A stretch of DNA of 64,000 bases, taken from contig NC_019864.2 of NCBI RefSeq assembly GCF_002234675.1, positions 15,703,582 to 15,767,581 of the forward strand, given 5' to 3'. Made by a program: the position numbers and the translations under genes. Below, piece after piece: positions 1 through 64,000 of this stretch. The stretch is from Oryzias latipes (lineage: Eukaryota; Chordata; Actinopteri; Beloniformes; Adrianichthyidae). Position 1 is the first letter of the stretch. Every line of letters starts with the position of its first letter. The notes beneath the pieces were generated by a model. It was not told the DNA's origin. It saw only the letters and a list, made by a program, of their open reading frames with translations, and made no database searches.

Positions 1-88
1 ACACCATTGAAGTTTTCACTACTTTTTTTTTTAGGTTTCTTTGTTGAACCTTTGTGTCTTGACACAATTTGTGTTTTGGTTTTTGTAG

Positions 89-599
89 TGTGTGCACTAA
101 TGGACAGCTCCACTGCCATTTATGGAAGGCCCAATTGGCAGGTGCGTTTTATCATTTTTGTCCACAATTCACATTAGTGGTTGATAAAATGCACATTGAT
201 AAAGTTTCCTCTTGTGTCACAGAGTGTCCGTCCCCAAAAACTTTCTTTAACTGCTCCACTGCAACCAAGGAAGAACTTGATCTGCAGTGTGCTCAGAGCT
301 GTTTAAATGTGGAGAGTTTGGAATGTGTAAGTCATTTGTTTTTGCATATCAGACATGTTTGTGTGAAATGTGGGTTAAGTTGTTAGCTATGCAAATACAG
401 GTTTGAAATTTGACTTTTCCTCTGATTAATATCTGTCCTCCCTCCAGGACTTCACAGAGTGTGCATCTGGCTGCCGGTGTCCCGTCGGCCTTCTTGATGA
501 CGGCAGAGGTTCCTGTGTGAATCAAAGTGATTGCCCGTGTCAGCATGACGGTCATCTCTTCAATCCTGGTCAACAAATTTCAAACCAGTGCAACAAATG
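89..599 (+). other. Mucin A: end of D2 and D' (TIL) exons
   Basis: Three exons (89-141, 223-326, 448-599) with consensus acceptors and donors encode a Cys-dense stretch. It contains [10 protein letters not shown], a TIL-like segment starting [11 protein letters not shown], and a second part ending in CNKW. The phases (one base carried in at 89, one base out at 141) join them without stops. They match exons 18-20 of mucin B (23508-23981) in size and order. In von Willebrand-type proteins this is the D' region before D3. Bases 1-88 are intron. Confidence 0.85.
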
Positions 600-3500
600 G
601 TAAGGCCACACTTCAGATGTCTAAAAAAATAAAAGCAGTAAACATGACTATTAGACTGAATTGTTTTGTTCAAAAATCAAAACTTTATTCTAATCATTTC
701 TGATAAATCTAGTACCTGCAGAAGTGGAAAATGGGATTGCACAAGAAAAAGATGTCCACAAACCTGTGTTATTTATGGAAGTGGTCACTATAATACCTTT
801 GATCAGCGCACATATGGATTTCAAGGATTCTGTAGTTACGTTGCCACCAAGGTAATTAAAACGTCTTAGTAAGAAAAAAAATAAGAGTTTCATAATTAGT
901 TTCCGTTTTCTCAGTTATACTGAAAATGATCTGGGGTGTTATGTCCTAAGCAGTACATTCAATGTTTAGCTAATAAAAATGATCAGTTTTTCTTCTTTTG
1001 AAGCACCTCAATGACTTTTTTCTCTGTTTAGGAATATCAAAGTTAAGAATTATTGACATCAGCATTTTCAAAAATGTATTCTGTCCATAAAACTTTTGTT
1101 TAATTTCTTTCAAGCTTTTTTAGTAATGTAATGTCAACTGCTCATGTTTAAACATTTTTGCCGGACATTAACATTTTAAAATAAACTAATTTCTTAATTC
1201 TTTTAAAGAATAATTGTGGCAATAAAACATCTGAGAACAGCTTTGCAGTTATCACAGAAAATGTTCCTTGTGGATCCACTGGCACAACATGTTCCAAAAA
1301 TGTCAGAATTCATCTTGGGGTAAGAGCAGAAAAAATGAAATTTGTATCCTTCAATTCTTACTACAGCTTGTTTACATGATGAAATAATAGACTGACACAA
1401 GAGAGTCATCCCAATGTATGATTAATGAAATGTAACTACAAATAAACCAAAGGAAATATATTTTTCATTTATCTGTGTTACATTAAGCATTCCGATTGCC
1501 TAAGAGATTGCAGCTGATTGCCAGATAATGACATGGGGAAAAGTGACTCGCTAATGAATTTAGACTAAATTTTCATGAGGTTGTAACTGTGTGTGAATCA
1601 GTGTGTGAGCATTCGTTAAAAAAAACTAATAACAACAATAATAAATAAAATAACTTGTGCACATCCATGCACCTTTTAAAAACCTGGCAAATATTTCTTA
1701 AGACAGAAAATCATTTTTCAAGGTGTTCAAGAAACCTTTTCACACAAGTGTAAATATTTTTTAAAGGCACAAATGTTTTTTCATAAAGATAAATTAATAT
1801 TGAAAAACTACTACAACAACCACAGACTCTTCAACTACAACAAAAATATTCTGCACCTACACTGATGCACAAATTTTGTTGGCCAAGAAGGCAGTGGCTC
1901 AGGCGGTTGAGCAGGTCGTCCAATGATCGAAGGGTCGGTGGTTCAATCACTGCTCCCCCCAACCAACTGTCGTTGTGTCCTTGGGCAAGACACTTCACCC
2001 TCCTTGCCTCCAGTGCAGCTCCACTGGTGTCTGAAAGTGTATGAATGATCCCGGTGATGGTCAGAGGAGGCGTAGGTGTGAACTGGCAGCCACGCCTCTG
2101 TCAGTCTGCCCCAGGGCAGCTGTGGCTACAACAGTAGTTACCCAGTATGAATGAGGAGTGAATGAATAATGGGCACATTTCTTTAAGCGTCTGGAAAAGC
2201 GCAGAATAAATCTAATCCAATATTATAATTATTATTACATGTGTGGACATTATTTTAAGTCTACAAAATCCTTTTAAAGGTAACAATACTCCAAAATAAA
2301 CAAAGATTTGATATTTTCTATTCATCAGCTGTTTGAAAGAAGACAAAGGAAAATACTGTCACTTGTACAATTTGATTCAATTAAATTTTATTTATATTTA
2401 GCCCATTACCACAACAACATTCATCTCAATGGGTTTGTACTGGTAATTGTAAAGTAAACATAAAATCATAAGGATCATGAAGACATAGAATTCAATAGGT
2501 AAATTCTAAACGGAACAAACTAAACAGACTAAACTAAAATGGGGATCCCTGCCCTTAGAGCCTCTTTCATGGTAAGTACGTTTCAAGCTGAGATCTGCTT
2601 TTTTTTACAGGGAACAGAAATCAAACTAACAAAGGGTAAATATGAAGTGGAGAAAAAAGCAATTGGTAGCCCTAATTACAGAGTGAGGACAATAGGCCTA
2701 TACCTGGTGATAGAATCTGACATTGGAGTGGCAGTTTTGTGGGATCGCAAAACAACAGTTCGGATCCGGTTGGAACCAAAGCACACCGTGAGTAACAGTA
2801 ACCTTTTAAGTATCAAAGTTATAAAAAGTGAATCATTTCGAATGCTAAATAGAGTGATTAATTTCAGGATCAAATCCACATTAAGGTAGTTGCACCATAA
2901 ACCCATGATGTATTTTGTTAGCAATGATGCATGGTGGGGTTTGTGCAAACATTTAGATTATTACCCATTACGCTAATCTGCAGCTGTAGCTCTATAGATA
3001 TTTGCTCTAATGTCCATTTTTAAATGTTTAACTGCTGTTTTTGTCAATGACTCATCATTGACAACAACAATACAAACAGCAGTTTAAAACCTTTGCATAG
3101 CTCAAATCTGTTTTATTTTTCTGCAGGATCAAGTCTGTGGCCTGTGCGGGAACTTTGATGGTGATGGTCAGAATGACTTTAACACGCAGAGTCAGATGAT
3201 AGTGGGAAACACATTGGAGTTTGCAAACAGCTGGAAAGTGTACAGTACCTGCCCAGATGTGGACGTAAATGTTGATCCTTGTGATGCAGAGCAAAAAAGA
3301 TATCACTGGTCAAAAATGATGTGCAGCATTATAACAGGAGAAACCTTTAGTCAGTGCCACAACAAGGTTTGCGGTGCATTACAAAATAGCGGATTTGTGC
3401 TAAAAAATGTAGACATGAATAAAACTGACCTTTTTTTTTAACAGGTAGACCCTCAAAAATTCTTTGACAACTGTGTGAAAGACTCCTGTGCCTGTGACAC

Positions 3501-6500
3501 TGGAGGAGACTGTGAGTGTTTCTGCTCAGCGGTTGCTGCATACGCTCAAGCTTGTAATGAGGCTGGCGTCTGTGTTGCATGGAGAACTCCCGACATTTGC
3601 CGTAAGTAAACTCTTTTGCTCTAATTTTAGGATTTTGTAGTTCGGATAGAAATTTAATAAATCCTAACATATAATTGCAGAGAAGGATCAGAATTAGAAA
3701 TATTCTGTCCCTTCAATCTTCTAATATTAAAAGTATGAAGCTACTGTATGAAACTTTCCACAAGTTCGCTTGATTTTGGAGCACAACAGGCCTCATTATT
3801 TTAAAACAAATAAATAATTGACTAACTACACCTTCCATCACCAAACATTCACATGTTTACCATACACACCTTCAGTGAGTTTAATAAGAATTTTCTCTGA
3901 TCAATTCTTTATAGTCTAGATCAGAGAGAAAGTGGCAATAAGGAACTCAACATTATACTGGGGGACAATTTTGGTGAAAAAAACTGGATAAACAGAAAAA
4001 AGTTGTTTTTAATAACTGTAATGACCAAGTGTCATTTGTACAATTAACCAGACCGTCCAGATGTTTTCCCAGTTGCGGTTGAAGGTTGCTGCGCAGATCT
4101 TGTATTCGTCTAATAGTTGTATCATTTGACAGACTTACATCTTCAAACTTTTTCTTTTGCTCTGGACATACAATGTCAGCTATTCTTAGCATACATTCTT
4201 TTTACAAACTCCCCGTCACTTAAGGGCTTGCTACGCCAGGCCATTTTCAAAGCCACAACGTAGCTAGCTTCTGACACTTCTTTATTGGATTTAGCCATTT
4301 TTGTAAAAATCTGCTGTGCAGCATAGCCTCATTGTAGTTGTTGGAGCTTATTGTTGCAGTCCTTGCCGGTAAATTTGTCCCAGTTGTTATGATGTAACAT
4401 AGTGACGATTTATATTGAATTCTTTAAGCATTGCTTTTACCTGCTTGCAATTAAGGCACAGGACTTTATCCAGCCCTTGAAGTACATGAAAATGTTCATA
4501 TAATTTGTTTCACAAAGCTATTGAACCTTTTACTCTTTTTAAAAAAAACTTTACCTTTTTAAAATAAATAGTTAAGTAACTTAATGGAAGGACTTGTAAA
4601 CCATTAAAAAGGTATCATTAGTAATTGCAAAACTCGAGGACTAAAATTCCAAAACAGACAAAAATGTATTGATATAGTTCAAAACTGTCATTTAATCATA
4701 ACAATTGAATCATAACAAAACACAACTGTTTTTCTCTCCCAGCTGTGTTTTGTGATTACTATAACCATCATGGTGATAGTAATTTTGATTGTAAGTGGCA
4801 CTACAACCCTTGCCACCCGCCTTGTTATAAGACATGTTCAAATCCAGAAGGAATTTGTGGAAACACTTTACCCAAGCTTGAGGGTAAGTTGGCAAATTCA
4901 TATCTCTTTTTAAATTATTCTCACACACAAAAACGTAATTGTTAAATGCTACCTCTTTTTTGTTTGTTTGTTTGTTTGTTTCCAGGTTGCTTTCCTGAAT
5001 GTCCAAACGATAAACCAATATTTGATGAGAAAAGCCAGGAATGTGTTGAATCATGTCCAATCTCTACAATTCCGCCGACAACCACAGCCATAACAACAGA
5101 AACCACTACTACAACTACTACTTCAACAACAGAAACTCCTACTACAACACCTACTACTATTACTACAACTACTACTACAACAGAAACTCCTACCACAACG
5201 CTTACTACCATAACCACCACAATTAGCACTACAACCACAGAAACCACTACCACAACAACTTCAACAACAACACAAATTCCCACAACACCTACTACCCCAT
5301 GTACATTAGGATGCGAGTGGTCAGGCTGGTATAATGTACATGATCCTTGGTCAGACAAAAATGATTTGGAAACATATGAAAACATCATAAAAAAATATCC
5401 TTCCCTTTGTGATAACCCCAAGGAAATTGATTGTAGGTCTGCCGATTATCCAGAGATGACTCTCGACCAGTTTTTGCATAATAGAAATCAGGTTGTCAAA
5501 TGTGATGTTAAATATGGGCTGATGTGCAAACAAGAGGACCAGCCAAGGCGTCCAGGAAAATGCTTAGACTACAAGATTAGAGTATGTTGTCCTACAAATA
5601 CATGTAGGAATCTTACCACACCTTTCACTACACCAACAACAGAAAGTACTACCTCAACTACTACAACTACCACTACAACCACAGATGCCCCTTCCACAAC
5701 ACCTACTACCACTACAACAACTACCACAACCACAGAAACTCCCACCACAACACCTACTACAACTACTACAAAAGCTCCTACTACAACACCTACTACTATT
5801 ACTCCTACTACTACAACAGAAACTCCTACTACAACGCCTACTACCACAACCACTACAACTACTACTACAGCCACAGAAACCCCTACCACTGCACCTACTA
5901 CTACAACTACCACAACCACAGAAACTCCCACCACACCTACCACAACTGCAACTACTACAGAAACTCCTACTACAGCACCTACTACTTTAACTACAACTAC
6001 TACAACAACAGGAACTCCTACCACAACCACTACAACTACCACTACAACCACAGAAACCCCTACCACGACACCTTCTACAACTACCACAACCACAGAAACT
6101 CCCACCACACCTACTACAACTACAACTACTACAGAAACTCCTACTACAGCACCTACTACAACTACCACTACCACAACTACAGAAACCCCTACTACAACAA
6201 CCTCAACAACAACACAAATTCCCACAACACCTACTACCCCATGTACATTAGGATGCGAGTGGTCAGACTGGTATAATGTGCATGATCCTTGGTCAGACAA
6301 AAATGATTTGGAAACATATGAAAACATCATAAAAAAATATCCTTCCCTTTGTGATAACCCCAAGGAAATTGATTGTAGGTCTGCCGATTATCCAGAGATG
6401 ACTCTCGACCAGTTTTTGCATAATAGAAATCAGGTTGTCAAATGTGATGTTAAATATGGGCTGATGTGCAAAAAAGAGGACCAGCCAAGGCGTCCAGGAA

Positions 6501-9500
6501 AATGCTTAGACTACAAGATTAGAGTATGTTGTCCTACAAATACATGTAGGAATCTTACCACACCTTTCACTACCCTAACAACAGAAAGTACTACCTCAAC
6601 TACTACAACTACCACTACAACCACAGAAGCCCCTTCATCAACACCTACTACCACTACAACAACTACCACAACTACAGAAACTCCCACCACAACACCTACT
6701 ACAGCTACTACAGAAACTCCTACTACAACACCTACTACTATTACTCCAACTACTACAATAGAAACTCCTACCACAACGCCTACTACCACAGCCACTACAA
6801 CTACCACTACAACCACAGAAACCCCTACCACTACAACTACCACAACCACAGAAACTCCCACCACAACACCTACTACAACTACTACAAAAGCTGCTACTAC
6901 GACACTTACTACTGTTACTACAACTACTACAACAACAGAAACTCCTACCACAACACCTACTACTTCAACTACCTCTACAACCACAGACACTCCTACCATT
7001 ACAGCCACTACTACTGCAACTACTATTCCCTCAACTTATTTTCCATCTAGTTTATCTGCTACAACAAGTCAAAGTTCAACTTTAAGGATAATTACTGGTC
7101 CCACAAAAACAACTAATCAATTGACCTCAAATTCTCAAATTGTGTATTCTACAACAACATCAATCACAATTTCCTCAACTCCTACCACAATAACAGCAAC
7201 TCCTACCAAAACGCCTACCACCAAAACCACTACAACTACCACTACAACCACAGAAACCCCTACAACTACACCTGCTACAACAACAACTATTACTACTACC
7301 ACAGAAACCCCTACCACTACCCCTACTACTACTACCACCGCAACCACAGAAACACCCACCACAACGCCTACTACAATTACTACTACTACAACTACAACAG
7401 AAAATCCAACTACAACACCTACTACTATTACTACAACTACATCAACAGAAACTCCTACCACAGTGCCCACTACCACATCCCCTACAACTACATCTATTAC
7501 TACTACCACTTCCACAACTACAGAAACCCCTACTACAACACCTACTACCATTACGACAACTACTACAACCACAGAAACTCCCACCACAACACCTACTACT
7601 ATTTCTACAACTACCACAACTACAAAAACCCCTACCACAACACCCATAACTACAACCACTACTAAAACTACTATAACTACAATTACAGAAATGCCTACTA
7701 CAACACCTACCACTACAACCACAGAAACTCCTACCACAACACCTTCTACAACCACAACTACGACTACAGAAACGTCTACTAAAACACCTACTACTACTAA
7801 TACTACTCTAACCACAAGCTTGCAAACGCCCACCACAACACTCATTACATCTACAACACCTACAACCACTACAATTACCACTACCACAACTACAGAAAAT
7901 CCTACTACATTACGTTTAACTACTTCCACTACAACAACCATTACTAGTACTACACCTACAACTATTCCTTTAACTACACCTGGCTGTGATAACTTAGATG
8001 TTGGGGTAAGAATTTTTGAAAAGTAATGTGGAGTACTACTAATACTAAAAGTGGTGCATGGACTTTTTCTAATATGTCTTTACTGTGTAGATTATGTGCA
8101 ATACATTTTCTAACGACCTTTTGCTCTACCTTTTAAGGAATTCTTTCACTGGTGCAACTGTACAATGGCCATATGTGTAGGGGATAATCAGTATAAATTA
8201 GTTCCTTACGAGTGTCCTACCATTGAACCAATAATATGTGCCAATGGAAAGGAACCAGTTCTTGTTTATGATGAGTATCACTGCTGTCAGCATTATGCAT
8301 GCGACTGTAAGTTGTTTTAATATGAAAAGATAACTATACCTTATGTGCTAATTTCACAAGAATTTGTATGTGTAAATATTTTGAAAATTGCACTATTTGT
8401 AATATGATGTACAAGCATCCATAGTAGTTTCATATAAGAAGTTTAACTTTATACTTTTGTGTTTTAAGGTGTGTGTGAAGGCTGGGGTGATCCACATTAC
8501 ATCACTGTGGATGGACTCTACTACAGTTATCAAGGAAACTGTACTTATGTTTTAGTAGAGGAAATTGTTACTAAATATCATCTCAAAATTTATATCGACA
8601 ATGTTTTTTGTGATGTCGGAGAAGATGTTTCTTGTCCACGATCAATAATTATATCATTCAGATCACAAACTGTGAAACTTATTAATCATAATCCAGCTGG
8701 AGGTCGACCTGATTTGGAGGTAAAACCATATATTTTTGTAGTATTTCTTTATTATTATTATTATTAATAATATATGCATTTTCACCAGGATTAAATTCTA
8801 AATATAAAATCTGTTAGAATCCAGTTTACCAAATTACTTTAACAATTTTTGTAAAAAAAAAAAAGAGGAATCGGAAAAACATGTTCATGTGACCCTGAAC
8901 AGTTTTAATATGAACAAGAAAACTTTAGAAAGTACGATGGAGTTTTAGGGCCACCAAAAAAACAAGTAAAATTACAAGATTTTAAGTCGTAAATGTACGT
9001 TAAAAAAACTATTTAACTTTTAATTTACAAGTTTTTTAACGTAAATGTACGACTCAAGATCTCGTAGTTTAACAGTTGTGACTTTTTCTCGTAAATCTAC
9101 GACAGAAATCGTAATTTAAAAAAAAGATTTTTTGCAAACAGGCCCTAAAACTCCTTGGTAAGTAAGACCTCTGTGTCACACATCATACTTTGAATTTGTC
9201 ACGTGTTTTTACCTTCAGGTATAGTAGATGTTTACAGTTTTAAAAAGTAGTGACTATACTGAGATTCAGAAAACTGTAATGTAAAAAGTAGATTGTAATC
9301 AGCTTTTTAAAATAATTAGTGGCCTATGGCCTTATTTCCAGCATTGCTTTAATTGTATCTTCTTTTTTAGGCACAAAGAAATGGAGCAAAAATTCAACTA
9401 CCTTATTCACAGTATGGACTTAAAATTATGAGTTCTGGAATTGACCTGATATTAGAGATGCCTTTCTTAGAAATTGTTGTTACATTTGGGATGACTGGAT

Positions 9501-12500
9501 TCAGTATCGAACTACCATATAAGTACTTTGGTAACAATATACAGGGTCATTGTGGTAAGGTCTCTTTCTGGTATTCTGCAGTTTGAAATCATAACTTAAA
9601 AAGTCAGTAACCTATTGCCTTATAAATCCCAATAACAGGCACATGTAACAACAACCAGACTGATGACTGCATGCTGCCAGGGGGCAGACTTGCAAGTACA
9701 TGTGCAGTTATGGCTGACTACTGGGTAGCAAAAGACATCAAGCAACCATACTGTCCACCCCCACCTCCACTGCCCACCGAAGAACCTGAACCACCACAAG
9801 AGCCACCTTGCAAGCATCAAACAGAACATTCATTATGTGATCTGATAAATAAAGGGTGTGCCTTCTTTAGTCCAGATAGTTAGATTTAAGAGCTGTTAAC
9901 TTATAACATAGATTTGTTCTAATGGGACATGTCTTCCCCTTCCCACAGGCCCTTTAAAGATTGTCATCCTTCAGTCAGTCCAGATAATTTCTACAAAGGC
10001 TGTGTTTATGATAGCTGCTATGTTTCCAACCCAGCAGTGCAATGCACAAGTTTACAAACCTATGCTGCTGCCTGTGCTCAGGCTGGTGTTTGCATCAACT
10101 GGAGGAACCACACTAAGCTGTGCAGTAAGTAACTCCATATTGTTTGCCAATCATTATAAAGGCATTTTTGCATATAGGAAAAAAAGCAAAACAAATGCAA
10201 TTCTTTTTCTAAAAAACAGACAGTAACTGCGATTCAGGCAAAGTTTATAAGCCCTGTGGTCTTGCTCAACAACCAACTTGTGAAGACAAGTAAGTTCAAA
10301 AAGAAAAATTTAGGGGTTTACTGTGAATTCCACAGCTATTTTAGGTCATAATGGGAAGTGACAATCCATTTATGTCAATCAACTCAGAAGTTGTTTTTTT
10401 CTTTTTGACTTTACAGTCCCCAAGAAGAGATCAGTGATGTGTTTGCAAACTACACAGTTGAAGGCTGTTTTTGCCCTGAAGGAATGAAACTGTTTAACAG
10501 ACAGTCTGGAATATGCGTTAAAAAGTGTGGTAAGGATAATACATATCAATTTTTTTTTCTCAAAAGCTTCAATTGACTAGAATTATTTAGTCTATCAGTT
10601 TTCAAATTAACCCAGTTTGCTTTATATTACAACAGGATGTCTTGATCCTAAAGGCATTCCTCGTGAGGTAAGCCAACAGTTCAATTACTGATAGCATTCT
10701 CTGTCTTTTAGAAGATATAAAAACTATGCTGTTCTATTATTTTTTAATATAGTTTAATGAGACATTTGAGTACCAGTGCCAGGAGTGCACCTGTTCCAAG
10801 TCTACAAAAACCGTGACTTGCACTCCAAAAACATGCCCACGACTAGCTGTCCCTAGTTGCACAGAAGGTTTTGTCCTTGTAAACCAAACGAATCCAGAAG
10901 ACCCCTGTTGCCCCTTCCTCACGTGCCGTAAGTGTATATATGTGCTTAGCATGATCTGATATTACTGGTTGTTTTGAAATGCAACTAAAACATTTTTGTC
11001 GTCACAGAATGCCATCTCAGCACTTGCAAAAACATTGACTCAGAATGTGAAGCTGGACATAAAGCTGTGGTGAAAATGCTTGAAGGAAAATGTTGTCCAG
11101 AATTAATATGTGGTGAGCTTTTGTTTAATTTTAAATCTTTGTTAAAATTATTATTAGAAAAAGGGAATTTAAAACTCTGCTTAGACTGCTGCCCCCGTGA
11201 CCCGGTCCCAGATAAGCGGAGAAAGATGCATGGATGGAATTTAAAGTGTACTTTTTTTGTCATTTAGTTTACATATTTTCTCTTTTCCAGAACCTAAAAA
11301 TGTTTGTGTCTACAATGGGACTGAATATATGGTAAATGAGATTTTATTTGATTTATTATTATCTTGTCATACTCTGATATCACATGGTCAAGCGTGGCTT
11401 GATACACAACAATAAACACATTTCTCCCTCCTTTAATAGCCCAAGTCATCATTTCCAACCTCTAAATGTCAGGATTGCACTTGCAGTAACGAAGTTGACC
11501 GAACAACTGGGCTGTTGAAAATAAATTGCAGCCCCATGCAATGTGATCAAAAGTGTGCTATGGTGAGAACAATGATGGTATAATTTCTGCACAATCCAGC
11601 AGTTTTTTTCTTGGTTTGAAAAATCTGAGGATCAACTTCACTGTGTTTTTTTTTTCAGGGCTTTGTATATGAGGAGACCAACTCAGGTGACTGCTGTGGA
11701 AAATGTGTGCAGAAGTACTGTGTGGTCAGTGTAAACGGTACCGACCACCTCCTGATGGTAGTTAGAGCACTTTTATTGAATCTAAATAAAAATTTTGATG
11801 TAGCTACATATTGAATACCTGTTTTAAAATTGTAACTGTGTGTGTTTGTATATTTACATCACTGAATCCTAGCCAGGAGAAACCTGGTCACCACTCCAGA
11901 ACAGCTGTGAACAATACAGCTGTGGGGGCACTTTTACAATAAGTACTTCTTCTGTTGTCTGCCCGCCATTCCAACAAAGCAACTGCAAACCAGTAAGTTG
12001 TGTTCTCTTCAAACCTGAAAGGATAATTTGTATAACAACGCTGAAATTAAATCGACTTTTTTTTCCTTTTTCATAGGACACAATCCAAACTGCAGCAAAT
12101 GGCTGCTGTAAAATCTGTGAGTACAATATTTTTGGATTGTTTACTACTCTGTTATCAACCAAAAAATAAAAATAACTGAAATGTTCTTGAAAAGGTGTGG
12201 AGAAAGACAGTGCCTGTAATGTGACTTCAATGAAAACCCATGTTTCACAAAATGACTGTCAGTCTAAGGAAGAGGTGGACATGCCATACTGTGAGGGATC
12301 CTGCATCACTTTTACCAGGTAAGAAATAAATTTTTGCTTATTCTGCAAACAAAAAAAATATCAGTATAATGAACACCTGCCATTGCTTTCTTCAGGTACT
12401 CTGCACCAAAGGCTGCTATGCAACATACATGCTCCTGCTGTAAAGAGGCACGCTTCAGCAATCGCACTATTGACCTGGTGTGCAAAAATGGAAGGATTCT

Positions 12501-12600
12501 CCCTTTTAGTTACATGTTTGTGGAAGAGTGCAGCTGTAGCCAAACAAGCTGCACTGATGCTGAACATGCTCGCAGGAAGCGAAGCTTCACCTTGCAGTGA
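89..12600 (+). CDS. Gel-forming mucin A (MUC2/MUC5-like), 5'-truncated
   Basis: Secreted polymeric mucin of the MUC2/MUC5AC/MUC5B family; the start lies left of the window. Twenty-seven coding exons are visible, all phases join, and they give about 2,178 residues to the TGA at 12598-12600. Domain order is end of D2, D', D3, PTS with two CysD, D4, C8/TIL, VWC-like repeats and CK. By family knowledge, D3 and CK cysteines form the inter-chain disulfides and the PTS region is O-glycosylated in the Golgi. Exons 1-3 are 89-141, 223-326 and 448-599; later exons are listed under the modules below. It lacks two Cys-rich modules that mucin B has on either side of its PTS. Orthology to a particular human mucin cannot be settled here, so no symbol is given. 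Confidence 0.93.
1889..2238 (+). mobile_element. tRNA-derived SINE
   Basis: The left part resembles a tRNA promoter: an A-box-like GGCTCAGGCGGTTGAGC near 1896-1912 and a B-box-like GGTTCAATC near 1940-1948. The body contains a segment common in teleost SINEs (GTCCTTGGGCAAGACACTTC near 1976). The element ends in an ATT-rich simple tail near 2220-2238. It lies in the same orientation as mucin A, inside an intron. The family name is not assigned. Confidence 0.75.
2366..2600 (-). mobile_element. LINE 3'-end fragment (L2/CR1-like)
   Basis: The motif TTTGATTCAATTAAATTTTA followed by TTTATATTTAGCCC is the reverse complement of the 3' tail typical of teleost L2/CR1-type LINEs. The downstream text, including a GATCCC...TAGAGCCTCTTTCATGGTAAG stretch, resembles the 3' UTR of such elements. 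Only a fragment without coding sequence remains. It ends about ten bases before the acceptor of the next mucin exon. Confidence 0.5.
3953..4330 (-). mobile_element. hAT/GTF2I-repeat-like transposase relic
   Basis: On the minus strand, within the intron 3602-4742, two frames joined by a frameshift read like part of a hAT-derived transposase of the GTF2IRD2/ZBED type. One has a [12 protein letters not shown]-like segment. The other has a [20 protein letters not shown] segment followed by RRIQDL...NLQPQL. About 120 residues survive and no zinc finger or catalytic core is present, so it is a dead fragment. The family match rests on recollection of conserved motifs. Confidence 0.65.
5300..5605 (+). 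other. Mucin A CysD domain 1
   Basis: A Cys-rich, non-repetitive island inside the PTS region. It starts [10 protein letters not shown], which contains the WxxW C-mannosylation-type motif, and ends VCCPTNTC. In MUC2/MUC5 proteins CysD (WxxW) modules make non-covalent cross-links that tune mucus gel density. The second copy lies 942 bp downstream and differs at only a few bases. Confidence 0.9.
6242..6547 (+). other. Mucin A CysD domain 2
   Basis: Near-perfect duplicate of the CysD at 5300-5605. The visible amino-acid changes are G to D in the WSGW/WSDW motif and Q to K before EDQPRRPG; the remaining differences are silent. The outer Trp residues of WxxW are kept. The near identity indicates a recent duplication of a unit of about 942 bp, or gene conversion. 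Confidence 0.9.
8138..10667 (+). other. Mucin A: D4 assembly with GDPH site
   Basis: Exons 8138-8306 (VWC-like, HWCNC...[10 protein letters not shown]), 8469-8719 and 9371-9554 (VWD4), 9639-9855 and 9949-10124 (end of VWD4 and C8), and 10220-10289, 10417-10529 and 10636-10667 (TIL-like). The VWD4 begins GWGDPHY. Its GDPH (8486-8497) matches the Asp-Pro autocleavage site known in MUC2 and MUC5AC. The CxxC position reads GHCGTC. A Pro-rich linker ([20 protein letters not shown]) joins VWD4 to C8. Confidence 0.85.
8939..9154. mobile_element. MITE with 14-bp perfect TIRs
   Basis: The ends GGAGTTTTAGGGCC (8939-8952) and GGCCCTAAAACTCC (9141-9154) are perfect inverted repeats 216 bp apart. The interior is AT-rich and repeats the motif CGTAAATGTACG with near-palindromic arms. 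There is no coding potential. It lies in the mucin A intron 8720-9370. This looks like a widespread teleost non-autonomous element; the transposase source is unknown. Confidence 0.75.
10753..12116 (+). other. Mucin A: VWC-like Cys-rich modules
   Basis: Exons 10753-10927, 11008-11112, 11291-11331, 11440-11562, 11659-11757, 11873-11992 and 12077-12116. They encode repeated C-x-x-C patterns typical of VWC and VWC-like modules before the mucin cystine knot, such as [26 protein letters not shown] and NGCCKIC. Every exon has an in-frame counterpart in mucin B at 41216-43650, often of identical size (105, 41, 123 and 40 bp). This supports tandem gene duplication. Confidence 0.88.
12195..12600 (+). 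other. Mucin A: C-terminal cystine knot and basic end
   Basis: Exons 12195-12318 and 12396-12600 encode the CK domain from [15 protein letters not shown] to ECSCSQTSC, with the usual CEGSC and HTCSCCKE motifs. In the family CK forms the first dimer in the endoplasmic reticulum. After the last Cys only about 15 residues follow. They contain RRKR (12571-12582) followed by SFTLQ and a stop, which resembles a furin-type processing motif. Confidence 0.9.
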
Positions 12601-12706
12601 TAACATTTCCTTTCATATATTTGGCAATGAAATTTATCTCTTCTTTTCCTTCTTATAATCATCATATCGTTTTAAGTGATTTTTACTCTACTGCATACTT
12701 TAAGCA

Positions 12707-12712
12707 AATAAA
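12707..12712 (+). terminator. Polyadenylation signal of mucin A
   Basis: Canonical AATAAA 107 bases after the stop codon, giving a short 3' UTR. A GT-rich stretch follows within 30 bases. Confidence 0.75.
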
Positions 12713-13832
12713 CTGATGCATCCAAACAAATGTGTTATCGTCTCAATTTTACACTAATGTAGACTTTCACCTGTTGTGAATGTTTAGTATACTCTTGTTC
12801 CTCCTTCTAATCTATGAACAATGATTTAAATCATTTCTCCAATGTTGTTGGCTAGCTAACCATTAAATCGTTAAAATTGTTAGAATGTAGGTTTTAAGAG
12901 AGTGGGTGCAGTAATCACATATTTTCTTGATATGAATTGCTTCAAACCTGTAACCAAACTAATATTAGCTACAAGAAAGTGTTAAAATAAAACTTGATAA
13001 TTAATAAAACAAAGGTTAAAGCATCCCAGTCCCTTCTTTTTACAAGCACCCCCCACTGTCATAGATCAGTTGTGCTCAAATTAAAATTTTAACTAAATAT
13101 CAGAACGTTTATGTTAATGAATTGAAATAAACACACACATTTGCAGCTAGGGATTGTATTTAATTTACAGTAAAACATGAGATAAAATTAAAACAAATAA
13201 TTGAGTTTGTCCTGAAAGACTAAAAAACTAGAAGAGCTTTTTTTTAAGTCAAAATGTGCTCTTCTTTAAAAGAAAAAAGGATGCCATTTAGACCCTTATC
13301 TAGTTGTCAAGACAACTATAACTAGATTATAGCAAAAACATTAACGAAACAAACAAAGTTGATACAACACAGCTTTCCAGTGAAGCCCACCGACACAGAA
13401 AGAAATGCATATAGTAAGTACATTGAAAAGCTGACTCAACTTTGAAAGTCTGCCCCCCCCCCCTGCCCTTTGTTTTCCTGGTTAAGAAAGTCAGTAGGTT
13501 AGTCGTAGTTCAGAAAAGGCACAAGGAAAACATTATTGGTTATTGTGTTATAGCTGTATGTCATGTAATATGTTTACATAATATAAAATAAACAAAAAAT
13601 CTAATTTAAATACCTGTTTAATCTTGAATGACTGTTCACACTCAAATAAAAAGAAGGAACTGCATTGATTTTTTTGACGTACAAAAATATATAATGGTTT
13701 GATTTAAGTTACTGAAGGAGAAGCTGCAAGTTGGTTCTTTTCTAACACGTTGCATAGAAAACCCTCAATGATTTCTATTCCCGGTGTGCTGAATTCATCA
13801 TGGTTTCTTGATTTCTGGGCAGAATCATGTTG

Positions 13833-13935
13833 TCCATCAATCCATTCAATTTTTGAACGCGTTGAATCCCTTTTGGGGTCACAGGGCTGCTGCAGCCAGC
13901 GAGATGCGTCCTTATCAGGTCGCCAGCCAGACTTG
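13833..13935 (-). repeat. Dispersed retroposon-tail fragment
   Basis: CCATCAATCCATTCAATTTT followed by GGGGTCACAGGGCTGCTGCA and CAGGTCGCCAGCC resembles, in reverse orientation, a common teleost repeat tail. That tail normally reads CTGTCCAGGG...CCGGG... and ends in GAATGAATGAA repeats. A better preserved copy in the opposite orientation lies at 44095-44220. Non-coding. Confidence 0.5.
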
Positions 13936-15956
13936 TGATAACTGTATTTTTCAACTTCAAAAGAAAAACTGCACTACTTTTGAATTTATGTCACATTTAC
14001 CTTAATTCTTTCCCAAACCTATTTTTCTCATTTGTTTATTTCTCACTGAATAGCTAAACTGTTGTTTGATCAGTAAATTCCAAAGACAACATTGCAGCTT
14101 TTGCTTGTAAACTGTAGGTCAGTAATAATTGGTTCTACGTTATCACTCTCCTTTTACTGTTTACTTTAGTCTGACTGATTCTGGGTAACGATAAGAAAAC
14201 AAACCCTTTTTTTTCTCAGCACTGTGACAAGGAAGTATTTGTATTTCTCAGAAGAAGATTAGTTTGTGTTTGTTCAGTGAGGACAGTAAGGCTTGTACAG
14301 TATGCATCTATGTAAACATGATTAACTTTAATTCTCAGTAAAACATTCCTCAGTAAATAATCTTCAGTGAAGCACAACAAAAATATGACAGAAAGCATAT
14401 TCCAACAAATGCTTACATCCCTCTTGATGAGCTGGTTAATGCAGTTTACAGTAAACTTCTGTCATTTTCCTGCTGTAAGAAATTGTTGGATTCAATTTAA
14501 TCATTTTTAAGGTTCATTTTTTCCCCCCAAAACCTGCTTAAAAGCTTCATTTAGTTTCTGGCAACTTGAGTTATCTGTCTTTTTATTTAATTCTCCCTTC
14601 AGAACACATTTCTCTGCTAATGTCATGGTTGTCGTTAGGTAATAACTAAGGATTACGTTCACAAAATAAAAGCCTATATGTCAAAAATAATAACTCCAAA
14701 TAGCAACATTTTAATTTGTAACAAGTGATCAAAATCAAAGTGTCAAAGGTATTAAAGGTGTACCCTTTGAAAGGAAATTATTTATTATGTGTACTTTATT
14801 TTGAAATTTTTCTACATGCATTAATTGCAAAAGAAGAACACTTGAGTGCAAAAAAATGTATGTGAAGCTTCGTATTACACAATTATGGGCAATGTATTAT
14901 TTATAACCTGCATGTTTCAAGGAGAATTACTGTCTTAATTTATTACTGCAACTACATGATCCCCAATAACACAAATCAGCAGTTAAGAGAAGTCAGAAGC
15001 TAAAAAAAAAACATTTTAATGTAATTGGTAAGATATTGAGGTTTCCCTTCTGAACGTGAAACATAAGTTGCTTGAACTTTCATTTTTAACTTGTAGCTGA
15101 AAAACATATTCATGATGCAGAGTTTTAACCTTCTTTTTTGCACCAAAATATTTCTTGTTTGCTTCTTAATTGAGGCTGAAATCCGAAAGTTTTATCTTCT
15201 TAAATATATAAAAATTCTGATCTGTCTAATTTCTCTGCAGTTTTAACCATTTTCATGTTTGTTTGCCTTTTTTATGAGATAACTCTGAGCTCAAAGAACT
15301 TATGGAATATTTTAAATGTAGTGTAATTTTTTTTTCAAGTTCTACTGACAGTTTTTTTTTTAAATATTTTTTGGTACTGTGAATTCAAACACATAACTAC
15401 TTTCAGAAAAATCATACAAGTTTAATAACTGGGGAACCACAGTATCAGTTGCAAAAAAAAAAAGAGCAAACAAGTTCAAGATAAGCAAAAATTTTAAGCC
15501 TGTCAATGATTAATCTTAGCAAATATTTAAACTGTGTGTAATAATTTTTTTTGGATTAACTTTTTTCATCTTCGCATGTGTTTTTAGGAGCTATTAAGGC
15601 GCAGTCCGTTAATCCACATAATCTCCCCCAGTGGAAAAAAAGTTTGAAATTCCTGTTTGTATAACACACATGCTACTCTTCCTGCTTTTTTCATTAACTT
15701 GGTTCTGAAAACTGATTCATATTTTCATAATAAAATGTTTAAAAAAAATGAGACTTTAGTTTCTTGTATTGACATTTCAATTTATATCAAATTTTACAAA
15801 AGCTCCACTAACACATTGCACCTGAAAAATAATACAGATGAAGTGTTTTTATAAGTAACCCCTTCATGGGTGTGATGTTGAAAGAAGCAAAAAACACAAG
15901 TGCCAACACCCACATGCACCCTAACACCCTAACATCACATGCCCCTCCTAAACTGT

Positions 15957-15965
15957 AAATATACA
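15957..15965 (+). promoter_or_regulatory. Possible TATA-like element of mucin B
   Basis: An AAATATACA stretch lies about 100 bases upstream of the mucin B start codon, with a C-rich ACCCTAACACC/CCCCTCC segment just before it. A start site about 30 bases downstream would give a 5' UTR of some 75 bases. This is inferred only from position and sequence. Confidence 0.35.
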
Positions 15966-16063
15966 AGGGACTATATTAGATGAAATTGGTATTGGTGTTT
16001 AGCTGTGTCAATTATCCACCATAGCACAGGTACGACTCCTCAAGGACCATACTAGCAGGTAAG

Positions 16064-16127
16064 ATGCCTCGAGAGTGGGTGATACCATGGCTCATCCTGT
16101 GTCTTGGACCGTCTCCATCTCATACTG
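16064..16127 (+). other. Mucin B exon 1: signal peptide
   Basis: The exon encodes [20 protein letters not shown], then T and the first base of a Gly codon. It is a short basic/acidic start, a hydrophobic core [11 protein letters not shown] and a small-residue region suited to signal peptidase. The donor is GTATGT at 16128. No upstream in-frame ATG is evident and the next exon continues in phase, so this start is preferred. Confidence 0.85.
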
Positions 16128-19100
16128 GTATGTTCACTACTGGAGCAGAAAAGGGTTAAATGTATCTTGGTGTTGAGAGGAATCCTTATCAATTTATAAA
16201 CAATAAGGATTGTTAAACACAGCTAAACTAGTCCATTTTTTTTAAAGATATGTCGATGAGTGATGGAAAAATGCCAGTAATACGAGGTAAATCATTTTGT
16301 CTTTTGAGATAATGAATTAAAAATAAAATGAATATTTATTTGTGTAATGACTCAGTCTCCCCCACCCCTTAGAAGTGACACTCCCCAACAGCCACCAGTT
16401 CTGCAGCACATGGGGAAACTACCATTTCAAGACTTTTGGAGGGAAATTCTTCCAGTTTCCATTCACTTGTAACTACATTTTCGCCACCCACTGTAAAACT
16501 AGTTATGAGGTTTTCAATATACAGCTACAGCGAGAGGAGGTCGAAGGGGTTGTCACCATCAAGAGGGTCATTATGAAGCTGGATGGTTTGGTGGTGGAAT
16601 TAGCAAGCAGTTCAATCACAGTTGATGGTAATGGGTGAGTAACTTTTTTTAATAGGTTTACTGCTTCCCCTGTTAGACAATCCGATTATATTGATGCTCA
16701 GATATTATTATACTAATGACCCATTTTCCTTTTTTTAGTGTTACCATGCCTTACAAAAAGGCTGGCCTTTCCATTGGCAGTTTTTCTTCCTATGTCAAAA
16801 TTGAGACAAGTTTGGGCCTGGTTGCCATGTGGAATCAGGAAGACTCATTTTGGGTGTGTCTGTTTTTATTTTTTATGCATAAATACCAGAAAAAACTGTT
16901 AAATTCCAAGTCAGCTGATAATTATACCACTGCAATGCCACTTTTTTTGGTCATAAAATACAACGTTGCACAACTTTTAAAGCAAACGTTCCAATATAAT
17001 TGAAATAAAACTTGATTGTTAGACAACTGAGAATAAGTTTTGTTTAACCATAAAAAAATAACTCATTTTTAAACAACTTTGGGCCAAAATTGGGCCCTAC
17101 TTGAGAATATTTGACAAGAATTTTAGCACTCTGTTCGTAGATGAACCCCTTTCAGTGGTAGTCCAAACGAGTGCTGGCCCTATTATATTATGTACCATTG
17201 GTATCTCTAGTCCAGCAAATATTTGGGTAGTTGCATACTGGATAACCCCATTATTAAATCAAATGGATTTCCTGCTATGCTTTTACATTGAAAGAATTTC
17301 CTCACAGTCTTTAACAATCATTTGACTTAAAGCTGCATTGGTTTTGCATTATGAATACAGAGTCATATAAGTGATAGCCTAATAATTTTTGACAACATTT
17401 TTGCCTTTATTAATTTACAAACATCTACTCCATGTATCCTCTCTGTTCATTTGCATTACAGAAATATTTATCAATCTAAAACAACAATTTTAAAAATCCT
17501 CCCAAAAACATCACATTAACTTTTAATGTTTGTAAGAACAGAAACAAGCTCTTGTTTTTTTTTTGTTTTTTTTTCCATTGTCTTATTCCAGTCTTATTTA
17601 TTGTATTTTATTTTTTATTGAAATATAATCAATACAAACTCTCGCAGACACAGCCACACAATGATGCGAGCCGCAGCTCTCCACAAAATAAAATGATTAA
17701 AAAAAGAAGGCTCATGGTTTTGTTCCTGCCCACTTTTGAGTTGAACACAAAAAATAATGCTCATTGTTATTGTAATCATGTTTTGTACTGTTTGTACATG
17801 TTTTGTTTTGTACTGTCTGTATTTATTAACAATAAAAGTTGTTTTTTTCAGGTGGAGCTGGATTCAAGATTTCAAAATCAGACTTGTGGTCTTTGTGGAG
17901 ATCTTGGTGACATCAATTCTGCTGATGATTCAGTTCAGTCAGGTAAATACCTAATTCTGCATAAAACAGACATACATAAATCATTCTTAGAACATGTTAA
18001 ATTCCTTGCTCCACAGAGAACTTCATCGATGCTGAAATTTATGCTGAAAGTTTTCAAGTGAAGGATCCATCAGGAAACTGTGAATCTGTCCCCTCCCAAT
18101 CCCAAATTTGTACAAATCAAGCAAGTCAAATTTAAACTTAAATTAAAAAATCTCACATATAATACATGACTGTACAATTTTATTGATTAATGATTGCAAA
18201 TCTGCAGGACCCGCAAATCAGTCTCTGCAAAGATCTGATTGCTGGACCTGCTTTCAGTAGTTGTCCAGACCTGCTGAACACTGACCCCTTCATCAAAGCC
18301 TGCATGAAAGACCTCTGCTCCTGTAAAAGCAGCAACACTGAATGTCTGTGTTCGACCATGTCAGAATACTCCCGACAGTGTGCTCATGCAGGTGGTGCAC
18401 CACAGAGCTGGGAAAACCAACATTTGTGTAGTAAGAATTGTGAATTGTGGCTCATTTTCAAGAATAAACACTATTTATTGATGATGAGTTTTATTAGAAG
18501 TTTCACACTTGTTTGTCCTTAGCAGCAAAATCCTGCCCTTATAACATGGTGTATCAGGAATGTGGCAGCCCTTGCACTGACACCTGTAGCAACCAGCAGA
18601 GAAGCCAGATGTGTGATGAGCACTGCGTCGATGGATGCTTCTGCCCAGCTGGTATGTCTCTATTTCAACAATAAATGCATCAGCAATATTCAGTAACTGA
18701 GTTGACGGTGATACTTTTGAAGCGTTCCAATGTTGGAAATAGGACAAAGTTGTGTTTGCTAAAAATGTTGTGTTTTTAACCCCTTGACATCTACATTTAT
18801 TTCCAGCTATAAAAAAATATCTCTTAAGATTTTTCTTTCAAGTAGATGCTAAATTAAGGTAATGTTGGAGATTAATTAGATTGAGGAATGATTGCTTCAA
18901 ATGCATCAGAAGGATGACAACATTTAAGGGGAACCAAATGACGAAAATTGAACAGGCAGAAATTGAATTGGCATTTACAAAACCAATTAAACTTTTAAAG
19001 GTCTTAAAAACTACAGTAGACCTTCATCTAAACCCCATAGATTGTTGGTATTCATGTCCCTTCCTCAGTTTACATTTTCTAACATAGAACTGAACACAGT

Positions 19101-22100
19101 TTTCCTGCAGAATGTTGTTCTTGGAATTTTTTTGTTTAAAAACTATTAAATAAACATTTGCTATTAAGGAAGAAAAATTGCAATCAACATTCCCCAAAGA
19201 TTTTAAATTAATTGAATGAATTGTAGAAGACCCTGTATGTTTTGGAAATGTGAATGGAATTCCATTTTTATCTTGCTATTAAAGTAGATATGCCTACTTT
19301 TTACAAATGTTACACTCTTTTCTCTAGTTTTAATTTTGTGATTGGGAAAATATTGGTTTTACTGGTGTTTCAAGCTGTTAACTCAGCTTGAAACAAAGAA
19401 TCAGTGCGTGAAGTGTGTGGTATCCCCCTGGTGGCAATAATATGTAACTGCAAGAGAAAGGCCTGCAACCCTTGCGCTATCCCAGGCACTTTAACATTGG
19501 GAGTTGGGTCATCTAGACCCACTAGACAGTGCCCTGAACCTTTTTTCTTCAATAATTTGTAAACCTCACTGGTGTCCATGGATTACATGAAATCTTTCCA
19601 CCTTTATCCACCTTTGTCATGGTAGGGAGGACACGTCAATGTAAGGGTGGGGTCATCTAAGATAGCACAAGGGTTAAAGACCCACTCCAATGAAAATCGT
19701 GTTTTTGATATTTTTAATATGTTTTTGTGGCATTTCTCTCACAATGGAGGACATAAATGAAGAAAATTAAGATTAAAGTTGTATTTCTGAGAACTCCGTT
19801 CTTCAATTGTTCTGAATCAGGAGCAGAAAAAAATGCAGTTGAAAAAAGCTTGTGGCTGTGATACAGAACTTACAACAACAAGCTACAAACTCTCTGCTCT
19901 GCTCTGCTGCTTTGTGATTCATCCGCTTGAAGACAACTATCCATACATCTTTATTTTCCAAATCTGAGCTGGCATTGGGCTCAGTATGGCACCAATACTG
20001 TTCGCCAATTTTGTTGCATCGGTTATATTAGGTTGGGGTGTGAGGGGCTGAAAGCTAGCAGGGAGAGTGTAAACAAATGAATGATGGGAAGTAGTGGCAG
20101 GCTTACTCCCACCAACGATCCCATCCAAAACTCAGAGGTACATTTTCAATGAACAACTGTCACTCTGTAGAAAACAACACTGTTTTTTTTTTGTTTTTTT
20201 TTGGCTAAAAACTGCATAATCATAAGTAAAAAAAACATTTAGGAATGCTTTTACAATAGAGCAAAAGATTATTGGAGTGGGACTTTAATCAAATATTAAA
20301 CATGAACATTTAAACTTTGAATGTCAGAGCTGTTCATAAAAGAATTATATTAAACATTGTTTTCTTTTCTTTTAATAACATTTTTGTCCCATTTTGCTAT
20401 TTGTCAACACATATGTAGAATGCTGTCAATATGTAGCCTATGCAGATTTATTGTGTAAATGTGATGTAGTGATACAGTGCTCTGCAGCGAGAAGGCCTTA
20501 AAACATCCCTTTAAATTTGCCATATTAAAATTAGAAATAATTTGGGAACATACTAAGACATTTGTGAACACTTTGAAGACAAATTGGTGACTTTTACAGG
20601 AATTTGTTTATGCTAATTTTCTAGTGCATGAAAAATATGAAAATCCTTTTATGTTCTTTCCTTTAGGGACCGTCTTAGATGACATCTCACAAACTGGATG
20701 TGTACCTCTTGATCAGTGCTCCTGCTCTCATAATGGCGAGTTATTCCAACAAGGAGAGTCTTACCATCAAACATGTAAACAATGGTAAGTTCTTTTATAG
20801 GAATTCTTTTGGTTTAGAAATATTTCATAATGCCACGCCCTGTTAAAGAATCATCTAATCTAATGGCCTGTCTGTCTGTCTGTCTGTCTGTCTGCCAGCA
20901 CCTGTTTTAAGGGAGTCTGGAATTGTGAGGACTTAAACTGCCCTGGTGTCTGCTCCATCCTGGGTGGCTCCCACATCTCAACTTTTGATGATAAAGCTTA
21001 TACTTTTCATGGAGACTGTTCATATGTTTTTTCCAAGGTCAAATAACTCATCAAAATGATTATGCACAGCTACAACACACCAATTTTATTGATATATCTA
21101 AAACCACAACAACAATTTTTTAAAGAAAAATGTTTCATCTCTGTCTTTTTGATCATAGGAAACTAATGGCTATTTTACCATTCTTGGAGATTTGGTTAAA
21201 TGTAAAAATTCTGACAAATCAACTTGCTTGTCTTCAGTCACCTTAAAGCATCTAAATCACACGGTAACCATTTACAAAGAGTAGTATTATTTCACACAAT
21301 GACAGTTTTAAATCATCCAAATAGTGTGTTTTTACAAAGCAATCTCTTTTCTTAATATGCAGATTGACGTCAAAGACAACAAAGACGTTTTTTACAACAG
21401 CTTTTCCCCTAAACTTCCTCTTTTCATGGGTGCGTAAAGTGTTTAGTTTGCCTCATTTATGAAAACACATATAGTAAGGGTTTTGTGAAATTTATAAACA
21501 CAATGCTTCTTCTTGCCTCACAGATGACATCGCAATCTTCAAACCATCGTCGTTCTTTATCATAATTCACACCAGCTTTGGGCTTGATATTGAAATTCAG
21601 CTTGTGCCTGTTATGCAGATCTACATCAAAGCAGATGTGTCCTTTAAAGAAAAACTCAAGGGTTTGATTTGACATTTTTACAAAAAAGATTGCCTGTTAA
21701 TCTAAAGTACACATTATTTGTGTTGAAAATTTACAAACATATTTACTTAAATGGGTCATGCTTTTTAGGTCTTTGTGGAGATTTCAATGATGTTGAGGCT
21801 GATGACTTTAGAACCTCAAATGGAATAGTTGAGGGAACCGCAGTGACATTTGCCAACACATGGAAGGTCAAAGCAACATGTCCTGATGTGAAAGCTGTTC
21901 TAGAAGATCCCTGCGCTCTTAGCATCCTCAAAGGTGAATGTAGATATCATGGTTGCTCATTTTTAGCTTGAATATTAACAGTCCTCATGTAAACATGTAT
22001 TCTCTTATCCCACAGAAAAATTTGCCAAAAACTGGTGCCTCCTTTTGTCAGACCCCACTGGAATGTTTTCCGCTTGTCATTCTAAGATCAACCCAGAAGA

Positions 22101-25100
22101 CTATGAAAACGTAATGTTTGATTCTCTTATTTTTTCAATTTTTTGTTCTTGTGTTTATGTTTTTTTCTCATTCAGTTGAGTCTCAAACATATTTATCCCG
22201 TTTGTTTGTTTTTTGCGGCAGGCCTGTGTTTATGACACATGCGCCTGTGAAAACAGTGAAGACTGCATGTGTGCCGCCATCTCCTCCTACGTCCATGCAT
22301 GCGCTGCTGAAGGCATTTCGTTTGATGGGTGGAGGAGCAACATGTGCTGTAAGTGTTATCCTGTCCACATATGGCAGGAGTTGTTCTTGATTTTTCTGTA
22401 TTAACAAACTTTTTTTTTTTCTCAACAGCTAAATATACACAAGACTGCCCTTCCACCTTTGAGTATAAGTACAATATGACAGGCTGTGGTCACACCTGTC
22501 GTTCTCTCAGTCAGCCTGACTTGACATGTCCAATGCAGTTCACCTTGGTGGACGGCTGTGGCTGTGCTGAAGGAACCTATCTTGATGAAAGTGGAGTGTG
22601 TGTCTCAGCCTCACAGTGCTCCTGCTACATGGGCGACACTCCAGTACAACCTGGCCAGGTTGTCATGGTCAGTGGACAAAGTTGGTAAGTATATTAGAAA
22701 ATATTTAACTATCTTCAAGCACTATTTTAGTTGTAGGAGAAGATGAAGTTTACCTATAAACTGTTAATCCAACCCATTTTATTATGACTAGTGCTTTTTC
22801 TTTGACCATTAGTGACCTTGAGAAACATAGTCCACAATACATTATAAAGATGCAGTAAATGTAATATGCCACAGTTCCACCCCTCATGAAACCTCAATGC
22901 AAATGTGTTCAAGTCCCAAAATTATAACAAGTCATAATAAATCATGCTTTTACTGATGAAAGTTCCAAAGAAATGTTACATTTGGATTACTAAGACAGTA
23001 GTAAATCTAAAAAATAGAACCTAATCAAAATAAGTACAAAATAACTCATAACTTTGTTGTCATATTGTGTTTCCAGCAGGAGTAAAACACCAGGAATGCA
23101 ATTTGAAATTTAAATATAATCATAAAGACTGCAATACCTTTATATTTCCTTTTCTTTAACAAACTCTTGTCCCCCTTTTCTGTTTTGTGTGATTAAATCA
23201 ATTTTCAAAGTAAAACTCTTAACTTTCTGTCATGCCGCTAGATCCTTCTTTTTTTGTCCTATGTGGCTTCTTGTACTTTTCCTTATTTCAGCTCCTTTAA
23301 AATAAGATAAAATGTAATACTATATGTAAGCCCACCAAAATGTCAACAACATTTTACCTGGAAATAACAAAATTTAGCTATTTTCAACACACATCCTTGC
23401 ATGTAAATGAACAATTTCAGTAAATGTTGATTAATGTTGCAGTAGCTTTTTTGTTTAAACGCAGTTTTCAGACTTTACACTTATTTCTTTGTACTTTTTT
23501 TTGTTAGCACCTGCCATAGTGGGAAACTGAGCTGCATTGGACAGCACACAATTGAAAGTAAGTGCAAAAGAAATCAGTAAAACAAAAAAATTAACCACGA
23601 CATTTGCATTCACCTTCTTATCACACTTTTGTCAACAGCTTGTTCTGATCCAATGGTTTTCTTCAACTGCTCAAGTGCAAGTACAGGAGAAAAAGGAGCA
23701 GAGTGTCAAAACACCTGCCTGACTCTGGACACGGAATGTGTAAGAATGACTTTCTGATTCACAGCTGGCAGTAAATATATTACATTCTTAGAAAAAATCT
23801 TCAATCATTAAATTTCATGTTATGCTTAGATGAGTACACAGTGCACTTCAGGCTGTGTATGCCCTGATGGCTTACTGTCAGACGGTAAAGGAGGTTGTGT
23901 AAAGGAGGATGATTGCCCCTGCTCGCACAATGGAGAATTGTACAACCCCGGACAAACAATAACTGTAAACTGCAACACCTGGTGAGTTCTGACATGCTTG
24001 GGTAATAATTAAGTTTTGGAAATTCAGCTGATACATCTTGCTGTCTGCTCAACTCCGAATGTTAGCACGTGCAAAAGCAGAAACTGGGAGTGCACAGAGA
24101 AAGACTGTACCAGCACCTGTACAATATATGGAGAGGGGCATTACATCACATTTGACCAAAAGAGGTTCACCTTCAATGGGGATTGTCGCTACATTTTTGC
24201 TCAGGTATCTTTATGTTTAGCTGTGAGTTGCAAGCCATGATTCTTGTGTGCTGACATCAGTGTGTTTTAGGATTACTGTGGGAATGACATGGACGGTACC
24301 TTCAGGGTTTTGACTGAGATGGTCTGCGCTGCGACTGAAAGTGTCTGCTCCACAGCTGTTAAGCTCTTCTTGGGGGTAAAGAATTTCAAAAAACAGTATT
24401 CATAATGGCTATCCAATACCAACTTCTCAAAATAAGGAATTTGTAAAAACTACTCTGATGAAAAGTGTGTTTTTGGTGTTTTTAACATGTTCTTATGACA
24501 TTTTTCTGATAATAGAGGACATATATTAATAGACTTCAAATTGTGCTTCTGAATATTTCTTTAGTCAAATCATTGCAAATTAGAAGCAGATGAAAAAAAT
24601 GCCACATGAAAGGGATTGTATTTGTTACATAGAAAATGCAATGGGTGGGCAACAAGCCTGCTCTGCTTCATTGTGATACAAAGATCAAAGATTGAAGTGG
24701 GTCTTTAATGAGAAATTAATATAAGGGCTATTTAATTTGCAAATTAGCCACAATAGCCGTAGTTAACATACTTTAATTCTTAAATTCCAATTTCAAGGAT
24801 AAAACGAAACAACTAACGTCTCTGAATGTACTCGCATTTCCAGGAGTATTAGATGACCACATGAAATATTATTGGTTTTATTCAAAACATTTTTCTGAAA
24901 ATATTTCATTGCAAATGACAATTTTTGCTTCTTATAGAATACAGAAATTATTCTGTCAGATGAAAGTGTCAAAGTTATAAAGCAAAAGGAAGGCTCTGAC
25001 GTACTTTTTAAAGTGCACACCATGGGCTTGTATCTTGTCATTGAGGCAAAGAATGGTCTTGTTCTAATTTGGGATAAGAAGACAACACTTATGGTCAGAC

Positions 25101-28100
25101 TGAGCTCAACATTTAAGGTGGGTACACCTACATACAGATTTGTCAAACACAAACTAACTTCAGTGTATTAACAAAGAAATCTAACTGTATATAATTTTAG
25201 AGAAAAGTGTGTGGTCTCTGTGGAAACTTTGATGGAAATATCAAGAACGATTTTACCACCCAACGAAAAGAAGTTGTCACGGATGCCACAGAGTTTGGAA
25301 ACAGCTGGCGAGTGTCTACTGAATGTCCAAATGCGAACACAACAGAAAACGCCTGCAGTCTGTACTCGCACAAGAAAGCGTGGGCGCTAAAACACTGTGA
25401 CATCATCAAAAGTGACGTGTTTGCTCTCTGCCATTCCAAGGTAAGATAATGACAAAAGCCCACATTTTTACTTGACGCTGTATTCTAGAATTCATGACCT
25501 ACTTGTTGTGACACCTACTTCTTTCTTGTAGGTGGATCCCCAAAGCTATTATGATGCTTGTGTGAGAGACACATGTGCCTGCAATACAGGAGGAGACTGT
25601 GAATGTTTCTGCTCAACAGTTGCAGCCTACGCTGCAGCCTGCAATGAGTCTGGAGTCTGTGTAAAATGGAGAACTCCCACCATTTGCCGTATGTGTTTTC
25701 TCGATTCTTTCATTTTTCATGATTTACAACTAAAGTGATATTGTACATCCTACATTTTCAGATCGTAATATGTTTAGATCCAAGGCAATTTTATTCAATT
25801 TTATTATAAAAACATTACACTGAATAATCTGACTATATTATTTTATCACAAACTCTCTACTTTAAATAAAGTTTGAATCATTAACATTTGCTTTTACTTA
25901 AAAAAGTTTTCTAATTTTGGTAGTCTGCTGTTTTGCCACATTTAGGTTAATAATAGTAATAATAATAATAAGCAACTTTCTTTGAATAACACCTTTCAAG
26001 ATAAAAATACAAAGTGCTTCTCAGTAAAACACGCTAAAACACAATAAAACATGGTTAAACACAGGAAAACACAGAATATAAAAAGAATGATAAAAAGGAA
26101 TTTCAAAAAGATTTGTTTTTAGTTGCTTTTTAAAAGAAAACACTGAGTTTACAGATCTGAGGCTGAGAGGAAGGGAGTTCCAGAGGGATGAAGCCACTGC
26201 TGAAAAGGCTCTGTCATCTTTAGTCTTTAAGCGGGTTCAGTTAACAACCAGCAGACCCTGGTCACATGATTTCAGGGACCTGCTGGGGACGTACGGCTGC
26301 AAATATAGACCGGTGCTTGGTTCTTAAGAGCTGTGTATAAAACCAGGATTTAAAATGAACACGGAAACGGATGGGGAGCCAGTGCAGCTGGATTAATGAT
26401 GGGGTGACGTGTTAAAACTTGGATGAATTAGTTAAAAGCCTCGCAGCAGCAGCGTTCTGCTCCGAGGCTTTTAAGATGCGTTCTGAGATGCATTCTGAAA
26501 TTATGTTTTTTACACAAGCTTGAAATTTAGCTGCTACTCCTTTTTTTACTTTTGTCACACGACGATTGATCACCAGTGCAAACATTTTATTTTCATCTCA
26601 AAGCTTCTTTTTTTTTCCAATCAAAAATTACGTGTATTAAGACTTTTCTCTAATCAAATCAAACTTTATTTATATAGCACTTTTCCCATAAAAAACATAC
26701 CACAAAGTGTTTTATATTAAAAAACAAAACAAAAATAATGTAAAAACAAGCACAAAAAAAATAAATAGAGCCCCCTCCCCAGACTGACATTCAACCCCCC
26801 ACCCCTTTCACACCTCCTACCCCCCTAACTGATGGGGATAGTCAACAGGAAATAGGGTGAGCCCGATAAAGGGCTAATATTTGGAAACTTCCCTCTCTGT
26901 GAATAGCTGCATCAAAGACGGGGACCAGCCTCACCAAAGCTAAGTGGCGATGCAGGTTCCCATCTAGAGCTGCAGCGGCTGAACAGCAGCCAATCCAGGG
27001 GGAGAGGATCCAACAGAGGAAGCACCGGAAAAACCTTCAAATAAAAATGAGCATTAAAACGTAAACCTACTAATAAACGTGATAAATAATAAAACATTAA
27101 AATAAGGAATAATAAAATAATGTTTAATAATCTAGTGTAAATTCATAAAACAAGATAAAATTGATAAATAAATACAAAATAAAATAAACAAATAAAATTA
27201 TAAAAGTAGTAAAAATTACCTAAAAGCCAGGTTAAAAAGGTGCATCTTGAGCCTTTTCTTAAAAACAACTATGCTTTCTGCGGCTCTCAGGTCCTCTGGC
27301 AGACTGTTCCATAAACAATGGCCATAATGCTGAAAGATACCTCTCCATAAGTTTTGTTTTATACCCCTTGAATGGTTAGAAGACCAGTGCCAGAGGATCT
27401 TAAGGTCCGCGAGGGTTCACATTTGTCTAAAAGATCTGATACATAAGAAGATGCAAGACCGTTAAGACATTTAAAAACTGTTAAAAGTATCTTAAAATCA
27501 ATCCGGAAGCATATGGAGACCCAATAAAGGAATTTTAAAATTGGGGTGATATGAACCCACCTCCTGGTCTTGGTGCGAACCTGTACAGCAGAGTTCTGGA
27601 AAAGATGAACATTTTTAATGTTAGTTTTTGGAAGATCAGCAAGCAGGGCGTTACAATAATTAATTTTACTGATGATAAAAGCACACATTAGAATCTCCAT
27701 TTTTCTAAATACATTAATTGACTAAAGGTGGTTAGGCTAAATTTCCAATCACTAAGAAAGAGAATGCTCAACTATGTTGATGTTTCCTGTTTCATTAGCT
27801 GTGTTCTGCGATTTCTACAACCCTGATGGAGAGTGTGAGTGGCATTATGCACCATGTGGAAGACCATGTATGAAGACCTGCAGAAATCCCTCAGGAACAT
27901 GTTACAGTGAACTTCCACCATTAGAAGGTAAAATGCCTAGTAGATGAATGATGCATGAAATTTGAATATTGTAAAATATTTAACATTTGAAGTTGTGTGC
28001 CGCTATTGATAAAAGTAAAGGCCTTTAGGACAAGTTTATATATACTATAAATTTTCCTTTTGATAAGTATTTTACAAACAATTTCACAAGACTTTGTTTT

Positions 28101-31100
28101 TAACTTTATATTAATGTAGTGTTGATATTTATAAGTATGTTTGACTTTTTAAGGTTGTTATCCAAGTTGCCCCTCTGAAAGATCATATTTGGAAGAAGTT
28201 TCAATGAAGTGTGTGTCCAAAGAAGAATGTGGCTGCTATGATGATAAAGGGAAGCATTATAAAGATGGAGAGCTCATGCCTGCAAATGAAAATTGCTACA
28301 GTTGGTAAGACAAAAATACTTCTACACTTAGTGTAACAGTTCTTGGATTATGAATGAGACACAAAAGCAAAACATTTTGATGCTTTCATCAGAAATTAAA
28401 GATAAACTTAAATTTGCATGATTTTTCTTTTTTTAGTTATTGTTCTGTAACACAAACAGACTGTACCTATGATGTACACGGTAAGTAACATGATCAACAT
28501 CTTTATTATGAACTTAATTTAATTATTGTCAAATTGCTAATATAATATATGACACATTTGAAAAACTATTTAGTTAAGAACTAAAAACTATTTTTGACTT
28601 ATTCTTACAGCTTGCAAGTGTTTCTATAATAATATATATTTCAAGTATGGAGATGAAATTTATAATACACATGATGGAAATGGAACCTGCATCACTGCTG
28701 TTTGTGGAAAGAATGGAAATATTATTAGAGATTATACACCTTGTCAAACTTTACCAACACCATCAACAACAGTCTTTGTCTTTACCAGGAGCGGTAAGAA
28801 CTATAGGGCGAAATGATTTTGTCATTATTTTTTTGAAAACCTATATTTTCATCATTATCTATTAAATTTTTATTTTGTTTTTTCTTTCACAGAAACAACA
28901 ACAGAATTACCAAGTACAAAAAATAGTCATAAAACCTCTAGTATCACAACTGAAGCTGTCTCAACTATTTTAACTGTCACAGTACCAGGGTTTTCACAAA
29001 TAACTAGAACAACAAAACAGCTATCATCCTCAATGCCACCATTCTCCACAGTCAAAGAAAAAACAACTGTAACAAAGCAAAAAGAACTAAATAGCATACA
29101 AACAACACAAAAAACCACATCAAAACCTATAACACCTTCAAGAGTCACTGAATCCACACCAGTCACAGTAAATCCCTTAAAAACAACAACAGCGAAAACC
29201 ATGGTAGGCTCGTCTGCAGGAACTGTTAGCACAATTGCAACTATGCTGACAGAAAAACCTTTATTAACCACAGAATACCCAACAAAACCCATGACTGTTG
29301 GTGACTGCTTTGTTTGCAAGTGGTCAAGTTGGATAAATAATCAATACCCTGGCACTGCATCAACAGGTGGAGATCGTGAAATATTTGATAACATTAATGA
29401 TCCAGCTATAGGTGCTTGTAAACAACCCATTGACATAGAATGTCGTGCTGAGCAATACAGAGATATACCTTTGAAAGACCTTGGTCAAAAGGTAACCTGT
29501 GACCTTAAACATGGACTAATTTGTAATAAGGAAGACCAGGGTGGGCCTAGATTTTGCCTTGATTATGAAATACGGGTAAAGTGTTGCCATTATATTTGCA
29601 CAACAAACACAAAACAGACCTCATTAACACCACCCACAACATCAACAACATTGAGTCACTCAACCTCAACTAATGCAATCACAGGGAAAACAACTGAAGA
29701 ACAAAAAACAGTACCCCACACAATATATATCTCTGAAACAACAGCAACATCCTCAACACCAAAAATGAGCACAAGTACAGTTGTTTTTGAAACAACAACC
29801 ACAGGGCCCCCAAGCAAAATGACCACAACATCTGAAGAGAACACTGCAACAGCTAGTACACCATCTGTCATTACAGAAACTTCAGGGAAAACCACAACAA
29901 ATCCCATATTTCCTGTTGAATCCAAAACACCAATAATTAGTACAACTACAGGTGTTTTTGAAACAACCACAGTGCCCCCAAGCGAAATAACCACACCTTT
30001 CGAAGTAAATACTGCAACAACTAGTACACCAACTGTCATTACAGTAACTACAGAGAAAACCACAACAAATCCCATATTTACTGTTAAATCCACAACAGAA
30101 CAGCCCTCTGAAACTGCAGCAACATACACAATACCAATAATTAGTACAAATACAGTTGTTTTTGAAACAACAACCACAGGACCGCCAAGCAAAACGACCA
30201 CAACATCTCAAGAAATCACTGCAAAACCTAGTACACCACCTCTCATTACAATAACTACAGAGAAAACCACAACAAATCCCATATTTACTGTTAAATCCAC
30301 AACAGAACAGCCCTCTGAAACTGCAGCAACATACACAATACCAATAATTAGTACAAATACAGTTGTTTTTGAAACAACAACCACAGGACCGCCAAGCAAA
30401 ACGACCACAACATCTCAAGAAATCACTGCAAAACCTAGTACACCACCTCTCATTACAATAACTACAGAGAAAACCACAACAAATCCCATGTTTACTGTTA
30501 AATCCACAATAGAACAGCCCTCTGAAACAATAGTAACATTCACAACACCAATAATTAGTACAAATAAAGTTGTTTTTGAAACAACAACCACAGGACCGCC
30601 AAGCAAAACGACCACAACATCTCAAGAAATCACTGCAAGACCTGGTACACCACCTCTCATTACAATAACTACAGAGAAAACCACAACAAATCCCATGTTT
30701 ACTGTTAAATCCACAACAGAACAGCCCTCTGAAACAATAGTAACATTCACAACACCAATAATTAGTACAAATACAGTTGTTTTTGAAACAACTACCTCAG
30801 AACTCCCAACAACACCTATTACAACTATTGGTGACTGCTTTGTTTGCAAGTGGTCAAGTTGGATAAATAATCAATACCCTGGCACTGCATCAACAGGTGG
30901 AGATCGTGAAATATTTGATAACATTACTGATCCAGCTATAGGTGCTTGTAAACAACCCATTGACATAGAATGTCGTGCTGAGCAATACAGAGATATACCT
31001 TTGAAAGACCTTGGTCAAAAGGTAACCTGTGACCTTAAACATGGACTAATTTGTAATAAGGAAGACCAGGGTGGGCCTAGATTTTGCCTTGATTATGAAA

Positions 31101-34100
31101 TACGGGTAAAGTGTTGCCATTATATTTGCACAACAAACACAAAACAGACCTCATTAACACCACCCACAACATCAACAACATTGAGTCACTCAACCTCAAC
31201 TAATGCAATCACAGGGAAAACAACTGAAGAACAAAAAACAGTACCCCACACAATATATATCTCTGAAACAACAGCAACATCCTCAACACCAAAAATGAGC
31301 ACAAGTACAGTTGTTTTTGAAACAACAACCACAGGGCCCCCAAGCAAAATGACCACAACATCTGAAGAGAACACTGCAACAGCTAGTACACCATCTGTCA
31401 TTACAGAAACTTCAGGGAAAACCACAACAAATCCCATATTTCCTGTTGAATCCAAAACACCAATAATTAGTACAACTACAGGTGTTTTTGAAACAACCAC
31501 AGTGCCCCCAAGCGAAATAACCACACCTTTCGAAGTAAATACTGCAACAACTAGTACACCAACTGTCATTACAGTAACTACAGAGAAAACCACAACAAAT
31601 CCCATATTTACTGTTAAATCCACAACAGAACAGCCCTCTGAAACTGCAGCAACATACACAATACCAATAATTAGTACAAATACAGTTGTTTTTGAAACAA
31701 CAACCACAGGACCGCCAAGCAAAACGACCACAACATCTCAAGAAATCACTGCAAAACCTAGTACACCACCTCTCATTACAATAACTACAGAGAAAACCAC
31801 AACAAATCCCATGTTTACTGTTAAATCCACAATAGAACAGCCCTCTGAAACAATAGTAACATTCACAACACCAATAATTAGTACAAATACAGTTGTTTTT
31901 GAAACAACAACCACAGGACCGCCAAGCAAAACGACCACAACATCTCAAGAAATCACTGCAAGACCTGGTACACCACCTCTCATTACAATAACTACAGAGA
32001 AAACCACAACAAATCCCATGTTTACTGTTAAATCCACAACAGAACAGCCCTCTGAAACAATAGTAACATTCACAACACCAATAATTAGTACAAATACAGT
32101 TGTTTTTGAAACAACTACCTCAGAACTCCCAACAACACCTATTACAACTATTGGTGACTGCTTTGTTTGCAAGTGGTCAAGTTGGATAAATAATCAATAC
32201 CCTGGCACTGCGTCAACAGGTGGAGATCGTGAAATATTTGATAACATTACTGATCCAGCTATAGGTGCTTGTAAACAACCCATTGACATAGAATGTCGTG
32301 CTGAGCAATACAGAGATATACCTTTGAAAGACCTTGGTCAAAAGGTAACCTGTGACCTTAAACATGGACTAATTTGTAATAAGGAAGACCAGGGTGGGCC
32401 TAGATTTTGCCTTGATTATGAAATACGGGTAAAGTGTTGCCATTATATTTGCACAACAAACACAAAACAGACCTCATTAACACCACCCACAACATCAACA
32501 ACATTGAGTCACTCAACCTCAACTAATGCAATCACAGGGAAAACAACTGAAGAACAAAAAACAGTACCCCACACAATATATATCTCTGAAACAACAGCAA
32601 CATCCTCAACACCAAAAATGAGCACAAGTACAGTTGTTTTTGAAACAACAACCACAGGGCCCCCAAGCAAAATGACCACAACATCTGAAGAGAACACTGC
32701 AACAGCTAGTACACCATCTGTCATTACAGAAACTTCAGGGAAAACCACAACAAATCCCATATTTCCTGTTGAATCCAAAACACCAATAATTAGTACAAAT
32801 ACAGTTGTTTTTGAAACAACAACCACAGGACCGCCAAGCAAAACGACCACAACATCTCAAGAAATCACTGCAAAACCTAGTACACCACCTCTCATTACAA
32901 TAACTACAGAGAAAACCACAACAAATCCCATATTTACTGTTAAATCCACAACAGAACAGCCCTCTGAAACTGCAGCAACATACACAATACCAATAATTAG
33001 TACAAATACAGTTGTTTTTGAAACAACAACCACAGGACCGCCAAGCAAAACGACCACAACATCTCAAGAAATCACTGCAAAACCTAGTACACCACCTCTC
33101 ATTACAATAACTACAGAGAAAACCACAACAAATCCCATGTTTACTGTTAAATCCACAATAGAACAGCCCTCTGAAACAATAGTAACATTCACAACACCAA
33201 TAATTAGTACAAATACAGTTGTTTTTGAAACAACAACCACAGGACCGCCAAGCAAAACGACCACAACATCTCAAGAAATCACTGCAAGACCTGGTACACC
33301 ACCTCTCATTACAATAACTACAGAGAAAACCACAACAAATCCCATGTTTACTGTTAAATCCACAACAGAACAGCCCTCTGAAACAATAGTAACATTCACA
33401 ACACCAATAATTAGTACAAATACAGTTGTTTTTGAAACAACTACCTCAGAACTCCCAACAACACCTATTACAACTATTGGTGACTGCTTTGTTTGCAAGT
33501 GGTCAAGTTGGATAAATAATCAATACCCTGGCACTGCATCAACAGGTGGAGATCGTGAAATATTTGATAACATTACTGATCCAGCTATAGGTGCTTGTAA
33601 ACAACCCATTGACATAGAATGTCGTGCTGAGCAATACAGAGATATACCTTTGAAAGACCTTGGTCAAAAGGTAACCTGTGACCTTAAACATGGACTAATT
33701 TGTAATAAGGAAGACCAGGGTGGGCCTAGATTTTGCCTTGATTATGAAATACGGGTAAAGTGTTGCCATTATATTTGCACAACAAACACAAAACAGACCT
33801 CATTAACACCACCCACAACATCAACAACATTGAGTCACTCAACCTCAACTAATGCAATCACAGGGAAAACAACTGAAGAACAAAAAACAGTACCCCACAC
33901 AATATATATCTCTGAAACAACAGCAACATCCTCAACACCAAAAATGAGCACAAGTACAGTTGTTTTTGAAACAACAACCACAGGGCCCCCAAGCAAAATG
34001 ACCACAACATCTGAAGAGAACACTGCAACAGCTAGTACACCATCTGTCATTACAGAAACTTCAGGGAAAACCACAACAAATCCCATATTTCCTGTTGAAT

Positions 34101-37100
34101 CCAAAACACCAATAATTAGTACAACTACAGGTGTTTTTGAAACAACCACAGTGCCCCCAAGCGAAATAACCACACCTTTCGAAGTAAATACTGCAACAAC
34201 TAGTACACCAACTGTCATTACAGTAACTACAGAGAAAACCACAACAAATCCCATATTTACTGTTAAATCCACAACAGAACAGCCCTCTGAAACTGCAGCA
34301 ACATACACAATACCAATAATTAGTACAAATACAGTTGTTTTTGAAACAACAACCACAGGACCGCCAAGCAAAACGACCACAACATCTCAAGAAATCACTG
34401 CAAAACCTAGTACACCACCTCTCATTACAATAACTACAGAGAAAACCACAACAAATCCCATGTTTACTGTTAAATCCACAATAGAACAGCCCTCTGAAAC
34501 AATAGTAACATTCACAACACCAATAATTAGTACAAATACAGTTGTTTTTGAAACAACAACCACAGGACCGCCAAGCAAAACGACCACAACATCTCAAGAA
34601 ATCACTGCAAGACCTAGTACACCACCTCTCATTACAATAACTACAGAGAAAACCACAACAAATCCCATATTTACTGTTAAATCCACAACAGAACAGCCCT
34701 CTGAAACAATAGCAACATACACAATACCAATAATTAGTACAAATACAGTTGTTTTTGAAACAACAACCACAGGACCGCCAAGCAAAACGACCACAACATC
34801 TCAAGAAATCACTGCAAAACCTAGTACACCACCTCTCATTACAATAACTACAGAGAAAACCACAACAAATCCCATGTTTACTGTTAAATCCACAACAGAA
34901 CAGCCCTCTGAAACAATAGCAACATTCACAACACCAATAATTAGTACAAATACAGTTGTTTTTGAAACAACAACCACAGGACCGCCAAGCAAAACGACCA
35001 CAACATCTCAAGAAATCACTGCAAGACCTGGTACACCACCTCTCATTACAATAACTACAGAGAAAACCACAACAAATCCCATGTTTACTGTTAAATCCAC
35101 AACAGAGCAGCCCTCTGAAACTGCAGCAACATCCACTGCACCAAAAGTTAGTGCAAATACAGTTGTTTTTGAAACAACAACCACAGGACCGCCAAGCAAA
35201 ACGACCACAACATTTGAAGAAAACACTTCAACAACCAGAAGACCATCTGTCATCACAGTAACTACAGAGAAAACAACAATTCCCATATTTACTGTTAAAA
35301 CCACGACAGAACAGGCTTCTGTAGCAACATCTACAGCACCAATAATTAGCACCAGTACAGTTGTACCTTCAGCATCTTCAACTCTTGGCAGAACCACGCC
35401 GTGTTCTTGCAAGTACTTGAACCAGACCTACTATCCAGGTAAGCAGTTTGACTCCTTTGAAGCTATTTTTGCTTATTATAACAAGACTTCTATTTATTTA
35501 GCTTTATTTGTTACTCCACATACTGACATTTGGACTAAATACTATATTTTCTGGAGTATATGTTGCTATGGAGTATAAGCTGCAGAAGCCAATAAATGCA
35601 TGATAAAGAATAAAAACCATATATAAGTTGCCTTGAAGTATAAGTCGCATTTTTAAGAGAAAAGTCCAACATTTATGAGCGAATTTACCAAGCTTGGTGT
35701 AATGCCAGACCAGGTTCATGAGTCAAACTGGCGTCCGCTCTGTCTTTTGACATTTAATTCAATGTTTGTCCAAAAATATGTTCATAACCTATTAGACACT
35801 CCCATTGCGTGTGGAGATTTTACTGTCTGAAGTTTTTTGCCTTATCACTATATGGAGGCTTGTACTGTCTATCTCATTTATATAATGCACGGAAGATTTG
35901 GAGGATGTTGACAGATAAAGTTTATTTACACTGACCAAAAATATAAACGCAACACTTTTGTTATTGCTCCCATTTTTTATGGTATGAACTCAAAGATGTG
36001 AAACATTTTTCGCATACATAAAATAACCAGTTCTCTGAAATATTGTTCACAAATCTGTATAAATCTGTGATAGTGAGCACTTCTCCTTTGCCAAGACAAT
36101 CCATCCCACCTCGCAGGTGTGCCATATCAAGATGCTGATTAGACAGCATGATTATTGCACAGGTGTGCCTTAGACTGGCCACAAGAAAAGGCCACTCTGA
36201 AATCTTCAGTTTTGTTTTATTGAGGGGGTCAGGGGACTCAGACAACCAGTCAGTATCTGGTGTGACCACCATTTGCCTCATGAAGTGCAACACATCTCCT
36301 TCGCATAGAGTTGATTACGTTGTCTATTGTGGCCTGTGGAATGTTGGTCCACTCTTCTTCAATGGCTGTGCGAAGTTGCTGGATATTGGCAGGAACTGGA
36401 AGACGCTGTCGTATACGCCGATCCGGAGCATCCCAAACATGCTCAATGGGTGACATGTCCAGTGAGTATGCTGGCCATGCAAGAACTGGGATGTTTTCAG
36501 CTTCCAAGAATTGTGTACAGATCCTTGCAACATGGGGCCGTGCATTATCATGCTGCAACATGAGGTGATGTTGTTGGATGTACGGCACAAGAATGGGCCC
36601 CAGGATCTCGTCACAGTATCTCTGTACATTTAAAATGCCATCAATGAAATGCACCTGTGTTCGTCTCCCTCTCCAACCTGCCAGACGCCATCGCATGTGA
36701 GCATTTGCCCAATCAAGTCGGTTACGACGACGAACTGGAGTGAGGTCGAGACCTCGATGAAGGCGACGAGCATGCAGATGAGCTTCCCTGAGAAGGTTTC
36801 TGACAGTTTGTGCAGAAATTCTGTGGTTATGCAAACCGATTGTTTCAGCAGCTGTCTGAGTGGCTGGTCTCAGACGATCTTGGAGGTGGACATGCTGGAT
36901 GTGGAGGTCTTGGATGTGGTGGTTACACGTGGTCTCCGGTTGTGAGGCCGGTTGGATGTGCTGCGAAATTCTCGGAAACGCCTTTGGAGATGGCTTATGG
37001 TGGAGAAATGGACATTCAATTCCCTAGCAACAGCTCTGGTGGACATTTCTGCTATCAGCATGCCAATTGCACGCTCCCTCAAAACTTGGGACATCTGTGG

Positions 37101-40100
37101 CATTGTGCTGTGTGATACAACTTAAGATTTCAGAGTGGCCTTTTCTTGTGGCCAGTCTAAAGCACACATGTGCAATAATCATGCTGTCTAATCAGCATCT
37201 TGATATGGCACACCTGCGAGGTGGGATGGATTGTCTTGGCAAAGGAGAAGTGCTCACTATCACAGATTTAGACACATTTGTTAACAATAGTTCAGAGAAC
37301 TGGTTATTTTGTGTATGTGGAAAATGTTTCACATCTTTGAGTTCATACCATAAAAAATGGGAGCAATAACAAAAGTGTTGCGTTTATATTTTTGGTCAGT
37401 GTATTTTGAAGAGCTCTACAAAAGCTTCTGTAATCACATCTCCTTGTCTGGGTTATTAATATCATTCAGTCTTTTTTTGTTACTGTGATCGTTACCTTCT
37501 ACTGCATACTGCAGGAGCTGCATTTGAATGACGGTGTATATAGATGTTCTTCTATCTGTATGTGACCCAGTTTGATGAATGGTGTCCCGCGTCCAAGGAG
37601 AGAAAAAAAATAATAATCTCTCAATGCAACAAGAAAAACATCCTAACATTCAGGAGCAAAAAGGATCAGATTCCCCGCCATGTTTGTTTTTGGATGCCGC
37701 TTCTTCTTCTGCATTTTTCTTCTTCTTTTTCTAATAGCTTCCAGCAGCCTGTACATTGGTGTGTGTGTAATGCTGCTCCCCACAGGTGTTCAGTAGAATT
37801 CAGTCAAATCTTTTTATATAGACCAGTCCGAAATAATGACTGCTCGTCTAACTAATTCTTCTGTATTGCTGTTAGCAGCAAATACCAATACATGTGCCTA
37901 CAATCCCCTCTAGTGGGTGTCAGTGGGAAACAATCGCTTGAGTGCAACCGGTTGTTACTGGGAAAATACCGAATATATGAGCCTATTCATGTTTTTAAAA
38001 TTCACAAATAAGTCGATTCCTGATTATAGGTGACACCCCTGGCCACTCTAAGAAATAAACGTGACTTGTACTCCGGAAAATAAGATATTGTCATTGAGAT
38101 AGTTATTAGATAATTCCGTATTTTCTTAAGAGCTGGATTTTATGGGCTTGTTTTTGGTTTTGCTTTTCCCTTTTAGGTGATATTTAAGCATTTTTTGATT
38201 TTACTCTTTTTTTATTTTGTCTTTCTAACACACAGATAGCCACATATACAACAAGACTGATAAAGGAGGCTGGTGCTTTATTGCACATTGCAGTTTGACA
38301 TGTAAAATTGAATATATTTTCCAACCATGTAATGTTACAACCCCACCACGTCCCCCGACTTCACCAAGTTTTCCAATCAGCACCGCAAGCTCTTCCACAC
38401 CAGTTCATGGTCGCACAACGACATCCAGAGTATCACTAGACTGCTTGTTCCTCAAACCACCCAGGAAGGTATACTTCAATTCTAAACTGTTTTCAAAAAT
38501 GAGGATATAATATGTGGGTCTGTTTGAAAAAACTGTTTCATGTGTTCACTTGGGAAACTCAATTTCTAATTCTCTTACACCATCAAAAAAATTGCCTATT
38601 GTGCTTTTTTACTTTTCAAAGAATGGGGAATCCTGGAAGTCAGACAAATGCACCACAGAAAAATGCGAGAATGGCAAAGTCATCCTAAACCATGTACCAT
38701 GTAAACAAGTAACTATTCCTGTTTGTGAAAATAACCAGCCACCGGTGAGGGTTTACGATGAAGGAGGTTGTTGTTTCCACTATGAATGCAGATGTAAGTT
38801 CCAAAAAATGATCTCAAGATTTTACATGGAATAGAACCTATATAAGTTTTTCTTTTTTAAATGTGCTTGCAACTTAATACAATATCATTTATTACTTATA
38901 GGTGTATGTTCTGGCTGGGGAGATCCTCATTATCAGACTTTTGATGGCGAATATTACAGCTTCCAGAAAAACTGCACCTATGTCTTAATCAAAGAGATAA
39001 TACCACGACATAATTTTAAGATTCATATCGACAACGAAAACTGCAATCCCTCTGGAACTGTGACCTGTGCTAAAGCTTTGAACATTTTTTATAAAAATGA
39101 TAATATAACTCTTACACAAAAGAGAGGACTAAAAACTGTAAACATGGTAAGTCTGACCACAGATAACTGAAGATTTTTTTTGTTGCTTTTTAATGTATTA
39201 TTAATGTTTTGATGTTTCTTTGCAACAATCTTTAGGTTTTCATCAATGGTAAACAAGTGACTCCAGCCTACTCAACCAAAGATCTCATCATCACAAGCAC
39301 TGCAATTGAACTTCTTTTGAAGATCCCTGAAATTGAAGCCGTTGTGACATTCAAAGGACTTTTATTCAGTGTCGAACTGCCATTTTCTCTTTTCTATGGA
39401 AACACAGAGGGACAATGTGGTAAATTATAACTTCTATTCCACACTTCCTGCTTGTAGATCAACTGACTGGTTTCCTGCTCAATACAGCATTGAAAGTTTC
39501 CCAAAAGACAGCTCCATGATGCAGCACGTAAAAATATTTGCAAATGTTTAACTTTTAACAACATTTTAAACTAGTAGAATTCAATTCATTCTGATTATTT
39601 TTGTAAATAAGTAAACTTTTCATAAAAAATGCCATCTGCAAGGTGGTCTCCATTTCTCTTTGTTAAAAAAATACTGTAGATTTAAGTCCATCAAACATTA
39701 AATCATGAATCAAACTATAACACTTCTTGACCCAACATCAGCTGCTGTTGCTGCTTGTTTCTGGCTGATTAAAGTCTGTTCACTGATGTTAGGAGTAATT
39801 ACTTTGGTTTGGTTCAACATTTAATTCAAAGCCCACATTATGCATCACTATAAATTCCAGTTGCCTTGAACAATAGAATCCTGTGCCAACTTCCTATGTA
39901 TACAAAAACAACAGTTTTCTATCAATGTTGGTGTTGCATAATAACATTTTTTAAAAATCTCAATGTGATTGTTTTTTCTGCTGACAAAACATTTTTGTCT
40001 CTTTTGTTTCATGAGGTACCTGCGATAATAACAGGAAAAATGACTGCAGATTACCTGATGGAAGTATTCACCCACTCTGCTCTGAGATGGCATTTGAGTG

Positions 40101-43100
40101 GCGTGTACCTGACAGCAGCAAGCCATATTGCAATGTGAAACCTCCTGTAGTTAATCCCCCTCCTGGACCAACTCCATCATCTTGCAAACCTGAAATCTGT
40201 GACATTTTAATGAGCAAGTAAGAATTTGACAAAAAATACAGTGAAATTATGAATTCAACAGAACATCTAAAGTGAAATGTTGTCTTCTAATTCATCTATA
40301 AAGGGTGTTTGAGGAATGCCACAAAAAAATTCCACCAAAAGCATTTTATGAGGCCTGTAAATTTGATGTTTGCCACATGTCAAATATCTCTGCGGGCTGT
40401 TCCAGCCTGGAGGCATATGCCCTGATGTGTGCTGAGATATCTGTTTGTGTGTCATGGAGGAAAGCTACAAATGGCAAATGTGGTAAGGGTTCTCTTTTGG
40501 AAACAAAGTTCTTTTATGCTGTATGCATTTATACAAAATTTTAAATAGAATTTCTTTTTGTGCAGAATACAAGTGTCCACAAAATAAAGTCTACAAGCCT
40601 TGTGGGCCAACTGTTGTACCCACCTGCAATGCAAGGTATTCAAACTCCTCAAATCCCATAGAAAAAAAGTAACATCAGCTTGTCAATTAGTGAGAACAGC
40701 GAGGAGCTTGAGTTTACTTAAATGCTTTTATTTCTGTGATAAGCTCCATTCACTGGGGTCTGCTCATATCTGATGTAGCGCTGTACCAAAAATTCGAGTT
40801 TATCAATGAAGTTGGATTTTTATTGAAGAAACAAGAGCAAATATTTTTCTATCTGTTAATGTTTATCTTGTTCAGATACAATGAAAAGTCCCTGCAGCAG
40901 TGCCAGGGGGAGGGGGATGACCAGAACACAGGTTGCACTCAATTCATGGAGGGATGTTTCTGCCCAGATGGAATGACTCTATTCAGTCCAACATCCGACA
41001 TCTGTGTCTCTTCCTGTAAGAAATTCCTGCCATTCCCTTAAAAACCCATGAGATGTGCATTGTTAGAGTTTATTTTACAGGGAAATGTGTATGTTGTTGT
41101 AGGTTGCACTGGTCCTGATGGCCAGCCTAAGCAGGTGAGTTTCAGAGAATTCTAAAGTTTCAGTGAACCTTTTGTTAATTGTGCCAACGCTCACTGGCTT
41201 CTATGACTCCAACAGCTTGGTGAGAAGTGGCAGGTCGGTTGCAAGCAGTGTGTTTGTGACAGCAACACTCAAAGTGTTGAGTGTAGGCCTCTGGCGTGCC
41301 CGAATCAAGAACCGATAAAGTGCACAGAGGATGGTGAGGTGTTGGTAAATCGAACAGTTGACTGCTGTGAAAGACTGACATGCGGTGAGTGACTTTAGAC
41401 TTTACGGCAACATATTTAACATGGAGCAAATATCAATACAACACTTGTTTTATCTTGGTTATATATTGTTGAGAAAACTAATACCAATTGGTTTACATAA
41501 AAAACTTTTTTTTTAAATGGTTGATTTAGCATTAATTTATTTAAACAATGCCCCCTAAATGATTTTAAATGTTAAGCCATAGGTCCAAAAAATAGTAAAA
41601 GTAAACTAACCACATACAAACTTTATGATATGAATCTGGTCTTTTTATGTGATCATTTACTTCAGGTAGTTTAGCCGAATGCAAATTCTTTCCCTACCCC
41701 TAAGGCTTCTACATACCCCTTTATTTAGCTCTCCAAGTGGAGAGTTATGGAAAAATAGTGTCTTCAAATTCAAGCGACACTACCACTTGATGACATCATG
41801 AATAGTCACCGGTGAGCTATGTGAGTACATAGCTGCCAGAGCTCTGAAAATACGTAGCAACGTTGATTTTTTATAACCGATGTCATATAAAAAATCATGC
41901 TAAAACAAAAAGTCATTTATTACATTAAATGTGCTTCAGAGCACCCCCACGTGCAGAAATGCTTTTCTCTTCCATGGCACAGCGCGATGCAGATCCTCCT
42001 CCCGCCTGAGGGATACTCAGCCCTAAGTCACCACAGATACCCATTAAAAAAACAAGTTTGAACACCACTACAGCTGCAAATGCCCTTACAATTGGAGGGG
42101 TAGGCAGAAGCCGTCGGGGTATGGGAAGAATTTGGATTCAACCTGAAATTCAGTCGATATTTGTTAGCCATTTTTTTCTTCAACGTTACTCAAACCGTGC
42201 AGCTTAGGAACATAAATGCCTGCATATTTGTAGTTACGGTATTTAGATTTTATCAGTGTCAAATGGGAATCCGTTTCAATGATGAGGCTTTAGTGATGAC
42301 TCAAATGGAAATATCTTTGAATGATGTTTCAAAATTAAATCAAATATTAGGAGTGTATTTTCCATCATCTATCTTCGTGGAACGTCTGCTTTTAGATGTT
42401 TTTCAGAAATCTCTTCAGATATTGACTTATTTGCTCTCCCTTTGATGGACCTTTTATCCTGCAGAGTGTGATAAGAACAGCTGCTCTCCTCAAAGCCAAG
42501 AGTGTAAACTGGGATTTGAACTGAAGGTTCATGTCTCAAATGAAAGCTGCTGTCCTGTCTTCAGCTGTGGTAAGCTCTGTTAATGAATGACACGTAGCTA
42601 TCTATCAATGAAGAACAAAACTCAACCCTATTGTTTTTGTGCTCCTTTACACTGTCGAGTAAAGTGCCAAAGGGTGTCTGTGTCTACAATGACACCGAGT
42701 ACAAGGTAAGAAATTAGAGTTGGAGTTTTGATGTGAACATTTTTTTTTACAAAAGTTTCTAAATGAACTTGGCTGAGACTATATATGTTTTTTCATGTAG
42801 CCTGATAAAACGTTCTCCAAAAGCACATGTGAAATCTGCCACTGCACCGACATCCAGGATCCCAGCACCCAGCTGAACACCGTTGACTGTCATCAAAAGG
42901 AGTGCTCTGACTCATGCGATAAGGTATGTCTGCAGGATTACCCTATAGCTTAACTTCAATATAAATCCCTGTAAGAGTTTATAAACCATCTTAAATGATG
43001 TTCTTTCAAACAGGGCTTTGTGCACATGGATCAGCCTGGCCAATGCTGTGGATCCTGTATTCCAATTGGTTGTGTTTTTTATCCACCAGAAGGTTCTTCT

Positions 43101-46100
43101 CCTGTAGTTTTGGAGGTAAAGAAAGCATCATGATGATACTTTATTTCATTTTATTGTCAATTTTTCTTAGTTATATTTCTTCACTAACTGCATTTTTACA
43201 CATTTGACAGCCTTCTGAGTCATGGTCCCCACCAAATGATAACTGTATCAAGTATGACTGCCAAAAGGTCAATGGAGACTTCATTGTTTCCAGAAACCAA
43301 ACAACCTGTCCTGAATATGATCCCGACAACTGCATTCCAGTGAGTATAGTCAAAAACTCAAATAGGAAACACTGTATTTCTGTTAGCTTTCAACTTTTTA
43401 AAGATTCCTTTTGGTTGTCTTTTGACTAAGAATCACCATAATGGAGAAGAAAAGATAGGATATTTCTATTTATGAATACAAAATATACTTCCTTTGTTTT
43501 GCTTTCATGGTAAACAAAAACTAATTGCTCTGAAAAGAAAAAACTAGAATCGACTGTTTCATATACATTTTTGTCTAAAATAAGCTAAGTTTTTTTTATT
43601 TGTATTTCAGGGAACAGAGAAAACTGACGCAAATGGCTGCTGCAAAACTTGTAAGTGGATTCATTAAAAAAACTCAAACAGGATTCTGTATTGCTTCGGA
43701 AAACACCAATATATGTTGAACACCCAAAAAGTTTTCACACAAATTTAAAATGTTTTTTGCTTATTCATTTACTTTTGTGATGTGTAAGTCAGTTTAAGTT
43801 TGTATGGATGTGCCCAATATACTAATGTTTGATCCCTATTCCATATTTTAGATTGGATAAATCTATTGACATCTTATACATTTTGTCAATATGCAAAAAA
43901 ATTCCCTTTCTGTCAACTTATAGCATCATGGAGGACAGATGTGCTACAGCTCTGTGACTGGTGTGAAATGGACAGATGGTACAGCACTGAGAAAAATTAG
44001 ATGCCAACACAACCAGACATAGTAATCTCGTCTTGATCTATCAGAGATTCAGACAAAAACTGAATTCATAAAAACTACTGGGATGCTACAGACTAGCGAT
44101 CTGTCCAGGGTGTCCCCTGTCTTCGTCCTCAAGTGGCCGGGAAAGGCCGGGACAGGCCCTTATTTCCCCGAAATGGAAAAAAAACGGATTAGAAGATGAA
44201 TGAATGAATGAATGAATGAAACACTTCTGGGATCGAACTTAAAGGGCTTTACCATTGCAGTTCACTGCTGATGGGGAATGATTAGGATAGGGTCACAAAG
44301 GAGCCAACTTAAGTCAAGATAAGAAGAAAAGGGCTGAAAGTCTACTATCTTTAGTTGTCTGAGAATTAAAATATAAGAAAATAGTTTTCCTTTTAATGTT
44401 AAAGTTTTCCTGTTTAGTTTGAGTTCTTTTTTGATTTAGCAACATTTATGAGTAATGGGGTATAATGTACCTTTGTAAGAATAATCAGATTAATTGAAGT
44501 CACGGGGGAAAAAAGTAGAACAACTGCCCTGCATCCCAGCGCTTTAAAAGGTTTATTATAGGATGCAAAGGCCAGGAAGGATGTCTTCAGGAAAACAATT
44601 AGGATTTAGTGAAGGAGAACATGAAGCTTGATGCTGTAAAGACGTGAAAACTGGGTACAGGGTTAAATAGTGACCCATAATTTCCTGTGCTTTTAAAAGG
44701 AGCAGAAATGAAAACAGGAAAGCAGTACATTGAGATTTTGGAGTTTTAATAAAAGTACTACATTTTAAAACCAAGACACCAAGTTTTCAGAGTTTCTGTT
44801 CCCTTATAATCAAAGTATAAAACACACTTATGCAACAGCCTTTGTCACAGGATTATTAACAGGTTTTACTAGCTTTTCACCTCTCCAAATCAGTATCAGA
44901 TGATTTTGCTTTGAAAGCGCTTTTAACACGTTCTTTGGCATTTTTCTCATGATGGAGGACATATATTAAGAAAATTAAGCTTAAACATGTGTTTCTGAGT
45001 ATTTTTTGTTCAAATTGTTGTGAATAAGGAGGAGATGAAAAAATGCCATTGGAAAAAGGAAATAGGGACATAGTTACAGTCGGCGGACCACAAGCTCCCT
45101 CCTCTGCATCTACTTGCAGACCATGTACGTCTTTGTTTTTTCGTCTGAGCTGGGATCTGGATTAAAATTGTATGACTGGATAGCTGCTTGCCATTTTTAT
45201 TGCACCTGTAATGTTAGGTTGGGGTTGTGAGGGGCTGTAAGCTAGTGGGAGAGAGTGTTAACAAAGAAATGACAGGATGTCAGGGAAGGCTTACACTACA
45301 CCAGTAGTCCTGCCCACAACTCAAAGGCAAATTTCAAATGAACTACTGCCGCTCTGCAGATACTATGTTCTAGAAAACAACACTGGTATTTTAATTTTGT
45401 GTAATTACGGCATAATAATTAAAAGACCACTGGGAATGATTTTACAATGGATCAAAAGATAAGCAGAGTGGGACTCTAAACAGAAGCACAAAAGACTTAC
45501 TGAACAACATGGCACAACTCTGAATCCCCAAAGGTCTCTGGAATGAAGAATCTTCTGCAGTTGTTTGGTCCTAGTAAAGATACTTTCTTCACAGGTACTC
45601 CTCGCTACAGCTGTCAGTTGAACAGGACCACCACCTTCCTGGTGAAAGGGAACTGCAAATCAATTGAACCAGTGGAGCTCACATCCTGTGAGGGATCCTG
45701 TGGAGCCTCCTGGTCAAAGTAAGACTAATGCCAATGTACTAAATATTTATGAAGTAATCAATTATATTTAATTTGCCAATTCTGTTTTAATATCAAGAGT
45801 AACTTAAAAAGGTGTATGGTTTATTTTGCTCTAAACACTGGATTTCTTTGTGTGTCTGGCGTGCAGGTATTCAGTGGAGGATGACATGATGATGCATTCT
45901 TGTTCCTGTTGTAAAGAACTGGCCACCAGTAATAAGACTGTGGAGATGATCTGTGCTGATGACAATAAGCAGAGTCACACCTACATTTTGGTGGAAGAGT
46001 GTGGCTGTGAAGATGGAGAATGTGAAGAGGAGGACGACATGTCAACAGAGGAGAATGAGGGGAAGGGAAAGAACAGAGAGTGGAAGAGGAAGAATAAATA

Positions 46101-46527
46101 CAGGAAGAGAAATAATAAAAAGGAAGAGGGGAAGAATAAAGAGGGAAAGAGAAAGAATGATGTGGATGAGAGAAATAAAAAAGAGAGGAATGAAAAGAAT
46201 GAGTGGGAGAGAGGGAATAAAGAGGGGAAGGAACAGAATAATGAGGGGGATGGAAGGAAGAAAGAAGTGAATGAAAAGAATGAGGAGCTGGGAAGGAAGA
46301 AAGAGGGAAAGGAAAACAATAATGAGGGGGAGGGAAGGAAGGAAGAGGTGAATGAAAAGGGGGAGGGAAGGAAGAAAGAGGTGAATGAAAAGAATGAGGA
46401 GATGGGAAAGAAGAAAGAGGGGAAGGAAAACAATAATGAAGGGGAGGGAAGGAGGAAAGAGGGGAAGGAAGAAAGAGGGCAAGAAGAAATAAGAAAGAAA
46501 TCTAAGCACAATAATGACCATAATTAA
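16064..46527 (+). CDS. Gel-forming mucin B (MUC5AC/MUC5B/MUC2-like), complete
   Basis: Forty-eight exons join with consistent phases into 13,365 coding bases, about 4,454 residues. The start ATG at 16064 opens a signal peptide ([15 protein letters not shown], exon 16064-16127); a short exon 16248-16286 follows. Domain order is D1, D2, D', D3, an extra Cys-rich module, a PTS exon with four CysD, a second Cys-rich module, D4, C8, TIL, VWC-like modules, CK and a charged tail. Exon number and order match human MUC2/MUC5AC (about 49-50 exons). The product should be a secreted, disulfide-polymerised, O-glycosylated mucus component. The 167-residue Lys/Glu/Asn-rich C-terminal extension is not a known mucin feature. 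Two introns are notable: a GC-AG intron at 18121 and a tandem acceptor at 18521-18525. Confidence 0.95.
16373..18651 (+). other. Mucin B: D1 assembly
   Basis: Exons 16373-16634, 16739-16853, 17852-17942 and 18017-18120 (VWD1), 18208-18430 (C8) and 18523-18651 (start of TIL). VWD1 opens [20 protein letters not shown] and carries CGLCGDLGD at the third exon. In this family D1 and D2 support N-terminal multimer assembly at low pH. The intron after exon 18120 starts with GCAAGT, a GC-AG donor; reading on would hit a stop within five codons. The last acceptor is a TAGCAG tandem site. Confidence 0.88.
19467..19675. mobile_element. MITE with AACCCTTG termini
   Basis: The ends AACCCTTGCGCTATC (19467-19481) and GATAGCACAAGGGTT (19661-19675) are inverted repeats with one mismatch in 15. 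The body is about 209 bp and non-coding. I recall similar sequence as abundant in medaka DNA, but cannot verify this. Its right end abuts the TTAA that bounds the next element. Confidence 0.7.
19678..20284 (+). mobile_element. TTAA-flanked MITE, copy 1 (most complete)
   Basis: The terminal sequences AGACCCACTCCAAT (19678-19691) and ATTGGAGTGGGACT (20271-20284) are inverted repeats with one mismatch in 14. They are bounded on both sides by TTAA (19674-19677, 20285-20288), the target duplication typical of piggyBac-type elements. The 607-bp interior is non-coding. Related copies lie at 24446-24704, 44899-45475 and 63621 to the window end, all in the same orientation. Confidence 0.8.
20667..22684 (+). 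other. Mucin B: TIL1, D2 assembly and TIL2
   Basis: Exon 20667-20784 ends the first TIL. Exons 20899-21037, 21159-21263, 21363-21429, 21524-21661 and 21769-21933 form VWD2, 22016-22110 and 22222-22348 form C8, and 22429-22684 forms TIL2. VWD2 opens [20 protein letters not shown] and has [14 protein letters not shown] at 21769. C8 contains [11 protein letters not shown]. The phases are all consistent. This is the second N-terminal D unit of gel-forming mucins. Confidence 0.88.
20867..20893 (+). repeat. (TGTC)n microsatellite at a splice acceptor
   Basis: About seven TGTC units form the whole pyrimidine-rich tract before TGCCAG at 20893-20898, the acceptor for the first VWD2 exon. Length change here could alter splicing strength. 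Confidence 0.8.
23508..25688 (+). other. Mucin B: D' and D3 assembly
   Basis: Exons 23508-23557, 23639-23739 and 23830-23981 (D'), 24066-24204, 24271-24375, 24938-25117 and 25201-25440 (VWD3) and 25532-25688 (C8). VWD3 opens [20 protein letters not shown] and contains [15 protein letters not shown]. The C8 exon ([15 protein letters not shown]) closely resembles mucin A 3445-3601. These exons match mucin A exons 1-8 one for one. In the family D3 forms the covalent multimer links. Confidence 0.9.
24446..24704 (+). mobile_element. TTAA MITE, copy 2 (internally deleted)
   Basis: The left half matches copy 1 (GTGTTTTTGGTGTTTTTAAC, then an ATAGAGGACATATATT segment). The right end reads ATTGAAGTGGGTCT followed by TTAA (24705-24708). 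About half of the 607-bp body is missing. It lies in the intron 24376-24937. Confidence 0.65.
25940..26490 (+). repeat. Dispersed teleost repeat
   Basis: It starts in an ATA-rich simple stretch. It contains GGAAGGGAGTTCCAGAGGGA, GCTGAAAAGGCTCTGTCATC, GGGACCTGCTGGGGACGTAC and GGGGAGCCAGTGCAGCTGGA, phrases I recall from abundant fish retroelement 3' regions. No open frame of substance. The exact family and orientation are not assigned. Confidence 0.55.
26645..27720 (-). mobile_element. L2/CR1-like LINE, 5'-truncated
   Basis: On the minus strand, 27359-27700 encodes a C-terminal reverse-transcriptase stretch with the hallmarks [39 protein letters not shown] and [20 protein letters not shown], typical of the L2/CR1/Rex LINE group. 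Some conserved residues are changed (VSICF where LPV-type motifs are usual). Downstream on that strand comes a 3' UTR ending in GTGCTATATAAATAAAGTTT and TGATTTGATT repeats near 26652-26690, the normal LINE tail. The catalytic and endonuclease domains are absent, so it is dead. Confidence 0.8.
27799..28793 (+). other. Mucin B: D3 TIL and extra Cys-rich module
   Basis: Exons 27799-27927, 28154-28304, 28437-28480 and 28611-28793. The first two give the TIL ([17 protein letters not shown]...[15 protein letters not shown]...[11 protein letters not shown]). The last two give a module containing [19 protein letters not shown] and [15 protein letters not shown], which resembles the region between D3 and PTS in MUC2, MUC5AC and MUC5B. 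Mucin A has no counterpart; its TIL runs straight into PTS. Confidence 0.85.
29306..29599 (+). other. Mucin B CysD domain 1
   Basis: CFVCKWSSW to CCHYIC, with the WxxW motif and ten-odd Cys residues. It differs from the other three copies by one visible residue, DNIND where they have DNITD. This change removes an N-glycosylation-like N-I-T sequon found in the others. Confidence 0.9.
30836..31129 (+). other. Mucin B CysD domain 2
   Basis: Same fold as CysD 1 with DNITD. It is preceded by the linker [13 protein letters not shown], which also precedes CysD 3 and 4 but not CysD 1, so copies 2-4 arose from one duplicating unit. Confidence 0.9.
32159..32452 (+). other. Mucin B CysD domain 3
   Basis: Protein identical to CysD 2. 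One silent base change is visible (GCG for GCA in the TASTGG segment). The PTS block that follows has lost the [10 protein letters not shown] variant unit (204 bp) and gained a standard 207-bp unit, explaining the 1,326-bp spacing. Confidence 0.9.
33485..33778 (+). other. Mucin B CysD domain 4
   Basis: Protein identical to CysD 2 and 3. It is followed by the longest uninterrupted PTS block, which ends in degenerate units near 35130-35390. Confidence 0.9.
35545..38082. mobile_element. Outer inverted-repeat DNA element
   Basis: The left end TATTTTCTGGAGTATATG and the right end CTTGTACTCCGGAAAATA are imperfect inverted repeats (about 14 of 18). The left part carries repeated GAGTATAAGCTGC/GTATAAGTCGC phrases that I recall from a widespread fish repeat. 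Without the inserted Tc1 element it would be about 1.06 kb. No transposase is visible and the class is uncertain. Confidence 0.55.
35929..37401 (-). mobile_element. Tc1/mariner-like element with long ITRs, inactive
   Basis: The ends CACTGACCAAAAATATAAAC and GTTTATATTTTTGGTCAGTG are inverted repeats continuing for about 275 bp on each side. TA target duplications lie at 35927-35928 and 37402-37403. On the minus strand 36870-37103 encodes the N-terminal helix-turn-helix region ([20 protein letters not shown]) and 36250-36834 the C-terminal half of a Tc1-type transposase ([20 protein letters not shown]). The frame breaks between them. The sequence also jumps from RWRLAGW to a YCDEIL-type region, so the central part holding the first catalytic Asp is missing. 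It cannot encode a working transposase. Confidence 0.92.
38236..38468 (+). other. Mucin B: post-PTS Cys-rich module
   Basis: One exon in phase with the PTS exon encodes [20 protein letters not shown] and a following Cys pair, then a second short Thr/Ser/Pro stretch. The IYN-TD-GWCF pattern is characteristic of the region between PTS and D4 in MUC2/MUC5-type mucins. Mucin A lacks it. Confidence 0.82.
38622..41134 (+). other. Mucin B: D4 assembly with GDPH site
   Basis: Exons 38622-38793 (VWC-like), 38902-39146 and 39236-39419 (VWD4), 40016-40217 and 40304-40482 (end of VWD4 and C8), 40566-40635, 40876-41015 and 41103-41134 (TIL). VWD4 starts [18 protein letters not shown], with GDPH at 38919-38930, the Asp-Pro autocleavage motif. 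The CxxC position reads GQCGTC. A Pro-rich linker ([17 protein letters not shown]) precedes C8. Exon order and phase match mucin A 8138-10667. Confidence 0.87.
41216..43650 (+). other. Mucin B: VWC-like Cys-rich modules
   Basis: Exons 41216-41384, 42465-42569, 42665-42705, 42801-42923, 43014-43115, 43211-43339 and 43611-43650. Motifs include [36 protein letters not shown] and NGCCKTC. Four exon sizes are identical to those of mucin A (105, 41, 123 and 40 bp). They link the D4 assembly to the cystine knot. Confidence 0.87.
41675..42142. mobile_element. MITE-like element with about 50-bp imperfect TIRs
   Basis: The left arm (CCGAATGCAAATTCTTTCCC, then TACCCCTAAGGCTTCTACAT) and the right arm (GGGGTAGGCAGAAGCCGTCG, then GGGTATGGGAAGAATTTGGA) are recognisable reverse complements. 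They lie about 470 bp apart in the mucin B intron 41385-42464. No coding content. Class unknown. Confidence 0.55.
44095..44220 (+). repeat. Retroposon tail with (GAAT)n end
   Basis: AGCGATCTGTCCAGGGTGTC, then CCGGGACAGGCCC and AAACGGATTAGAAGATGAAT, ending in GAATGAATGAATGAA. This is the usual shape of a common teleost LINE/SINE 3' tail. Confidence 0.6.
44899..45475 (+). mobile_element. TTAA MITE, copy 3
   Basis: It is collinear with copy 1 from TTTTAACACGTTCTTTGGCA to the right end GCAGAGTGGGACT. It includes the shared GGTTGGGGTTGTGAGGGGCT and AAAACAACACTGGTATTTTA stretches. The left terminus is eroded and the right flank reads CTAA rather than TTAA. Confidence 0.7.
45595..46023 (+). other. 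Mucin B: cystine-knot domain
   Basis: Exon 45595-45718 ([19 protein letters not shown] to CEGSCGASW) and the start of exon 45867-46527 ([20 protein letters not shown] to ECGCEDGEC, last Cys codon 46021-46023). This matches the mucin/VWF CK pattern and mucin A 12195-12600. By family knowledge it forms C-terminal dimers in the endoplasmic reticulum. Confidence 0.9.
46024..46524 (+). other. Mucin B: charged C-terminal extension (167 residues)
   Basis: The frame continues open past the CK domain for 167 residues made almost only of Glu, Lys, Asn, Arg and Gly. Imperfect repeats such as [11 protein letters not shown] and [10 protein letters not shown] recur. There is no Cys, no Pro and no predicted membrane segment; it should be disordered or helical and strongly charged. 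It starts with an acidic patch ([14 protein letters not shown]). Gel-forming mucins normally end within a few residues of CK, as mucin A does. The stop TAA is at 46525-46527. Confidence 0.8.
46030..46500 (+). repeat. Polypurine (GA-rich) minisatellite
   Basis: Over about 470 bp the + strand is nearly all A and G. The occasional T falls mainly at codon third positions (AAT, GAT). Units such as GGGAAGGAAGAAAGAGGTGA and ATGAAAAGAATGAGGAG recur. It is the coding DNA of the mucin B tail; the long antisense open frame opposite it is a compositional artefact. Confidence 0.85.
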
Positions 46528-46724
46528 AACCATATATCAGACCAAAAAACTCAGACTTTTGTGTCTAGCAACTCTACTCTTGCAAACAAAAAAGCACAAC
46601 CGTGCTGGGTCTGATTTTATTTTAACTTCTCAAACCTGGATTCGGGGCTTTCTCTGTTTTGTTAAGTTTTTTTTTTTTTGTTGCATTTAAAAATGTAATG
46701 TTTCAAACTTTTCTCTACTATGTC

Positions 46725-46862
46725 ATTAAAGAGCAAATCAAAAGAAAATCTCTTGTGTGTTTTTGTCTAACAAATGGTACCCCCTAAGGTTGTGTTTTGA
46801 TTAAATCACTAACATTAAAAGTGCCATTGTTGAATCCAGACTTAAAAATAAAAGCCAATAAA
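46725..46862 (+). terminator. Polyadenylation signals after mucin B
   Basis: ATTAAA at 46725-46730, about 200 bases after the stop, is followed by AATAAA at 46847-46852 and 46857-46862. Any of these could end the transcript. Confidence 0.6.
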
Positions 46863-47394
46863 GCAACAAAATGTATGAAAGCCGAAAACAACCTAACTTA
46901 CTTTTTTTTCTTTTTTTTTTGTGTCCATTTTCTTGTGATAACATTATCACGAGAAAAACGTGTTTTCTTGTAGATCAAAAAAGACCAAGTCCTGAGTGAC
47001 GCACAGTCATTCCATCTTGCCCCTCTCAAGCATCATTCTGATCCCCTCATCTGGTCACTGATTAAATTGCATGACAGCAATTGCAGGATCACTGAATTTC
47101 AGCCATCTATGCAGCTGTTGCTGCGCCGACCTTTTCCTCAAATAACAATGACTGATTTGAATGTTTACTATTGACAACATTAGCACAATCTCCGTCTGAG
47201 TTAGATCACAATTAAATTTGTTCTTTTTCTTTTCAACTTTTTCTCTGACAAACTGATTTTTTCTTGCTGCAAATTGTAGAAAATTTAAAAAAAGTATTGT
47301 AGCAAACACAAAAAATAGTGTAAATAAATTTCTAAAATACTATTTAAATTTTAAGGAGACTTAGACATGACATTAAAAAATGTATAATTTGTGG

Positions 47395-47935
47395 GCCATG
47401 AAAAAGTGTTTTGTGGGCACAAATTCAAATTTTGTGTGTAAAAATCACCTTTTTGTTGACACACATTAGTTATTTGTGTCCACAAATTACCATCTTATTT
47501 GCATTTTGTGGGACAAAAAATAAATTTGCAAGCCCAAATTAGAATTTTTTTGACTACAGATTAGTATTTTTTTGTCCTTTTTACCAAACAAAAATTGTAA
47601 TATTTGTGGCCACATAAAAGCATTTTGCACCCACAAATTAGCTGTTGTGCCCATAAATTATTATTATTATTTTTTTATTTTATTTTATTTTTGGCATTTT
47701 ATGGGCACAAATCAGTTATTTATGGACACAAATTAGCATTTCAGTATCTTCCATTACTATTACTAGTTTTTGGATCAATAAAAATTCTTGTCCACAAACT
47801 ATTAATTTGTAACTACACAATTTTAAATTGTGCCCACAAAATGCTAATAGAAATGCTAATTTGTGACCATGAACTATTTGATTGAATTGTGGCCATAAAA
47901 CATAAATTTGTGCATACAAAATACCAATTTGATGG
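47395..47935. repeat. Degenerate CACAAATTAG-type repeat
   Basis: Variants of TTTGTGGGCACAAATTAG recur every 20-40 bases on both strands, for example GTGTCCACAAATTA, GTGGCCACATAAAA, GCACCCACAAATTA and GTGCCCACAAAATG. The core (TTTGTGNCCACAAA) is itself palindromic. Translated, it gives HK-containing heptad-like noise and is not a gene. It may be an old satellite or a palindromic MITE. Confidence 0.65.
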
Positions 47936-48594
47936 TACATTTTTCATTTTTTCTTTTGAATTTCATATTCAGGGCTCTTTAATTTTCCTAATTTGATTTT
48001 ATTACAAACGATAGACCTTTCAAAAACCTTTGTCGAGATAGAGGGGCGGGGCTTCTGTCAAAACTGGTGGACCTGGGGCAGGGCATGTGACAAATTCTAT
48101 TTGAGGAAGCACCAAGCATTGACTGTGTAATGCTGTTAATAGTGAGAAGGCCCAGCTTTTCACATAATATAAAAATATATGTCTTGGTTTGATACACTTT
48201 TAGGTGTTTTTTTCATGTTTTTTTGCTTTAGGAATTACCAAGGGCAATATCTCTAGAAGAAATATCTCTTTTTCCTGCACAATTGCATGCTTGACTTGGA
48301 CTCAGTAAACTCTGATTATTGTGTCAATTGAATTTTTGCCTATATTTTTTTCCATGTCAGAGTCTAATAAATCGTATCAGAGAGTCCAGTGTATAGGCTT
48401 CTGTGTCCATAACTGTGATATTGCCTTGAAAAGGTAAGTATTGCAGAGGAGGAGCCATTGACCAAGCTGTTTTCTAAGAGAAGACCTTAAAAATACATTA
48501 TTTAGTTACGACAAGCAAAAGAAAATAGGGATTTCCCTAATTACGATTGGAAGTACTATTCAGGTAGAAATAAAGTGAGCAGCATCCCTTAATC

Positions 48595-50070
48595 CAGGGG
48601 TGTCAAACATACGGCCCGCGGGCCGTATCCGGCCCGCCAGGTGGTTAAGTCCGGCCCACACATGAAGAGTAAAAATCATAAGGATGTTTAAAAAAGAAAG
48701 CAAGTTTTTAGTCCATTCCTGTGGCGAGTTATGAATTTTTAAAGAAATAACGGAAATGCGCAATTCCGCCACTAGGGGGAGCAAAGGAAAAGATTAACAG
48801 GTGAAACAACATAACTCTGCACGTGTCAAAAACGAAAACTAAGAGCTCTGTGTCTGGGTAGGCAGTAGTTGGGTTCCCTGTGAGCTTCATCACTGAAGGA
48901 TGATCTGTAGTGACACCCTAATGACCAAAATTTTGTCAAAAAGAAAAGAAAGGTTGAAGTGAAGTCCTGAGCTTTCCAGGAAATGGAAAGCGTTTGATTT
49001 CTTTACGGAGCTGAATGCAAACCTGCATGCTTAGTATGTAATCAACAGGTTGCAGTGCTGAAAGAATATAACATTCAGCACCACTATGAAACTCTCCACA
49101 AAGAAAAGTTTCACCATTTGCAGTTAAGAAAAAAAAAAGATTTAGCAACTATTAGCTGGACCGATAAATAACCATCTGGATTTACTGAAGCCGTGACGTC
49201 AGTGATGGAGCAGTGACACCTAGCTACCTTATTGCAAACAAATAAGAGCAAACATCCAAACCATTTTCTGATGATGAACTTATTGAAAAATGCTGAAGGC
49301 TGCAGAAGTATTGTTCCCAAAAAGCAGTTGACCTTAAACACGAGTCTGTCAAGAATTACGACTCCAGACACAAGATCTCTGAGGAAACATGGCCGGCCAT
49401 ATGAAGGAATCCAGTAATTTATTGTATTTTCAGTCACTATTGATGAAAACACCAACATCACAGATATGTACAGCTGTGCATATTTATTAGAGGTGTTGAA
49501 GAGACCGTCACAGTGTAGTTTCTGGAGTTGATGGACACAACAACAACTGATGACATAGTCAGCTCTCTAGTTACTGTGCTGGACAATGTTGGAGTGAACT
49601 GGTCACATGAAGTAATTTTGGTCACTGATGGCGCTTCATCAAAGGTCAGGATGAAGGCATGTGTTGCCACAAAACTCTTATGTTCACAAATGTTTGCAAG
49701 TTTGATTTAGTGTAATTTTGTCATCGTTTGGACGTTTACATTTTAGGAAGATGTATAATTTTTTTCTGTAGCCCCTCTTGAATTTATTATCAGGATTGCT
49801 TCAGTGTCAGGTTTAAAATATTCAGTCTGTATAAAATTGAATAAACCAATATTTTTTAAAGTGAAATTAATTTTATTTAAGATCCATTGGCCTCTGTGAA
49901 TGAACGTGTAATAAGAAATGATCAGGCTACCATGTTGGTTGAGGCATGTTTTCCAATTGGGTAAAAAAAACAAGAATAAAGCTTTATTTTGCCTTTACGC
50001 TACTGGTCCAGCCCACTTGAGATCAGACGGGTTGAATGTGGCCCCCGAACCAAAATGAGTTACACCCCTG
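48595..50070 (+). mobile_element. hAT-family transposon, decayed
   Basis: The termini CAGGGGTGT and ACACCCCTG are inverted. The 8-bp flanks CCTTAATC (48587-48594) and TCTTGATC (50071-50078) match at 6 of 8, like an aged hAT target duplication. The plus-strand remnants include a BED-finger-like CKPACLVCNQQVAVLKEYNI followed by a HHYETLH segment near 49014-49100. They also include a TTTTDDIVSSL...VILVTDGA segment (49540-49640) resembling the hAT/GTF2IRD2 transposase core. Several stops and frameshifts interrupt it, so it is non-functional. Confidence 0.8.
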
Positions 50071-50559
50071 TCTTGATCCAAAAGAATAATTTTGTTTTCT
50101 CTTTTATTTTGTTTTACGTCACGTGTATTGATTTTATTTTATTTGTTTATTTTTTCTTCTTCTTTTTTTAAATTGTGTGGCTTGCAGTTCTGATTCGGTT
50201 CCAGTGCTGTGCCAAAGTAGGATTTATCTTACTTTGCACGATTCCTGTGACTACACTAAGAGGAACTTGCGCCTGTTGTTACATTTTCTTCCGGAGGATT
50301 TTCAGTGTAACACACTACTCGGCAGTTATGTCGGCGTTGAAGTCAGATTGTTCACTGTCAGAACAGCTACGGTTTTGTACAAAATAATCTGTTTTATAGT
50401 TAGTTTAGTTTCATTTACAGTATGTTGAGATAACGTGTGTACTTGCCAAAATGTATTTTTCGAAAGGCTGATATATTTTTTGGGTATAGTAAGTTTGTTG
50501 CCGACTTCTGGGTTTTACGTTCTTCTTCTTCACTTAGCTAACGTCAGTCTGGTTAGCTC

Positions 50560-50692
50560 TCTTTATTTACTTGTGTTTTAATCGTATTAGCGTTATGTAA
50601 CTAAGGACAAATTTACAGCGCGTCTTGAAATGCACGTGTGAAGACTTTCTAATGCTGCGTGGGAGGATTTGGACGATTTAGCACCTCGTACA
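50560..50692 (+). promoter_or_regulatory. Possible gtf2h1 first non-coding exon
   Basis: The coding exon begins at an acceptor (TTTTCTTAG, ending 50901) 15 bases before the ATG, so an upstream 5' UTR exon is needed. A donor-like GTAAGC at 50693 closes a candidate exon; its left boundary is a guess. No TATA box is evident. Confidence 0.3.
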
Positions 50693-50916
50693 GTAAGCTT
50701 ACATCTCTTTGTCGTCAACATCCTTCAGTCATATGGTTCCCTGATGTTGCTGAATTTATGTAATTTATATCTGGCTGCAGATCAATAATGATAGGAAGGT
50801 CTTTCTTTAAAAATTATACATATCTTTGAAGAGTTAAGTCTGTTTGTCGCAAGTTTTAGGACCCAGTTGCTTACGTCACGTGTGTCCGTCTGTTTTCTTA
50901 GGTGCCTGTTTGAGCC

Positions 50917-53900
50917 ATGGCATCTCTGTCAGAGGAGGTCTTGCTGGTGGTAAAAAAGGTTCGCCAGAGGAAGCAGGATGGCACACTTTACCTGATGGCT
51001 GAAAGAATAGCCTGGGGTCCAGAAGGCAAAGACCGCTTTACAGTCAGTCACCCGTACTCAGACATCCGCTGTGAGTCTTGGGTGCCTTTTAAACAACAAG
51101 CAGTCCTCAAATGGTATCATGTCAAAGTGTGTTTACATGTTGCATTGTTGTACAGGTCAGAAGATCAGCCCTGATGGCAAAGCCAAAGTTCAGCTCCAAT
51201 TGGTCCTTCATACAGGCGAGAGCACCACATTCCACTTTGCCAATGAGAGCACTGCACTTAAAGACAGAGAAGCTGCCAAGGAGCTGCTGCAGCAGCTACT
51301 GCCTAAGTTCAAGAAGAAAGCCAATAAAGAACTGGAGGAAAAAAACAGGTCAGAGCTATTTTTCCTATTTTTATGTGTTAATTGAAGTCAGAGTCTCAAA
51401 AGTTCATGTGTAAATGATTGGCAACAATAATAATACTTTCATGTTGTAGACTTAAGCCTTCAACATGGAACACCTCATAACTTCAAGGCAATACATAAAG
51501 TGTTTGCCATTATTCCACTGTTAACTTATTTAGCATGGTAACTTATACTCACACTTTTATCATTTTTTTATTAATGGCACTGCAAGGTTACATTCTCCAT
51601 GTCTTGGGAAGAAAATCATTATATATGATTGATACCAAGTATGTGTTAATGGTGTCACTTTGAATGTCTTCCCCAGCCCTATTATAGTCTGTGGAATCCA
51701 TGAACCTCAGTTGGTTATCTTGACTTGACCATCATCAGTAATAAAATAAGTCTGAGCAATTGCACTTACAGTTTTTTTGTTAATAAAAAGATTGCATATT
51801 GACATGATGAAAATATACTTTTTTTTATTTAAGGGATATATCCTAAAATATGAGACTAATTTTAAATTGATAAGTGAGCACAAATGATCGATTGTCTTAA
51901 CATGATTTGATGAAAATAAAAACACTGAAAATTCATGCATTATAAGTGTTTCTTATTTTCAAATCAAAGGCCAGGGGTGAAATTGATGTAAATTCATGTC
52001 GTTTTAGAATTTATTTGGGCCTGGGTTATTTACTCCTTTGTCCTCTAAATGTCTGAACTCACGTTTGTAACATTTGAATCCTGCAGAATGCTTCAAGAGG
52101 ATCCAGTGCTTTTCCAGCTTTACAAAGACCTTGTTGTAAGCCAAGTGATCAGTGCTGAGGAGTTCTGGGCCAACAGATTAGGGGGTCTAAATAACTCAGA
52201 GCCCGCACCCTACTCCAACAAACAGGAAGTGGGCATATCTGGAGCATTTCTGGTAAGTTTTCTGAACTGGACAGTTTTCCGCTTTAACTAGCTACATGCA
52301 GCTGTACTTTAACACACATCTTGTATGTGCTCTACAGGCTGACATTCGACCCCAGACCGATGGCTGTAATGGTCTGAGATATAATTTGACAACAGATATC
52401 ATTGAATCCATCTTCAGAACATACCCTGCAGGTAAGCAGTTACAAATACGTCCCATAAACACTAAAGCTTTACTTAAGAAAAAAGGTCTCTGCAAAATTT
52501 GTTTAGCTTTAGATTCAAATTAGAAAGGAAAAAACAAACTCATAGAGGCATTGTGGCCTCATCATTTTCTTCATGAAATGTGCAGCTGATGTTCCTGTTG
52601 ACTAAATATTTTCGTGTGGATCTATACTTGCAGTGAAGCAGAAGTACAGTGAAAATGTGCCACATAGCCTCACTGAGAAGGAGTTCTGGACACGCTTTTT
52701 CCAGTCCCATTATTTTCATAGAGACCGCATCAACACAGGAACACAAGATATCTTCTCAGAATGTGCCAAACAAGATGAAAAAGGTAAACATTTTAGAATT
52801 TGTGTTATTTTTTTCTTGATACTGTCACTTATTTAGAAATAAAACAAAACCACAAGATCAAGTGACTTTCTTTCTTTTGTAGGGTTAATGTCTCTTGTAA
52901 ATAAAGGAGTGAAGAATCCTTTGGTTGACCTGTTGTCATTGGAGGATAAAACCTTAGATGAGGTCAGTTTGTCATTGCTACCACATCAATATTATCTCTT
53001 AATCATTTGAGTTAAGGCTTGTTTCATTTAATTTTTTAGCAGCAAAGCCTAACATCTTTTTTTCCCCCAGGGTTACGGAATAAAACAAGCACTGCCCTCA
53101 ACTTCCAACACAAACAAGACAGTGAAGGAGAGCAGCAATGCTGCCATTATAAAGCGGTTCAACCATCACAGTGCCATGGTCCTGGCAGCAGGCTCACGCA
53201 AGAAGTAAAGGCCAACATTTTCATCTAAACTAAAAAGCAAGCTGCTTTTGTCGTCATCCCTTCACTGACTCCTCATTTTTTTCAAGTGAGGTGCCTGCTG
53301 ACCAAGCCAGTGAGACGAGCAGCACAGATGGAAACTCCAGAGATTCGGACTTCTTTCAGCCTCCTGTGAAAAAGGTTTGTGTCTTTACTGCACCGTTACT
53401 AGAAAGTGCGGTTTTCCTTCTCTCACTCAACTGTTTTTTTATGCTTTCTAAGGTTAAATTGCAAGAAGCCATAGAATATGAGGATCTACAAAGGGAAAGC
53501 AAACGGAAAACGGTTGCATTAAACCTTAAGAAGTCTGACAGGTGGAGTATGTCTGGATTTAAGTCTAGCAACTTTTTTTCTTCCTGGCTATATAATCCTA
53601 TCGGATACAAAAACACTACATACAATTTTCCATCCTATATAAAACCAAAATTTCCTTTGAATTTGATCAAATGTCGGGATGCAAAGTAATTGAGAATAGT
53701 TGTATCAAACTGCAAAATGATTTAAGATGCCAATGTAGTTGACCTCATGTTTTGTTTTTGAATAAGGTATGCCCATGGTCCTGTCCCACTGCAGTCCCAG
53801 AAGTATACCACCAGCCAAGACATCATTAATGCGGTGAACTGTATCCAGCATGAGATGGCCCATTACAAACCCAATCTTACTCAGGTTAGATCATTACTAT

Positions 53901-55614
53901 GTTTTTGTGAACGTTTACAGGGTAATTCTTTCTTCTTTTGCCGTCTCAGACACTTTAGCGGTCTGTACATTTTTCTTTTTAAAAATCCCCACCTTGCGTT
54001 TTTATTCAAGCTAAACTGCTCGTCGGTCCATTAGTCGCCCTGCTCTCGGTATGCTTTAAACAGATTTTCCTATGATTGTCTGTCCTCATTTATTATTAGA
54101 GATTGCCTTCCAATCTAACCAGAAACAATGTGATTCAGCAGTGGTTGATTGCTGAGTAGATCTTTGTAACCCATGAGGTTTTTCTTCCTATCAGTGGGCT
54201 TAAAACTAAAAATGATTCTGTTTAAAGTCCATGTACGGTAGTTTATAGTGCTGCACTTCCCTGAACAGAACTCGATCTGCTTTCAGTCCTTGATATTCCT
54301 CACACTTCTTTCATTATTTCTTTCTTATGTTTCTCTCACTTGTCAGAATATTCTTATTTTATGAACAATAAATCTGGTTTGGCAGCTGTTCTGTGTCTTG
54401 GTGCATTCAGTTTCCTTCACTTTAAATCTTCCATCTTGCTACAGCAAAGACACACCATGGATGCTATTTACACAGTCTGCACTGAGGTTATATATTTTTT
54501 TCAAGATTAAATCTCCTTTTTAGTTGGTTTTATGCAATTTTGCATTTCAAAGTTAAACAATAAAATGAATCATATGGAGAGATCTGTGACGTATTATCCT
54601 GACTGCTTCCTTATTATTTTTAGGTGTTTTGGTAAATGGCGTATACTTATATAGCGCTTTTCTACCTACAAGGCGCCAAGCGCTTTACAGTCACACACAC
54701 ATTCACACGCTGGTGGAGGTTTTAAAGGGATCTAGAAATTATGAAAGTTTCTATATTACTTTAAAATGAACTAATATGCTTTTTGTGATTTCTAATTGAA
54801 GTAATTGATATTTTATTTGACTTATAAATGTGTTAATCTGCAGTATTTCTTTTTTGCAGGTAATGTCCAGCACTGCAGCAAGTTCTGCTATTGCAGCGCT
54901 TTCTCCAGGGGGTGTCCTCATGCAGGGGGGAGCACAGCAAGCCATAAATCGTACGTTTGTCACGCAGAGTTCCGATATTTAAAATCTGTAGTTTTCACTG
55001 GTGATGGAATCATTTAGAAAAGTTTTATTCTTTTTTTTTTTATTATGTATTTTTATAAAAAGTTTTGGGGAACAAAACAGCAACACCTTTCTTCCTTCTA
55101 CAGAGATGGTCCCTTCTGACATTCAAGGGGAGTTGAAACATCTTTATGTAGCTGCTGGAGAGTTGTTGAGACACTTCTGGTCTTGTTTTCCTGTAAATAC
55201 ATCATTTTTAGAGGACAAGGTAATTACTCTATGTTAAAACCATCTGCATATTTCCTAATCTTCCAGATTTTGAAGCACAATTTGCTCTATTTAATGACAG
55301 AAATGTAACCTTGACGTTCACAAACGATGAAGCTCATTCTTGCTTTTTGTTTTGCCAGGTGATAAAAATGAAGTCAAACCTCGAAAGATTTCAGATGACC
55401 AAGCTGTCTCCTTTCAAAGAGAAGCTTCAGCGCCAGTATTTAGGTACAAATGTGAGTATCAACCGTTTGGCAGATGACTTCATGTTTCATGTGAGTGACG
55501 CTTGTATAATCTCTGGCATTCCCACAGCTCACTGGGCACTTGGAGGAAATGCTGCAGACCGCCTACAGCAAGTTCCACATCTGGCAAACTCGTCGGATGA
55601 TGAGGAAAACCTGA
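50917..55614 (+). CDS. gtf2h1: TFIIH core subunit p62 (GTF2H1)
   Basis: p62 is a nuclear subunit of the TFIIH core, needed for RNA polymerase II initiation and nucleotide excision repair; its PH domain binds TFIIE, XPC and activators. Fourteen coding exons: 50917-51070, 51156-51348, 52087-52252, 52338-52431, 52634-52783, 52883-52962, 53071-53204, 53287-53374, 53453-53541, 53767-53884, 54860-54950, 55104-55219, 55359-55451, 55528-55614. All phases join to 550 residues (human 548). [20 protein letters not shown] starts the PH/p62 domain (about residues 1-105). BSD motifs EEFWANR and [15 protein letters not shown] follow. The end is [10 protein letters not shown]. The start has a good Kozak context (GCCATGG). 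Near identity to human p62 throughout makes this secure. Confidence 0.98.
54637..54715 (+). repeat. Dispersed repeat fragment in gtf2h1 intron
   Basis: TACTTATATAGCGCTTTTCT and CAAGCGCTTTACAGTCACAC, in the intron 53885-54859, are phrases common in abundant teleost retroelement fragments. Too short to classify. Confidence 0.5.
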
Positions 55615-56097
55615 CCTGTGTTCGTGGTTCGAGAACACGGGAGAGACGAAATGTAGACAGATGATGCAGTGAAGGCCTCAGGACCTCTGTGAGGAGACTG
55701 CACACCCCAGCCCAACAGAACATAGTTCCTAAGGGCTTAGTGATATAGAGATGCTGCTTCAAACCCCTGATCGTTCCACAGAGACAAACTGCATCTCGGT
55801 CACAAATTACTGTAATTAGTTTCATGCTTTTTTGTGTGTGTTTTCTAAGTGGTTAAAGAATCTCTGCTGGTAACGTTTAAGTGGGACTTTGAAAAAGAAA
55901 GAGAAGCAGGCGTTAAATGACCAAATTGCAGCTGAACACGTCTCTCAGGACAACAGTTGAAGGTGTAAGGTGCAACAAGAAGATGGCCAAAACCATTTTA
56001 AGGAATGCAAGGAGCAGCAGGAGGAGGCTGGTGGTCAAAAAGCCCATCTGAGCACATGGAACAGTGTTAAAGGAAATCTGAAGCAGATAAGGGCAAG

Positions 56098-56213
56098 AAT
56101 AAAGCAATATTGTTAAGATATTTCATACTCTTGTGCATTAGCGTGTGTTCAAATCACACCAGCACTGGTTTGTTATGTTTTCATTACATGTCTGTTCTGA
56201 ATACAGAAATAAA
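56098..56213 (+). terminator. Polyadenylation signals of gtf2h1
   Basis: AATAAA at 56098-56103 and at 56208-56213, about 480 and 590 bases after the gtf2h1 stop. Both are plausible. Confidence 0.65.
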
Positions 56214-56379
56214 GTGAGGTTTTTGTTGATGCTGTCTATTTTCTAATTGACTCCTAAAATCCAGTTATGTCCACTTTAGTTTTAAGCATCAGATGTTGTA
56301 GCTTCTCTCCTGCGTCTGTATTGATTGAATGGGCTCCTTAGATCCTTGAATGATTGACAACCCATCCAGAGGCACGCGG

Positions 56380-56561
56380 CTTTCAGGAAATGCCCGCCCC
56401 TCTTCCTCCCCTCCCTCTCATCAGCTGAGTGCTTCTGTCACGGGTCTGGCGTGGGCTTCACCGCTGCTTGCCTCCACAAAATCTACAAAAGCGGGGATGT
56501 AAAAATCGCAATAAGCACTGTTTGACAGGCGGTAACACTCAAGCGTCACCCCTTCCGGTTG
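56380..56561 (+). promoter_or_regulatory. hps5 promoter and non-coding exon 1 (probable)
   Basis: A local rise in G+C and CpG content around 56380-56560 stands out from the AT-rich surroundings. A strong donor (G then GTAAGT at 56562) closes a candidate 5' UTR exon, which would splice to the acceptor at 57446, five bases before the hps5 ATG. No TATA box is evident, as expected for a housekeeping gene. Confidence 0.5.
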
Positions 56562-57451
56562 GTAAGTCAAGCTAACATTAAACGAAGGAGAACGTTAAGT
56601 TTCGAATGCTAGCTAAAGGCTAATTTGTTATCACTTTTTATTTTTTTACTCAAAATGCGTTAATGCTGCCGCTGGTGAGGTTTCGATCATTTTAATTTTT
56701 TGACTGTGTGGGGCAAAGTCGTGGCGTAAATTGCTAATTAGCAGCTGGGGTTTGTTTCTCTGTCACTTGACCTACACAGCAGAGCAGCGGCAGTTAGTAA
56801 CGGAGGCTAGCAAGCAATGTTGTTAACAATTTAGAGTTAATGTGTGTGTGTGTGAGTCAGTCTGTTTCATTTTTTGTGTCTTCAAACGTGACTCCTTCAC
56901 CTCAAAGTGTAAACAGAAAACTCTTTTTCAAAAGAATTACAACGAAGTCATTGCGATTAATAAATCATTCATCGCTATTTCAGTGAGTGAAGCGTTTGCT
57001 GACGTTTCTCCTGCTAGATACAACATATTTATCTATTTTTCAGATTTAACGCCTACATAGTCAATATTGTACTGACTTTTCAACCACCTTAACATAATAG
57101 TTGTTTCCTCTTTCAACTCTCATTAAAATACTCGTGAAAAGTGCATGTTTGATGGTGGCATGATGATTTCTAACGCTACTGTTTACTTGAACTTTATAAA
57201 ACTTGCTGCTATAATAATTTTGGATCCCTTCCGATTGCCGTTTTTACCCCTTTTTTTAGGCTGCAGTGTAAAGTGAAGTCATGACTGGTTAATTTAGAAG
57301 GGTCGATGCACTTTTGACAGTCGTCATGTGATGAAGGCACAGCTGCCTGAAGGCTGTGGTGTTGCTAGGACTTCATCCTACAGTCCTTTTGCTTTTTTTG
57401 CATTTTGGGGTTTGCTTGCCTAATGAACCTGTGTGTTGACCATCAGTGAGG

Positions 57452-60400
57452 ATGACCCTGATTCCAGTTGTGCCTGAGAACCACAGCCATGTGCTGGCGG
57501 AGTTTGACTGCCTTGATCCCCTTCTCTCTGCTCTACGGCTGGATTCAGGCAGGCTGAAGGTAGGCTTTGCCACTGTGTCACATCAGATGTTTGTTTTTTT
57601 CAGATTAAATAATATGTGATACATGTGTGTTAATTTATATTTTAGTGTTTAAAGATTAATTTCTTGTAGTTATTGTAGAAAAAATGCAAGAATGAAGTTA
57701 TTCTTGTAAGTAAAGGGAGTTTCTCTTGTGTTTCAGTGCACTTGCTTGGCAGTATCTAGAAAGTGGCTGGCATTGGGGACATCAGCTGGAGGCCTGCACC
57801 TGATTCAGAAGGAGGACTGGAAACAAAAGCTCATCCTCACTCATAAGGTTTACAATTATACTAGAAACATATTTTTTTTGTAAGTCTTATCAAAGGTTTA
57901 CAGAAAAAACAACTTTTTCAGGAGGGATCCATTGCACATGTGGCCTGCTGCCCTCACGACGAAGACTTTGTCGCTGTTGCAACAAGGTTAGTTTGTTAAT
58001 AAAGCAAAGCTACTGTTTTTTTTTCTTGCTTTGGTCGTATTTTCCTTGTGTTGCCCTCATGACTCGTGCTTATCCAGCCAGGGTCTGGTCGTGGTGTGGG
58101 AGCTGCATTTGGAGCGACGAGGTCGTCCGGAGAGGGTCAGCGTGTCGTGGGAGCACAGAGGTCAGACCATCACAGCGCTCTGTTGGGACACCAGTACACT
58201 CCGAGTCTTTGTGGGAGACTCTGGAGGAAAAGTGACGTCTCTGCGGGCAGGATCCTCTAAACTCGGCAAGGTTAAGACCTTAGAGTGTTCCAAACAAAAA
58301 TACTCAAGAAAAAAAAAAGTTTTACCAGTAACTTGTATTTATATTTACAATAAGTTTGCAAGCGTGTTAGTAATCAGGATATCATTGCTGTGTTGTCTTT
58401 ATCCCAAAAAACATTATTGGTGCTGCCATCTTTACTTGATTTTCACTTGTATTCATGCTGTATTCTCTTGTTTGTAGGGATCAGCATTTGTCATCTTCCC
58501 GGTGCAGACTGTCACCACTGTGGACTCCAGAGTTGTTCAGCTTGGATGCCAAGATGGCCGTCTGCTGGTGTCATCCTTAAGTCGCTGTTACCTCGCTGAC
58601 ACAGAGAGGTCAGTGACAGCTTGGCAAACTACTGTGGAAAGTATGAGGGAGGAGCTTATTCAAAGGATTCCTGGAGAATGAATGCTCATCAATGTGCTCG
58701 TCCCATTTGGAAAAATGACCTAAAACATCCTAATCTCTAAATACATTTTTTTTAGTTTACTTATGTTTTAAACGTAAATAATGATTGATCTCTGGCTGCC
58801 CTCAGGGAGAAGTTCTGGCGCGTTGGAAATAAAGAGCGCGACGGGGAGTACGGCGCCTGTTTTTACTCACACAGCAAGGGGTTATTAGGCCAGTCTCCTC
58901 TGCTGTACTGTGCTCGGCCGGGTTCCAGAATATGGGAGGCTAATTTTAATGGAGAAGTTCTGAGTACCCATCAGTTCAAACAGTTACTAGCATGTCCTCC
59001 ACTTCCTCTTATCACTTACAGGCAAGTTTTTCCTTTGTCTCTCGATTGTTTTTGTTCTTCCTACTGTATTTGTTTTTCTTCCTGTAGAGAAGAGCCACGC
59101 TACAGTCCAGAGCAGAGGACTCCACAGTCGCTGGCCTTTCCTAAACTGCTTCTCTTTGGGTAATCTAAGCTTTTACTAGCATTTTATAAAACCACATTTT
59201 TGTGAGTCCATCATTTGTCTAATTGATGTTTTAATTTATGTGCACAGAGACCAAAACCTGTTGACCTGGACAGATTCAGCCATTTATGTCTTCATACCTC
59301 AGAATGGACAAGTGCTTCTGTGGACTGAAGTCAAAGGTGGATGAGATGATTTCTACTGTAACTTAACAGCAGACTGGAGGAGTGTAGAAGCCACATAAGT
59401 GCTGTTTTATTCTTTTAAAGATGTGAAAAAATATATTTTTGCAAAAATATCCCAAAACTCTATTTAATAACCACTAAAGGTACATTTCAATTCATTTTTT
59501 TATTCCAAATTAAAATTTTCTTAGTCCAAGTATGCAGTGATATATATTGCACGACTGTCCAGCAAAGTGCAAGACTTAAGGTTTAGGTGACTAAGTATAA
59601 AAATATGTTTCAATAAAATATATGACTATATAGCACAAGTGTTGTCAGTAATATTTAACCTTAACCTACTATGTTTTGTATTAGATTTGATGGATATTGC
59701 GGTCTACAGAGGTGAGCTCTTCTGTCTCCATGGCAACGGCCGTCTCTCGCACCTGTCCATGCTGTCTGCAGATCGCTGCGTTGAGCGTCTGCTCCGCAGG
59801 GAGTCCTGGGTTCCTGCTGCAACCGTCGCCTGTATGTTCCAGCACGTAATCACCACCAGCAGGGTAAGAGGGCTTCAGCTGATGATGCAAGGCTAACTAG
59901 CATAGTCTCGTGCAGAGTCATCAGTTATCGGCCTTCTCTGGGTTTATTATGTAAAAACCACAAAAATTGAAACTATTAAAATTGATTGGTAAACTGTTTT
60001 GTAATCAATGAGTTCATCCTTTTTATTAAGTTTTACTTTTTTACAATACAAAAACACATCAGTATTTGATCCAGCTTATTGTACTTAATGAGTCATAGCT
60101 ATACTGCCGTGTGTTTATGTTTTCATTCCCTGCTTTAGAAATGACATGGTTTGCCTGAGGCTCTAAGGCTTGAACATTTATTAATCCAACCTGTTGAATC
60201 CAGGCCAGGAAGTCCATTCCCATCGACCGCCTTGAACACTTGAAGTCTCAGCTCAGTCCCAGCACACACTCAGAGCTGATTGGCCAGCTAGAGGAAGTCA
60301 TCACAAAGTTGGAGCCTCTGGACTCCGCCTCCAGCAGCCGCAGAAGCAGCATCTCCTCCCATGTAAGAAAGAACGCCTTCAATAATTGTTGGAACAGAAA

Positions 60401-63400
60401 AACGTGGTTTAAAACCAAATGTACACCTTTTTCTGTGGCAGATTACCATGGTAACGAGTCAGCCATTGATGTTTTTCTTTAGTTGGTTTTAACAATTCAA
60501 AAATGTAGGTGAAGAAATAAAAAAAAAAAAAAAGGTATTTCACTTTTTTAATAAGAGGTGGTTGTGAAGATGTTTAAAGTTAAATCATTCTTTAGGGCAA
60601 AATTTTACTGTTGAAATGAAAACGTTTCTGTCATCCTTATAATACAACTGAGACTAAAGAGTGCAACTTTTTGTTATTAATTAGGGATGTTCAAAACATT
60701 GTCTTTTAAGGAGAGTTTCAATGTCCTGGATTGTGGAATCTATCGTGTGATCAGCCGCAGAGGAAGTCAGTCGGATGAGGAGACGAGCTCCCTCATGAAT
60801 CAGTCCATGTGTGAAGAGGAGCAGCTCAAAGAGTTCAGCTTTGTGCCAGAAGAGGATCAGCCTGATCACGGTAAGTTACTGAATGACAGAGGGGTCAGCA
60901 AGGTTGTTGCTATTTATTTAGTTTGCAGACATTTTTTTTTCAATTTCTTATTAAATCAGCGTTCTGTTGGGAGTTTTTTCTAAAAACTTTGAGTGATACT
61001 AAATCAAACACAAGACCTCTTTGTTTTTGTTTCTCTTTACATGTTTTTTCTTTTTTTATTAATAATTTATCTGCTTAATTTTACGCTTGCACTTTAAAGC
61101 TTAATTCTAGTGATTTTAAAGCAAAAGTTATTGTCAGTTTGAAACTTAAAAAAAAATTAAATACCTTAAAGGAGGAACACTATTTTGACTTGTTAGAATA
61201 TCAAATTATATAAGTAACTGATAATAATTTAAAAATTAGCCTCTGTTTGCTTTTTCTTTAATCACAAATCTTGCTGTGCTGATATGTGCATTTGATGGTT
61301 CTCTTTACTTACTTTTAACTAATAAAATCTGTACTTTGTCAAAATGCTGGCATTGTTTCTTTTTCTTTTTTCCATCACATGTCACGATTATTTGCATTGT
61401 ACAGCATTTTGTGTCCATTTTCCCTGCAGTGTTGTCTGGCATGTTTTCTCCGCTCACTTTCATCGTTTCCACTGCCTCGTGTCGCTCCCCTCAGTACTCC
61501 ATCCATCTGTTTTTCTTCCCACTCTCGCCTCCATCTTTACTAAGATCCACAGAGCAGCGAGCGCACGGAGGCCGACCGATCAGAGCAAGGGCTGCCGTTT
61601 CATCTCCCACTTTCATTCCGCTCCAAACCTCCTCGCATCGCGCTGCAGGCCGTCAAAGACAGGTGAATTAAAGAACCAAAGAGAACTATAAAACCCAGCT
61701 GCATCCAGGTTTAAATAGAAGACCCATGCACAAGTTGCTTTTTCAGTGCAAATAGAAATATTTGTGGTTTTTCTTCCGGTTAGATGTTTTGTTCTTCTCT
61801 GTAAGCACCGAAAGTCGAGTGCAGCTGTGTTTTCAAGCAGTTCACTTCCTCTTTTTTACCAAAAGCACAGTTTTCTGCCACTGAAAGGATGTTCATCTTT
61901 GATGTTACATGTGTCAAGTTTTGTCCCAATCAATGTTTTTGAAATTTACTTTGTCCTTCATCTGAAGCCGTTTTGTCCCCTGAAATGTAGCAAAACTTGC
62001 CTTTAGATTATTTTCTGTTCCTCCCAGTGTCTCTAGTTTCGTCAAGAAGACAACGGAAAAGATCAACACCCTCCAGATGAACTCTGAGCTCTTTCAGCGT
62101 CCTGAGTTTAAGGAGAGCGGACAAGCAGAAACATCGACCATCGTCAATTCATACTCTGATGAAATGGAGAATGAGTAAGTTGAGTGTGCTTTTTTTGTTT
62201 GTTTTGTAATTTAAGATTAGGTAGAATTAAGACAGTCACGGTTGATATTTCAGAGTTTGTGATGAAATATTGAACAAGGAGGCAGACATGCAAGAACTTT
62301 GGTCAGCTACAGAGCGAACTTTGTAAGTATGTGATGCTCTGCAAGATTGAATAACCGTTTTGTTTTTTCTATTGAAGTTGTAACAAATGTGTCCTATTTT
62401 TTTTGTCTTAATGTTTTTTGACATTAGCTCAGAAATACAAGATCCTTTGGTGTTACTAGATCCAGTTCACTTGGCAGAAGCCCTGCTGGAGTGGCTGCCA
62501 GTTCTTGAGCGAATCTTAGGACCTTCTAACCTCGGATCAGCTGTTGTGAGTGAATCAAACCAGAATGGAGGAGAGCTGGGGAGAAGCAGCACTTTAAACC
62601 TCCTGTCAGAACCAGGGAAACCTTCAGAGACTGTTACAGTGGAGAGCAGGGAGTCTTCAGAGCTTGAAGAAAAAGTTGACCAGTGTGAGATCCAGCAGCT
62701 ATCCGACTTTAGTGAGGAAGTTATCGTATGTGGGAGCCCTCCAGAGACTCTCCGAGTGATGCCGCCTGTGCCTATCCCATCGGAGCTGCTATCCAAACTC
62801 ACTGAGTTAGCTACTGTCTACACTGAGCTAAGCTGCTTTAAAAAGCAGAAAGGAGGAGTGGAGTGTAAAACGTTTCTGCGACGCTACTTCTTTCTGCTGG
62901 ACCACGAGCGCGTGCGGAGAATGTGTCTGCTGTGTTATCAGGAGCAGCCTGATGTGAGGAGCTCCTTCATGGAGGCCATGTTTGGTGAGAAAATACCTCT
63001 GAACTGAGCGACTGTACTTGTCTTTTTCATTTTCTAATTTACTCCATTCTCAAAGAAAGACAGTAAGTAGATAAGACTTTTATCTGTTTTTACAGTAAAA
63101 CCAACTTAATATATGTTTAGCATGTTTGTACAATCAATTTAATACATTAAACAAGATTAAGAAAAAAAGAGGTGGCACTTTGCCACGCTCACATCAACTG
63201 GAGTGGAGGAAACTTATTTATTTATTATTTTGTTTTATTATCTTTAAATGAACATACTGCTTTATTTCAATTTTTTTTTCTGCATAACAGAATTGTCGTT
63301 GTTCTTCTCCTCAGAGCTCACTCAGACCAGTAATGTGGTGGAGGTCATTCAGAAAAAGGATTTGCTCAAATCTCTGCGCAGTCTGAGAGAACTGCAGCCG

Positions 63401-63435
63401 TGGAAAGCTCCTCTTTTGCTTGCTCATTTGCACAG
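57452..63435 (+). CDS. hps5: HPS5, BLOC-2 subunit, 3'-truncated
   Basis: HPS5 joins HPS3 and HPS6 in BLOC-2, a cytosolic complex for cargo delivery to melanosomes and other lysosome-related organelles. Sixteen exons: 57452-57559, 57737-57847, 57922-57986, 58078-58270, 58478-58608, 58806-59021, 59088-59159, 59248-59336, 59685-59863, 60204-60362, 60711-60870, 61545-61662, 62028-62174, 62254-62322, 62428-62984, 63315-63435. Together they give 831 residues (human about 1,129). [20 protein letters not shown] and [12 protein letters not shown] open the WD40-like propeller, which continues with [22 protein letters not shown] lies past the middle. The sixth intron uses a GC donor (59022). The remaining exons lie beyond the window. 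Confidence 0.96.
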
Positions 63436-63620
63436 GTCACCATCAGCTTTTATTTTTTATAAACGCCAACACGGACAAAAGACATTAACAACTTAGACAA
63501 AAGTATAAGTTTTTGCTGTGAACATGGTAGCATGGTTTTTATAGTTGTTAAGCTTATACCTATTAAGTGAGCTGAATTCATACTTAAATCCAAAGCCAAG
63601 AGGCTGCAGGCGATTTATTT

Positions 63621-64000
63621 ACAGAACTACTTCGTGGAAAATGATGTTTTTGGTGTTTTTAACATGTTCTTGTGGCATTTTTCTCATGATGGAGGACATG
63701 TATAAAAATAATTAATCTTGAAATTGTATGTCTTAGTATTTATTTATTGAAATTGTTGTGAATAAGGAACAGATGGGAAAAAGTCATCAGAAAAACCTTT
63801 TAGGTGAGGCATAAGACCTAGAACCGCAAGCTTCAAGCTTCTTGCTCTGCTCCATCGTGATGCATCCACTTGCAGACAAATAGATTCATGTACGTCTTTG
63901 TTTTCCTCGCCTGAGCTGATATCTGGCTCAAAACTGCTGGATAGCTCCAATACTGCTCGGTAGTTTTGTTGAACCTGTAATGTTATATGGGGTTGTGAGG
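63621..64000 (+). mobile_element. TTAA MITE, copy 4 (cut by window end)
   Basis: Collinear with copies 1 and 3 from GTTTTTGGTGTTTTTAACAT through CTCATGATGGAGGACATGTA to GGGGTTGTGAGG at the window edge. The left terminus reads ACAGAACTACTTCGTGG, an eroded form of the AGACCCACTCC end. It lies in an hps5 intron. Confidence 0.7.

Follow-up and report, generated by a model that had tools for sequence, protein, structure and literature searches.

A 167-residue in-frame repeat extension behind the cystine knot of a tandem mucin gene in Oryzias latipes

Work attributed to Xu in 2000 is said to have linked a basic tail following the cystine knot (CK) of rat Muc2 to CK dimerisation. The furin-type cleavage motif has the form R-x-[K/R]-R. 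An excerpt of PMC10082768 describes the post-CK tail of MUC2 as an unstructured segment with basic residues and two double-arginine motifs that is cleaved by furin, and the corresponding passage of PMC3549977 presents chicken MUC2 as a protein without the rodent cationic domain. As far as these excerpts go, a post-CK tail is therefore not a constant feature even of MUC2. The sequence-only reading of the locus considered here had taken the CK, or a point shortly behind it, as the end of all known gel-forming mucins, a view that in this form finds no support, given the furin-cleaved MUC2 tail of the first excerpt. The window, that is, the whole stretch of DNA analysed, spans 64,000 nucleotides (C6:15703582-15767581) and contains mucin A and mucin B, the latter with a long repetitive tail; coordinates below are those of the window unless a contig is named.

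The mucin B gene and its tandem neighbours

Mucin B is taken to be a gel-forming mucin of the MUC2/MUC5 type on the basis of its predicted domains. Pfam matches above the family cut-offs were obtained for VWD pieces in the ORFs at 17480, 20864, 24013 and 25201, for C8 in those at 18187, 22180 and 25532, and for TIL in the ORF at 22353, giving the repeated VWD-C8-TIL modules before the PTS region by which gel-forming (VWD) mucins are recognised. The PTS region contains CysD (WxxW) domains, as in the MUC2/MUC5 types, with four WxxW stretches (Mucin2_WxxW, E 4.2e-95) in a large PTS-type ORF of 2253 aa (28817-35575, plus strand). After the PTS region, where gel-forming mucins carry a fourth VWD-C8 module and VWC domains, the ORFs scanned gave C8 at 40302 (E 1.3e-15) and VWC at 38511 at 21.1 bits, under the cut-off of 27.6. 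Pfam assigned no family to the ORFs at 27756-27944, 40015 and 41207, and the ORF at 43208 gave no mucin domain and a single weak, unrelated match. The WxxW stretches lie in segmental repeats, each about 1.3-1.5 kb long and almost identical to one another, at positions 29755-35364 inside the PTS ORF; their copy number may be sensitive to assembly. Between this ORF and the following mucin B ORFs sits a Tc1/Tc3-type transposase ORF on the minus strand (36253-37023; HTH_Tnp_Tc3_2 and DDE_3 matches). Downstream of mucin B, the ORFs at 57804-58474 show a tentative resemblance to HPS5 or another protein of trafficking; 57804-58232 returned no match in Pfam or in PDB.

The CK of mucin B is encoded by two exons, the boundaries of which were read from the sequence. 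The first (45595-45718, plus strand; acceptor AG 45593-45594, donor GT 45719-45720) carries the first four CK cysteines, and the terminal exon (45867-46527, plus strand; acceptor AG 45865-45866) carries the second half of the CK with seven cysteines, the tail and the stop codon, the junction between the two being phase-consistent. Once joined, the exons encode a CK of 11 Cys that aligns to the CK of MUC2 (7qcu, E 2.3e-9) and to that of VWF (4nt5, E 7.6e-7); the Pfam Cys_knot model scored 17.9 bits, under its cut-off of 24.

Across the 224 kb surrounding the window, the CK search gave three exons (E up to 1), of which only that of mucin B is long-tailed, and C8 was detected in 12 ORFs (E up to 1e-3), four per mucin by position, so that the mucins form a tandem trio. 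The third member, mucin C (L003), lies just outside the window at C6:15679118. The terminal exon of mucin A (12396-12600, plus strand) comprises the second half of the CK, a 15-residue tail and the stop codon TGA, and the number of residues past the last CK Cys is 17 in mucin C and 167 in mucin B. The CK second halves of mucins A and C are 67% identical, and the two tails (12553-12597 in mucin A) share the identical C-terminal nonapeptide RRKRSFTLQ, the RRKR of which (12571-12582, plus strand, in mucin A) is a furin-type site; furin is thus predicted to release SFTLQ from both proteins. The earlier statement that the mucin A protein stops at its CK or immediately behind it holds only in part, as 15 residues, RRKR included, follow the last Cys. 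Mucins A and C share with mucin B their place in the cluster, a last exon that encodes a related second half of the CK, and basic residues behind the CK; they differ from it in that their tails have 15 and 17 residues and finish with RRKRSFTLQ.

The CK second half of mucin A was also used as a query against the whole host assembly (734 Mb, 25 contigs), which yielded 12 matches; since the query came from mucin A, this search could overlook a B-like mucin at another locus that resembles mucin A only weakly. Screening the plus strand of the matched loci with a CK-half pattern kept six of the 12 places, namely mucins A, B and C, a nearly identical pair on C23 and a single place at C6:19.1 Mb; in each of the last three, three residues follow the last CK Cys. 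The tail comparison covered these six, the other six matches (L008-L013, E 0.65-6.7) falling outside it.

Composition and repeat structure of the mucin B tail

The last CK Cys of mucin B is encoded by TGT at 46021-46023 and is followed by 167 sense codons (46024-46524) and the stop codon TAA (46525-46527, plus strand, read from the sequence), in agreement with the initial observation that the CK exon stays open for 501 bp past this cysteine. The same open frame was recovered whole from the host genome; as the window derives from that very assembly, this is no independent confirmation and leaves an assembly error conceivable. The tail is composed chiefly of E43 K37 N27 G20 R16 D6, with 102 of the 167 residues charged (61%; 53 K+R and 49 D+E, net +4), and it contains no Cys, no Pro and no N-glycosylation sequon. 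Its description as an almost purely charged segment is accordingly slightly strong, whereas a charged, Cys-free and Pro-free in-frame extension is real in mucin B and absent from both tandem paralogues. Neither R-x-x-R nor the furin-type R-x-[K/R]-R occurs anywhere in the tail. From this composition, the tail is likely to be disordered.

Three segments were delimited, with borders drawn after inspection of the sequence: an acidic linker (residues 1-12; 46024-46059, plus strand; net -8), a basic stretch (residues 13-45; 46060-46158, plus strand; net +13) with KR at residues 21-22, 28-29 and 42-43, and a near-neutral K/E/N/G repeat made of tandem minisatellite units (residues 46-167; 46159-46524, plus strand; net -1). 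A 33-residue window as basic as residues 13-45 arose in 5% of 5000 composition shuffles, so the basic stretch is only marginally unusual. The tail also contains five AATAAA hexamers (46093, 46114, 46135, 46174 and 46216), each of which is read in frame as Asn-Lys. As a query on its own, the tail gave no Pfam match (E up to 10) and no PDB sequence match (E up to 1), and the CK with the start of the tail found no relative in prokaryote and viral contig collections, as expected there.

At the DNA level, the tail is a tandem repeat, reported by TRF in eight overlapping rows with periods of 114, 81, 42, 33, 21, 18, 16 and 15 nt. Seven of these eight periods are multiples of 3, although the rows overlap and are not independent; the exception, with its period of 16 nt at 46446-46489, disturbs the phase close to the tail end. 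Of 91 pairs of repeated 12-mers, 74 have a spacing that is a multiple of 3. The purine content of the tract is 82-93% per 60-nt bin from 46041 to 46520. Its three forward frames contain 0 (the CK frame), 4 and 26 stop triplets and its reverse frames 1, 0 and 1, the near stop-free state of the latter being due to the purine bias. The CK frame remained open in 5 of 20,000 dinucleotide shuffles, a figure that overstates the surprise because a phase-locked purine repeat has one frame in three open by luck. In one pair of repeats (114-nt period), 11 of 38 codons differ, with three synonymous and eight non-synonymous changes; placing these changes at random gave means of 1.9 and 8.1, respectively (P 0.28 for as many synonymous changes), so that no purifying selection or protein-level constraint is seen in this one pair.

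Origin and possible role of the tail

We consider it about an even bet (probability of roughly 0.5) that a minisatellite grew, in frame, within a short basic tail or took its place, leaving mucin B with a translated, disordered and retained tail that serves as a loosely constrained spacer. Of this scenario, the data establish the anatomy of the sequence and the difference from the paralogues. In the ancestor, the CK would have been followed by a short basic tail like that of MUC2, within or in place of which the purine-rich minisatellite would have expanded in frame to produce the acidic linker, the basic stretch and the near-neutral K/E/N repeat. Descent from a short tail is a proposal here, the DNA of the mucin B tail and 3' UTR giving no alignment to the tail ends of mucins A and C beyond matches of 8-12 nt. 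As the R-x-[K/R]-R of mucins A and C is missing from mucin B, its tail is probably untrimmed by furin and would remain attached to the secreted mucin at the end where dimers form; other convertases could cut at its KR sites. By analogy with what is reported for rat Muc2, the basic stretch may still assist CK dimerisation, and the repeat part would act mainly as a soluble spacer under little sequence constraint.

It is also possible, if less probable, that the loss of a stop codon turned a purine-rich minisatellite close to the gene end into coding sequence, which is translated but has no function beyond being tolerated, in which case tail length would probably differ between individuals. The high purine content throughout the tract, the seemingly unconstrained substitutions of the compared repeat pair, the chance of one open frame in three for a phase-locked repeat and the lack of Pfam or PDB matches to the tail are all consistent with such neutral read-through. 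However, the preponderance of periods that are multiples of 3 and a phase kept over most of 500 bp provide weak evidence that the reading frame has been maintained.

It is doubtful whether one mucin of the fish cluster gave up the shared furin-removable tail and gained in its stead a polyampholyte of 167 residues, kept permanently at the dimerising end, that would be a new means of tuning gel packing or the binding of ions or glycans. A functional role of the retained polyampholyte as such, through binding of calcium, sulphated glycans or nucleic acid or through provision of lysines for isopeptide cross-linking, with altered gel packing as the presumed outcome, appears unlikely. The 37 lysines and the segregation of charge along the three segments would suit such a role, as would motifs of the XBBBXXBX type (three, where shuffles give 0.36; P 0.004) and BBBXXB (four, where they give 0.74; P 0.0055), three of these matches being copies of one repeat unit. 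In contrast, the heparin-type motifs XBBXBX (one, P 0.84) and BBXB (three, P 0.75) are not enriched, the basic cluster is matched in 5% of shuffles as noted above, and the repeat sequence looks unconstrained.

The genomic sequence was examined for signals that would remove the tail, with splice sites scored by a donor matrix. Two GAGGTGAAT donors within the tail, at 46348 and 46381, score 4.0 bits each, like the CK intron donor of mucin B (3.9 bits), and candidate acceptors for them are present at 46567, 46665 and 46730. No donor above 2 bits was found between 45867 and 46347, and these two are the only such donors in the terminal exon, so that splicing there would trim the end of the tail only, with 108 tail residues still left after splicing from 46348. 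Beyond the stop codon, ATTAAA at 46725-46730 (plus strand), which has a GT-rich stretch downstream and whose role was judged by eye, is the likely polyadenylation signal, and AATAAA hexamers follow at 46847 and 46857 (plus strand). Despite these donors and the five AATAAA hexamers within the tail, it is highly improbable that the gene model is wrong, with splicing, polyadenylation at an early site or a misassembled repeat meaning that the mature mRNA lacks the tail in part or in whole, as splicing would spare most of the tail and polyadenylation within it would yield an mRNA with no stop codon.

Were the mature protein to retain the tail, as under the favoured reading of an expanded and retained minisatellite, a charged disordered block would lie at the C-terminal dimer joint of the mucus polymer, a position at which the paralogues have a short tail and the MUC2 tail is reported to be cut by furin. 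The contrast between mucins A and C, with a furin-type site, and mucin B, with a long tail and no such site, makes the role of post-CK tails testable. Should the repeat expansion prove neutral, the locus would offer a tidy case of a gene that captured a minisatellite at its end.

Comparison with described mucins

The gilthead sea bream Muc2 forward primer, the sequence of which is given in an excerpt of PMC3680472, matches mucin A with one mismatch in 21 and does not match mucin B, which suggests that mucin A may be the fish Muc2; neither of the Muc2-like primers in that excerpt matches the window at up to 3 mismatches. In the open-licence literature, no title or abstract was found to describe a long K/E/N mucin tail, which is weak evidence of absence. 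The proposal of an undescribed architecture can be kept in a narrower form: a post-CK tail as such is already known from the MUC2 excerpt, and it is the length, the repeat make-up and the absence of R-x-x-R that are unusual in mucin B. To the extent that the excerpt describes mammalian MUC2, mucin B resembles it as a gel-forming mucin in which a probably unstructured segment containing basic residues adjoins the CK, and differs from it in that this segment is 167 residues long, repetitive, polyampholytic and free of R-x-x-R. Considered as a cationic tail, that of mucin B has a net charge of only +4 over 167 residues, the +13 of residues 13-45 being placed behind an acidic linker of -8. Judged by motif, mucins A and C would fit the MUC2-type post-CK tail, from which mucin B departs in its length, its repeats and its missing R-x-x-R.
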